This document shows, piece after piece, positions 1 through 64,000 of a stretch of DNA of 64,000 bases. This DNA is from Allacma fusca. Lineage: Eukaryota; Arthropoda; Collembola; Symphypleona; Sminthuridae. A model generated the notes under the pieces. The model was not told the origin of the DNA and did no database searches. It saw only the letters and a program-made list of their open reading frames with translations. The position numbers and the translations under genes are program-made. The first letter of the stretch is position 1, and each line of letters starts with the position of its first letter. The DNA lies in contig OX359246.1 of assembly GCA_947179485.1 (NCBI GenBank), forward strand, positions 16,368,001-16,432,000. Direction: 5' to 3'.

Positions 1-209
1 GGTTATCGAAAATGGAAAACTTCCCATCAAATTCTAGATTTTTCCCGGAATCCTTCACCTTTTCCAATTCCCATTGCATCCCGACTAGTTTGGTCCAATT
101 GGAACTATGGGTTGGGAGGGTCATTCCAGAGGAACTTGTGAAGCTAACGCTGAGATTACAACAAATGATGAACTTATGCTTCTTTAAATTATGCTCCGTT
201 GTTCCTTAC

Positions 210-349
210 TTCCTCTCCCTGGAATGCTTCAAGAATATTCTGAGTGTTGAGCATTCCTTCATGCAAGCATTTTTCTACAATGGATTCCTCCACGAAAATT
301 TCTGTCCTCAACAAATTATCATGAATAACCGGAGAGCCAATAGGCGGAA
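210..349 (-). CDS. Possible internal exon of an unidentified gene running off the left edge
   Basis: On the minus strand a good acceptor (CTTCCCAG, AG at 351-350) is followed by an open stretch of 140 nt. It reads PPIGSPVIHDNLLRTEIF and then a Glu-rich helix-like segment ending FQGEE, and it stops at a strong donor (GTAAGG at 209-204). The composition looks coding, more so than the plus-strand frame over the same bases. A further open segment below it (about 16-100, minus) could be the last exon. I do not recognise the protein. The splice sites and composition are seen; that this is a gene is inference. Confidence 0.2.
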
Positions 350-1457
350 CTGGGAAGTTAAGATTTCAAAAGGGGGGTGTGAGTTTGTTTGCAAGGAGCC
401 CATTCCAAGGTTCTAATTTGAAGTTACTAAATAAATCGTTTTGAAAGAAATGACACTGAAAGATTTTGAAGTTACTATACTTTGATATATTTCAAAGGAA
501 TAATTTACTGCGTACTATTTAATTACGGCACAAGTGTTTATTACTTGACTCACACGTCCAATGTCCATTTAATTCAATTGCATAAATTATATCACAGGGG
601 TCCTTGTAAAAGCTTTGGTTTGCAAAATAATTCCATGTGTACATAGACAGTTTTTCTATCTCAAACAAATTGTTTTCTTTCATTTTCAAAATTCCACTTA
701 AAAATAATACATGCACAGCCAAAGCTTTGCATAATAAACATCTGGAAATGTTTCTGTGCTTGCATATGAATTAAAGTTCATGATACTGTCATAAAACCCT
801 TATCAGAAAATCCTTACATCAGAGGTCCAGTTTACAGATGGTTCCCATGATATTTCTTATGTTCAAGATACACTAACAATTCAAGTAACAATAATGCTGA
901 ACAAGGTGTTAAGGAAATCTCTATGTACATATATCATGTGCATTTAAATGCTATTCTGCGGAAACATGAAAATTTTAAAGACCTTACTTTGCTTTCAGTC
1001 AACTCTGCATTGCAAAGTGTCATCTCACACAATAAAATGGTGAGTTCCTAAAAGCCTTACGTGCATTTATCAGTAGATACTTTTAGATAACGATATATAA
1101 ATTTTTTTTCACACAAAAAAACAACAGCTTGCCAAAGGTTAGGAAACTGATATTGAAGCAAGACATTGCAAAATGATTACGATGGGAAACTATTTTTGGG
1201 GTGCTTCAACTTTTCAACTTCCAACTCATCCTCAAATATTTTCAGTGAGCTGACTGACAGGGAAGAGAGAACTTCAAAGTGGACTGCTCTACAAGTGACA
1301 AATTTTAAAGACGGATTTTTATAATTTAATTCTAGAAAATTTCTAAGATCTTGTTGCGCTTAAACAATAATTTATTTCAACTGTCAAAATAATTAGGGAG
1401 GAGGAAGAAATTAAATAATAGGAATTAAATAAATTTCCAGAAATTTTATTGGGAAAA
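350..1457. other. Intergenic, no gene seen
   Basis: This is AT-rich sequence with no convincing exon on either strand. It should hold the promoter and 5' leader of the plus-strand gene starting at 1458, but I see no clear TATA box. Confidence 0.4.
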
Positions 1458-2734
1458 ATGGGTGTCCTAAAACAGAAGCTCGTCAGTTTTTGTGTCCTGT
1501 TAATCCACATGTACATTGTGACCGTTGAGAGTTACCCTCATCACAATCTAGAAGGGTTCCACGACCTCCACGAAACGGACGTGAGTTTCGATCTGAACGA
1601 AGAAGAGTCTAAGATACTTTCCACAGCAATCCCTCCTCCAGAAGATCACTTCCTGCGTGGAAACCCGGAGGAATCCCGGACAGAAGAAACGACAATACCA
1701 AAGCCAGAGAATGATACCGAAAGTTACGAGGCCACAACAGAGCCTTTAGTAATCATTTCCCAGCGTTACCAAATCCAAGTGACGGACAAGAAAAGCCTCA
1801 CTAAACGGAACAATGATGAGAGGGGCGGGAAACTCAACCATCCTGAATCCGATGACGAAGAGTCAACGCCAGCTTACGGGGTACTAGAGAACGCATCGGT
1901 GTCCACATCGGAAGACGACCGGAAAAACACCACGGTTGCCTTTCAAAGCTGCGGTCATGAGGTTATGGAAACAGAAAAACCAATTTTAAAACATTCAGAA
2001 TTAGAAGACGGAGTCCTTCACGAAGCCAAACGAAATCCTTTGCCGGATTTTGAAGAAACAACTTTGAAGGATTTGGATGACCAAACTCTTACCACTTTGT
2101 CCAATTCCCATGAATCCAATGCCGTTCAATTGAAACAAGAGACCCCCACGGAGGCTTACACAGCACAGGAAACTCAAATCGTTGTTGAAGACACTCAGAA
2201 GCCCGAGATTCTGGAGAAGGATGAGACGAAGGCCGGAACAGATCTGGCGATTGTGATCAAACCCCCTTCCTTAATTGGTGGACATTTAAACCAATCAAAT
2301 GGGACGACGAGGGTTCACAGAGGAGAGCTCACAGCAACGGAGGCTACGGTTGAGGTTAACGCTTCTGCAGAGGTAAAATCTGAGGAAAGTGAGGCCGCGG
2401 ACATTGGATCCACAGATGAGCCAATCCCTGCTAGCCATGACGATGAGCCTCATAAAGAATTCGAGGATGAGCCCGTCCCAGCTGAGAGTTCTGAAGTCGA
2501 TGGGATGAAAGATGCGGAAGTTGGTAAGTTCTTTAAACATTTATAAAAATAAAGGAAATGATTTTTAAATTGGGTCTCGGGTTCATAGTCACAATTCCTT
2601 TGAGACCAAAAGCTGGGTGTCCTCAGAAACCTAAAAACAGTCGGACGGATTGGACAAAATTTGTAAAGAATTTACTTCCTAAAACATCACTGGATGTCGA
2701 GGCGTTCTTTTTGACTGCTATTAAGCTATTTTGA
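1458..2734 (+). CDS. Secreted acidic Thr/Glu/Asp-rich protein, two exons
   Basis: Exons 1458-2523 and 2589-2734 give 403 aa. I start at the ATG in AAAATGGG; a TTG nine bases upstream is in frame but unlikely. Residues 1-27 are a signal peptide (MGVLKQKLVSFCVLLIHMYI, then TVES). Most of the chain is low-complexity and very rich in Glu, Asp, Thr and Ser, with sequons such as NDT and NTT, as in extracellular mucin-like or matrix proteins. The frame stays open to 2546, but a consensus donor (GTAAGT at 2524) and an acceptor at 2588 remove a 65-nt intron and join the chain in phase to a basic tail (RPKAGCPQKPKNSRTDW) ending at a stop. The tail has a different composition from the acidic body. I recognise no family. 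Signal peptide and composition are seen; the extracellular role is inferred. Confidence 0.6.
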
Positions 2735-3643
2735 AATTTCATGGAAATTCCTATCCGTAAAATCAGAACTTTGGATATATCCATTTATTTTATTTAGATA
2801 TTAAATCCAGCTGACAGTTCATAGTGCACATGATGAGGCAATATAGAGAACAATACTTAAGGAAATAAAAGCAAGGTTATGTGAAATGATTCGCAGGGGA
2901 ATTTAATTTTACGTGGGTATTTTTTTGTCGAAATGTGAAATACAATCATTGCGAATACAGTCATATAGACTTGTCCTGAAAATGTACTCAGTAAATTCAC
3001 ATCTACGTGTCTACAGACTTACGAAGGTACATATGTTGTGCTGCAGCACTGTTGTTTATTTCCTGATTTATTGAACCACAACAATAATAATTCAATTTAT
3101 TATGTCTGAATCTAGCAACAAAACGAAATCATCCGTGGACTCACACTCAGAACAAAAATTAAAACTGCACTTCAAAAAATCAATCAATTTGAAGATGCAG
3201 AAAGTAAAAAAAATAGCATTTGGTTATTTTTATTTATTTTTGCATGCAAGAAAAACAAAACAAAATACAAATTTCCAATCCTTTTGCAACGATAGTTAGG
3301 TTTTGAGCTGTAGTGCACGTTTTTATTTATTGTAGGTAACTTTTGAGGCAATTAATACAAGTTTTTTATATAAAGAGCTATTTATTTCCCAGCTCCCAAG
3401 TATGTACTCTTCAAGCTAAACAGCATATTACATAGACAGAGTTTGCAATCACAGCGGAAGGACAACTCCCCTGATTTCTTGAGCTCCCCTAAATTCCTCA
3501 ATTTCCTGGAATTTCCAGGGAATTATCTGAAAAAAAAATTCTTTTCTGTAAAGACTGTGCCATATAAAATTTCCTGAGTACTCTGTAAATTTTTGTGCCG
3601 GACAGTTCATTACAGAAACCCTGTATCAGGAACTCCTTTTACA
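2735..3643. other. Intergenic, no gene seen
   Basis: AT-rich spacer. An AATAAA about 130 bases after the stop (near 2863) could be the polyadenylation signal of the acidic-protein gene. A short open frame at 3102-3299 is Lys/Ser-rich and has no coding support. Confidence 0.4.
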
Positions 3644-4511
3644 ATGACTAACATTAGAATATCTCTATTTACGTGTCTAATTTTGATTCTCCCATTTTTC
3701 GTTGTAACAGAATCTTTGCTCAAGCATGGGGCCACCTATTATTTTAGAAGTGTCGTGGAGGATGTGGTAAGAGAATTTCGGATATTGTAATATACAGAAG
3801 ATGCTTTTAGTATAGTTAACTATGAAAGATTTTTTGAGTTAAATGGTTTTGTCCCTCCAGTGCTTAACAGCTCACAAGCACAAGTTCATGAGCATTGGAA
3901 TACAACCTGGGTCCGTAACGGCAGAGGAATTTGAGCGTGCCGATAACCAGCTGTGGGATTTACTGAAGACACAAGCTAATGGTAGTAGTAATTTACGTTA
4001 TTTTATTTTAAATAATTATTTGACAAACAAATAAGTACAATGGCTCGAATACACTCCTGTTTTTCAGAGTTCTGGCTTGTAAATCACCAATACGGTCTGA
4101 GTGAAGTAGCAACTGTGAAAACGTCCACTCCATTTCCGTCCAAGAATTTCTTTAATATTCAACCCACTCACGATGGTCAGTTTCTGATGAGGAGCACGGT
4201 TAAAGGGGGATGTATTCAGTTTGAGGGGTAAGATGAGAATTTGCTTAAAAATTAATTAGATATTCAGACTTAAATTATTATCCGGAATTTTGTTGTTGTA
4301 AAATAATAATATTTACAAGTGTTAAACCTAAAATTATAATACCCCACACACTTACTATATTTTTTGAGGTTTTAATTTAAATTTTTACCGAAAAAATCTT
4401 TTTTTTTGTAGGAAGCACGAGAAAATCTCATTTGCCACTTGCAATGAAACACTCACGTCTCAACACTGGACTGCCGAGTTTTTGTATGAGGAAGAAAAGC
4501 TCCATTTATAA
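3644..4511 (+). CDS. Small secreted protein with a ricin-like QxW segment, four exons
   Basis: Exons 3644-3766, 3861-3981, 4068-4227 and 4412-4511 join in phase (0, 1, 2) to give 167 aa. Residues 1-24 form a signal peptide (MTNIRISLFTCLILILPF then FVVTES). The C-terminal half contains LMRSTVKGGCIQFEG, then FATCNETLTSQHW. Spacing of GxC, CN and Q-x-W resembles one repeat of a ricin-B type beta-trefoil lectin, but I see only one such repeat and the N-terminal half matches nothing I know. The next gene downstream is on the opposite strand, so the two converge. The exon structure is well supported by phase and splice sites; the lectin relation is a weak inference. Confidence 0.65.
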
Positions 4512-4747
4512 GCACTCGCAGTATGATGTGTACTCACAAATTATTTAGCCACTTCAATGGTATAGAGGCTTTCAGTATCTGTGGCCTTAATCATTTTACA
4601 AACGTTTCGACTAGTAATAAATCTAGCATTTCAAAACTATAAAATGTGTGTGAATGTTGAGAATGATAGGGAAAATTCTAGCTGTGTATTCCCATTAGAT
4701 CTTTATCAGGCTGAGTGACCTTAATGGATGGCAAACATTTATATTTC

Positions 4748-4772
4748 TGAGAGAAAGAGAGAGAGAGAAAAG
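4748..4772. repeat. (GA)n microsatellite
   Basis: A short purine run of GA and GAAA units lies between the two convergent genes. The rest of 4512-5157 is AT-rich 3' sequence of both genes with nothing else recognisable. Confidence 0.8.
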
Positions 4773-5157
4773 GAATAAAAAATATTTATTACTTTTACTT
4801 TATATCCCGCTCACAAATGTTCATTCCTATATTTACACGCCAATGTATACATATCTGACATAAATAACAATCATAAATTATTACTACTCTAGGAAGACAT
4901 TTTTATTCATATTTTATGGACCCTTCGGTATGATTTCAAACGCTGGATTTAAGTGGAGCCTTTAACATTGACCGATTCAATGGATTAAAAGTAACTTATG
5001 ACTTTACTGAGTCCATTAATTATTCAGTCATTTTGAAAAGCAACGGACAATACCTTTGGAACAACAAGCTTTAAACAATAATACAACAATTAATGTTTTA
5101 TATTAAAATTAATACAATTATTTATGTTTAGAAATTACAGCTTTTTAAACCAGAGCT

Positions 5158-6314
5158 TTAGTTTAAATTGTATTTCCCTTTTCGGTGTCTTCGGAAGAGC
5201 TTTAGAAATCCTTTCCCATTCTTCCTCTTCTCTTTGATGTCACCTTTTTGGGGAGCGGAGTCTCCATATGAAACCCCTTTAGTTGAAACAAACTTGCAAT
5301 TACCCTGCGAGTGAGTATTATGGAAATTGTCACCGTCCACTTGAATTTCCTTGGCCCCGGGGCACTCTAAGACATCCGTTTTGGGACCTGATCTGTAAGT
5401 AGAGCCGTAGGTTGAGGCATCCGAGTATCGTTTGGGAGATTCAGTATCGTAGTCCGTGCAAAGACTAACATCAATCCCGGTGTTAAGATAGGGGATTTCT
5501 GCACTGGTCCCAGCATTGTTCCCTTGGAAGGTTTCAAATGAGAGTGTGTTTGAGCTCATACTCAAAATATGGTTCTTCAATTCAGTAGTCTCTATACTCA
5601 GGTTCTCAACCAACTGCTGGAGTTTCTCATTCTCAGACCTATATTTTTCAGGGGGTGTTTATAATAATGCGTTTGATATTTGACGTTTTAAATAACACTA
5701 TATATAAGAAAAATTACAGCAGAGTGTGGTTTCTCTCGCTCAAAAATTTGTTCTCCATCACCAACGTATCCAGATCTGACGTCAGACTGTGGAGCGTTTC
5801 CTCCTGAACTGTCGTGAGTTCTTTTAATTCCAAGGCCATGGCATCCATTCGAAGATCTTTAACGTCTATGGGATCCTGCTGGTCATATAGGAAGGAGTCC
5901 AGGGTATCTTTTATGGATAGCTACATACAAGACCATAATTTGTTTAAATTATGTTTAAAAGAATTTTTGAAATCTATGAAAGTATAAATACATTTTTAAT
6001 ATAAATATATTTTTAGTTAACGGTCAAGTTCTTACATAATGAACGGGCGTTGATTCAAGTTGGGGACACGCAAACACCCTTGTCTCGAACAACTGGGAGG
6101 GAGTGCTACTGGATAGCTTAATGGAATTTAATGTTAACAGTTCGTTATTGAAACCAGACTCATCCACCAGTATGGAACTTCCCTGCGTAGGGTCTTTTGA
6201 CTGCGAAATATTCAAGAGGGACGTTTTCGTTAAATTCTGAAGCTGTTTCATACTTTCTTGGACGTGCTTCAGCATCTCTTGCGCCTTTACCGCTCGTTTC
6301 TCCTTCTCATCCAT
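5158..6314 (-). CDS. Coiled-coil protein of unknown function, three exons
   Basis: Minus-strand exons 6314-6036, 5920-5718 and 5638-5158 join in phase (0, then 2) to 320 aa. The start is the ATG in AAAATGG (MDEKEKRAVKAQEM); the frame is open further upstream but only from a GTG. Residues 1-35 and about 115-190 are predicted long amphipathic helices (VQEETLHSLTSDLDTLVMEN, and SENEKLQQLVENL), so the protein is probably a coiled-coil scaffold. The rest is Ser/Thr/Asn-rich and looks disordered. It ends in a basic cluster (KEKRKNGKGFLKLFRRHRKG) that could bind membrane or nucleic acid. No signal peptide or transmembrane segment is seen. I do not recognise the family. Confidence 0.55.
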
Positions 6315-7838
6315 TTTATTATCAGGAGGAAACTCAGAAAGCAGACAAGACACTCTACAGCGATTTATCGGAATCCCTAAACCACTGTGGATATAGGATG
6401 AAACCAGGACGTTAGGAACTTAGGAAGTAGAAGAGTAGCAACAAAAACAGCTTTGATTTGAACGGAGGAAATAACACGAAATTCTATGTCTCGCAGGAAG
6501 GAAGACAGACTTCACTTCACACAGGATCAATCTCCAAGAACCCCGAACAGGATTGTTGGCTGCTGAGACGATAAGAATTTTTTGCTAAAAATTACAGTTT
6601 TCTGTCAAGTTTTGAGAAAAATCATTAGGAATAACTCTTATCCAAAAGATTACAGAGTATTAAATTATTTTTAATTCAAACCTTTTTGGTGAAGAATAAT
6701 ATTTATAAATTATTAATTTTCAGAGTGAGAGAAATTTTGGCAGTATAATATATTATTATTGGTACGCGTTACGCTTGTTGTAAAATAAATTTTAGATGAA
6801 AATATTTATTTTGTAACAATAAAAATTATTCAGAATCATCATAGCTTCTGTTTCATTGTTATCCAATGGAGATGAAAACAAAATCGGATAAAAATGCATA
6901 GCTGGAGCAACCGGCTAACTGCTACTGTAGATTAATGGCCAGCACATTTTTACGTCAAGAGCAGGAGACACGAAATGACAGCTGTAAAAAATTATTGTGA
7001 TACAGTGAATTGACATGTGGATGAGAATGTTTTACCTATAAATCACATAGCAATCGGACCATTTGGGGTACGGTACTTACATTCTGGCACGATCAAAATA
7101 ATCCAATGATATTATGTTACTGTAGAGATTATTTTCGCTAACTGGTTGTACCACTCAATTATCCTTAATTATGTGCATAATGTCGTAGATAATGTCCCGG
7201 AACTCTGAGATGAGCTAAAATAACAATTTTAAAATATGAGCATAGCAGCATGTTGTGTATACGTGACACTAATACTGGGAAAATAAAACCGTTACTGATG
7301 TCTCATGACAACTTGTGACGATACATCTTCTAGCACTCAAAAGTAAGCCTAAATATAGTAACAAATGAGAAAAAACCGTAAAATTTTTAAACAGCAAAGT
7401 TGTATGTACATATAGTAATATGTATTTATTTATATCCTATATACATATATTTATACAGTAATAATTGTAATATCACGTAAGTAAGAATACGGACCATTGG
7501 CACACATATACGCAAATGCAAATACATATGTAAAATTACCAATATGGCCAGTATCCGCAACTCATTGTGAGTACAATTATTATTGCTAATAACCCTTACA
7601 ATGCACGAAGATAATCCGACCCATTTAAGTACTCTTTATCAGAATTAATTACGTGATAATACTATCATTACTTTTGTATCTATTGAGCAAGCAACCGTGT
7701 TGGATTTTCCAGTTCCAATAAATAGCAAACCCTGTCATAATTATCCTACACACACGTGTCCACAAACACACACTTATTTTCATTTAGTAATTATTTGAAT
7801 TCCCTCAAAAATTTTGTTCACAGGGTGTCCGGTCCATT
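6315..7838. other. Divergent intergenic region, no gene seen
   Basis: This spacer separates two divergently transcribed genes and should hold both promoters. It is AT-rich with no convincing exon. TTCACAG at about 7816-7822, just before the ligase start codon, may be an acceptor joining an upstream noncoding exon. Confidence 0.4.
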
Positions 7839-10584
7839 ATGTTTAAAGACGGGATCTTATACTCTTCATATAAAGATGATATCATTCCTGACATCGAGGA
7901 GAAAACAGCAGTGGAATTTCTGCTCAACAGTGTCTCAAAAGTGTGTAGCAAGGGCCAAGGGGGGAAATCATGGCTGGTCCGTATATTTTCCAAAAATTCC
8001 TGTCCTTGTACTATTTACTAATATCGCCAGAATATATCATAAAATATTTCACCAGGAAAATAACATTGATTGATGATATCACAGACAAATGTAGAGACCG
8101 GTGAATTATGCCGATTCGACCAAGTGGAGACCATCACCCGTCAAGTTGCCAGTGGGATGTTCAAACGAGGGATGAGATCTGGAGATGCGCTGCTTTACAG
8201 CGCCCATGAGCCAACTCGTCTTCACGCTTTCATCCTTGGAGTCTGGAGAGCCAATGGGGTGACAACAGCTGCTTACGCCGAAGAGTCTGCTGGTAATATA
8301 ATTCCCTCCAAAAAAAATTAGACTCACTCAAAATGTCCTCCTCAAAAATGCTATTATTTTTCCTAATTACCTCGAGCTTTGCTCATTCCTATTGGCTGCA
8401 GATCCTGGACACGTGATTGGCTACACAAAAAATTCCCTTATCTAAAGCTATCCAATGGAAGTTCCCGTTCGCCAATCATATATGATTGATCCTAAAAGAA
8501 ATAAAGATGGACTATTACAATAACTTAAATGTCTTTACCCTCAAAATATTGCTTTTTAGCTACACATGTGGCACTAATCCTCGAATCAAAAATTAAATGG
8601 GTCATTTGCGAGCCAGCAAAGGCGTCGGAGTTGCTCCCGCTCCTGAAAGAGCAGGTGTCCTGGCCCGTGGAAGTCATCTGCTTTGCCAACCCTCCAGAGG
8701 GCTGCACCTCCGCCAAGGATATCATGGAAGATGATGGTTTAGGTAAGTGTCCGTATATTATTGGATGTAGACTTACAGCCTGTACTTGGAGTGCTGTTCC
8801 CAAGTAATTGCATTTTTAATATTGATTTTTTAATGACAGCTTGCCCGGAATTTACCCGCAACGGGAATGACATCGCCGCTATCCTTCCCACCAGTGGAAC
8901 CACCGGAGCCAGCAAAGGGACATTGTTTTCTCAACAGACCCTTGCAAATATATTTAAAGCCTACGAAATGGGCTTTTATTACTGTGATCTGGATCGTACG
9001 ATCACAATGGGGAGGGCAACTCATATCTCCGGATTTTGTATTCCCTTCGGGATACTCCCAGCGGGGATGCAATTGTACTCAATTTCAGTGGTGACAAAAC
9101 AAAACATTTTGGAGTCTGTACAACGTTATAGGGTAATGGTTACTACTGTTTGAACTTCTATTGAACGGAATTAAGAGAATTATTTTGTTATGAAATTAAT
9201 TTTCAATATTTCAAAATTTCAAATATTTACAGCCTCAAGCATTTTTTGGCTTCCACAAATTCATCCTGTACTTAACTGAGCCTGAAGCTGAGCAATATGA
9301 CCTGAGCTCCATTGAAATTGTATCTACAGGGGGTTTCGTAATCACTCCGAGTTTCATTAAGATAATAAATTCGAAACTTGGGGTGGGTTTGATTAACGTG
9401 AGTGATGATTTTTGTTTAGTACTTGTTTAAACCTGTAATAATTAAAATTACAGGAAAATATTTTTGAAAATGTAATTCGTTCACCTCGTTTTTAAATTAC
9501 GCGCGGTTTTTTTTTTGTTGATAGGGTTATGCCATGACGGAGTGCCCCAGCTTGACATCGACGAGGGATTATGACCCAACTTTGAAGCACAAATTATGGG
9601 AAGGTAGAGAAGTTTGTGCTTAATGTTGTCTCAATTCAGGAAAATTGTATATAAGGATTTAATCTCATGAAACCTTTTCTTGTGATTAAAATTTTTACCA
9701 GATCACCCAGACTTTAGCGTGGGCAAGTTAGTCCCACGAACGATGCTCCAAGTCAGAGATCTAGATACGGGTGCTGCTTTGGGACCAAATCAGCATGGAG
9801 AGCTATTTTTTAAGAATAATCTCGTGTGCTCTGGATATTTAAACAAGCCTGAGGTAATTTGGTGAATTTTTAGTGGATACATCTGGAAGTTGACATTCTT
9901 GAAGAAACTAATTTTTGATTCTTAGGAGACCAAAAATGGATTTCCGGATGGTTGGGTTCAAACAGGTGATGTTGGTTATTTCGACGAGAACGGTTATGTC
10001 TTTGTCGTCGATAGAATCAAAGAAATGTTCAAATACATCACAAATCAGGTAATTTTAGCTGACAGGTTTGTCAATCTCTCGTTTCTATAAATGATTTTGA
10101 GGAATTATTTAGATTTTAGCGTTAGTTATCAGTATGTAATGTTTGGAATGATAGACTTTGAGAGTGTTGTTAAAAAAACTATCTGTATTTTTCCAAAAGA
10201 TATCTCCAAGTGAATTGGAAGGCGTAATTCAGCGTCATCCGGCAGTATCCAATGTTTGTGTAGTGGGTTTTGTCGATCCTGGAGGTGACACAGTTCCTCG
10301 AGCTTTTGTGACCCTAAAGGATCCTAATGCATCAGCAGACGAAATTCGGAGATTTGCTGATGGTACTTTGATCAATAATAAATTATTTTACTGATTTTTT
10401 GGGGATGGTAATGTGAGTTTACGTCTACACGGACGCTATTATAGGTCAAGTGGCTCCTTTCAAGAAGCTTCGGGGAGGATTAATAGTCATGCATGAGTTG
10501 CCGATCGGGAAGTCGGGGAAGTTCGATCGGAAAACTTTAAGCAAGATTCAAATTTCCATCCCTACCGAGTTGGAAAGAAGCTGA
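7839..10584 (+). CDS. Acyl-CoA ligase of the 4CL/luciferase-like ANL superfamily, ten exons
   Basis: Exons 7839-7976, 8085-8292, 8560-8742, 8840-9132, 9233-9397, 9525-9603, 9702-9853, 9926-10048, 10200-10362 and 10445-10584 give 547 aa, the usual family length. ANL enzymes make an acyl-adenylate from acid and ATP and then an acyl-CoA thioester. The core motifs are intact: P-loop [10 protein letters not shown] (194-203), GYAMTE (330-335), TGD (419-421), VDRIKEMFK with Arg436, and the C-terminal [10 protein letters not shown] with catalytic Lys527. No signal peptide is seen and the end (LERS) is not a canonical peroxisomal SKL, so a cytosolic place is possible. The first donor (GTCCGT) is the weakest splice site. 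Substrate cannot be told; insect 4CL-like proteins use fatty or aromatic acids. Confidence 0.88.
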
Positions 10585-12053
10585 AGTTGTGAACATTTTA
10601 CAAATTAATCAGTGATTTGCGTAATATGGATTACAATAATGTGGGATTACTGAAAACATATGCTGAGAGTAAAGCTAAATAAACCCTTTTGGAAAAATTT
10701 TACGGGCATAATTCTAACAACAGTAGTCCCGTGCGAAATATTTTTTGAAATTAATCTGTAACCCCTAATGCACAACTGGCCTCGTCGAGTATGAGTATAA
10801 AAATCTGTAAATTCCTTAAAAAGGTGAGTAAAATCCGAAATTCTCCAAACTGCTGGTGGACTGGTTATTTTTGCCCCGAAAATATAGTCTCAGTATATCT
10901 AAGGTTTTAATTTTCCTATGGTTGCATAATCAATAAACTTTCTTGTAATTTCCGGAGGAATAGAGTCCGTATTAAAATCCTAGAAAACAGCATGTTTTCT
11001 ACTCTAGAGCCAACGTTTAGACTGGAAATCGGAAATATTTGTACATACATTCATATTTTTGAATACCTCTCCAAAATTTAACGGCAAAAGGGCAATTTTT
11101 GTTGTTCAGAATTAAATTCTTTTAAAAGGCGCCGTCACTGCAATTAACACCGCAGATGTCAAATAAAGAGATTGACATTATAACCAAAAATTATTCCCGA
11201 AATATTTCCCGAGCTTTTCGAATGTCATCTAAAATTTGAACACAGTCGACATGAATTTTTTTTAAATATTTGAATTATTTAAAAACTGCCATGAGAAAAT
11301 TAGGAGATCAGAAACCTTCATCCTCAGATTCACTCTTGAAACTGAATCTCTTCCAACCTTACTTCCTTTATATGCTTTATGTTTACAGTTCTCAACATAG
11401 TTTTAGAGGTAGTTCCCGGGAAGCCCATAAAATTTACTAGAAACAAGCGTCAAACGTCATTCTTGGAAAATTTCTTTGTGGGAATGAACAACTACTGTTG
11501 AATTCAAATTCGTTAAAAAATTGTCAGTCTGTTTAGACGTAACAATTACAGACAGGTGAATGAGCATATACTCCTAACTTGTACCTTTACATTTTAAACG
11601 CTCAATCCTGTTTCATGCATTTATAATATCCTTTACAGCGTGCAAACATTGCAAACGAGGTTGATTGCTATTAGTTCCTCAGAAGTGTTCATGAATCACA
11701 TCACGTACACAGTAAATCGTAAAAATCCATTCATACTTTAAACATATTTAGTAACAAATAGGAAACATGCATGAGCAGTTCATATATTTACATATTTGCA
11801 AATATAATAAGCAGTCCAACAATAATTATTATTCTCATTTTCCATATAATTTACTGACGGATGACAAACGCTTGTATTTGTATATGTCCAGCTGCTTGTA
11901 CTCTAATCAAGTCTCATCAACAGCATGTGGGATAATTCTTTCACTTACAACAACAGAGACGATAAGATTAGATCCGCGGCCTTTTGCCTACAGTTGCTGT
12001 CTCTCCCATTCAACACTCATTAGACCTTAGCTCACAGTTACAAAATTGCTAAA
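10585..12053. other. Intergenic, no gene seen
   Basis: AAATAAACC near 10677 is a likely polyadenylation signal for the ligase. The remainder is AT-rich with no exon I can support. Its right end should contain the esterase promoter. Confidence 0.4.
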
Positions 12054-14530
12054 ATGAAGCCCCAAGGGATTTTTCTACTATTTTTAATCTATTTAATATT
12101 TGAATGCTCATTTTATAAATTTACGGAATCAGCCCCAGTTGTAGAAATCTCCCAAGGGAAATTGCAAGGTAAGTTGGGCTCTACGCTGAGCGGACGGGAA
12201 TTTAGTGAATTTTTAGGAGTTCCTTACGCCCAGCCTCCAAAACGGTTTGAGGTAACTCACAAATTTTAATTTTCTTATTCTTTATAAAAAATCTTAATTT
12301 TTCATGTACACCTTAAAATTTGTATTTTTTATAGCCCCCTTTGAAAGCTGGCAAGTGGAATGGAACCCGAATTGCGACAGTATTAGGCTCCAAATGTGGG
12401 CAATTTCAGCCGCCGGATTATTTCCTGGGAAGTGAAGACTGTTTGGTATTAAATGTTCACACCCCTGTTCTAAATTTCTCTTTAAATGAAAATGTTACCT
12501 TGCTCCCGGTCCTGGTATTCTTTCATGGAGGCTCATTCCAAAATGGAGGATTTTGGGAATCCTTCGGACCAGAGTATTTAATGGAACAGGACCTTGTGTA
12601 CGTCGCAGTTAATTACAGGCTAGGGGCCTTGGGTGAGGTTTTTTCCATGTGATTTAATAATTTTATATTATGAATAAATTTCGGATTTATTACTCTGAGT
12701 TGGATTAAAATACAGGGTTTTTAAGTACTGGCGATGGCTTAGTCAGTGGAAATAATGGATTAAAGGATCAAGTAATGGCCCTGAAATTTGTTCAAGAAAA
12801 TATTCAAGCGTTCGGAGGGGATCCTAAACGAGTGGTAATTATTGGCGAGAGTGCCGGAGCCTCTGCAGCATCTTATCATTTGTTGTCACCGATGTCAGAA
12901 GGTTTGAGGAAATGCGCAGAGCATTATAATTAAATGACTCGACTCAATCCCCACATGAACACAATTTATCAAATCCCTAAATGATAAATATATTTACATA
13001 GGTTTATTTAGTGGCGCCATTTCCGTCAGTGGGTCAGCACTGTGTCCTTGGGCCATTGCCAGAAGACCTTGGGAAACTTTTGGCAAACTAGCAAAACTTC
13101 TGAACTGCAACAAAAATTCTACGGCTGAGAGCTTAAAATGTCTTGAAAGCGTGGATTATTTAAATATCTTGCGTCATCAGTCTTTGACAGTAAGTTCAAT
13201 CTTAGCATGTAATCCAATTAACAATCACATATTATTTTAAAATTTGTTTATGTTAAAAAAATAATAATCAATTTCTAAATATTTCCAGAAATGGCACTAC
13301 GACCCGATAGCTGCCTTTGGTCCAGTCGTGGAAAATGCTACCAATGCTAAAAATGAGTTTTTGATCGGCTCGCCCTTTAAGTTACTCTCTGAAGGAAATA
13401 TTACCAGCAAAGTACCCTGGATCGTGGGGGATGTTAAAGATGAAGGGCTTTTACTCCATGCTTCCAGTAAGTCTATATACAAATATCTTGGAACACACTT
13501 AATTTCATAAGAAGTTTATACGCAATAAAGCCTAATTATTACATTCTTAATCCAGGTATTTTAAGGAACGCAACTCTAACAAAAGAATTGAACGACGACT
13601 GGAACCGCGTTGCCCCCCTCACTTTCATGTACGACGAGATCGTTTCCCAGGAAGACTTAAACAAAACATCGGAGGAAATTCGCAAGTATTATTTCGGGGA
13701 CCAAAGTATCTCAAATCTGACAGAGAAAAATCTGGCGGACTTATATTCCGACCGGTTCTTCGTATATCCAGTACAGAGGGCCGCCAAACTGTATGCTCAA
13801 CATGGGGCACCCACATATTTGTATCTCTTCGCTTATGCAGGGGAGTACACTAATGTTGATGAGACTCCTGGGAATCCAAAAAAAATTGGTGGGTTAAAAA
13901 TAATTCCAACTCTTAAAAATATACTCCCAAAAATTTGAAATCCAAGCTGGAAAAGCCTCAGAATTGTGTAAGCATTTTAAATAGATATGTTAACTTGCTT
14001 ACGAACACTTGTGTAATTTGTACAAATGTTTATAATTAATATACGGGATTCATATAATTATAGTTACTCACGGGGATGATATCCAGTACTTACTCCATGC
14101 TAATTTCCGAGCTGAATTCCCAGTGGACTCAGTGTCTGCTCAAATTGTGGGTCGTTATAATGGTTTATGGGCTTCCTTGGCTGCCACAGGGTGAGTGCCC
14201 TTGATTCTTTGAAATTAATATTTTTTATTGGAAATTTTGTCCGTTGAAGTACTCTTGCTTTAAAATACCCTATGTCTGTAATGCTGTTAGTAAGGAGTAA
14301 ATTACTTGTGTCTCGGAAATAATTTTATTACAAAAAATTGGCCTCACAGTGTACCCAATGCAACTTGGGGGAACGCCCTGACATGGCCTCAACTGGGTCA
14401 AAACACCACCAATGGGAATGCAACCTGGTACAGAATTGATGCTGAAACGGCTCTAGTACTAGAACCCTTCTACGAGCGGATGAAATTCTGGGAGACTTTA
14501 CCTTTAACAAAGCTTGAAGAAAGGGCTTAA
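12054..14530 (+). CDS. Secreted carboxylesterase (type-B esterase family), eight exons
   Basis: Exons 12054-12251, 12335-12632, 12716-12901, 13002-13189, 13289-13466, 13556-13888, 14064-14190 and 14350-14530 join in phase to 562 aa. A signal peptide covers about residues 1-27 ([20 protein letters not shown]). Family motifs occur in order: [10 protein letters not shown] (54-63), EDCLVLNV (100-107), the oxyanion hole HGG (130-132), nucleophile Ser211 in GESAGA, acid Glu342 in KDEG and His463 in THGDD. The triad is complete, so an active hydrolase of esters (xenobiotic, pheromone or lipid) is expected. Several NxS/T sequons suit a secreted glycoprotein. It lacks the acidic-turn and aromatic features I would want before calling it an acetylcholinesterase. 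It converges on the PDSS2-like gene about 390 bp downstream. Confidence 0.9.
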
Positions 14531-14922
14531 AAACTGTGTATAAATCATACTTGGAAATCCGATTTAAATTTACGCTTTTAATAATTTAACTCTGGTCCCT
14601 CAACATAAGGGCGTTCTTATTATCATTGTAAATTAAAAATAGTACAGAAATATATTCATGCGAAAACTATATTATTGTCCATTTAGTATTTAAAAATATA
14701 TGTTTTATAAAAAAACCTTCTCAGCAAGGCACTGTAATACATTTTATGATCTCAAGTCATGGCGTTTGGCAGTAGTGCATAATAGAGGCATGTGTGGTGT
14801 ACAAAACTAGGCGGATTACATTATCAGGAATAATTATTACATTCAATACAAACTGGTGGATGATAGAAGTAATTACTTAAAGTATATATAGTCCTAAAAA
14901 TATTTTGTCAATTTTTACAAAG

Positions 14923-16406
14923 CTACTCCTCAAGGTTGCTGACAGCGTCCAGTAAATCCACAACAACTTGAGAATAGAACGGGTCCACGCCAATGACCTC
15001 AAAGGCTTTAACAGCGGAGGCGCTGAATTCTGAAATTAATTTCCTCGTCTCAGGCATGGCCTCACTCTCAGCAATTTTTTGCTGCATCTGAGGATATTTA
15101 TAAATTACAAATATAATTATTATAACAACTACATATATAATTCATAGTCTGTTAAATAATTATACAAATTAATTTGAAAGTAAATACCTCCAAGACTCTC
15201 CCCTGGTCAACTTTGTAGTTGACATTGCGGAATTCTCGAAAGGCCTCAGGCCTCCTCAATTGAAATAAAATAGCAGGGAGGGAAATAAACAAAAACGGTG
15301 TACTTCCCCCCATCTGTTCAAAAGCCTTCATATCCCCGATGGCTTTTAAAGTCAAAGCCAATCGGGATACAAAAGCATTGAGACTCACAACGTCCCCCGC
15401 CTCCAGAGGTCTCTCCAAACCTTTCCCTCTCGCCCTGGAATTCTGCGCTGTAGTAAAAGTATGGGCAGCATTTAGTCCCCCCGTAAAATAACCCGAGGCT
15501 TTAATCCCATAAGCGATCCAGTCCTCCAAAGTAGCAGTCTCATTGGGTAGGATGGGGTAACCGATTTCCCAGTCCATGAGGCTCGATACAAAAGACGAGT
15601 ACGCAAAATCCTCAACCCCACGCACAATATCCAGCAAAACCGGACTGCTCTTGACCTTCTCAGCAAAGTAGATAGTTTTGATTGCAAAGTAGTCCCCCAC
15701 CAAAACTGCGTATTTGTTCCCTAAATTGAACTCCGCAATTTTCGAAGGGGGAAGAGAATTTGAAATATTCACCACAGTTTGATGTACATCCGAGGAAAAC
15801 ATCCCACATTCGGAAGCTGTCGCAATGCTACACAGTTTTTCATGGAAGCTCCTCTTAACTTCTGGGTGAGACCCCAGGAAGGAGTTTTGCAATGGGGTTT
15901 GTAAACTTCGGCCGAAGAGGGCAACCCAGTCCTGGTATTTTAACATGAGGTTGTCATCATCTCCTAAAGATTTGATCTCCCTGGGAATCAAAGTCAAATT
16001 GACAAAATTCATAAAAAATTCAAACTCCGTCTAAATGCACACCTGTCTCCTCAACCTGAGCTCTAAACATTTATTATGTATTACTTCATTTTCCCAACAT
16101 AAAATATTACCTCTCAATGATAAACCTCACGGGATGGCTGGACTGCAAAATGAGCTGAGTTTTGTCCGAGATGTCCAAACAAGCTCCGACACTGTCCCCG
16201 CCGAAAGCCTTACGATTTGTCCCCACCAAATATTCAATATGAGGAATGTACTGGCACAACCCATCCCTTTCTTTCACCAGGGTTAAAATCCTCTCCACTT
16301 TTCCCACCACCTCCGTACTCAAGCACTTCCAGTGACAGGAACTTCTTTGCTGGCAAAGTTTTTCTGGACCAAACCCTACCTTCAACTTCCGCAATTTCCG
16401 CAACAT
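14923..16406 (-). CDS. PDSS2-like subunit 2 of decaprenyl diphosphate synthase, three exons
   Basis: Minus-strand exons 16406-16111, 15980-15188 and 15087-14923 give 417 aa, close to the length of animal PDSS2. The best landmark is FNLGNKYAVLVGDYF (about 184-197), matching the conserved GNKxAxLxGDxxL block of PDSS2. The Asp-rich DDxxD motifs of catalytic trans-prenyltransferases are absent, as expected for this non-catalytic partner of PDSS1, which makes the ubiquinone side chain. The first 30 residues are rich in Arg and Lys without acidic residues, fitting a mitochondrial targeting peptide. The Met of exon 3 is internal, following RVLE. The splice phases (2, 0) are consistent. Confidence 0.8.
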
Positions 16407-16880
16407 TCTCAGAAAAATCCAGCGGAGCCCAATCCAAAAAACAATGATGACAAAAACATCGATTGACAGTGTGTCACAAGTAGGGCTGTCAATCCCAGTT
16501 TAATTTTTTTACCACTTTTGAAAGTCAATGTTTACGTTTGAGCCCATATTAGAATTAGCACATGAATTCCAAAGGGTTGAGTGTGCTTTAGCTCTGTAAA
16601 TTTGTTGGAGGCCGCGGACGGAGCTCAAATGAGGACCAGGGCTGATGATGGTCGCAAGGGAATAAATCTGAGAAGTGCAAGAAGCAGGGTGTACAGATGA
16701 GGATAATAGAGAGGGAATAATAAGGATGGGGAGAGGAAGACGATGGGACCGTTCATCGACATTCTTATTATCTCTCAAGTCCGCCACGGTTCTTGCCTGT
16801 TATGGGCTGCAAGCTTTATATTTTTTTTGCCAGAGCCTATATAGTGTATAAGCTTTGTAAATTTAACCTTAAGCTCATCT

Positions 16881-16908
16881 GTGATGTGTGTGTGTGTGTG
16901 TGTGTATA
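16881..16908. repeat. (GT)n microsatellite
   Basis: About ten GT units run into TATATA. It is a simple repeat in noncoding sequence. Confidence 0.85.
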
Positions 16909-17604
16909 TAGTCAGGTGTTATTACCCACAGGTAGTAGTAGTAGTAGTAATAGCTCTCTATGCCATTTCCTAATGTTTATTTATATCATATTGCCAAAAG
17001 CAGTAATAGGCTTCCCAGGAGCTCTAATGGGCTCTGGCCTCAAATCTCCTCTCTTCCTATCGACAGTCCATCATCTCCCGAGCACTATATAAGCTCTAAG
17101 ACTGTCAATGCTTATCATGCGAGGTTAAGTCTTAAGACTAATTCCACCGTAACGGAGGTTCTTATTTGGGAGGATGGCATTGTATAAACAATTCTGAAAA
17201 AAAAAAACTCTCAATGAGAAGCCCAGGTTATGCGAAAGGAATCCTAAAGGAAGAGGAGTTACCACAAATTGCTCAATGAATAGCTACGTACATATATATT
17301 TACATACAAAAAAATATATAAACTATATTTTTCTGGGTGAGGAAATACCCACAAACTACTCCTACTATACGGGACCCCCTTATTGTTACACAGACGCATT
17401 TTTTTCAATACAGCCCAAAAATAAAAAAGCCCTTTATAATTTACAACAAGGCTTATTTTTATTCCGAAATATCATGCCATAATAATAAGATCCAAGTTTT
17501 TCTTCATCCAGGGGGTCTCTTATAGTTGCAAGACCCTGTGCATATCCAAAGTACGAATTCATAATGCGAAACATATTGTAAAGGATTTTGCGTTTGTTTT
17601 TTAC

Positions 17605-17626
17605 ATATGTATGTATGTATGTATAT
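17605..17626. repeat. (ATGT)n microsatellite
   Basis: Five ATGT units lie in noncoding sequence. Confidence 0.8.
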
Positions 17627-19312
17627 TTATACAACGACAGTTGCGTAAGCTTTCAATAGCAACAGACCGTGAATGACGTTTGTCTTGTCTACTATTCCGA
17701 ACATACACTACATATTTATGCACTCCCAGAGAGTGCACATGTTTGTATACACATGTATCTAAATATGTAATGATATACAACATGCTGTAAAACTTTCACG
17801 CTTTGTTATCATTCTGTTTGTTACCTTTCCTATTAAATGCAGTGTACTCTCAGGGATAGGAGTTTAGCCTGGGCAAAGACATATTGTGCTTGAGGCAATG
17901 ATGGGTTTTGTCCCTTGGTTTTATCTGTCTCTTGAGAGGAGTAAATCTTTTGCTACTTATTGTCTCTGCGTATGTATCCATACATATGTACATAGATACA
18001 TATGCTACAATTAAATGAGGAGGGACCAATAGTCTTTACATTTTTTATTTCATTGCCACACACTATATAATAAAAACATTTAGTAAATTACGGACCGTCA
18101 ACGATTGCAGTCCATTACAAGAAAAGCTTTCAATCATCTTTGAGCAATATCAAGAAGATTGCCAAATCCTTAATTCGTAAATGTGTCTGCCAAAGCAAAT
18201 GTGTGCATGCAAATATTTAAAAAATCTCTATAAAACAAAGCGTTCCCTTGAACTTGAATTTTTAGAGCTTCTTATCTTTCAAGTAACTAATTACATATAT
18301 GTAGAGTCTGGACATTGAAAGTCCTGCAAGCTTGAGCTTTTTCCTTCCGTTGCGTTCCTTTCTTGCTTGCTTGATGTGACCGACGGTCTGTAACCAAAAT
18401 CATTAAATTGTCTAAACCAAAAAACATATAAACCAGAGCGGTACTTCTCTAAATTGCAGCTCCTCTGTGAGAAAGCACTGGCCGCAAAGGTGCAACGAAA
18501 CGCATTGTAAATTCAGTTTATTACAACATCCGATGTGTAATCTCTTGTAGGAACAAAAAAACAAGAGATGACCAAAGGGAAACATTACTTGAATAAAGGC
18601 CTTACACAAATTTGCTGTCAGCAATCTTATGAAAGGAATGAAAAAATTCTGGATTGCACAATAACCTGTAATTCTAAGAATCCAATATTTCACCGTTTGT
18701 GAGTGCAGCATTTGGAATAGCATGAGGAAATGTGAGCTTTGAGAAATATTTCAGTAGGAATTTTATTTCCAGAGAAAAATGTCATATTTTGACAATAATT
18801 ATTTAAAAGACGTTCATATTTGCTGGATTTTGACGTTCACAATTTTTTTCACATAAGATTTGTATGCTAGCGGAAGATTCAATATGAAATTGACGAATGT
18901 AATAAAATGAATTGTCTCTTTGACAGTTGTTTAATTCCGAATTCTACTTTTATTGTTCATTAAATAAATTCAATTTTTTACTTCACGTACAAAATCGGAT
19001 TGGAACATTACAATCTAAAAGGAAATGACAAGTTGCAAGTACTGAGATAAATGCAGTGGTGGGATCGTACATGTAATTACATATATGTTGAAAATTCATA
19101 TAGAACCATTCTGTGCCAATTAGAGTCATTATTTAAAAATGTACAGAAAAATAGACTCAAATGTAAATTCTTTACGCTATCATGAATACAATTTCCCTTC
19201 GAATATCATCTCAAGGATTTGAAGGATCTTAAAGAACTTCTCCGGTGTTGATAATGTTCTGAGCCACGTTCACATCCTCACTCCGCTCGGACTCAAATGG
19301 ATCCGGGACGGT

Positions 19313-19559
19313 TCATTTCCCTGGAAATGTAAAATTTGCATTTAACACCATAATAGATTAATTCAAATAAATCGTTTCAGAGTGCCCCAAATTGATAAAA
19401 ACACTTACCATATCCGTATCCTCCACGGTGTCCACCGCCACCACCACCTCCATGTCCGTACCCGCCATAGCGCCGGCGGTAACCCGCCTCAGTTTGGGAG
19501 ACACTCAGAGTGGCCACAACCACGAACAAAAGGAAAGCAGCAATTTTAGCAAAAGCCAT
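19313..19559 (-). CDS. Secreted Gly/Tyr-rich peptide precursor, copy A
   Basis: Exons 19559-19409 and 19320-19313 give 52 aa. Residues 1-25 are a classical signal peptide starting MAFAKIAAFLLFVVV and ending SQTEA. The predicted mature peptide is about 27 aa: GYRRRYGGYGHG, a run of Gly, then HRGGYGYGK. The intron splits the penultimate Gly codon, and the 8-nt coding part of exon 2 adds only Gly-Lys-stop. A terminal Gly-Lys is the usual signal for Lys removal and C-terminal amidation, giving a Tyr-amide. The precursor resembles small Gly/Tyr-rich antimicrobial or neuropeptide-like peptides of other ecdysozoans, but I cannot name an ortholog. It is on the opposite strand to copies B, D and E. 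Confidence 0.75.
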
Positions 19560-20862
19560 TGTATTTCAGATTTTCGGGGGTTTTCCAAAGAAAAATGAAG
19601 GAATGTTGTTGTTGATTGAAAGATTGAGAGCTGAATGATGATTTGGACTGAGATTGATCTCGAATTTAAACAAAATGCTCCTCTCATCCAGTCCCAGAAG
19701 TCCCCTTTCCTTTCTCCTTTCAAAATAAACCCAACTGAAAAAAAAATACATTTAATTAAAATAAAATTTGACTCCAATTCCAAGCCTAAAAGACACTTAA
19801 AAAATAGGACGCTCATAGAACCCCAGAGGTTCAATGACCCATGGCTTCACATATCAGAGACGTTAAATTAAAATCTGTTCGTCCTGTAAAATATAGTGAA
19901 GGATATAGAAATAGTGTCAAAAAATTAGAGCCCAAATGAGAGAATAATTAAACTATGACTAAATACCTCATCAGACATTTGCGCTCCAATGGGTCAAGCC
20001 ATTTGTCCCAAATCATGCAAATAATCCTTTGAGCTATGGACTAATAGGCTGGCGGTGTCTCACACGTCCCTGTCATTGCTCATGTATGACACCAGACAGA
20101 TTTACCCCTCCAAGAGAGCTATAGTATACTACGAATGTGTTAGGATTTCAATGAATTGTTTGACACATTAAGAAGATCTTGAGGTTGGATATATTTTGTA
20201 TATGGGCAATGATTGAAACTTATGAGATTATATAAGCGCCACTAACCTACCTTCATTCACGTGCCATTACAAAAGGAAAAGCTTGAGGTGTATTTACAAG
20301 TCACTTCCGTGTACTCACTATTTTTGGGGTCTCAAATTTTACCTCAGACTTGGAGAGATTGGAAGGGATACTATTTCGAAAAAAAAACAAACAAAACCTG
20401 CTGAAAGTGAATTAGGTCTCCGTTTTGGTTGATTTGTGGAGATAGGAACGATTAGTTCCGATTGAGGTTTTTTTCCCTCAAAGTGTACCAACGCACTCGA
20501 CAAACCACGCAATGCACGTCACAATAGGGGACTGTAAATGTCACTTTTATTAGCAGGGTCTTACAATGAGGATCAAAAAGCAAGAGTGGACGCAGACCAG
20601 AAAACAGGTGAGACTGCAGAAATAATATGAGGGTAATAAAATTATAATAAGGGATTTTTAAGACTCCGTAAGGAAATAGCACATGTACACGCTTTTTATT
20701 CAAAATTGGGCTATATATTGCATCGAGTATCAGCTTGCCCCGGAGTCACTAAATGCATTTATGGAATTAACCCGTTTGACAATAAATACTTGTCGGTGTC
20801 AGTAACCTCAGAGTCTAGTGTTGGAAATTTGATTTGTTGACTACTGTTCGATGACCACATTG
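19560..20862. other. Intergenic sequence between divergent peptide genes A and B
   Basis: It contains the promoter of copy A just above 19560, including CATCATTCA and CTCTCAATC (on the minus strand), which recur before copies B to E. From about 20450 it contains sequence also found upstream of copies D and E, including the shared 20-mer at 20607. Open frames here are short and unsupported. Confidence 0.5.
20607..20626 (+). promoter_or_regulatory. Conserved 20-mer upstream of peptide gene B
   Basis: GGTGAGACTGCAGAAATAAT lies 521 bp before the start codon of copy B. The identical 20-mer lies 515 and 503 bp before copies D and E. Flanking sequence between B and the D/E pair is otherwise much more diverged, so this short block may be a cis-regulatory element. 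Function is inferred only from conservation. Confidence 0.4.
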
Positions 20863-21768
20863 TAAAACCTATTTTTGGGATTAGCGAATCGATAAGTATG
20901 TAATTGCGTGCTCAACGATGCAGACGATAATTCCTGATCATCCGCACAATTCCAAGTGTTTCTATCCTGTAGCAGAAGGAAAGCATTAAAGAACATAAGG
21001 AATTTGTGGGAGTACAAAAATCCCAGCCGGCGCTGTCAAATTCATCATTCAACTCTCAATCACTCAGACAATAACAGCCTTCTCATATTTTGTGAGTATC
21101 TCGGAAAACTTTGACAAATTCGAAATAATGGCTTTTGCTAAAGTTGCTGCTTTCCTTCTGTTCGTGGTTGTGGCCACTTTGACTGTGTCCCAAACTGAGG
21201 CGGGTTACCGCCGGCGCTATGGTGGATACGGACATGGAGGTGGTGGTGGTGGTGGTGGACACCGTGGAGGATATGGATATGGTGAGTGTAGCCCAAAATT
21301 TGTTGGGGCACTTTGAGAATTTATTTTGAGGACCGAATTTTGGAACATTTTGAAATTTGGATTTTTAATAATTTTCCTATGATTTTAAAGGCAAATGAAC
21401 AACTATCCTGCAAGGCTCCCTGAGACTCCCACCGAAAACAGAGAGAAGAAGAGACAAGGAGGACAAAATGGCTGAAAGAAAATCATAGGAAAATGTACAA
21501 TCGTATTTTTGACGACGTATTTTAGTGAACAAAATTTTGTGATTAAGTCTCTGTCATGCACTTGCACTTTTGCTTGTATGTAATGTGCTTGTATTTTTCC
21601 CTCAGGGAAATGTCCTACATTCACATTTTTCATTTCTTATTTCTGTCTTGCTTTCTCTGTATTCCTTCTCTGACTATTTGAAAGATACTGTCTTCCTTTT
21701 GCACTGTCCTCTTTTCACAATGTACCTGAACTTTAAGTCAAATAAAATGAGTAAAATGTAACAGGAGT
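20863..21768 (+). repeat. Inverted segmental duplication, arm 1 (gene B)
   Basis: This segment from upstream of gene B through its polyadenylation signal reappears in inverse orientation at about 26245-27118 with gene C. The match covers the promoter (AACCTATTTTTGGGATTAGC), both exons, the intron edges and the 3' end (AATAAAATGAG). Ends are set by eye. Confidence 0.75.
21128..21398 (+). CDS. Secreted Gly/Tyr-rich peptide precursor, copy B
   Basis: Exons 21128-21281 and 21391-21398 give 53 aa. The signal peptide is nearly identical to copy A (one change gives ATLTVSQTEA). The mature region is GYRRRYGGYGHG, the longest Gly run of the family (eight after His), then HRGGYGYGK. As in all copies the phase-1 intron cuts the last Gly codon and the final coding segment encodes only Gly-Lys. 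A TATA-like TACAAAAAT near 21017 and an initiator-like TCATTCA about 30 bp later are shared with copies C, D and E. AATAAAATGAG near 21742 is the likely polyadenylation signal. Confidence 0.77.
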
Positions 21769-22703
21769 CCCTTATTTGCATGTCAGAGCCCATAATGACA
21801 TCCCAAAACTTACAATGGTCTCACACGACATATGTACATATGTAGGTGGAACATTAAAACTATAGCGTCTTACAATGGGAAAGAAACTTCCCATCATTTT
21901 AAACCTCACATATGAATAATTAATTATTTCAAATTGTAAAGGGACATTTTCGAAGAAATTGATTTCTTCTCTCTTTTGTTCGATGAGCATGGAATAACGA
22001 TTAATATTATTTCCATGAAAACAATTTGTTTGACCACATTGTCGTTTATTTTAAAAGTCAGGTCTCTAAAAAGGCGGGCGCCAATGCTGCGCCTAAATAC
22101 ATCTGGCCTTATTTGTGTGATGGAAAAAGTTATGAAACTACTTCTACTAAAAACATAATTGCTACAAATTCAGGTTGGAGCATCTATACAGTTTTAATAT
22201 TTTTATTAATTAAATGAATTTATTAAATAAAAATTTAATATATTATAAACGGGTTAAGCTTTCAAATCATAGTAATAAACAGTTTTTAAAAAAGATTGAA
22301 ACCTGGAGATCACTAACTGTTGATCGAAACCAGAACCTTAGTAGCCCTCGTCTTATTTGGGACTAATCAATGCAGGAAAAAAAAAATTAGGACTGGCTGC
22401 GTGAATGGTCAGTGACAGACTGAAGATTGATGTAGAAAATATGATTATTTTTTCTACTTCATCTGCTACTTGAAATACTGTCTTATTTGTTTATGGGAAT
22501 GAGATGGTTATCCATCCCAAAACCCATAACGCCCAACGGAGCAGCCATTTACAGTTTACAGTACAAGAGTTGAAATATTTCGATCAGTACGGATTGAATG
22601 AATGAATGAATTGATTAATTGAATTAATTATTGTCCGAACAACTGTTATCTTTCGGTTAACATTACGTTTTCAGTAGGGAGCAGACATGTCCAGCCTTCA
22701 AAG
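21769..22703. other. Intergenic sequence with one possible upstream exon
   Basis: Mostly AT-rich. A stretch at about 22055-22172 reads SQVSKKAGANAAPKYIWPYL onward to ATNS. It is flanked by an AAAAG acceptor and a weak GTTGGA donor, and would join in phase to the exon beginning at 22670. It could be an upstream exon of the small gene at 22704. Confidence 0.3.
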
Positions 22704-23095
22704 ATGGATTCATTGAAAACGGCTCACCAATTTTTCAACCCAGAGAAGGACTATGGAAGGAGGGCGGAAATTTTCTCGAAGGTTGTGGGAAGTCATCATA
22801 AAATTTGCCAAAAAGGGTAAGTGGTGGTAAATGGTAGTTAGAAGTTTGGACGTTGTTAAACTTTCATTCATGACATTCATATGTGACGGAGTTTAATAGG
22901 ATGACTGTGTGAGGCTTTGAATGGAATTCAATATTCAATTCCCTATTCTAACAAAATATATTGTTTTATAGCGTCTGGGTTTGTTATTTTACGGAAGGAG
23001 TTGTGGAGGAATTGTGTAATAAGGAAGGAACAATTAATTACCTGGTAACATACCCGATAATTTTCATCCACCTGGCGGATTTTTTAATTCAGTAA
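22704..23095 (+). CDS. Small hypothetical protein, at least two exons
   Basis: Exons 22704-22816 and 22972-23095 join in phase (donor GTAAGT, acceptor TTTTATAG) to 78 aa starting MDSLKTAHQFFNPEKDYG and ending HLADFLIQ. The first exon may extend upstream to an acceptor at 22669, and a further exon may lie at 22055-22172. The final CAGTAAGT also resembles a donor, so the real end could be later. Composition is coding-like and the phases agree, but I recognise no family. Confidence 0.35.
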
Positions 23096-23229
23096 GTTGT
23101 ACGATCGGTGCCTACTTTGGGTTCGGAGTTAAAACTCAGGGACTGATAATTATGCTTGACATTTCCAGCAGTGCTTGCCAAAGATGTACAACTGATTTAC
23201 CTATTCTACATTCTACCTATAAATTTAGT

Positions 23230-24779
23230 TTAGGGTGGGGGCCTTCCTTCTCGCATATTTGTGCAATTGTTAGGGCCTAAATCCTTGGCTACAAGAAGGC
23301 ATTTTTGCCTTTGTTTACATTTCTGCCTTGTATAGCATAACGGAAAGTTTTAGCCCCTTCCTACACTTCCATATATACTGTAGAAATAAATCATATTTTT
23401 ATTAAAATTCATAATCACATTTTGCCCTTTTTATTTTAGCAAATTTATTTTGAACATACAGCAAATAGTTTTGATAAAATTTAGACTATGCCCTCATATG
23501 GAACAATTATTCAGCAAACGCACTCCTACAAAATTAACGTTACTCATGCATTATATGAGAACTCCTGTTCCACGTTGCAGTAAGTATGAGTCATTGAGCA
23601 TGTTCTTCCAACATTTAAAAATCGTTTCGGTTTACATCAAAGGTGTCCACCTATCCTACATATAGGCCTATTTGTAGGCTATTTATAGGGTGCAAGGATT
23701 TTATTAAAGAGGCTTGTAGGCAAAATAGGGTGCAAGAATATACACTTAAAACCTAGCCTATAAAATAGGTAGGCTCAGCCGTTGTAGAATTATAGGTATA
23801 TATGTAGGCTATTGAAGCATGTCATCTTCATTTAATCGCATATTGAATGGACAAAATGAAAATTAAAGAATAATCCGCGCCCGGTACTTGCAAATTAATT
23901 TATGGGACGGTTCAAGCGTAAAAAATACGTGTTATCTCGCCTTGATATGTGCTGAAACCTCAGTGAAATTAAAACTTCTAACTATTCTGTAAAGTGGGAA
24001 CTTAAGGAAATCTTAAGTGCGACATCCCTTTTGACCAATGTTAAAATTTAGGAACTATTTTCGGCGTAAACCAAACCAATGCCCATATTATTTTGCTCTT
24101 AGGGCTTTGGCCAAGGTGACTAAACTTAAACTATTTTATTTCAACCTCATTTACTTGAAAAAGGATTTTTTATTTATTAGAGTAGAATGCTCCTAAATAG
24201 TCTGTCAGTTACGAAAAGCACATGAGATTTAGGAAGGGTGTAAAATTCGTTGAGCTAATTTGTCAGTGAAATGTAGGCTAATATGTAGGCTTGGTGGTCC
24301 CCATATAGGAAGGATGTAGGATAGGCTGATCTATTCGGCGGTTAAAATGTAGGCATATATGTAGGCTCGGTTCGAATTTTATAAATAGGAAGGATATAGG
24401 ATAGGCTGAGTCATTTGGACACCTTTGGTTTACATTGAGAAAAAACTTTCGTTTAGTGTGACAACATTTTTAAAAGCGTTGTATCTTTCTAATACTTTGC
24501 GTTAGAAGCCTGCACCCTACATAATATTTTCTATGTATACACATCCTATATAATATTATTTCGCTTCATACAAGCGTGTTCTCGTGCTGTCTAGATGTAT
24601 GTATGCCTACATGACGGCGTCACGGCGTGTATACAGGAGTGCATTTTCTATTTTGCAGCCTTTTTTCTGCAAAAACCAGTGCACCCTATTTTGCCTATAA
24701 TTTTTTCTGAAAATAGCTCGCACCCTATAAATAGGCATACCTACATGTAGGATAGGCGCGCGATGGGCTACCACTTTTG
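23230..24779. mobile_element. Older DNA-transposon-like element, interrupted by a later insertion
   Basis: The right edge carries a terminus whose reverse complement starts CAAAAGTGGTAGCCCATCG. The left part (GGGCCTAAATCCTTGGCTAC) and the right part match, in inverse orientation, the element at 56113-56915. That copy also has a terminus starting CAAAGGTGCTAGCC. Both carry the words ATGTAGGCCTATTTATAGG and ATAGGGTGCA. No transposase frame is visible, so it is non-autonomous. The left boundary is uncertain. Confidence 0.5.
23638..24427. mobile_element. hAT-like MITE, 790 bp, with 8-bp target duplication GTTTACAT
   Basis: The element starts CAAAGGTGTCCA and ends in its exact reverse complement TGGACACCTTTG. 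It is flanked on both sides by GTTTACAT (23630-23637 and 24428-24435). Both the 8-bp duplication and the CAAAG terminus fit hAT transposons (YARNG). The paralogous older element at 56113-56915 shows the uninterrupted site GTTTGTAT (minus strand, 56440-56433), which supports insertion. The interior is built of TAGGCTATTTATAGG and GTAGGATAGG words and has no transposase. Confidence 0.85.
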
Positions 24780-26244
24780 CTGCTGATTTTATTGTAGGAC
24801 ACTTGTTGGATAGCTCCCCTGAAAAATTGCCTACGAATGAACGGCAATAGAAGTTACAGAAAAATTTCCCCTGTCAACAAAACATTATATGTATTCCCGG
24901 CAATTCCCAAGACATTTCGACTTTACGTCATGTTCCTGAGGATTATGAACTCTAATGGAAGAATGAAAAACATTTTAAAAAATCCGAGAAAGAATGTATT
25001 CCAAAATCTGGAATTCGTAAACTTTTGTTATTTGTTGTTGCTTAAGTATGGACTAAGGGGAGAAATGATATGGGGGAAACGTAATAATGAATAATATTCA
25101 GGATTTGCTGGTTAAATAAATAGATACTTATAACTTCTCCTTCGGGTTCAAATATTATTTTATTCGGAGAATTTTCTCGTTTCAATGAGCGGAATAATTA
25201 TATAGTCGGTCAAACTTCGAGACACACTATTTGTGTGTATTCTTAATTCGAAAAATTACTGACTCGTCATGATGCAGCTAAATTTTTTAGAATACCACTT
25301 CAAGCCTGATTTAATTTGTAATGTCATTGAGGCTGTGGGAGCAAGCTCTAATCCAACAATGCGTATGTATGCAATTGGCATGTTTCAACTAGCTTTTATA
25401 TTACTAATGAATGCACAGCAAACGCAGAACGAGTTCTTTTAAAAATTGATAATTTTACAAAGCTCTACTGCTTCTAACTATAGTTAGCTGAGGTCCTGAT
25501 CGGTACAATTGTGTAGAGCTTTTTTAAAACTCAATTTCTTTTGAAATTATGAATTATTTCCATGGTTTTGCAAAAACCTTGTTGCTAAAACCCCTTTAAA
25601 TCCGGACTTGATGGGGCCTCAGTAGGTATGACGAGGGTCCTCATCAAATCACGACAACCAGCTTATCATGATATATGTATCTTGAGTTTTGTAAACTGGT
25701 AAATTGGAAGCTGATGTGGGAGGTTGGGTGGAGACTAAATTGCCTCCCATGAGCATTTAGTACAACTTTAAATCGGAATTCGCCCGGAGTAGTGTATATG
25801 AGACCGAATCCAACGAATAATTATACCTCGGTGAAAAAAATTGTTTGAGCCAAAATCCGAATTGATCATCGATAGAGATATATGATGACTCCCAGAAATT
25901 TCATTCCAAAATGGCAAGAAAAAAATCCTACTAAATCCTTAACGAAACTACAGATAGATAACCAGGATTAACGTTAATATTTGTTTTCATCGGACAAGGA
26001 GAGATTTTCTTAGGGGCAACTTATCGCATGCCTGTAGATCAGAATAACTCACAAGAAATCAATTTGTTTGTCAATCTCCCTTTACAAACTGACAGTAAAA
26101 CATTATGTGAGGTTTAATACGTTTTCAGTAGATATGCATTTGAGGTATGCGTTTCTATTGATGTGCCCACATTTATCCCATGAAACCACTATATGTATGT
26201 TTTGAGTTTTCATTATTTAGATATGGTATGAAGTAAATACGTGC
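24780..26244. other. Intergenic, no gene seen
   Basis: AT-rich sequence. The open frame at 24837-25094 is Lys/Asn-rich and lacks support. Confidence 0.4.
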
Positions 26245-27118
26245 TCATGTTTCATCTTACTCATTTTATTTTACTCCAAGTTCAGGTACAGTGCAAAAGT
26301 ATAAAAGGCAGTGCATACTAAAAGAAGTACAAAGAAAGTGAAAAAAAAATGGAATGGAGAAAGTGCGTGTACGACATTTCCCTGAGAGTACAACACACAA
26401 GAATATGTATACTGTATACACAAGTGAGAGTGTAAATACTTGACAGAGACGTAATCCCAAATCTTGTTCACTAAAATACTTCAAATACGATTGTACAATT
26501 TCCTACGGTTTTCTTCCATCCTTTTGCGTCCTCCTCGTCTCTCCTTCTCTGTTTTCGGTGGGAGTCTCAGGAAGCCTTGCAGTATAGTTGTTCATTTGCC
26601 TTTAAAATCGTAAATGATAAAAGAATGATTAAAGAAACAAACTTTAAAATATTTCCAAAATTCGGTTCTCAAAGTAAAATCTTAAAGTAGCCCAGAACTT
26701 TGGGCCTCACTCACCATATCCATATCCTCCACGGTGTCCACCCCCATGTCCGTACCCGCCGTAGTGACGACGACGGTAACCCGCCTCAGTTTGGGACACA
26801 CTCAAAGTGGCCACAACCACGAACAGAAGGAAAGCAGCAACTTTAGCAAAAGCCATTATTTCGAATTTTTCAAAGTTTTTCGAGAAACTCACAAAATATG
26901 AGAAGGTTGTTATTGTTTGAGTGATTGAGAGTTGAATGATGAATTTGACAGCGCCGGCTGGGATTTTTGTACTCCCACAAATTCCTTATGTTCTTTAATG
27001 CTTTCCTTGGGCTACAGGATAGAGCCACTTGGAATTGTGTGGATGACCAGGAATTGTCTGCATCATTGAGCACGCATTTACATATTATCGATTCGCTAAT
27101 CCCAAAAATAGGTTTTAG
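26245..27118 (-). repeat. Inverted segmental duplication, arm 2 (gene C)
   Basis: Read on the minus strand this segment aligns with 20863-21768 through promoter, gene and 3' end. It differs by scattered substitutions, small indels and a shorter Gly tract. It lies about 4.5 kb from arm 1 in opposite orientation. Confidence 0.75.
26592..26856 (-). CDS. Secreted Gly/Tyr-rich peptide precursor, copy C
   Basis: Exons 26856-26715 and 26599-26592 give 49 aa, the shortest of the five. The signal peptide matches copies A to E. The mature part reads GYRRRHYGGYGHGGGHRGG then YGYGK. It has the extra His after RRR seen in D and E, and only three Gly after GYGH. An in-frame upstream Met (MSFSKNFEKFEI) would extend it, but the homologous start used in the other copies is preferred. 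Gly-Lys-stop is again encoded after the intron. Confidence 0.77.
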
Positions 27119-28241
27119 AATGTAACTTTCAGACTTTATAGATATTTATACTAGGAACGAAAATAAATGCCTCCGCATTCTAAAGACTCTGAGACTACTG
27201 ACACCAACAGGAATTGTCAAACAGGTTAAGCTCCAAACTAGGAAAATGAAGTCGTACAACAACACACCAACAAATAAATTTTTTACCTTGGCATTGGCCT
27301 GGGCGGCATAGCCGTAAATGTTCCCCTGTCCCGTGTGTATACAAATCACGTAAACTTTCTCAGATCAGGATTCAGATGGCTCAGATTGTATTTTTAAAAA
27401 ATGTATGTAATTTCTATAATAATTATGTTTTATAATATATAATAATAATTATATACTATATGTAACTACATAATAAATATGAACAGATTATAAGTAGGTA
27501 CGTAATGATAGAGAATCTCCGCAGATTTCTGTCTATTTCTAATACACTGACATTTTTATGCTTGGGATCCTCCTGTTGCCTAATATTAAACGGATGAATG
27601 CTAGCCATGTGCTAAGGGTATTTGATCCCATCTTGCTGCTGCTAGAAATAAATATCCTTACTTAGGCAGTTTTGCTCTTGCAAAATTTGTTGAAAATTTT
27701 GTGTCATTTACATTTCCCCGACACTTGAGAATCATTGAAATACATGTATATAAGTCAATTACTGTAAGTCAATAGTTCTTCAGTTCTCGGATCACCACAT
27801 TCGCGTAATCATTATTGACTGACTCGAAATTCGGAAAAGCGATTGAAAGAATCCACAACGTCTCGCTCTAACACTCCCAAGTCACAGATTTGTTGGCAGA
27901 GTTGGCACATTCCGAGTTAAGAGCTTACTTCCGATTGTATAAGAATACCTCGAATACTGTCTCTCCTTGCCCTGTCATAGGGAAAGCTTCTATTTGATTT
28001 AGCTGCAGAAATACAATTTTTTCCCTATATCTCCCCACACAATGTGCCCAAACTGAACAATTGACTCAACGCAGACAAATAATTAATTCTTTGGGTATAT
28101 TTATTGCTCCTATGCTCCACATATCTACCTATGCCTAGATTTTAAAACAAACCCTCAAAAAAACTGCTAGCCACTTCACTTGGCTACGCTCTTGTGGCCA
28201 CAGGTGTGAAAGAACTTCCTATTGATTTGAACACCGAGCAG
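27119..28241. other. Intergenic, no gene seen
   Basis: AT-rich, with a TATAATAATTATATA-type tract near 27430-27470. No exon or RNA gene is supported. Confidence 0.4.
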
Positions 28242-28366
28242 AGCAATTAGTTCCGATCAATTTTTTCTGATAATGAGTGCACACGCAAGCCACAACGCTT
28301 GTAAGATTTTTATTGCGAGAGCGTACTTATATTTTAGGATTGAGAAAAGACCCAGACATCAGAGGA

Positions 28367-28386
28367 GGTGAGACTGCAGAAATAAT
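28367..28386 (+). promoter_or_regulatory. Conserved 20-mer upstream of peptide gene D
   Basis: Identical to the 20-mer at 20607-20626 and 38722-38741, here 515 bp before the start codon of copy D. Confidence 0.4.
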
Positions 28387-28772
28387 TTTGTGCGTGCGGA
28401 ATAATAGGTTGACGGCTCAATGGGATTATTGGATTATTTAACAGAAAACATTATGTCCAATAATCTCGCCCCAAATTCCAAATGCGTCTGCAGACATTAT
28501 TTCTTCTGAGTATTTTGACAGGAAATAATACCCGACAATTTCGGCTCCAAGCCGCTATACATGAGGATACACACCTACATAATTATATATATGGTCTCTA
28601 CAGATATTTAGTCTGACTTAAATCAGAACCTTACCTTTTGAACAAGCGTATCGGTGTTAAATCCATTCGAGAGCTCAATGATGCAGACAATTTTGATCAT
28701 CCACGCAGTTCTTTGAGCCCTAATCTTCCCTTGTGGGTGAAAGTATTGTCAAGCATATGGATTTTGGTGGAC

Positions 28773-28812
28773 TACAAAAATCCCAGGAGTCGCTCAGTAA
28801 ATCATCATTCAA
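28773..28812 (+). promoter_or_regulatory. Likely core promoter of peptide gene D
   Basis: CTACAAAAAT is followed about 30 bp later by ATCATTCA, an initiator-like block, and then by CTCTCAATC. The same arrangement stands before copies B, C and E. The TATA-like box and spacing suggest the start of transcription; this is inferred from conservation and position. Confidence 0.45.
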
Positions 28813-28881
28813 CTCTCAATCTTTCAATCAATCACATCTTTCAGTCTTCAGTTTTCGAATTTTCGGAAAATCTAATCTACA

Positions 28882-29153
28882 ATGGCTTTTGCTAAAATTG
28901 CTGCTTTCCTTCTCTTCGTAGTTGTGGCCACTCTGAGTGTGTCCCAAACGGAGGCGGGATACCGCCGTCGTCATTATGGTGGATACGGACATGGGGGTGG
29001 TGGTGGTGGACACCGTGGAGGATACGGATATGGTAAGCGTATTTATCATTTGGGTCAATTTGCAATTTTTGGAGGATCATATTTTGTAGGAATTAGTATT
29101 TTTTGGGTTTTTATTATTATTCGGAATTTTTTGATGAATTCAAAGGCAAGTGA
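28882..29153 (+). CDS. Secreted Gly/Tyr-rich peptide precursor, copy D
   Basis: Exons 28882-29032 and 29146-29153 give 52 aa. The signal peptide MAFAKIAAFLLFVVV to SQTEA is followed by GYRRRHYGGYGHG, six Gly in the central run, and HRGGYGYGK. The acceptor is AATTCAAAG and the terminal Lys codon is AAG, where A, B and C use AAA. The protein is identical to copy E except Ile for Val at residue 6. The frame read past the donor, which would give a longer hydrophobic tail, is intron sequence. Confidence 0.78.
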
Positions 29154-29814
29154 GAAGCTACTCCGTAAGATTTCTTGAGAGACCCACCGAAAAAAATGAA
29201 GGAGGAGAGCTGGCTAAGAGTGGAAGATTGGAGGGAAGATAGCCGCAAGAGACGATGTACAATCCTATACTTACACTTTAAATAAGTTCTTTAGTCATCA
29301 AAATTTTACAAGTGTAATCACAAAGTTTATTCAATTTTGCTTGAGTGTGACTCAAAATAATTAATTCATTAATTTCTGCCTTCTGTATCTACATATAGCT
29401 ATAGTAGTTTATTATTCTCTGCCTATATTCTGAAATCTTTAAATGTCCTCTTCTTTTCCTGTGTTTCATTACCTATGTATGTGTATAAGAATTCTGAATA
29501 AACAAGATCATTATATTTACAAATCTTGGATGAATACAAAATATTTTTGAAAAAGCATGCATTGGTGATCTCCCCACGGTAAGAGACAATTTGTGTTTGA
29601 ACTGCCGGCATAAAGACAATGTTCATGTAGACCCATAAGGGCAAAAATGTTTAAAGATATTTGCATCTAAGACTTCATTAAATTTTTTACTAAAAGACTA
29701 GAACATTCCACAGAAAATAGAGCCAAATTTATAGCTCGTTTTGCCTTATATTAAGGATCTATTAAAATTATAATGGTCTCTCTAGGATCTAGGGAAGCGC
29801 AAAGGTACAAAAAC

Positions 29815-30030
29815 TTGGTTCCTGTTCCTGAACACGAACCCATAAATACAGGTACAAAATTTCTGTTCCTGTACCTATGCTAAACTTTTGCAGGTACAAA
29901 TTTTTCGTTCCTGTACCTGTTCACACATCCAAAATCTTGTACCTGTTCCTGAAAAGTACCCAAAACGTGTACCCATTCCCAAAAGTTATGCAAGTACCCA
30001 GGTGCGTCCCCGGGTACTTCAGTTTAAACA
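29815..30030. repeat. GGTAC/GTACC word-repeat block
   Basis: Many copies of GGTAC, GTACCTGTTCCTG and GTACCC in both orientations make up this block. It resembles the interiors of the delimited hAT-like elements in this window, but I could not find matching termini or a target duplication, so it may be a truncated copy. Confidence 0.5.
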
Positions 30031-30226
30031 TATGAATTTAAGCTAAACGTTTTTTTACTATTTTTTTGCTTTTCAATGTTTTCATTGAAATAATTTCATT
30101 GTTCCTGCATATTTTGTACTATAAAATAATTATTGTAACGTAACTTGTTTATTACTTTTAAGGGCGGGAAAGCTTTTTGTAAATGACTATAGATTATAGA
30201 ACCAGTATGAAGCCCTGTCGTGGAGA

Positions 30227-31683
30227 CAGTGCCTGTCATGGGAACGGGTCACACCCGGGTGTTTGGGTGCAGGAACGGGAACGGGTATCATATGGGTGCA
30301 AAATGTTTTCACCCAAAAGTGTGGGTACAGGTTTGGGAACCAACCTTTCCCATTATAGTATGTGGGAACAGGAACCCATATGGGAACGGGTGCAATACAG
30401 GCTGAATGGGATCTGTACCCAACAGGAACGGGAACGGTATGCTCAAAAACCCGTTTCTGTTCATGCGTACCCGTGTACAGAGCAATCTTGCGAGCTTAAC
30501 GATAATTACATGATTGATTTGTTTTGGTGTGGTGTGACCGACTATTTTTGTGTCGTTGTTGTAGTTTAGAGGCAAACGCTCTTTGTTTGAACAGATCATA
30601 GGAATGGGACTGTTCCGGAATGTTCCAGGATTTCTTGGAATGGTCTGGTCCTTGAGCCTGGACCAGACCATTTGATCTGTTCTCCGTGTAGGACCAGGAC
30701 CATATGGTCTTTTAGACTGTAGGATCGGAACCATCTGGTCCGTACAAATTGCTGGAACAGGAACATATGTTCTGTTCCTCAAAATAACTCGGACCAGACC
30801 GGAACAGAACAGACCAGACCACTAGGACCGAATAGGTTTATAATATGATCACAACATGCAAGCATTTGACAATTTAGATACATTTTTGAATAATCGATCG
30901 TATCATGCTGTACAATCTAGCAATGCTATTCTATTCGCGGGAATTGGAAATACTTAATGGTCATCTACCGAATCTGGTCCGACCATTTGAAATACATGCT
31001 GGAACGTTCCAAATGGTCTGGGCCAAACAAAGGACCAAACATTCTGGTCTGTTCTTTGAGCTGGACCAGGTTTAATTGGTCTATCAAGGTTCTTGGACCA
31101 GGTACATTTGGTCCTTTCGTAACCAGGGAACAGACCGGAACAGACCATGGAACAGACCAGAACGGACCAAAATTTCTGGTCCGGACCAGAACAGTCCCAT
31201 TCCTAACAGATCATCCCACGTCGAATGATGAAATGTGACAATAAAAATTAATTATATGCGTATGTTGTGCTTAGCAGTTGTAAGGTGACTTAAAAATTAC
31301 AAAATTAATTAAGTAGAATGAAATATAACAAATAGAATGAGTGGAATTGTGTGTATCCATTGTTAGCAAAAATTGAAACAATAAGTATATATGTATAATG
31401 CATAACTTTTATCCTTGAATATATGAACTTCCGTTTCGGGTACGGGAACGGGTTCCAGGGTTTTGGGTACGGGTTTGGGTGCACCCAAAATTAATTTTTG
31501 GGAACAGGAACGGGAACGGGTTTGGGTGCTATAATTTTAAAAATTTCGGGTCTGGGTGCGGTACTTCTGTTCACAAGATTTCGGGTGCAATTTGGGAATT
31601 GGGTTCTGCCTTGTACCCAAACCCGAACTGTGGGAACGGGAATGGGAACGGGGACGACTTTTCTGTTCCCATGACAGGCACTG
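30227..31683. mobile_element. hAT-like element, 1457 bp, GGAACGGG words, target duplication CGTGGAGA
   Basis: It begins CAGTGCCTGTCATGGGAAC and ends with the exact reverse complement. CGTGGAGA flanks it on both sides (30219-30226, 31684-31691). The CAGTG terminus fits the hAT YARNG rule. The two arms are dense arrays of GGGAACGGG, GGGTGC and GGAACAGG words. No transposase is seen; the open frames here are products of the repeats. A second element (30599-31205) is nested in it. Confidence 0.85.
30599..31205. mobile_element. Nested hAT-like element, 607 bp, GGACCAGA words, target duplication ACAGATCA
   Basis: It starts TAGGAATGGGACTGTTC and ends with the exact reverse complement, flanked by ACAGATCA (30591-30598 and 31206-31213). 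The interior repeats GGACCAGACC, GGAACAGACC and ATGGTCTG in both orientations. It lies inside 30227-31683 and is therefore the younger insertion. Confidence 0.85.
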
Positions 31684-31807
31684 CGTGGAGACTTATTGTA
31701 TGTGTAAATCTTGCGCGCTTATTTTAAGAGTATCGCAGACAGGTTTGCGCTCGTTAAAAATAAGGATTGTTTTCGCACAACACAGAACGTGCTGAAATTA
31801 AGGTGAG

Positions 31808-32083
31808 ATGAGACAGATCAAAATAGATGAAATACTTGAAGATTTTTTTAAGTTTGTCCAAAATCCTGCAGACTGGATGATAAAGTTATTTCCCGGCCTG
31901 CCAATGTTGCCTCAAATGGAATTAAATTTCCTCTCCACCTGCCCAACCAACTTGTTTCCCATGTTAATCAGGAAACTACCTTTTGGGAAGGAAATTAACG
32001 ACAGTGTTTCAGCCTCCCAGAATTGTATTATTATTGCAACCATTGATCTTCAACTGATTTTCACTATACGTTTGTTTAAATAG
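31808..32083 (+). CDS. Doubtful open frame of 91 aa
   Basis: The frame starts MRQIKIDEILEDFFKFVQNP and has a coding-like first 70 residues, then a hydrophobic intron-like end. A second short open piece near 32203-32260 (QLVCPEGSLTRESCWGSS), between a GGCAG acceptor and a GTAATT donor, and frames at 32267-32576 may belong with it. I cannot build a consistent chain and recognise no family. It may be a decayed gene. Confidence 0.2.
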   Translation: MRQIKIDEILEDFFKFVQNPADWMIKLFPGLPMLPQMELNFLSTCPTNLFPMLIRKLPFGKEINDSVSASQNCIIIATIDLQLIFTIRLFK

Positions 32084-32580
32084 ATAATTGTAAGTTAGAA
32101 CCAGATGGTAAACAATGCTCACTATAGTGAAAATGTTTCGAAATACAACACTGTTCATCCAATTAAATTCACTCTTACAATATGATTGTTTACACAACGG
32201 CAGGTCAGTTGGTATGCCCTGAGGGGAGCCTGACCAGAGAGTCGTGCTGGGGCAGTTCAGGTAATTATGTTTAAAGATTTCTGGTCTGACCTGATCCAAA
32301 ATATTGGGTTAACTTCCAGGGTTTGGCAAAATTTGAAACAGTCCATTTCAAATGATCCAAATGCTCACACAGGAACCCAACCTATTGCCAGTCTGGCCAC
32401 ATTTACTTCGTCAAGCTGGGACCATTCAAATGTTTCCATACATGATCACACGTGTGTTGGGACATTACCTATCACAATTTGCAGTCATCGAGATACCGAA
32501 CCACTATTCTGTCATTGACTATCTATTTGTAGAGGTGATTCAGATGACAGTGATGCCGAGAAGAAGTTCCCAATAGGCTC

Positions 32581-33080
32581 TCAAAGAATAATTAATTTTA
32601 TAAAAACTACTCGAAGTTGCTTTTGAAAATATACGAAGCTCTTTATTCTTTTAAACGGGAACCACGCCGTTCATGAGGAGCATGCAATACTCTCTCCTCT
32701 AAATCCCACAAACAACTCTGCTTTTCTTCTTTCCTCATCGACATCTCCAACCTTCCAGAAGCCTACACTTCTTACCTCTTGACCCATTCACTCATCAAGT
32801 CTCACATTAATTTCCATAAACGTACAAGTTAACACCCAACCCCTAACTACTCAGCAAATCTCCGCCTTTGCAGGCTCTTGACACACACAGAGTGACAACC
32901 TACAGCTGTAACTCACTCAACGCTTACAAACTACATATTGACGCAGTGATGACCTATGTTGACGGTTATGAACCTATTGATGCTACAATCACACGAATAA
33001 AATTACAATTACCCGACTAATGTCACGCAACTGAAAACATTACCAACCCAAATAACCAATTCATCGACCGATGTGAACAC
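32581..33080. other. Intergenic, no gene seen
   Basis: Noncoding-looking sequence with a CT-rich stretch near 32690-32760. Confidence 0.4.
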
Positions 33081-33094
33081 ACTAGAGCTTCTAT

Positions 33095-33440
33095 TGGGGA
33101 CAAAATTCCTGTCCCGTCCCGATATTTTTCAAAACCTTTGTCCCCAGTCCCGTCCCGATATTTTTCAAAACCTTTGTCCCCAGTCCCGTCCCGACAATCG
33201 GGACACGGTGACAAAATCCATGTCCTCGTCCCGTCCCCAAACACTTAAAAAATCGTTGTCCCCTGTCCCGTCCCGAAAGTCGGGACATGGGAACAAAACC
33301 CATGTCCCCGTCCCGTCCCCAAAATTTTTAAAAAAGTTGTCCCTGGTCCCGACCCGAATATCGGGACATGGGGACACACACGTTGTCCCCGTTCCGTCCG
33401 CAAAAGGTTTAAAAAACGTTGTCCCCGGTCCCGAAAATCG
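33095..33440. repeat. GTCCCGTCCCGA word-repeat block
   Basis: This block is built from GTCCC, GTCCCGTCCCGA, TCGGGACA and AAAACCTTTGTCCC units, some as near-exact 40-bp direct repeats. It belongs to the same class as the other word-filled elements here, but no paired termini were found. The open frames across it on both strands are by-products. Confidence 0.65.
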
Positions 33441-34153
33441 GATTTACACAAGATTTAAAAATTCGTATGAATATAATTCAATGCAATGACTTTCAGTATA
33501 GTAATATTTATAGTAATCTATTCAAGGTTTCATCTATTAAGGATATTCAATCTACAAGATATAACTAATGGAATGAATGAATACCAGTCTTACCTTCATT
33601 TATCCGTCGGTACAATTCTGTCTGGCACTCAAAGTATGCGAATAAATTTGACGAAATATGTACAGCCGATAAAAAATGTTGACAGTCAATAAGCAATACA
33701 GTTGAGATAGGTAACATTTTCCTGGGATTTTTATGAAATACACTGAAGGGATTGCTGTAACTCTTTAATCCGTCTTTTCTGGGCATTTTAGCGACGAAAT
33801 TAAAATAACAACTGTAATGTTGCACCTGAAATTAGAAAGTAAAAAGAGTACGGAAAATTCAGCTTTGCTATGTCGCTTCCAACTTATAACTGATATGAGG
33901 CCAGAAAATTTCACCATGGCATCTTAGTAATTCGTTAGTATTATTACGACTACAAAAATACATGCTGAACCGTTACTCAGTTATATGGAATGCACCCAGT
34001 CACCATGATTCATCGATATCTTGGTCAAATGAACTTGTAAGGTCTATTGAAAACTATTGAGCTAACAGGTTATTTAACTGCATTTTTGTGACATTACATT
34101 ACCACATGACCGAGAGAGACGTCAATTACTAGCTGCGTTTTCGAAGTTTGCCA

Positions 34154-34483
34154 ATGAAATCCTGTAGTGTGAGTGGGGCGGATTTGAGTTCTTTCTTAAC
34201 TAGAATCAAGGGCTCATTCGGAAGCAGCAATTCACAGGTATTATCTATGCATGGGCATATTGAAGGGGATATTGAAAAAACAGGAAAAATTGTACCACTG
34301 CTTCAAATATTCGTGACAGGGCAACTGCGAGAGGAGACAGAGGAACAGGCAAAGCTCTTACGGGAGCCGGAAGAATCTGAAAAAAAATCAGCACAGCACC
34401 AATGTGATAACTTCATGGTACTTGCTTCAATGGCAGGTGCATTTGTTTTCTTCGCAGTTCAAATAGTGCTTCTTAAAATCTAA
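34154..34483 (+). CDS. Hypothetical 109-aa protein with a C-terminal membrane anchor
   Basis: A single open frame starts MKSCSVSGADLSSFLTRIKG. It has a charged middle (LREETEEQAKLLREPEESEK) and ends in a 24-residue hydrophobic segment, NFMVLASMAGAFVFFAVQIV then LLKI-stop. That layout is typical of a tail-anchored protein. A stop lies in frame at 34130, so the ATG at 34154 is the only start. No family is recognised and the frame may be chance. Confidence 0.3.
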   Translation: MKSCSVSGADLSSFLTRIKGSFGSSNSQVLSMHGHIEGDIEKTGKIVPLLQIFVTGQLREETEEQAKLLREPEESEKKSAQHQCDNFMVLASMAGAFVFFAVQIVLLKI

Positions 34484-34779
34484 ATGTGTAACCACGTTAC
34501 GATTTACCGTTAGAGCTATTTCCTATACATTGTTTATTTCGATTGAACAAATGGCATGATAAATGTTTAACTTGTCCAAAATAAACCTTGTAATATTTTA
34601 TACGTGCATGCATGTACTTATGAGAATAATAAACCCACAATCTCCGTACGCACGTATGTATTTTATAATACAAGTAATCCATGAACGTGGTGACCCAATC
34701 AAAACCTCCAATTTCGAAGGTTCATAATTTAATTTGATACAGGTGTTAAAGAACAACTATGACTACCCCACAGAAATGT

Positions 34780-35345
34780 AACTTTTGTGACCTCTGGAGG
34801 TGTCGTCAGGCCAATTTTAAAATATGTCAATTAAACACTGTTTAGAAAGGAGTTTAGACCATTTAAAAAACTAAATTTGGATCAATTCAAATTTTGTACC
34901 TTGACCCTATATTAACTTTGGTGACGTCTGCACGTCACCTGGTCAGGACAATTCTAAAATATTTCAATTAAAGTGTTCAGAAATGAATTAGACCATTTAA
35001 AAAAACTAAATTTGTATCTATCCCAATTTTGTAGCTTGACACTACATTAACTTTGGTGACATCTGGACGTCACGTATTCAGGCCAATTCTAAAATGTTTC
35101 AATTCAACAGTGGTCGAAAATGAGTGTAGACCATTTTTAAAAAACTAATTTGTATCCATTCCAATTTTGTAGCTTGACCCATTATTAACTTTTGTGGCAT
35201 CTGGACGTCATGTGATCAGTCCAATTCTAAAATGTTTCAATTAAACAGTGTTCAGAAAAACATTTTCGTCATTTCAAAAAAAGTATTTTCTTGCTTATAA
35301 AATTTTGTTAGGTTGCCCCCTGTTATTTGGTGATGTTTTGAGTTC
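34780..35345. repeat. Tandem repeat, unit about 135 bp, four to five copies
   Basis: Landmarks such as TTAGACCATTTAAAAAACT, ATTAACTTTGGTGAC and AATTCTAAAATGTTTCAATT recur at spacings of about 134 to 139 bp. Copies are diverged. Each unit includes a dyad such as GACGTCTGGACGTCAC. Flanking bases to about 35470 hold further decayed copies (CCTCCGGAGGTCACC). Confidence 0.75.
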
Positions 35346-35470
35346 AAGCAGGCGGGCTAATACTCAAATGACAACTTTAAACATTAATGACGAGGTCTTT
35401 AAAGACATTTGTCTTTAAGTTTATGCTATTACCTTCTATTAACTGGCGTCCTCCGGAGGTCACCTAGGTT

Positions 35471-37750
35471 ATCGGACAATATTAAATTTAAATATTACTC
35501 GGGATATACCCAGAAGAAATCGACCTGTAAAATTTAGGGTTAATCGGTGGATATATGGCACGACAAATTATTTTACGTTGACACAGCTACCTACAAAATG
35601 TTTTTTGTAGGCAACTACTTACTGTGCGACTCAATTCCAACCATTTTTGGACCGATCGGAGACGTGCGAGATTTCTGCTGGAGTTAGCTGCGGGGGTTAT
35701 ACATTTGTTTTGAATGCTTTTAATATTTATCCAACGTAATCCAACAGCAAAAATAGTATCTGCATTGCCCGAATGCATTTTGTAGCCTTTGATATATTGA
35801 CAACGGTACTGCAAATTAACAATTCTGCAAATTCAATTTGTTTACTTTGCAAAGCTTCGGCGAGAAAGGAGAAAATCCCAAGAATCTGTATCGAAAATGA
35901 ATTCAAATTCCAGCGATGTCTTAAGAACTAATAGATTTAACCCTTTTTGAAGAAAAGCTTGGTGCCTTAAGGATTCCGTAAATTCCGGATAAGCCTGTTT
36001 TTATCGACAAGTAGCTTGGATTAAAATGCAATATCGTTAGTATTTTTAATCCGATAAACGTATTCAATAAAATTCTACATAGACTCCTTGAGAATCCTAT
36101 TACTATTCAGTTATTGTTTGTGCGAAAACTATTGAATCAGTGGCCATGCATGTTCGAAACTGTAGGGCCATTAACGGTTGATGAGGCTTGCAAATATCTA
36201 ACAACAATACTGCTATACATGCAGGATTTATTCTATCAGAATGTTGCGCTCGAGAAGTTTCGACGGCAAAGGTAGACTACATCGATAAAGCATTAGTTCA
36301 GTTGGGTTGAACTGAAGTCAGGTAAGAGTCGATAACGAACTCAATGAACATGTGAACTTAGACTTCACCAAATCGAGTGATGAGAACAGGAATTTATCAT
36401 CTAAAAATTATAATTCTGGTGTTGTAACAATGGTAGATATGGCTTTGACCACAAATTAAAATCCTGGTGACGAAGAGACCGATGTTGTCGGCAATGAAGA
36501 AACATTTTAGCAAAACAATAATTATATTCACGGCTACAAATACCCTCTTGGTGAAGGAAACAAAACAATGCCTTTATTTGGAGATTCTAATTTTGAGTTG
36601 CTTTCATCTCCCACAATTTACTGAGAAATACCACTTTCTGTTCGTGCAAATATTAAACACGCCGACAGATGAAGCTAAATTTTGACTTCTGTCATTACGC
36701 CCGAAGAGCTTGTGTTCCACCATATTTGTTACTTGCCTACAAATTACTTCAAGTGCCGAAAGTAAAAAATGCAGTGAGTATCAATTTGTGGTTTCTGCAT
36801 ATATTCGGAGTGTTTGCAAAATTTGGTGAATTTTCTAGGTGGGGAAGGAATTTTTACGGCCTTAGATCAAAGAGTTCCTGTGATTAAACCAGGTTTTCAC
36901 GTCAAGTGTATTTTCAAAACTTCATGATTTGTTTCGATATGTCGTGTTTTTTTTGAAATTTTGAAAACTGAAAAAGTAAATGCGTTGCACCATAGTCCGG
37001 GACCCAACAGGTCGTTTGCCGCTGGTCCGGTCGTAGTAAATTGTCGCGTGCAAGAGCCTGTCGTGTAACAAAATAAAAACGTGCAATTTCACAAAAGCGC
37101 TTCGCTTTAAAAATTTCCATGGTACATGAACGTCCGATCAATTTAAATCTAAGTCCGAGAAAGTGTACAATTTGAAAAATGGTTTCTGTTGCTTTTATGA
37201 GTGCGTATCTCGCTAAAAGACAACACAGTTTCTAAAGCGATTGTATGCCTATGCCAAGAGTTAAATTCGGGTTTGGTTATGCGCATATTTAATAGGAGCA
37301 GACAATGTTTTTGCAAATGTTTGTGGTCTATAATCATAATACAAATATTAAACCAACTACAATTTCACCAATAAATATGTTGTGACTGCCTAATATTGAC
37401 ACTTACTCAGGTTTTTCGAATCGCAGAAACTCGCCATAATGAAGGTAAAATCGAGCATCATATATTTGAAAGTGGTCAAAACTTGGGTGAAAAAGGTTTT
37501 GAAAAATATTTTGCAACATGGCGTAGATACACATGTTTGTTTAGAAGAAATATATTACTTACAAATTAAGTTTCATTGCAGTTTTGACAGAAAAATTCAG
37601 GAAGAAAACTAATTTAATTTCTGAAAATTAGGGGGGTCAGTGGTATTGCTTGTCCTTCCCAGACATTTTTTTAGGGGACAGTGTCCCTACTCACCCCATT
37701 ATTCCGCAGTGCCTGATTATAATGATCGACGTGTGGCTTACATCGGTCCG
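35471..37750. other. Intergenic, no gene seen
   Basis: No exon, RNA gene or element boundary that I can support. The open frames here are short and of noncoding composition. Confidence 0.4.
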
Positions 37751-37754
37751 AACT

Positions 37755-38215
37755 AGGTTGGCAACATAATTCATTTGGTTTACGGTTAAAATTTGTTTTG
37801 CTTCGGTCAATTTGTTATTTTCGTTGGTCAATTTTTTGTTTGCATCTCATAATTTTGTTTACAATGTTCATATTTGGGATGGAGTTGATCGTAATTGGTT
37901 TTTCGTCAGTCATACTTGGGTTTGCATCTGTCAAATGTTTATTTACATCGGTGCAATTTTAGCTCGCCTCGAGTGTCTTGCTTCCATAGGTTCAAATTGA
38001 GTTCCCTTCTGTCAAAATGTTTGTCCGAGTCAATAAAATTGCGGTCGCATCTGTCAAAAATATGTTCACATCGAACAAAATTAGGTTCGCATCGATCAAA
38101 ATCACAGTTACACTGGTCAAAATTAGGTACGCATTGTACAATATAACGGCCATAGCGGTCAAAATCAGTGTCACTGCAGTCAACATCATGGTCACATCGC
38201 TCTATATTAGGTTTA
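37755..38215. repeat. 21-bp minisatellite, about 22 diverged units
   Basis: Units of 21 bp resemble GGTTCGCATCGATCAAAATCA, with CATCnnTCAAAAT the best-kept part. Because 21 is a multiple of three, open frames survive on both strands and read as 7-residue repeats (IRFASIK, ITVTLVK on plus; ILTSVTV, ILIDANL on minus). These frames should not be taken as genes. Confidence 0.8.
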
Positions 38216-38721
38216 AAAAGTTTCTCACTGATTTGTATAATTCCGTACAGCTTGCATATGACAGTATAGGTAAAGACTGATGCCTTAATCTGCTAAGAAA
38301 TTTTCATTGAAATATGTGATGGACCCCTGTTGTAAGTATACGGCCATTTACTCAACATAGGAAATGCAGGAAACAATGAGGGGTTGACCCAGCCATGATT
38401 TATTTTTGACTCATTTGTTCGACCTACAGGTTTCAAAATTGGTATCTATGGACTGAATATATCCATGTTCCAGCACGAAAAATTTCGTTGCTGTGGTCAC
38501 CAAAATGTCTGCTAAATTAAATTTTTATATAGAAAAAATCTTTTCTGGTTACGCTGGCCATACGTTGGAATATACCATACGATGGGGCACAGCAATTAGT
38601 TCCGATCAAATTATTCTGATAATATTAGTGCACAAACAAGCCACAATGCTTGTAAGATTTTTATTGCGAGAATGTACTTACTTATAATGTAGAATTGAGA
38701 AAAGACCCAGACATCAGAGGA

Positions 38722-38741
38722 GGTGAGACTGCAGAAATAAT
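38722..38741 (+). promoter_or_regulatory. Conserved 20-mer upstream of peptide gene E
   Basis: Identical to the 20-mers before copies B and D, here 503 bp before the start codon. Confidence 0.4.
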
Positions 38742-39224
38742 TTTGTGCGTGCGGAATAATAGGTTGACGGCTCAATGGGTTTATTGGATTACTTAACAGA
38801 AAACATTATGTCCAATAATCTCGCCCCAAATTCCAAATGCAGGCATTTATTTCTTCTAAGTATTTTGACAGGAAATAATACCGGATATAATAATGTCGGT
38901 TCCAAGCCGCTATTCACGAGGATACACACCTATAAAGTTTCTATAGATATTTACTCTGACTCAAATCAAAACCTTACCTTTTGAACAAGCGTATCGGTGT
39001 TAAATCCATTCGAGAGCTCAATGATGCAGACAATTTTGATCATCCACGCAGTTCTTTGAGCCCTAGGCTTGCCTTGTAGGTGAAAGTATTGTCGAGCATA
39101 TGGGTTTTGGTGGACTACAAAAATCCCAGGAGTCGCTCAGTAAATCATCATTCAACTCTCAATCCTTCAATCAATCACATCTTTCAGTCTTCAGTTTTGG
39201 AATTTTCGAAAAATCTAATCTACA

Positions 39225-39496
39225 ATGGCTTTTGCTAAAGTTGCTGCTTTCCTTCTGTTCGTGGTTGTAGCCACTCTGAGTGTGTCCCAAACGGAGGCGG
39301 GATACCGTCGTCGTCACTATGGTGGATACGGACATGGGGGTGGTGGTGGTGGACACCGTGGAGGATACGGATATGGTAAGTGTTTTTATCATTTGGGGCA
39401 GTGTGAGATTTTTGAAGGATCATATTTTATGGGAATTAGTATTTTTCGGGTTTTTATTTTTATTCGAAATTTTTTGATGAATTCAAAGGCAAGTGA
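39225..39496 (+). CDS. Secreted Gly/Tyr-rich peptide precursor, copy E
   Basis: Exons 39225-39375 and 39489-39496 give 52 aa, matching copy D except Val for Ile at residue 6. The chain is signal peptide to SQTEA, then GYRRRHYGGYGHG, six Gly, and HRGGYGYGK. The terminal coding part again adds only Gly-Lys. The core promoter (CTACAAAAATCCCAG, then ATCATTCA) is present near 39114-39152. AAATAAATCC near 39626 is a probable polyadenylation signal. Confidence 0.78.
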
Positions 39497-40140
39497 GAAG
39501 CTACTCCGAATGGTTTCCTGAGGGCCTCACCGAAAAAAGCGAAGGAGGAGAGCTGGCTAAGAGTGGAAGATTTAAGGGAAGATAGCCGCAAGAGACGATG
39601 TACAATCCTATAATTTATTACACTTTAAATAAATCCTTTAGTCATCAAAATTTTAAAAGTGTAATCACAAAGTTTATTCCCTTTGGTTTGAGTTTGTCTC
39701 AACATTTAAATTAAAAGCCGTATACATAGTTTCTTATTCTCTACGTATATTCTGAAATCTTTATATGCCCCCTTCTTTTTCTGTATTTCATTAGATACCT
39801 GTGTATGTGTATAAGAATTCTGAATAAACAAAATAATTGTATTTGGAAATCTTGGAGGGCTACAAAATATTTTTGCAATAAGCATACATTGGTAATCTCG
39901 CTTCGGTAAGAGACATTTGCAGTTTGAAGTTTGAACTGTCAGCATAAATACAATGTTCATGTATTTATATATAAGTGCCCCATATATATAAGTGCAAAAA
40001 AATTTAAAGATATTCACATTTAAGCTTTCAATAATTTTTTTTTTGCGAAAAGACAACAACATTCCACAATAATTAGAGCCAAACTTATAGCTCGTTTTAC
40101 CTTATGTTGAAAGGAACTTTTAAAATAAATGGTCTCTCTA

Positions 40141-41237
40141 GTATCATAGCATAAATCCCTGCGTGTCCATTTTATTTTGTATTTTTCTAAGTTTCAAATG
40201 AATAGCTTTGCCAAGTTTCAAATGTGAGTGAAGCAAAGTCTGGATTATTTCTGGAAAAGTTTTATTTCAATAGTTCTTTTCGGAAATATTTAGAATAAAT
40301 TTATGCTGATGCTCATTTAGCACACCAACTTTATTGATGAGAAATGACCTGTGGGAAGTCTGAATTAGGGATGGCTCCAGCACTACTGCTAATTTGTTTG
40401 GCCCAGAACAGCCCTAGCACAACCAGAGACCCTAAACTAAACGTTAATAATAACGACAACGATTGTGACTATTTTTTTGAGTCCTTGCTATATACATATA
40501 AGTCAATACTATATTTACAAGCAGTTAAAATACCATGGTAACTACGTTCCATGGTTAATTCAATCCATCCCTAACGCTTTCATAGACACATAAAGTGTTC
40601 TGCATACACATAGACGCAGGGCGTCCATGCTTATTACTTGCATACACACATGTATTTACACAAACACACTTGTATTAAAAAAAATATTCTTCTCCTCTCA
40701 CTCCTCTGCCTACTTTGTTCTATAGCACATCATCGTCGAAACATGTAATTCAATGCTAAGAACTTCCATCCCAGCACCCAGCCCAGCCCCTCAGTCTTCA
40801 CAGTTTCACACACATAAGATTGACAGAATACGTATGTAATAACAAAGGCCTCCGCATGTTTTTTTTTATGTATATCCACTCAAAAACCAAAGCCTCAAAA
40901 TGCTCGTGTTACCATAACTATTTACTCATGTATTAACAGTTTACAGCTGTATAGTGAATACACATAAATCATAACAGCCAGTGCACAAACGTACAGACGA
41001 GAGACATATTAGACAGAAATTGTTTAGGTAGCATAGTAAGTAACTCAGTTCAGAAAATGAAGTCGTTCTCTCATTACCCTTCTTCGTTAAATTCACGTTT
41101 TCTCCGTTGTCCTTTAGCTTGTAGCACATGTTGAGCCATCTTTAATTAAAATTAAAGACAAGGGTATTTGCATTGTCTCCAGAATCTCTCAGCAGCTTTT
41201 TACTAAACTTTAAACACACTTCATATCGAAGGTAATA
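40141..41237. other. Intergenic, no gene seen
   Basis: AT-rich spacer between peptide copy E and the zinc-finger gene. ACACACA-rich patches occur near 40600-40700. Confidence 0.4.
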
Positions 41238-42859
41238 ATGGAGGACCCTCGGCAGTTCTTGAGTTCACCATGGAAAAGGTATCGTACTTTTTAAAAACTT
41301 CTTGCTTGACTGGAATTGTACAGAACAGTGATTACGTGCCGATCTGCATCGGTTATACATCGGTAAACGTTACCACTAGTTGTAAATGAACGGTTGACAA
41401 ATTATTTGTACATTTTGTATTAAAAATACTCATGGAGCACGTGTGTGACTTTTATTTTGAGGAAATTTATTTCCGATGCAGCATCATATTAGAAATGGTT
41501 CTCGTTTTTGGTTTTAGACCTGAAGAAGAAAGTGACAAGGAGAATGAATCTCCGGAGAATGACGTCAGCCCGCTGGATTTGTCCAATTATGATAAACCCC
41601 TTTTCCAGGAATTGGAAGAGAAATCCTGTGAAGAGGTTGAGAACGAGGAACGATGCGACCCTGTCCCTGCCAGCATCCTTGAGCAATACTACAGTAGCGA
41701 GAGCAAGGGAAAACGAGCCGTGAGTCCAGCAACCAGACCGATAGTGTCGACTTCGAGTGGTAGCAGACAGTCCTGGGTGAAGACTCCTGGTCCGAATAAT
41801 GTATTCATCCCGATAGTGAAGATCGAAGTGGATGAGCAACTCCATGGGTGTACGCTCTGCCCGATGAAATTTGAGTCCAATGAGGATCTGACATTCCATA
41901 TGCAGTTCCACAAAAGCACTCCGAAAAAGAAAGATTCGGAGGAGTCTCCGTCCATCTCGGCCGATGTGCTCACCAGTCCTCAGTCAAAATCCTGTCAGAT
42001 CACATTGTGCTTCATCTGCGGGAAGGACTGCTTCCATCAAAGTCGTCTAAGGGAACATTTACGAGTGCACACGGGAGAGAAACCCTATACCTGCAGGATT
42101 TGTAAGAAGAACTTCGGAACTTCTTCCGGTGTTCGGAGACATGAGGCCATTCATGATCAGAAACCCTGGCAATGTCCAAAGTGCAATAAGTTCTTCATGA
42201 AAGAGTTTGCTCTCAAGATACACTTCACGAAGCAGCATACTCAAAAGGATCAGATTGAGAGTGAAGAGGCTAACAATGCTGCTGCTACCGCTGGTTCTGC
42301 ATCGATGGAAAACAACATGAAGCCTTCTGATTCTAAAAATTCCGATGGAGAAGTTGAGGAAGAGCCGAAGATGATTGTGGAACCTAAATTGGAATTCCTG
42401 TCACATCGAATCGAAATCAAGAAGGATGAGATACGGAAGAGATTGCTACCGGTCTCTCACTTCCAACAGCCGTACTATCAGTGTCACCAGTGTCCGAAGA
42501 CATTCTACTCCCCGAAAATCCTCCAGCTCCACTTGCGATGTCACTCAATCAAGAAAGTCAAGGAGAAGTACCCTTGCTATTTCTGCCCCAAAGAGTTTGC
42601 TTCGAAACTCAACCTTAATAATCATACGAAGAAGAACCACGCAAACATCCGGGAGGATCAACCACGGGAGGACTTTCCGATGTATCAATGTGAGTACTGT
42701 GATAAGACCACTGCTAGCATCAAGTACTTAAAGATCCACGAAAAGCTCCACACTCAGGGACGGCCTTATTGTGAGATATGTGACCTCAACTTTGCTACTA
42801 AAGGTTGCCTCGGTCGGCATCGGCAGAAATTCCACATGGATTTCAACGGTGGTCAATAA
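41238..42859 (+). CDS. C2H2 zinc-finger protein with eight fingers, two exons
   Basis: Exon 1 (41238-41278) encodes MEDPRQFLSSPWK plus two bases. After a 239-nt intron (GTATCG to GTTTTAG), exon 2 (41518-42859) continues in phase with RPEEESDKENESPEN. The product has 460 aa. An ATG at 41432 opens the same frame but reads hydrophobic intron-like sequence, so the spliced start is preferred. C2H2 fingers lie at about 125-145, 178-198, 206-226, 233-254, 336-356, 367-388, 405-425 and 432-453; the classic TGEKPY linker is found only between fingers 2 and 3. The N-terminal region and the 255-335 linker are acidic and Ser-rich. Two four-finger blocks suggest sequence-specific DNA binding and a nuclear role. 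No KRAB, BTB or ZAD domain is seen, and I cannot name an ortholog. Confidence 0.85.
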
Positions 42860-44139
42860 AATACATTCGAAGTAGCTGAGTACATCAAGTAACATTGTTG
42901 TTTTAATAACCTTTATTTTTTAGTAGAAGTTAAGTACACATGTGTTTCCGACATTTCAAAATTTTTGCTAATTATTTTGTTAGGGAAAGTTCGTAGGGAG
43001 CCAGATATCATGCCCGACTAAAGAGTGGACGTAAGTTTCTAATAGAATTTTATTTTACAGAACTCATCGATGGAACCCTGGCAATAGGGTCAACAGAACC
43101 AAGTAAATTAGCGTATGTATGTTCTCCTCACTGTGTTATTTAATGGATGCTAAATGCTAAATCCACTCCATGTAGTTTGTAACCAGACGCGAAGCTTGTA
43201 GGAAGAAGGTTGACCTAACGTATGTAGAATATTTATTATTAAATTAGATTTGAGATTGTTACTACTATTTAGTCCCTCGCTCATATTTCAAAGTACGAAT
43301 TGTGTTTAAAAGTTGCATTAGAGTTGTATTTATTTTATGTGTAATTATTTGTTGTGTTCCTGGAATTAGTAATTATCTCGCAATAAATCCGTACGCTCAA
43401 ATTACAGCTATTTCCCATATTTTTGTGTATTATGCATCCAATCAATGTAAAGTTAAGTGATTTTAAGCAGTGTCTAAAAATCCCAGGGGCACAGAAAAAT
43501 AACGGGCCATCCTATTTTCAGACAAACAGCAACATTTCTACTTATAATTTGGGGAATTTGAAAGATGATAGTTGTATTTTTATGGGATCAAAACCAGACT
43601 GAGCTTCGTAAATTGTACTTAAAAATGCATCTAGAGGTAAAATAATCTCAATCTTTCAAGATTTAAATTGCAGTTACATTATTTGAAACAATTAGTAACC
43701 ACAATATTTGGCGTAAGTAATATAAGTAACAGAAGTAAAATAGTAATAGCACCCAGCAAAACGCAGCACAAGTCAAAATCTCTTGAAATATTTTTATGAA
43801 CACCAGAACGTACAAAGTCGACGTTCGTCATCTCCACATCTTCCTCACCTTGTACTCTTGATATTTGTTTTTCATTGGCAATTGGTGAATGATACGTTGT
43901 ACATTTTGTTGTGGGAATTTTAGGAAAATATTTACAGTCAGGTCAGATGATTTTCATTTATTTTCGATCAAACTTAATATTTCTGGAAATTCAAAACTAA
44001 ACCATTTTTCGGATTTAAATTCCTTCGACGCCAATTGGTTCTACAAACTTAAAGGCGTCTATCTTAAAAGCAGTTTCATTTGTTGAGAATTTTGGGGATT
44101 GTCCGTTGGAGTACCGACAAATTCAGTCGTTGGAGCGAT
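42860..44139. other. 3' flank of the zinc-finger gene and intergenic sequence
   Basis: CAATAAATCC near 43381 is a candidate polyadenylation signal. No exon is seen. Confidence 0.4.
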
Positions 44140-47100
44140 TTTGAGGGAGATTTGATGAGGGGGTAATTGTTGTAATTTCAATACAGGAGGCTGGTAACAA
44201 GGGTAGAATTGTTTTGAAATTTGTCTTTCATCAGTTCATGCCAGAATCCTGGTCGCTGTAGAAGAAAATTGACCATAAAACAAAAAATATTCTGTTAACA
44301 AAAACATTTTAAAATTATTCGGATCTTATGTCACATTTTCAATTCAGGTATCGGGGTTGCACCTTTTACAGGACAAAAATTAAAACATTTAGGACGAACA
44401 AGAGCACTTGAAGGAGTTTGTATTAATAATCATATTACAACAGATATAGCTTACAACATTGTTGATACTTTGTAATAAAACTACCTATACAGTATGTTGT
44501 TTTAAAAAAATGCCTATGTGATAAATCCTTATGTTATCTTAGTTAACAAATTGTCATGTTATCAAAACTTTAGTGGATTTTGAAAATGAAGTCGTTTTGA
44601 TTCGCGTATGATGGTGATGATTGATAGTTTGTACAAATATTTAATAAAATTCAAACTCGTCCCTTGTATTTTATCCACAATACACCATTCGGGTGAAGCC
44701 ATTAATGAATCAGAAGGCTAGTTCGAACCCGTCCTTCGTTTGTTACCAATTCAGGTGAATTATATGAAACCTTCTCGTAACCTTTGCGAATAAGGTCGCA
44801 AGAACCTTCCTCGGTGGAACAGTTCGGGAGAAAACAAAGTATTTATCCATTTTAATTTTTTTACGCATACGAACACGCCCAACGATTTCAACCAATAACG
44901 AACTTACCCGGGGAAGTGACCTAAAGAATGTTCACAAACATTTTGAACAAAAACGGGCGAGTTGTTTTGGAGGAAAACTGAGGGTCAAACAGAACCACGA
45001 ACCCACGGACAACACTATTTTATAAGGGCCTGACGCCGCCTTAAAAACTGCTATTCTGGATTTTAAATACAACCTGTTGCAAGTTGTATGTCTACGTAAA
45101 ATCCTTGGCATTTGTAGGTGGCATCACGCGCTGGATGAAGGTATGATTTTGTATTTTAAATTCGCAATCACCATTAATTTGTCAGAAAATTGTAAATTTG
45201 CTATTTTTAGTTAAATCTTTTATTTCAGTGAATAAATTCGAGCAAATATTTACGTGAACGTATCTACATAGGCTTCATTCTTTGACTAAGTCATCAAAAT
45301 TAGGATAAAATTCGACATGCCCTTCCTTTCTTCCAAAAATCGTTAAAAAATCATTTTAGCACTTGAACTAACCCCTATTCAAGTATGACGTCAGTAGATG
45401 TAGATAATTACTCAAATTTGCAGTAAAGCAGGGAAATTTGTTAGCAATGTTCCTAATTCAAAGACAGAAGAATCTTTGCTCACAAATATTGATAACAGAT
45501 GGAAGTACTGATGACACCGAAAAATTAACTATCTTAACATTTATAATTTTCAAACGATGTACAATACGATGACGTATTCCATCATATTCTTCAAAAAACC
45601 CACCCCATTCTTCTGACATCATCGTCATTTCCCCCCTAAACTCTCCCTATCCCTTTTTAATGATGTGAATGAAATAATGCTGCCCTATGTTATTACAGAT
45701 AGTTGCTCCTTTATACGCCCTAAATTTATTCTGGCTGTCCATCAAAGTCCAGGAATAGGTAGAACATCCCTATAGTTTATATTCTACAACAAAATAGTTA
45801 ATATCGTAACGATCATCAGTAATGCTTCCACAACAACACTCCATATTTAACACACATGGTCCATGAATACATTTAGTGCTGCAACGAGTTCCTCCCCAGT
45901 CGGAAGGATTTCATGGGCAGGCAAAAGAAACCCATATTTCCCCGTGTCTCGAAGCTCTGCACACAGGGCCAAACGTATATTGGGGAATTTCCCCAAGATC
46001 CAGTCAAGGGATCCCCCACTAGCAATATCTAGAAAAGAATAACGTCATCGATATAATTATACTCGCGTATCCAGCCATTAATCCCAAGCGTATAAGTGCA
46101 TTATAGTATGAGTAACAGCAATGGACTCATTTCTTGTTGGAACATTGGACAGCTTACAAATCGTTTCTGGTATACTTCCCCATGTATATTTGGTTCCATT
46201 AACAGTTTCCAGTGCTGCTGCCCCATTCTTAGCTACTTCCATCTATAATTCGAAAATCTCAGATTTAAACCCAGAATTTTACATTTTACTTACGAATATC
46301 TAGTGTCTGCTTTTTAATACGTAAATAATTATAGAAATCGTACGTATCGGTCGTAGTCTGGTATGTGGTCCAAGGTGTAACCCCATGGAAGAAGGAACAT
46401 TTGACCGTGACTATGAAGTGTCAAAAAGAAACTGACGTCGTTGCCGATCGTTTTGTAGTATTCTGCCAAGGAGCGAATTTCCACTTCCGAAAAAGCCGCG
46501 GTTCCAGCGTAGACATTGCTGCAGGGATCAACGGAACTTCCACCGGCTATGTATTTATAAAAATTGACATATGCAGAGTAATAGTTTGAGATAGGGAGAA
46601 TAATCTCAGAAATTTGACTGGACCACAAGCGATCCATCACTCACTCATCCAATGATCATCCCAATTACGATTAGGATCCGTTCCCACACATTCGCTGCCC
46701 TTGTTTAACGAACGAGTTTTTCTCCACGTGCGACTCTATTTTATTACAAAACTCAATGTATTTTGTTTTATATACTCCAGCGTCCATACGAAGTTTCAAA
46801 ATACCAGTGTTAGAATGGTATGTATTTGCTGGTTCAAAAATTACCTTTAATAACGTTGCTCATAGGGAGCAAATACTATTCCCTTATACATAGTTTTTAG
46901 GGACATTTTAAACCAGCGGGTGGAGTAAACGACTTAAGCCAAGACATAACCATACAGTCAAAAATTACCTCAGTGTGAGTATATACGTAACCATCAGGGT
47001 TCCCTACAGGAACAATATAAAAATCAAACTGATCCAAACGTTCCTGCAATGTCCCACATAGAAGTTCATTGATGATGTAAGTTGCAACAGCGCTGGTAAT

Positions 47101-49320
47101 CCATTCTCTTGCATGAGTGTCTAAATTGAGTAATATTCTTCATAATATTCGTATATTCGTAATCAGGGGAAAAACATAATAAAATTGCAATAATTTTGAA
47201 GCGTAAAATTATCTTACTGGCTTCAATAAAAATAATTGGCTTAGTTTCTCCTGTCTCACAAAACTTGGAAATCTTCACCACTTTCAGATCTCGGGATTCA
47301 TAGCTTTGGCCGTATTTAATCACTTCTACGTAAGGATTCTCAACTGCCAATCGATCCAAGTGGGCATATATCTACAGATCGGGAAATTCCATTCAATAAA
47401 GCACTGTATGAATGACATCTCTATCAACATTTGTTATTAATTCCATACACTCTGTACCTGGACACTAGTAATTTGTAAATATATTTAGTATGATAATCTC
47501 GAAAATGAAACTCACGTCTTCTAGTTGATAGTAATCATACCAGTCAATCTCCCCTATAGTTCGAACTTTGCCAACTCTTTCCACATTAAGCAGACTACAA
47601 GGGAATTGCAACATATTTACATAATTTGACTTCCATATTGGAATATAATTTTTGTGTAGGTTGGATAAAAGTGGATATCTTACTCCTGTACATCCGAGAT
47701 GTAAAGTTCATTTTTCATTCCGGAGGAGAGGGCTTTATTCAAAAGGTCAACTTGTTGTTCAGGGGAGAACATCGCATCGGAAGTTCTGCCAGGTGGGGAA
47801 GGTCCTGTCCAGAAATCAATCTGCAACATTTGTGTGCTGAAGTTATAATTGGGATTAAGTTTGATGTATTTATATATGTGACGTTTATATATATGTTGTC
47901 GTCAAAAATAATTTTGATGAGGATTGAGACCAGGTACCCCCGCATCTTGAAGCTCCTGTAACAGCTTAGTGTGGTCTTCTGAGGAAGGGGTAAAGCGATA
48001 CACTTTATAACCTGCGTAACTGACCTTCGCGTTGCCAACGACAAGAACTGCAGAACGTAAAAATAGTAATGGTTAGAGCCTTCCGAAATTATGTAATCTA
48101 ATGTTGGTCTTTTCGTTTGTCAGAACACATTTATTTTGGGTTGCTTTAAGTACCTTGGCAAGTGCAAAGAAATCCTAACAGTTTGAAACGCATTGACATT
48201 TCAAATAATTGGCGAGCACATAAAATGTAATACTTGACGTGCTGTTACCTAATCTTATAATTAGACAGAAAATGTGAGTGGCATTTTTTGGTCTGAATTA
48301 CATTTGCGTTTTCTCATTTATTCAGTTCTCATCAGTATTGATATTTTATGTATGTTGTAAACTATGCATTGTACTTGAACATTGTAGTAATCATATTATC
48401 AGCCTAACATTATATGCACTACCATTTGAGCTGAAGTTCTTTCTTGTGATTGTGAGCTAATGATACCATTAATTGCTAAATTTTCAAGCCGTGTTAGTAA
48501 TTATCGCACAGTGTAATGATTTCCGTTATTCGTATTTCATTCTTTAGTTGTGAAAGTTCGTGTTTCCAATGGAAGTTGAAACAATTATAAAAAATATGTT
48601 GCTAATGATGTTACTTATTGAGCTTACGATTGAGTCAAGTAGCCAAGTATTTCATGCGGTTAAATAGTGATGCGTCTAGCAATGAATTAAAACACAATAT
48701 AATTTACAAATCCAATGGTGCAGGCAGCTCCTCGTTCTTTCTGGATTCATACCATATGTACATATTTGTTTCCCTACTTCCTGTATAATTTGAATGGAAA
48801 CAACCATATATCTAGAATTAAGTGCAGCTGTGCAGCACACGTCATTCGAACCGTTGTGGTAATCCCGAATCCAATTTTGAATCTAATATTAGACTCAAAA
48901 TTAATTCTTAAAGAGTTTTCAAATTCTGACTGCGAAATGTTTAAAAAACTGTTCATTTTCACTCATGTAAAGGAATCATCTGAGACATAACCCTCATCTC
49001 TCAGGAATAGTCGTCTTATGATGAGGGTTTTAAATAATTACAAAATATTAATTTATATCGATTCAATATTTTGAAAAAACCAATTGACAGACTTAGAACT
49101 ACTTGAAAGAAAATGAAATAACTTTTGTCTCCCAAGGATTATCGCAGTAGATATTAGTTTAATAAATATATTTAAATATTTAACAAATTGAAGTCATATG
49201 AGACGAAATTTCGAAACTTTAGGCAAATTTTTGGCTGGGTATTCAAATTTGCCCATTTGTGTGCCAAAATTTCAGGATTTTGTTTCGTCAAGAAGGAGTC
49301 ATCTGAGACTTGATCCTCCA
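44140..49320. repeat. Tandem duplication unit 1, with carboxypeptidase alpha
   Basis: This unit holds the alpha gene and both flanks. It aligns in order and orientation with 49681-55078. Matching landmarks include GAGGGAGATTTGAT (44142 and 49684), GAATAAGGTCGC (near 44788 and 50592), the whole ten-exon gene and the 5' flank to TTTCGTCAAGAAGGA. Confidence 0.8.
45847..48193 (-). CDS. Secreted M14 metallocarboxypeptidase, A-type pocket, alpha copy, ten exons
   Basis: Minus-strand exons 48193-48154, 48047-47938, 47820-47684, 47594-47516, 47371-47218, 47120-46969, 46735-46645, 46546-46344, 46242-46158 and 46028-45847 join in phase to 410 aa. The signal peptide ([20 protein letters not shown]) is split by intron 1. 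A Propep_M14 activation region follows ([13 protein letters not shown]), then the catalytic domain. Zinc ligands are His176 and Glu179 (THAREW) and His299 (TLHSHGQ); substrate residues are Arg229, Asn246 and Arg247 (DPNRNW); the catalytic base is Glu375 ([12 protein letters not shown]). The residue before the conserved DW is Leu358, where B-type enzymes have Asp, so hydrophobic C-terminal residues are the expected substrate. HSHG replaces the usual HSYS. It is probably a secreted, possibly digestive, zymogen. Confidence 0.9.
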
Positions 49321-49680
49321 GCCTCACAATCCGAATAAATTGTGTTTCGATGAAGTTGTTTAAGAAGTTCAAATTCATGTTGGTTTATATGGTCTTTAAT
49401 ATTTTGAGAAACACATTCTAGGACGGATTACGAAATTCGAAATGCTACAGTACATTTTGAAGAAACAATCATCTGAAACTTGGTCAACCTCGGGCCACGT
49501 GTTGTTTGTTAAAGATGAAGGCCTTTAATTGTAAAACAACAAAAATTGAAACTGAAGTAGTTAAATTTTAACTGGAAAGAATGCGTGTACCCCCTAAATA
49601 TCAAGTATTCTTACGTCAAGTTACAAAGCTGTATGGATGTATTATTCGTGAGTTTATAAATTAATAATTATAATGTATTA
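48194..49680. other. 5' flank of carboxypeptidase alpha
   Basis: Bases to about 49320 recur as 53717-55078 before copy beta and should hold the promoter. No other gene is supported. Confidence 0.45.
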
Positions 49681-50839
49681 CAGTGAGGGAGATTTGATAA
49701 GGGATTTCCAGGGTTTAGCAATTTCAATACACGAGGCTGGTAACATAAGGGTTTTGAAATTTGTCCTTCATCAGTCCATGGCAGAATTCTGGTCGCTGCC
49801 GGAGAAAATTGGCCATAAAAAATTGGCTCTTAACATAAACACTATGAAATTATTCGCATCTTATGTCACATTTTCAATTCAGGAATCGGGGTTGCGCCTT
49901 TTTGCAGGATTTTCTTCCGTTTACAATACCTACACATCCTGTTTTTAAGGATGGTCATTGTACTTACCTACCACTGGCCTTTTTTGTGATTGTGATTTAG
50001 CAGCTATTTGATTGTTTTTGCTACAAATAGAAAACAGTGGGAGTGTCATATGAGCCAAAATCTTGCTGTGGCTGCAAATGTCATGATTCTAAAAGCCCGG
50101 ACTGCTAATATAATACTCATGTTTTGAAATTCCCCTCAATAAGGACTTGATTTTCAACTTGGCATATGATACTATTAACTCTGGTATGTTGCCCTCAAAA
50201 ATTTAGAACGAAGAAAAGCATTTGACGGAGTTTGTATTACAGACAATTTCACAAAAGATATTTTTAGCTTATTACAATATGAAAATTGTTGATATTTTGT
50301 AACAACGCTACCTACAGCATGCAGTTTTAAAAAAAATACCTATGCAATAAATCTTTATAAGTGTCGTCTCAGTTTACAAAAAATCATTCTATCAAAACTT
50401 TCATGCATTTTGAAAATGAACTCGTTTTGAATCACGTATAATGGCGACGATTGATAGTTTGTACAAATATTTAATAAAATTCAAACTCGTGCCTTATATT
50501 TTGTCTTAATGTATCAGAAGGCAACTTCAAACCTTTCCTTTGTTTTTTATCAATTCAGGTGAATTATTTGAAACAATCTAGTAACCTTTGCGAATAAGGT
50601 CGCGAGAACCTTCCTCGACGGAACAGTTCTGGAGAAAACAAAGTATTTATCCGTTTTTATTTTTCTTACGCATACGAACACGCCGAACGATTTCAACCAA
50701 TAATGAACTCAGTCGAGGAAGTGACCTAAAGAATGTTTACAAACGTTTCGAACAAAATCGGTCGAGTTATTTGTTTGGAGGAAAACTGACAATTGTGAGC
50801 GACAAGCAGAACCACGAACCCACGGACAACACTCCAAAT

Positions 50840-53716
50840 TTAACACACATGGTCCATGAATACATTTAGTGCTGCAACGAGTTCCTCCCCAGTCGGAAGG
50901 ATTTCATGGGCAGGCAAAAGAAACCCATATTTCCCCGCGTCTCGAAGCTCTGTACACAGGGCCAAACGTGTATTTGGAAATTTCCCCAAGACCCAGTCAA
51001 AGGATGAACCACTTGCAGAATCTAGAAAATGATAATGTCCGCAATTTAATTGTATACACGGATCCATACTCATTAATTTCAAGGGTATGAGTGTATAGCA
51101 TGAGTAAGAGCAATGGATTCATTTGTTGTTGGAACACGGGACAGCTTACGAATTAACATTTCTTGTACACTTCCCCATACATATTTGGTTCCATTAACAG
51201 CTTCCAGGGCTGCTGCACCATTCTTAGCTACTTCCATCTATAATTCGAAAACATCATATTTAAACCCAGAATTTTACATTTTACTTACGAATATCTGGTG
51301 TCTGCTTTTTAAAATACGTAAATAATCTTAGAAATCGTACGTATCGGTCGTAGTCTGGTATATGGTCCCAGGTGTATCCCCATGGAAGAACAAACATTTG
51401 ACCGTGACTGTGAAGTGTCAGAAAGCAACTGACGTCGTTGCCGATCGTTTGGTAGTATTTTGCCAAAGAGCGAATTTCCACTTCCGAAAATGCCTCGGAT
51501 CCAGCGTAGACATCGCTGCAGGGATTTTTGGAACTTCCAGCGGCTACGTATTTATAAACATTGACATATATGTACAGTAAGTAGTGTTAGTTCGGGAGAA
51601 TAATCTAAGAATATTGACCGGACCACAAGCGATCCATCACTCACTCATCCACTGATAATCCCAATTACGATTAGGATCCGTTCCCACACATTCGCTGCCC
51701 TTGTTTATCGAGCGTGTTTTTCTCCACATGCGAGACTATGTTATAAAAAAATTCCGTGTATTTTTTTAATGCACGGAACACACTGTCTTTAGCGGCGTCC
51801 ATACGAAGGAGCAATATACCAATGTTAGAAGGGTATCTATGTATTTGCGGTTTCGAAATTACCTTTAATAATGTTGCTTATAGGGAGCAAATACTATTTC
51901 CTTACGTATTATACATACACAGTTATGTACAGTTTTTAGGGGCATTTTTTAGACAAGCCGGTAAAGGCGTGGCCCGCAGGCCATTTCCCAACCCAACCCG
52001 AGTCTTACCCACAATTGCGTAACCCTGAACCTGTCCGACCCGAAAGTCAACCCCTGAAACATCAGCCCGCCTCGTCCCGATATTAATTTTTTAGGCCCGC
52101 GCCAGACCGCAGCCCGCTGGGTTTCAGTTGACAGGGCCCGATCCAGCTTGCGGGCCCCCGCGGGGTCCCGCCATTGTTTAATAACTTACAATAAGTAAAA
52201 CGCTGTCAGATTCGCTTCTCGGTCGGCGTTCTTCCGATTTCCGAATCATCCTCCATCACAATGTTTAAAACAGAAATATAATATCTTTAGCTGGTTTCAT
52301 TTTTAATTCATGTCATTTTGTTTTTGAAAATCGCTTCGCAGGAAACGTTAACTAATTATTGTAAGAATACGGCGCTAAGGAATTTTACATGCTTTTACTT
52401 TTGAGTTCAGAGCAGCAACTTCAAAACGTACTTGGCAAAGGCCCGACCCGAATTTTAACTCGCGGGTCACGCCTTTAAGCCAAGTCATAACAACCGCATA
52501 CAGTCAAAAATTACCTCAGTGTGAGAATATACGTAACCATCAGGGTTGCCCACAGGAACAATATAAAAATCAAATTGATCCAAACGTTCCTGCAATGTCC
52601 CACATAGAATCTCATTGATGATGTAAGTTGCAATAGCACTGGTAATCCATTCTCTTGCATGAGTGTCTAAATTGAGTGATATTCTTTATAATATTCGTAT
52701 ATTCATAACCAGGAGAAAAGCAGAAATGAAATTTCAATATTTTTAAAACGCAAAAACATCCTACTGGCTTCAATAAAAATAATTGGCTTCGTTTCTCCTG
52801 TCTCACAAAACTTGGAAATCTTCACCACTTTAAGATCTCGGGATTCATAGCTTTGGCCGTATTTAATCACTTCTACGTATGGATTCTCAACTGCCAATCG
52901 ATCCAAGTGGGCATATATCTATACACATTATGAAATTCCATTGAATAAAGCACTGTATGAATGACATCACTATCAACAATTCATTCCATACACTCTGGAC
53001 ACTATAGTAATTTGTAAATATATTTAGCATGATAATCTCGAAAATGAAACTCACGTCTTCTAGTTGATAGTAATCATACCAGTCAATCTCCCCTATAGTT
53101 CGAACTTTGCCGACTCTTTCCACATTAAGCAGACTACAAGGGAATTGTATCAGATTATCATTTGACTTCCATATTGACGGAATATAATTTTTTTGTAGGC
53201 TGAATAAAAGGGTATATCTTACTCCTGTACATCCGAGATGTAAAGTTCATTTTTCATTCCGGAGGAGAGAGCTTTATTCAAAAGGTCCACTTGTTGTTCA
53301 GGGGAGAACATCGCATCGGAAGTTCTGCCAGGTGGGGAAGGTCCTGTCCAGAAATCAATCTGCAATATTTGTTTATTAAGGTTACAATTTGAATTAAAAG
53401 TTCAACTGATGTATTTATATATGCGACGTTTATATATGTCGTCGTCAAAACTAATTTTTTTGAGGATTGAGGCCAGGTACCCCCGCATCTTGGAGCTCCT
53501 GTAACAGCTTAGTGTGGTCTTCTGTGGACGGGGTGAAGCGATACACTTTATAACCCGCGTAACTGACCTTCGCGTTGCCAACGGCAATAACTGCAAAATG
53601 TAAACACAGCAATGCTTTGAGTCTTTAGGTGAAATAATGTGGCGTAATGATGGTCTCCTTTCTGGAGAGACTTTACCTTGGCAGGTGCAAAGGAATCCTA
53701 ACAGTTTGAAACGCAT
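50840..53716 (-). CDS. Secreted M14 metallocarboxypeptidase, A-type pocket, beta copy, ten exons
   Basis: Exons 53716-53677, 53590-53481, 53359-53223, 53133-53055, 52918-52765, 52666-52515, 51735-51645, 51543-51341, 51237-51150 and 51021-50840 give 411 aa with no frameshift or stop. Signal peptide, propeptide ([13 protein letters not shown]) and all catalytic motifs match alpha: THAREW, DPNRNW, TLHSHGQ and [11 protein letters not shown]. Exon 9 is one codon longer than in alpha. Phe stands before DW at the pocket position, again A-type. The usual Tyr of the YxASGxS loop is His here. Intron 6 has been enlarged by the inserted element at 51962-52477 without harm to the exons. Confidence 0.9.
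51962..52477. mobile_element. CCCGACCCG-rich element in intron 6 of carboxypeptidase beta
   Basis: It starts TAAAGGCGTGGCCCGC and ends in the near-exact reverse complement (GCGGGTCACGCCTTTA). The corresponding introns of alpha and gamma lack it, so it is an insertion. A target duplication is only partly visible (AAGCC on both sides), so the edges may have decayed. GC content is far above the surroundings because of CCCGACCCG and GGCCCGC words. Confidence 0.7.
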
Positions 53717-54479
53717 TGAAATTTCAAATAATTATTGAGCACATTGGTAATATTTGACGCGCTGTTACCTAATCTTACAATTAGACAGAAAATATGTGTG
53801 GCATTTTTTGATCTGAATTATATTTGAGTTTTCTTGTTTATTAAATTTCCAGTTTATTGTCATTCCCTGTATGATGTAAACTATGCATTGTACTTGAACA
53901 TTATAGTAATGATATTATCAGCCTAACATTATATGCACTACCATTTGAGCAATAATTTATTTCTTTTGAGCTAATGATATCACTTATTGTTAAATTGCCA
54001 TGTCGTGTTAGTAATTAACGCACAGTGTAATAATTCCGTTATTCATATTTCATTATGTAGTTGTGAAAGTTCGTGTTTCCACTGGAAGTTGGAACAATTA
54101 TAAAAAAATATGTAATTAGCTGCTTTTACTCACTTCTTATAGTCAATTAGTGTCCGTCAAAGGATTTCATTGCGGTTAGTGATGCGTCCAGCAATGAATT
54201 AAAATACAATATAATTTACAAATCCAATAGCGCAGACGTTCTTCGTTCGTTCTGATTGCACACCATAAGCCTAATTTGTTTCCCTACTTATTGTATAAAT
54301 TGTATCAAATCAATCATATGTCTATAACTAAGTGCAATACGTCATTCTAACCGTTGTGGTAACCCCGAATCAAATTTTGAATCTAATTAAAGAGTTTTCA
54401 AATTCTGACCGCGAAATTTAAAAAAAAACTGTAAATTCTCACAAATATAAAGGAACTAGTAAAAGCCCTGTGCTTCACA

Positions 54480-54665
54480 GGGACAATTACTTAAAGAGGT
54501 GGTGGTGTGACTGTAGAAATTAAAAGCCAAACGGCTTACGAATCAAGTCCTGTCTTAGAGACTTGTTGTATGCCTAAAGCATGCGCGCTTATATTAAGAG
54601 TAGCGCTTTACAGGTAGTGCTCGTTAATAAAAAGGAGTGCTTGGCATGCCACCTTTTGGGCATTG
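54480..54665. repeat. Interspersed repeat related to the flanks at 30140-31790
   Basis: It lies in a roughly 260-bp stretch absent from the matching place in unit 1 (near 48973). It shares TGCGCGCTTAT and AAGAGTA with 31710-31735. Two copies are visible in the window. It could be a short retroelement, but no clear Pol III boxes or tail are seen. Confidence 0.4.
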
Positions 54666-55079
54666 TGTGAGGCCATTGAATTATGAACGCGCGAAACTTT
54701 AAATAAACGGACAGAAATTGCTCTTTAATAATAAAGGATAATCTGAGACCAAGCCCTTATCTCTCAGGAATAAACGTCTTATGATGAGGTTTTTAAATAA
54801 TTAAAAACATTAATTATAATGATTTAGAATTTTTGAAAATTAAATTGAGAGGCTTAGAAGTATCTACTTTAAAAAAGATGAAATAACACGTAGACACCGA
54901 CACAGTAGATATTAGTTTAAAAAGCGTATTTATTTATTCAACAAGTTTAAGTCATACCAGACGAAATTTCGAAACTTTAGTCAAATATTTGCCCGGGTAT
55001 TCAAATTTACCAATTTGTTTACCAAAATTTCAGGATTTTGTTTCGTCAAGAAGGATTTATCTGAGACGTCACCCTCCGG

Positions 55080-56102
55080 CAAAGCTGGGCAAAAAAATTG
55101 CGTATCCTAAATCCTACATACATTTTATAGTTTACAAAGAGCATACATACATTTTTCCAGAAATTTAATCATACAAATATGCAGCATATAAATAAATGTA
55201 TGTATAAATATATGCACACGTGCCTATAAAAGTGTATGTTGAACCTTCTGAACCTTTATAAAAACTAATGAAGCATGGCTTCAACGTGCATATCCTCTCT
55301 TCTAAGTTGAAAGAGTGGATAGTCTCCGTCTCCGTCTCCGTGATGGTAAAAATCAAATATTCGCGCGCTCTAGCTGTAGCGACTACCATTGCTATATGCA
55401 GCTAGCTATTGCATATAACTATTTACTGCCTTCCTTATTTACATTTGCCGTTCTGAGCCAGCAAATGCTGGCTGTGCAGTGCTCGTAGTTACTTAGTTCA
55501 GTTTAAAATTATTAATTTATAGTTTCGTAGGTTTCAGTCAGAACGTGTAGAAATCGTTTGCACTGCCGCAGGAAATAATAAATGCGAATATACCAATAGA
55601 CACAGACCGTGCCAAGAAAACACAGATGGAGCTCGTTGAACACACACGGTACATACATACATAAATAACTCGGCGTTTTATACATACACACTCGTACATT
55701 CATTATTCATAGCATACATATATCATATATTTTTTTAGTAGCAACATGCAGCCTACATATCGTCGACGAAACTTTCTAACCGGCTATAATTTAAAATGCT
55801 TAGAACGAAGAACGGCTTAAAGCTGAAATCTCAAATGTGAAAACCGGCCATAATTCCCCGCTTCCTCTCCTCTCTGCGGACCGGGGTTTATGCTCTACAG
55901 CACAGGGAAATTATGGCCGGGTTTCACTTTAGAGTTTGTAGCGGGAGCGCTATAGCCGGTTTTCATTTTAGGCATTTTAAATTATGGCCGGTTAGCAAGT
56001 TTCGCCGACGATATATTGCATACAAATATTCGGAAAATGTGCGAACATACGTAAAAAACTGCGTATATTTATGCATAAATGTAGGATATGTGCCCAGCTT
56101 TG
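55080..56102. mobile_element. hAT-like element, 1023 bp, target duplication CCCTCCGG
   Basis: It starts CAAAGCTGGGCA and ends with the exact reverse complement TGCCCAGCTTTG. It is flanked by CCCTCCGG (55072-55079 and 56103-56110). The matching place in unit 1 (near 49310-49318) reads CCTCCAG without the element and serves as empty site. The interior includes a foldback at 55757-56014 and an ACATACATA-rich patch. No transposase frame is seen. Confidence 0.85.
55757..56014. repeat. Foldback inside the hAT-like element
   Basis: Two 43-bp arms (55757-55799 and 55972-56014) are near-perfect inverted repeats ending in GCATTTTAAATTATGGCCGG-type sequence. CCGGCCATAATT words recur between them in both orientations. 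This may be a nested element or subterminal repeats of the host element. Confidence 0.65.
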
Positions 56103-56112
56103 CCCTCCGGCC

Positions 56113-56915
56113 CAAAGGTGCTAGCCTATCCTACATGTAGGCCTATTTATAGGTTGCGAGCGAGCTATTTTCAGAAAATATTATAGGCAAAATAGGGTGT
56201 ACTGGTTTTCGCAGAAAAAATGTATAAAATAGGAAGTGCACGCATGCATACAAAGCGGTCATGTAGGCATATGTACATGTAGGCAGGCCGAGAACACGCT
56301 TGTATGAAGGGAAATATATAGGAAGTATACACATAGAAAATATTATGTAGGGTGCAGGAGTTTTTACAAGAAATATTGGGAGTATACAATGCTTTTAACA
56401 ATATTGTCATACTGTATGGAAGTTTTCTCTCAATACAAACCAACACGATTTTTAAACATTAGAAGATCAGGCTACTGCAGGGTCATCTGAGATTTCGTAT
56501 TCAATATAATATTAATACAGAACTAAATACATATGTATATTGTATGTGATCGGTGGATGGCTCATACTTACTGCAACGTGCAACAGGAGTTCTCACATAA
56601 TGCACATGAGTAACGTTAATAGTACTCACAATCAGTTTGTTTAAAAATATGACTACATATGATATTAACAAACAATTGGGAGTGTTTGCTGGGTAATTGT
56701 TGCATACGAGGGTATAGTCCAAATTGTATCCAAAATAAATTGGCAAAAAATAATAATATGAATTTTAATAAAAATATTATTTATTTATAAGTACAGTATA
56801 GGAAAGAGTCTCATGTAGGAGTAGGAAGGAGCTACCATTTTCCGTTACCCTATATTGGCAGAAATGTAGGCAGCCGCAAGTGCCTACTTGTAGGCAAGGA
56901 TATAGGCCGTAACAA
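56113..56915. mobile_element. Older hAT-like element related to 23230-24779, inverse orientation
   Basis: The left edge is CAAAGGTGCTAGCCTATCC. Segments match the reverse complement of 23230-23635 and 24436-24779, for example ACTCCTGTTGCACGTTGCAG (minus strand) and ATATTATGTAGGGTGCAGG. It has the undisturbed site of the 790-bp insertion (56433-56440). The right end is not clearly bounded. Confidence 0.55.
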
Positions 56916-56929
56916 TTGCACAAAGAACG

Positions 56930-57130
56930 GGATCGAGTAAGGGGGAACGTGTCCAAGAACAAATATTTTGTTCCCAATCAGTCTGGGTACGGGAACAGGA
57001 ACATACTCAAGTGGACCCGACCGTTGAGAACAGGAACAGGAGTGGGAACAGGAACTTTGATCTTCATTTTATTCCCGTTCCCAAAGGGAACACGGGTAAA
57101 GCATACGCATGATCCCCTTCCCAAACATTT
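56930..57130. repeat. GGGAACAGGAAC word-repeat block
   Basis: Words such as GGGTACGGGAACAGGAAC, and CCCGTTCCC in the other direction, make it akin to 30227-31683. No paired termini are found. Confidence 0.5.
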
Positions 57131-58060
57131 TGTTATCGGGTCCGAGTGAATACTTTTAGCATCCAGAAACACTCAAAATTGATCTTACAAGACGTGCTAA
57201 TACCTTATTTATGTATACACAATTCAATTATCATATTCCAAGCTTCTTTTCCTGCAATTTCTGCACACAGAACCTTGGCATTAAGTACAATAACGCCGGT
57301 GGACGGCCTTAAAGTAAACCTGTTCCAGAGATCCTGTTTCAGTATAAAATAGAGGTAATTATTCCATACAGTAGTTCGAAAGTGTTTTACAAAAAAGTTA
57401 ATACAAAATAATTTTTATTGGCTTATGCAACTTCTGCCTGCAAGTTTCACACTTGAAAAAGTTTTGCTCCAGTTATAATGTTCTCTCCAAATATGAATAA
57501 CAAAAGGAAACTAACCAGTGTCGGTAAATATTTTTCAGGTAGATTGTATATGTAGAATAATTATGTTTGGGCCAGAAATTGATCTTAAAGATTAAGTACT
57601 AATACTTTTATCTCGGCCATCTCTCCTTACCCCCTTTATTGTATTATGATGACTCGTTTTAACAATTATGGCAATTTGTCATTACTGTAGCAATGTTCCG
57701 AATTCCAACACCAAATATTGATGGCAGATGAAAATACGGGCCAACGAGACACCGACAAAATAAGCTAGTAATCTCAGCATTTATCATTTTTAGACGTTTT
57801 ACAAGATGAAGTTTTTCATCATATTCTTCATATACAGTAGAGCCCACTCCCTCTCTTCTGTCATCATCCCCCTAAACCCTTCATATCCCTTCCTTCTACA
57901 AAATAGCTAATATCATAATGATCTTCAGTAATGCATCCACAACCACACTACTCCATATTTAACATACATAATCCCGAATGTCTCCGAAACAGACACTCTA
58001 ACTAATACAGCGAAATAACCAAACAGTTGAAACCACAAGGTGGGCCAAGGCCATTAGAAA
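57131..58060. other. Intergenic, with a copy of carboxypeptidase 3' flank
   Basis: 57690-57975 aligns with 45440-45860, the sequence 3' of carboxypeptidase alpha, up to the bases of the stop codon (CCATATTTAACA). It is therefore a partial duplicate without gene content. The rest shows nothing recognisable. Confidence 0.5.
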
Positions 58061-59701
58061 CAGTGCTCGGACTGGGTACAGAAACCGTGTACCCGTACCC
58101 GTACCCGAATATCGGGTACTACAAAATGCTGTACCTATACCCGTACCCATACCCGAGTACCCGGGTAAATTATTTCAGTACCCGTATCCGTACCTGAAAA
58201 TACAATGTAGTACCTGTACCCACAATTTACCCGTACCCGTAATGTACCCAAAACCTGTACCCGTACCCGAGTATCTATTGTGTGTACCCGGGTATTACTC
58301 GGGTACTGGAAGTTTGGCCGATTTAAAATCCCCGACGACATTAGCCTGCCCAGCTGAAAAATTTTAAGTTGTCAATTTTTTGACCTCCATTAAAAGTGTC
58401 CGGGATTTTGGGAATTTTCCCTAAAGACATCCTATTTGAATTTTTTGAAAAAATTATTTAAGGCATTTTGGGATTTTTTAATAAACACTGACGAAATTCA
58501 AATCCTATTACCCCAAAATAATAACTTGCTGAATGAAATGAAATGTGTTCTCGCTAATTGGAATTGGGACGGATTCTTTAATACTAAACTCTCCATAACT
58601 TGGAGAACAAGAAACAATTTTTTTCCCGGCTAATCGAACTCTGTGTATAGAAAATGTTATACGGAAAAATTGAGTTGATCATAATTTTTCCAAGTCAAAT
58701 ATTGCGGTTTAGGAAATAAATGTGGGAGGCAATATTGAATATTTACTTTATATTACAGCTTTATAAAACAAACATTCGTAAACTGTCTCTCACATTTATG
58801 AAGCCCCAGACGCAGATTTTCGAGTTAGTTTTCGAGAGTCAAGTTCTTTTAACATCAAAATTATCAAGATTAATCAAAGGGACTGAAATATAAATATTGC
58901 GTGCAAGGAATGATATTTTTCATTCTAAAATGTTATAAATATTCACCTCAATAAATACTCAAAGTGTCATAAATACCCAGAATTGAAAATGCTCAAATTG
59001 CCTGCATTAAATGCCTTGGCGTTTTCAAATGGACAACCCTGGGTACTTGTAGCGTTAAGAAATGGATCTGCTAATAAATGTAAATTTATTCCGATCTTAT
59101 CTCGTAATACGTCTTCAAATGATTGTAATGTTACGCTCCCAATGAAAATAATTAAATTGAATCCCAAGAACTTCCCTCTTGAAATTCTTCGTTGATGAGC
59201 TTCACTATTTAAGTCGATAAACAGATGATTTCACTGACTCTACGCTCTATATCTTTATTAGATTCCTTGGATGAATTATTAGAAGCGTTAGATTGCAACT
59301 ACCACGTAATCATAAATGAGACGAAGCCACTTGGCTCTGTCACTAACGCAAGTATCTGTATACTACGAAATAAGCAACTCCACGGTTGGTAGGTCTTATT
59401 GTTAGCTCTAGTAATCCATCCCATCAGGAACCCTTGAAGTACCCAAAAATACTCGGGTACAGCACCCACGGGTACAGGCATTTTACATAGTGATACCCGT
59501 ACCCATTGGGTACTACCCGATTGCCACTGAGTGAGTACCCATACCCGTACCCGTACCTGTACCCACTTTATTGCCTAAAATCAAGAGTACCTGGGTAGTA
59601 CCCGCGTACTTGCGAGTACGCAACTTCTGTACCCGGGTAGTACCCATACCTGTACCCGTACCCATTTACCCGAGTATTACCCGTACCCAGTCCGAGCACT
59701 G
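58061..59701. mobile_element. hAT-like element, 1641 bp, GGTACCC words, target duplication ATTAGAAA
   Basis: It starts CAGTGCTCGGACTGGGTAC and ends with the exact reverse complement, flanked by ATTAGAAA (58053-58060 and 59702-59709). About 270 bp at each end consist of GTACCCGTACCC and TCGGGTAC words. The unique middle of about 1 kb has only short open frames (58436-58633, 58983-59195), none transposase-like, so it is non-autonomous. Confidence 0.88.
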
Positions 59702-59709
59702 ATTAGAAA

Positions 59710-60012
59710 TAAATTAAACTAATCTACATTGTGATAAATTAAACTAGGGACAACATTATTCTTAAAATATCTTAACCAAACAATACGCTTTATTTTATTT
59801 TTTATTTATTTATTTATTTTTTATTTAGTTTTGAGTCCCCATCATTACAAACTATCTGTAAATAGAAGAAATAAGTGATTTAATTAACAATTCATGCCAT
59901 TTATTATTTATAAAATAGATATTCGACCTAATTATGGAACAATATGTACAACATCAAGTGACTGTAAGGGCTTCTGTCGAATCGGTCAATAAACACATTA
60001 TTATTATTATAT
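59710..60012. other. Short spacer between transposon and carboxypeptidase gamma
   Basis: It holds a TTTATTTATTTATT-type low-complexity run near 59788-59830 and nothing else recognisable. Confidence 0.5.
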
Positions 60013-62769
60013 TTAACATACATGGTCCATAAATACATTTAGTGCTGCAACGAGTTCCTCGCCATTAGGAATCATTTCATGGGGAGGCAAAAGAAACCCA
60101 TATTTCCCCTTGTCTCGAAGCTCTACACTCAGGATCAAACGTGTATTCGGAAATTTTTCTAAGAACCAGTCAAGGGATCCACCGCTAACAATATCTAGAA
60201 AAAAGGATAATTTCAACGATTTTATACGCGAATCCAGCCATTAATTGCAAGCTTATGAGCAGGGTTGGTTTGGTTTAAACTAAATGATTTAAACCAAACG
60301 GTTTTTTTATAAAAACCAATGGTTTAAACCAAACACCTGAAATTTTAATATTTTCAATCCAAAATGCTTATATTTCGTCGTGCACAAAACTTCTGAAGTT
60401 ACTGTGATATTGTGTAGTTAAACTTTAGTGAAGTAAATAATACCATTAGCTTTAAGTCTTGTTCATTTAGAAATTCGGAATCGTTTGTAGAATGAAAAAT
60501 GCCAAACTTGTGTTTATGCTGCAAAGTTATCGTTAAAATTATTTCTAAATTATTAAATATTTAATGCTTTGTGATACTTACTGAGTTTGGGAAATAAGTA
60601 AATTTGTTCAAATTCACATGTTTTTGCATATCAATGAATGTTTTGGATTTAAAATTTGTTTAAACCAAAAAAAAACCTGGTTTAAACCAAAAAAACCTGG
60701 TTGTTTGGTTTTTTTGAAAAAAACCAAAATAACCCCCAACCCTGCTTATGAGTGTACATATAGCATGAGTAAGAGCAATGAACTCATTTCTTGTCGGAAC
60801 ATGGGACAACTTACAAAGCACATCTGTTATACTTCCACATGTGTATTTGGTCCCATTAACTGCTTCCAGGGCTGTTGCACCCTTCGTAGTTACTTCCATC
60901 TATTGTATAAAAATATCTATTACTGCTTGACTCTATCCATTTTCAAACTCTGAATTTTATATTTAATATTTACGAATGTCTGCTTTTTAATGGGTAAATA
61001 TTTATTATGCAAGTCGTACGTATCGGTCGTAGTCAGGTATGTGGTCCCTGGTATATCCCAATGGAAAAACTATTTTTTGACCGTAAATATGAAGTGTCAA
61101 AACGAAACTGACGTTATTTCCGATTGTTTGGTAGAATTCTGCCAAGGAGCGAATTTCCACTTCCGAAAATGCCTCGGGTCCAGCGTAGATATCGGTGCAG
61201 GGATCATCGGAACTTCCACCGGCTATGTATTTATAAGCATTGTCGTATACAGTAAGTATAGTGTGAGATAGGGAGAATAATCTCAGAATTTTGACTGGAT
61301 CACAAGAAATCCATCACTCACTCATCCACTGATAATTCCAATTACGGTTAGGATCCGTTCCCACGCATCTGCTGCCTTTGTTTATTGAACGAGTTTTTCT
61401 CCACATGCGAGACTATGTTATAAAAAAATTTGATGTATTTTTTTAATGCACAGAACAAATACTAATTCTTTTATATTATACATACACAGTTATATACAGT
61501 TTTTAGTGACATTTTAGACTTGCGGGTTGAGTGAACTTAGCACCGACATATCTACAGTCAAAAATTACCCGAGTGTGAGAATATACGTAACCATCAGGGT
61601 TGCCCACAGGAACAATATAAAAATCAAACTGATCCATACGTTCCTGCAATGTCCCACATAGAAGTTCATTGATGATGTAAGTTGCAACAGCACTGGAAAT
61701 CCATTCTCTTGCATGAGTGCCTAAATTGAGTAATATTCTTCGTAATATTCGTACATGAATAAATAGGGAAAAAATAAATGAAATTTAAATATTTTTAAAA
61801 CATAAACACATCATACTTCCTTCAATAAAAATAATTGGCTTCGTTTCTCCTGTCTCACAAAACTTGGAAATCTTCACCACTTTCAGATCTCGGGATTCAT
61901 AGCTTTGGCCGTATTTAATCACTTCAACGTAAGGATTTTCAACTGCCAATCGTTCCACGTGGGCATATAGCTACAGATTGTGATATTACTTTCAACAATT
62001 ATTTAAATATTTATTATTATTATTTATTTATTCCAAATTACTGTATATACTGCAGTAATTTGTAATTATATTTAGAATAATAATCTCGTCAATAAAACCC
62101 ACGTCATCTAGTTTGTAGTAATAATACCAGTCAATCTCCCCTGGAGCTTGGACCGTGCGAACTTTTTCCACATCAAGCAGACTACATAGGAATGACAACA
62201 GATTGACATAATTTGACTTCCGTAATGACGGGATCTAATTTTTGTGTAGATTGAATAACAGGGGGTATCTTACTCCTGTACATCCGAGATGTAAACTTCA
62301 TTTTTCATTCCGGAGGAGAGGGCTTTATTCAAAAGATCGACTTGTTGTTCAGGGGAGAACATCGCATCGGAAGTTCTGCCAGGTGGGGAAGGTCCTGTCC
62401 AGAAATCAATCTTTTTAGTTACAATTCGGATTAAAAGTTGAACTGATGAATTTATCTATGCGCCGTTTATATGTGTTGTCGTCAAAAATAATTTTAATGA
62501 GGATTGAGGCCAGGTACCCCTGCATCTTGCAGCTCCCGTAACAGCTTAATGTGGTCTTCTGTGGACGGGGTGAAGCGATACACTTTATAACCCACGTAAC
62601 TCTCCATCGTGTTGTCAACGGCAAGAACTGCAAAAGGTAAAAATAGTAATGTTTTGAGGCTTCCACAATTAGGTAGCCTAATGAGCGCCTTTTCATTTGT
62701 ACAAAACGCATTTTTTTGGGAAACTTTACCATGGCAAGTGCAAAGAAATCCTAATAATTTGAAACGCAT
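60013..62769 (-). CDS. Secreted M14 metallocarboxypeptidase, A-type pocket, gamma copy, ten exons
   Basis: Exons 62769-62730, 62627-62518, 62410-62274, 62181-62103, 61970-61817, 61720-61569, 61412-61322, 61222-61020, 60899-60815 and 60194-60013 give 410 aa without breaks. An upstream in-frame ATG (MSM) would add two residues. Exon structure and motifs match alpha: THAREW, DPNRNW and [11 protein letters not shown], with Leu before DW. It is the most diverged of the three close copies. The third zinc-ligand region reads TLHIYGQK, keeping His but replacing the next Ser by Ile, and the substrate-loop PWGYT is PLGYT. It may have altered specificity. Intron 9 carries a 485-bp transposon. Confidence 0.88.
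60260..60744. mobile_element. hAT-like MITE, 485 bp, GGTTTAAACC words, target duplication CTTATGAG
   Basis: The element starts CAGGGTTGG and ends with its reverse complement, flanked by CTTATGAG (60252-60259 and 60745-60752), inside intron 9 of carboxypeptidase gamma. The same intron of beta reads GGGTATGAGTGTATAGCATG near 51083 without insertion, a clear empty site. Ends are filled with TGGTTTAAACC and AAACCAAAC words. Confidence 0.9.
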
Positions 62770-63386
62770 GGACATTTCAAATAATTGACGAGCACCTAAG
62801 ATATAGTACAAGGCGTGCTGTTACCTAATCTTATAACTAGACAGAAAATTTGTGTGACATTTGTTGCCCGAATTATATTTGGCTTTTTTGTCAAATCAGA
62901 TTTCCTTACGGAAACTTTAAGGATTTTGAAATTCGTCAGCAGGGACATGACATTTTGTAAGGAATAGCTTCTTGCCATCAGGGATTTCAAGATTATTGCT
63001 CCAAACAGTGCAGAGTGGCTCAACCACGAGATTTGTAAGTAGCAAGTCTATGGACAAGAAAACTCTCAAAGACTGTAGTTGTAATCACATTACATACAAT
63101 AATAAAAATGTTCATAAAATTATGTACTCACAATTTGCCTTTGAGCAATAAAACTCACAGACTCACAGGCAAGTTCAAGTTCTGAGAGACATATGTTACA
63201 CTGATTGAATGTAAGATACTCTTAAAACTGTAAATCATTTTGAAGAATTAACATTTTTGTAGAAAGGATTCAAACATTTATTTTCGGATTAATTTGCAAT
63301 TATACAGTTTTTGACATGTTGTCACCCTTAACAAATATTTATATAGAATATAACGGAACAACGAAGATCATCATCGCCAAGATTTA
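62770..63386. other. Intergenic between carboxypeptidases gamma and delta
   Basis: Holds the promoter of gamma and the 3' end of delta. No further gene is seen. Bases 62770-62880 resemble the 5' flanks of alpha and beta. Confidence 0.45.
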
Positions 63387-64000
63387 TTACGTCCTGACAT
63401 GGTCCAAGAAAACATTGAGAGCAGCAATAAGTTCCAGGGCACTGGGAATAATTTGGTTAGCCGGAAGGTTGAATCCATAGCGTCCAGTGTCACGGAGCTC
63501 AGCCGCATAAACCAATCTAGTGCTGGGGTATTTTCCCAAGACCCAGTCCACACTCCCCCCGCTGGCTGGGTCTATTATTTCCAAGAATTATAAAAATAAA
63601 TTAATATGTGGTCCGACATAATTTGCAATATAATATAGAAGCAAAAATATTAATCTTACAGAGCAAGTCAACAATGTTCCCACTGGTAAAAGAGATGCCA
63701 TTCACAGCCCTTAAAGCTGCAGCAGCTTGGTTTGCAACTTGCATCTGAAACCATAAATTACCCACATTTAGCGGATTAGCTCCATTCATTAGCCAAACCC
63801 AAATTGGAATCCGGAATTTTACTGAACATAAAAAATTTGCTCATACATATCTGGTATAGTCGGGAATACGGGCAGCGGTGTATCCGAACGGAAGTAAGAA
63901 CAATTGACTGTAGCTGTGAACGGCAAAGTACAACCGAACGCGGCTACCAATGTTTTTGTAGTAATCCGCCAAAAGTCGGGCCTCTGGCTCAGAAAAGGCT
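63387..64000 (-). CDS. M14 metallocarboxypeptidase delta, C-terminal part, cut by window end
   Basis: Three exons are visible: 64000-63847 (partial), 63744-63660 and 63571-63387, with the same phases as exons 8 to 10 of alpha. The chain reads AFSEPEARLLADYYKNIG, then the third zinc-ligand motif in its canonical form HSYSQLFLLPFGY, then YPASGGSVDW and the catalytic Glu in AELRDTGRYGF, ending LDHVRT. Val at the pocket position indicates A-type specificity. It is clearly diverged from alpha, beta and gamma and closer to the family consensus, so it probably represents the older gene of the array. The N-terminal exons lie beyond the window. Confidence 0.88.

Follow-up and report, generated by a model that had tools for sequence, protein, structure and literature searches.

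Five clustered genes and their surroundings

The window, a stretch of 64,000 nucleotides from the springtail Allacma fusca, contains five genes for small precursors. Copies A (19559-19313; exon 1, 19409-19559; intron, 88 bp; coding part of exon 2, 19313-19320) and C (26856-26592; exon 1, 26715-26856; intron, 115 bp; exon 2, 26592-26599) are located on the minus strand. Copies B (21128-21398; exon 1, 21128-21281; intron, 109 bp; exon 2, 21391-21398), D (28882-29153; exon 1, 28882-29032; intron, 113 bp; exon 2, 29146-29153), and E (39225-39496; exon 1, 39225-39375; intron, 113 bp; exon 2, 39489-39496) are located on the plus strand. All were recovered by tblastn, and copy A is additionally documented by its GT...AG intron borders and by dN/dS. 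The original prediction, which had not given orientation, placed five genes here, and each of its coordinates was exact from ATG to stop codon, including the introns. It had also described precursors of 49 to 53 amino acids with Gly runs of 3 to 8, in agreement with lengths of 52, 53, 49, 52, and 52 amino acids and runs of 7, 8, 3, 6, and 6 residues for copies A to E, respectively. When copy E was searched against the window by tblastn, the five copies were returned, and the next match had an E value of 0.11. Copies D and E are one residue apart.

Every precursor is organized in the same order: a signal peptide, GYRRR(H)YGGYGHG, 3 to 8 Gly residues, and HRGGYGYGK. The codon for the last Gly is split by a phase-1 intron of 88 to 115 bp, identical in place and phase in all five copies, and the coding content of exon 2 is Gly-Lys-stop and nothing else in each of them.

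The five copies arose through local duplication. The block around copy D (28238-29789, plus strand) has its partner around copy E (38587-40145), with 85.6% identity over 1604 aligned columns. The block around copy B (20857-21814, plus strand) is paired with an inverted block around copy C (27123-26194), with 80.6% identity over 984 aligned columns. A 5' element is shared by all five copies (21042-21062, plus strand, for copy B), in which TCATCATTCA is positioned 80 to 86 nt upstream of the ATG and CTCTCAATC 69 to 75 nt upstream. It probably lies near the transcription start. Strict kappaB matches within 800 bp upstream were present only in copies A (-27) and C (-717), with none in B, D, or E; 0.15 strict matches per 800 bp are expected by chance. 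Immune control through kappaB or STAT was rejected, since no consistent sites were found upstream of the five copies. The window contained no Rfam matches.

Selection on the peptide and its Gly-Lys end

Across all 10 pairs of copies, dN was 0 to 0.018, compared to a dS of 0.13 to 0.47. Within the mature part, 11 ungapped codons are variable and every change is synonymous. No copy departs from the others in the RRR motif, at either of the HG/HR points, or in the Tyr-Gly-Lys end. For RRR this holds although each of its three Arg codons has undergone synonymous change. The length of the Gly run, in contrast, varies from 3 to 8 residues. The terminal Gly-Lys had been described as invariant, and this was borne out: it is retained in five of five copies through synonymous changes in both codons. 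Around and after its stop codon, the identity of copy A to the other copies is 43 to 46%, approximately the level of unrelated sequence in the same alignment, yet its exon 2 still reads Gly-Lys-stop, with GGG rather than GGC as the Gly codon. The architecture was also evaluated against the remainder of the window by searching for AG|GN-AAR-stop 60 to 130 nt after a GTRAGY donor. Five of the 120 donor-like GTRAGY sites on both strands lead to a Gly-Lys-stop exon, and these five are copies A to E.

Because dN is far below dS, variation in the mature part is exclusively synonymous, and exon 2 is retained in all copies, we conclude that the five loci are true genes and that both the peptide and its Gly-Lys end are held by purifying selection. 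Gly codons are of low complexity, which could suggest a decayed or chance repeat; the dN and dS values and the conserved exon 2 rule this out with near certainty.

Predicted processing

Before processing, the peptide has a pI of 10.3 and contains 46 to 57% Gly and 18 to 21% Tyr; its Gly-rich chain of 25 residues is expected to be disordered. A C-terminal Gly followed by a basic residue, maintained by selection, is a criterion of amidated secreted peptides, and all five copies display it. The original interpretation stands as far as five secreted Gly/Tyr-rich peptides and an end kept by selection, as an amidation signal predicts, are concerned. From the precursor sequence, the mature peptide is probably Tyr-amidated. 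The precursor would enter the secretory pathway and its signal peptide would be cut after TEA, the terminal Lys would be removed by a basic-residue carboxypeptidase, and the exposed Gly would be converted to an amide by a peptidylglycine amidating enzyme. The predicted product is GYRRR(H)YGGYGHG-Gly(n)-HRGGYGY-amide with 22 residues for copy C, 25 for copies A, D, and E, and 26 for copy B, a range of 22 to 26 given TEA cleavage instead of the 23 to 27 initially proposed. The calculated neutral monoisotopic masses of the amidated products are 2438.139 (C), 2529.166 (A), 2586.187 (B), and 2609.203 (D and E), so that the proposed processing is open to a direct check; those of Gly-extended forms are 2496.144, 2587.171, 2644.193, and 2667.209, and those of forms still carrying Lys are 2624.239, 2715.266, 2772.288, and 2795.304.

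A prohormone convertase might alternatively cut at RRR, releasing (H)YGGYGHG-Gly(n)-HRGGYGY-amide of 17 to 21 residues with a single Arg and calculated masses of 1749.751, 1840.778, 1897.799, and 1920.815. The retention of RRR in all copies despite the codon changes noted above would fit such a cut. However, a furin-type site needs Arg four residues before the cut, where Tyr is found here, and the leftover propeptide would comprise merely five residues, making this route quite unlikely.

Carboxypeptidase genes adjoin the cluster at 45.8 to 64 kb of the window, and their nearest type is carboxypeptidase A. B-type enzymes carry Asp at the pocket position; the pocket-aligned residues in the four C-terminal carboxypeptidase pieces are Leu, Phe, Leu, and Val. 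Owing to this A-type affinity and the lack of a pocket Asp in all four pieces, the neighboring enzymes were rejected as candidates for terminal Lys removal.

Known peptides and candidate function

Family searches were negative for the copies scanned. In Pfam, neither copy E nor copy A matched a family above the cut-off; for PF10917 (Fungus-induced protein), copy E scored 10.7 bits (E value of 0.69), below the 24-bit cut-off, and copy A gave no match. Copy E had no match in NCBIfam, and the single chain listed from the PDB, an alphabody, was insignificant (E value of 4.2). Among bacterial and archaeal genomes, 591 stretches fit a search pattern, as did 63 in viral contigs; none was confirmed as a relative, which is expected for an animal gene and carries little weight.

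Motif-string matches in the literature included nematode NLP-31 (PMC9658076) as well as PMC6780910 and PMC7017220, along with a Hydra paper and an unrelated virus paper. The original statement that the design was not a known one is partly wrong, considering the YGGYGWGK end of NLP-31 (as given in PMC9658076), the presence of Gly runs together with Tyr, His, and Arg in armadillidins (PMC7017220), and a Gly-rich scorpion peptide that is reportedly amidated (PMC6784228). Eight known peptides, NLP-31, six armadillidins, and serrulin, were aligned, and observed scores were compared to those of 1,000 shuffles of the query, and also of the target for NLP-31 and serrulin. The likeness was within or near the level of composition throughout.

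Like NLP-31 and the nlp-29 cluster, the genes described here encode small, secreted, basic peptides with YGGYG, ending in GGYGYGK compared to YGGYGWGK, and in both cases the genes are clustered locally through duplication (PMC2453101). NLP-31 differs in being longer (53 amino acids as listed), with YGGYGRG repeats and Trp before Gly-Lys, and without a Gly run or His. A leader and basic character are present in our peptides and YGGYG occurs once, within YGGYGHG, but neither YGGWG nor tandem repeats were found. The alignment score of 76 to this one nematode sequence was reached by 432 of 1,000 query and 356 of 1,000 target shuffles, revealing no kinship beyond Gly/Tyr composition. A 2019 review described nlps as then not known outside nematodes (PMC6780910). 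Armadillidins, as tabulated in PMC7017220, are linear and cationic with Arg, His, and Tyr, and contain 45.7 to 58% Gly in 16 of 17 rows (24.8% in the exception). Many begin with GY or GH and an R-rich stretch and finish in a Gly-rich YG, YNG, or YRG tail. They are 46 to 59 amino acids long (one has 129), are near-universally represented by one gene per transcriptome, and carry GGGX repeated three to seven times per peptide, whereas ours have one run of 3 to 8 Gly; a Gly-Lys end is absent from all 17 rows. Scores for 6 of the 17 were reached by 339 to 723 of 1,000 query shuffles, again revealing no kinship beyond composition. Serrulin, acanthoscurrins, and ctenidins are Gly-rich, cationic defence peptides of chelicerates with a reported C-terminal amide (PMC6784228), a feature predicted here. 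Serrulin, with 37 amino acids, GGGF/GGGR repeats, and an amidated Lys, was the nearest of the eight, yet its score was reached by 56 query and 60 target shuffles of 1,000 each, which does not place it clearly beyond chance.

By analogy, the five recent duplicates may form a lineage-specific family encoding one small cationic host-defence peptide, a reading that we favor over the others and to which we assign a probability of about 0.5. Four Arg and two or three His residues on a flexible chain of Gly and Tyr would allow binding to anionic microbial surfaces or nucleic acid, and additional copies would provide a higher dose of one product, not diversification. This reading is supported by the precursor anatomy and Gly-Lys end in five of five copies, the basic Gly/Tyr composition, and the synonymous-only variation of the mature part. 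Cationic Gly-rich peptides similar in size or make-up serve in woodlouse defence (PMC7017220 and PMC5031766), scorpions and spiders possess such defence peptides, some of them amidated (PMC6784228), and in nematodes, six clustered nlp genes that arose by duplication and encode Gly/aromatic-rich peptides increase resistance to a fungus (PMC2453101). Counting against it are the inconsistent kappaB sites, the composition-level likeness to known defence peptides, and the mode of selection, which is opposite to that of the nlp-29 cluster: the latter is diversifying, and four of its branches carry more non-silent change than expected (PMC2453101), whereas the five copies are conserved. Also weighing against it, a springtail survey of antimicrobial genes, a homology-only search, reports five families, none of the present type in the part available (PMC10051947). 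If the defence reading is correct, it adds a family overlooked by such surveys, which miss it because its sequence is low in complexity.

The same composition, a variable Gly run, and full conservation elsewhere in the mature part would also suit a structural or surface peptide of a cuticle coat, adhesive, silk, or egg-shell, with Tyr cross-linking Gly/Tyr repeats and duplication serving bulk demand; tick Gly-rich proteins are reportedly cement components. We consider this unlikely, as the predicted mature form is strongly basic and just 22 to 26 residues long, and a retained Gly-Lys end is needless for a bulk polymer. The Pfam scan of copies E and A contained no curated cuticle domain, although domain-less cuticle proteins escape such a scan. 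The leader, the Gly-Lys end, and the single peptide per precursor would also suit a neuropeptide or peptide hormone ending in GYGY-amide, in which the invariant ends would be the ligand and the variable Gly run a spacer. A stretch of 3 to 8 Gly in mid-peptide and five duplicated copies are, however, unusual for a receptor ligand, and a survey of non-pterygote hexapods, covering known genes only, lists no canonical arthropod neuropeptide of such design in its accessible part (PMC4770511). Signalling is accordingly very unlikely.

Beyond the host-defence reading, the peptides might represent an unnamed ecdysozoan GYGY-amide family, an independent arthropod counterpart of the YGGYGWGK nematode peptides. 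RRR and the Gly-Tyr-amide would be the active parts, joined by a Gly linker of free length, and identity would be maintained by selection and perhaps gene conversion. We regard this as possible but doubtful. If such a family exists, moulting animals would have arrived more than once at the combination of a short leader, a Gly/Tyr chain, and Gly-Lys as a means of defending their barriers. The five copies themselves amount to a natural experiment on the importance of individual segments of a Gly-rich peptide.

Structure of the five peptide genes

The five near-identical genes for secreted Gly/Tyr-rich peptides, copies A to E, lie at 19559-19313 (minus strand), 21128-21398 (plus), 26856-26592 (minus), 28882-29153 (plus), and 39225-39496 (plus), respectively, in exact agreement with the original prediction. 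Their precursors have 52, 53, 49, 52, and 52 residues, with Gly runs of 7, 8, 3, 6, and 6 residues and introns of 88, 109, 115, 113, and 113 bp. A tblastn search of the window with copy E recovered all five copies; the next match reached only an E value of 0.11. Each precursor begins with the leader MAFAK(V/I)AAFLLFVVVATL(S/T)VSQTEA, called by eye from a hydrophobic stretch and the TEA preceding Gly, and continues with GYRRR(H)YGGYGHG, the Gly run, and HRGGYGYGK.

In every copy, a phase-1 intron splits the last Gly codon, and exon 2 contributes eight coding bases (Gly-Lys-stop). Without splicing, copies B and C would give Gly-Glu; their Lys therefore requires splicing. When both strands of the window were scanned, 120 GTRAGY sites were present; AG/GN-AAR-stop follows within 60 to 130 nt at five of them, and these are copies A to E. 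Upstream, all five share TCATCATTCA at -80 to -86 and CTCTCAATC at -69 to -75, which probably lie near the transcription start.

Selection and duplication history

Across all 10 copy pairs, dN was 0 to 0.018 compared with a dS of 0.134 to 0.468, the latter being a rough figure from only about 50 codons. In the mature part, which follows TEA, all 11 variable ungapped codon columns were synonymous, and protein differences were limited to one His (present in C, D, and E) and Gly-run length. The leader contained six columns with synonymous variation and two with replacement (V/I at 6 and S/T at 19). For pairs with copy A, identity dropped outside the exons to 44 to 70% in the intron and 34 to 45% upstream, where values near 45% approximate the level of unrelated sequence. 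Because dN is far below dS, changes in the mature part are synonymous, and identity is lower outside the exons, the protein, including its Gly-Lys end, is under strong constraint. The terminal Gly-Lys, originally described as invariant, is present in all five copies and kept by selection.

The copies are the product of recent duplication. B and C match over approximately 960 bp in inverted orientation (80.6% identity), and D and E match over approximately 1.55 kb (85.6%). The A/B and C/D pairs are each divergent, with 1,569 and 2,026 bp, respectively, between their ATGs. These matches and divergent pairs suit a history in which a divergent pair was duplicated in inverted form, with an additional copy of D. 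Copy A is more distant; its intron identity of 66 to 70% to D/E versus 44 to 56% to B/C suggests a modestly closer relationship to D/E. B grouped with C and D with E at 24 of 27 informative sites in the 5' stretch, whereas in exon 1 only 4 sites out of 10 did so (Fisher P = 0.005); for the 5' stretch and intron together the figure was 37 of 46 (P = 0.016 against exon 1). The sites are not independent. The conflict hints at gene conversion between neighbors in exon 1; recurrent synonymous change in the Gly/Arg-rich stretch would explain it too.

Comparison with known peptides and proposed role

The only Pfam match to copy E was PF10917 (Fungus-induced protein), at 10.7 bits, below the cut-off of 24. 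Copy A had no match in Pfam, copy E had none in NCBIfam, and the single PDB chain listed for copy E was insignificant (E value of 4.2). None of the bacterial, archaeal, and viral contigs searched encoded a relative, as expected for an animal gene. In the text of the papers searched, none of five exact motif strings of the peptide was found, and the sole hit for shorter strings was an unrelated virus paper. The main text of one cited paper contains none of "amidat," "GGY," or "GYG."

Caenorhabditis elegans NLP-31, as listed in PMC9658076, terminates in YGGYGWGK; for its group, the literature describes antimicrobial activity as having had no direct tests. Arthropod parallels are the armadillidins (PMC7017220 and PMC5031766) and serrulin/acanthoscurrins (PMC6784228). 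The mature peptide of copies D and E was aligned to eight sequences from the literature, and query and target were each shuffled 1000 times. The observed score was reached by 432 query and 356 target shuffles for NLP-31, by 339 to 723 and 179 to 923 for six armadillidins, and by 56 and 60 for serrulin. Seven of the eight likenesses (NLP-31 and the six armadillidins) are thus explained by composition, and that to serrulin is borderline. Membership in any compared family is not supported by these alignments. In our reading, the peptide may work like nlp-, armadillidin-, or serrulin-type peptides.

The precursors combine a leader-type start, a basic Gly/Tyr chain, and the conserved Gly-Lys end. 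We give a host-defense role about an even chance (probability of approximately 0.5). The precursor would be cut after TEA, the terminal Lys taken off, and the C terminus amidated; when basic residues are lost and a C-terminal Gly is bared, peptidylglycine amidating enzyme turns that Gly into an amide. After release, from blood cells or at a barrier, the peptide would act on microbes. Cutting at RRR, a matter of processing separate from role, would yield a shorter peptide and seems improbable.

Two observations count against a defense role. Consistent kappaB sites were not found upstream of the five copies, strict matches being limited to A (-27) and C (-717). Furthermore, the nematode nlp-29 cluster diversifies, with an excess of nonsilent change on four branches according to PMC2453101, whereas the paralogues described here stay identical. 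Identical copies fit dosage of a single product, which would also suit a structural peptide; we consider a structural role rather unlikely and a signaling role more doubtful still, and the remaining probability is given to no named role.

Neighboring genes and other features

Among stop-free frames of the plus strand, 8743-9153 matches AMP-binding, 13471-13938 carboxylesterase, and 41390-42859 C2H2 zinc finger domains. Several M14 (pro)carboxypeptidase genes are arrayed along the minus strand at 45850-63999 (45.8 kb to the window end), with four C-terminal pieces, four middle pieces (one reaching the window edge), three propeptide pieces, and three leader-region places. The aligned pocket position is hydrophobic in all four C-terminal pieces, and the nearest PDB matches are A-type. 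The enzymes look A-type rather than B-type and are therefore poor candidates for removing the peptide's terminal Lys. The neighboring genes fit animal DNA.

Between D and E, a tandem array at 34806-35308 contains 3.3 to 3.7 copies of a 135- to 138-bp unit. Simple repeats of the GTCCCC and GTACCC types (33111-33433 and 58002-58367) open long reading frames that are probably meaningless. An acidic 374-residue open frame at 1422-2546 (plus strand) has a leader-like start and a strong codon score; its only Pfam match was PF06771, at 15 bits, below the cut-off of 25. A 292-residue open frame with a good codon score at 15152-16030 (minus strand) matched nothing in PDB and, below threshold, only a model of solanesyl diphosphate synthase, at 12.3 bits; it is perhaps a divergent prenyl-diphosphate synthase subunit.
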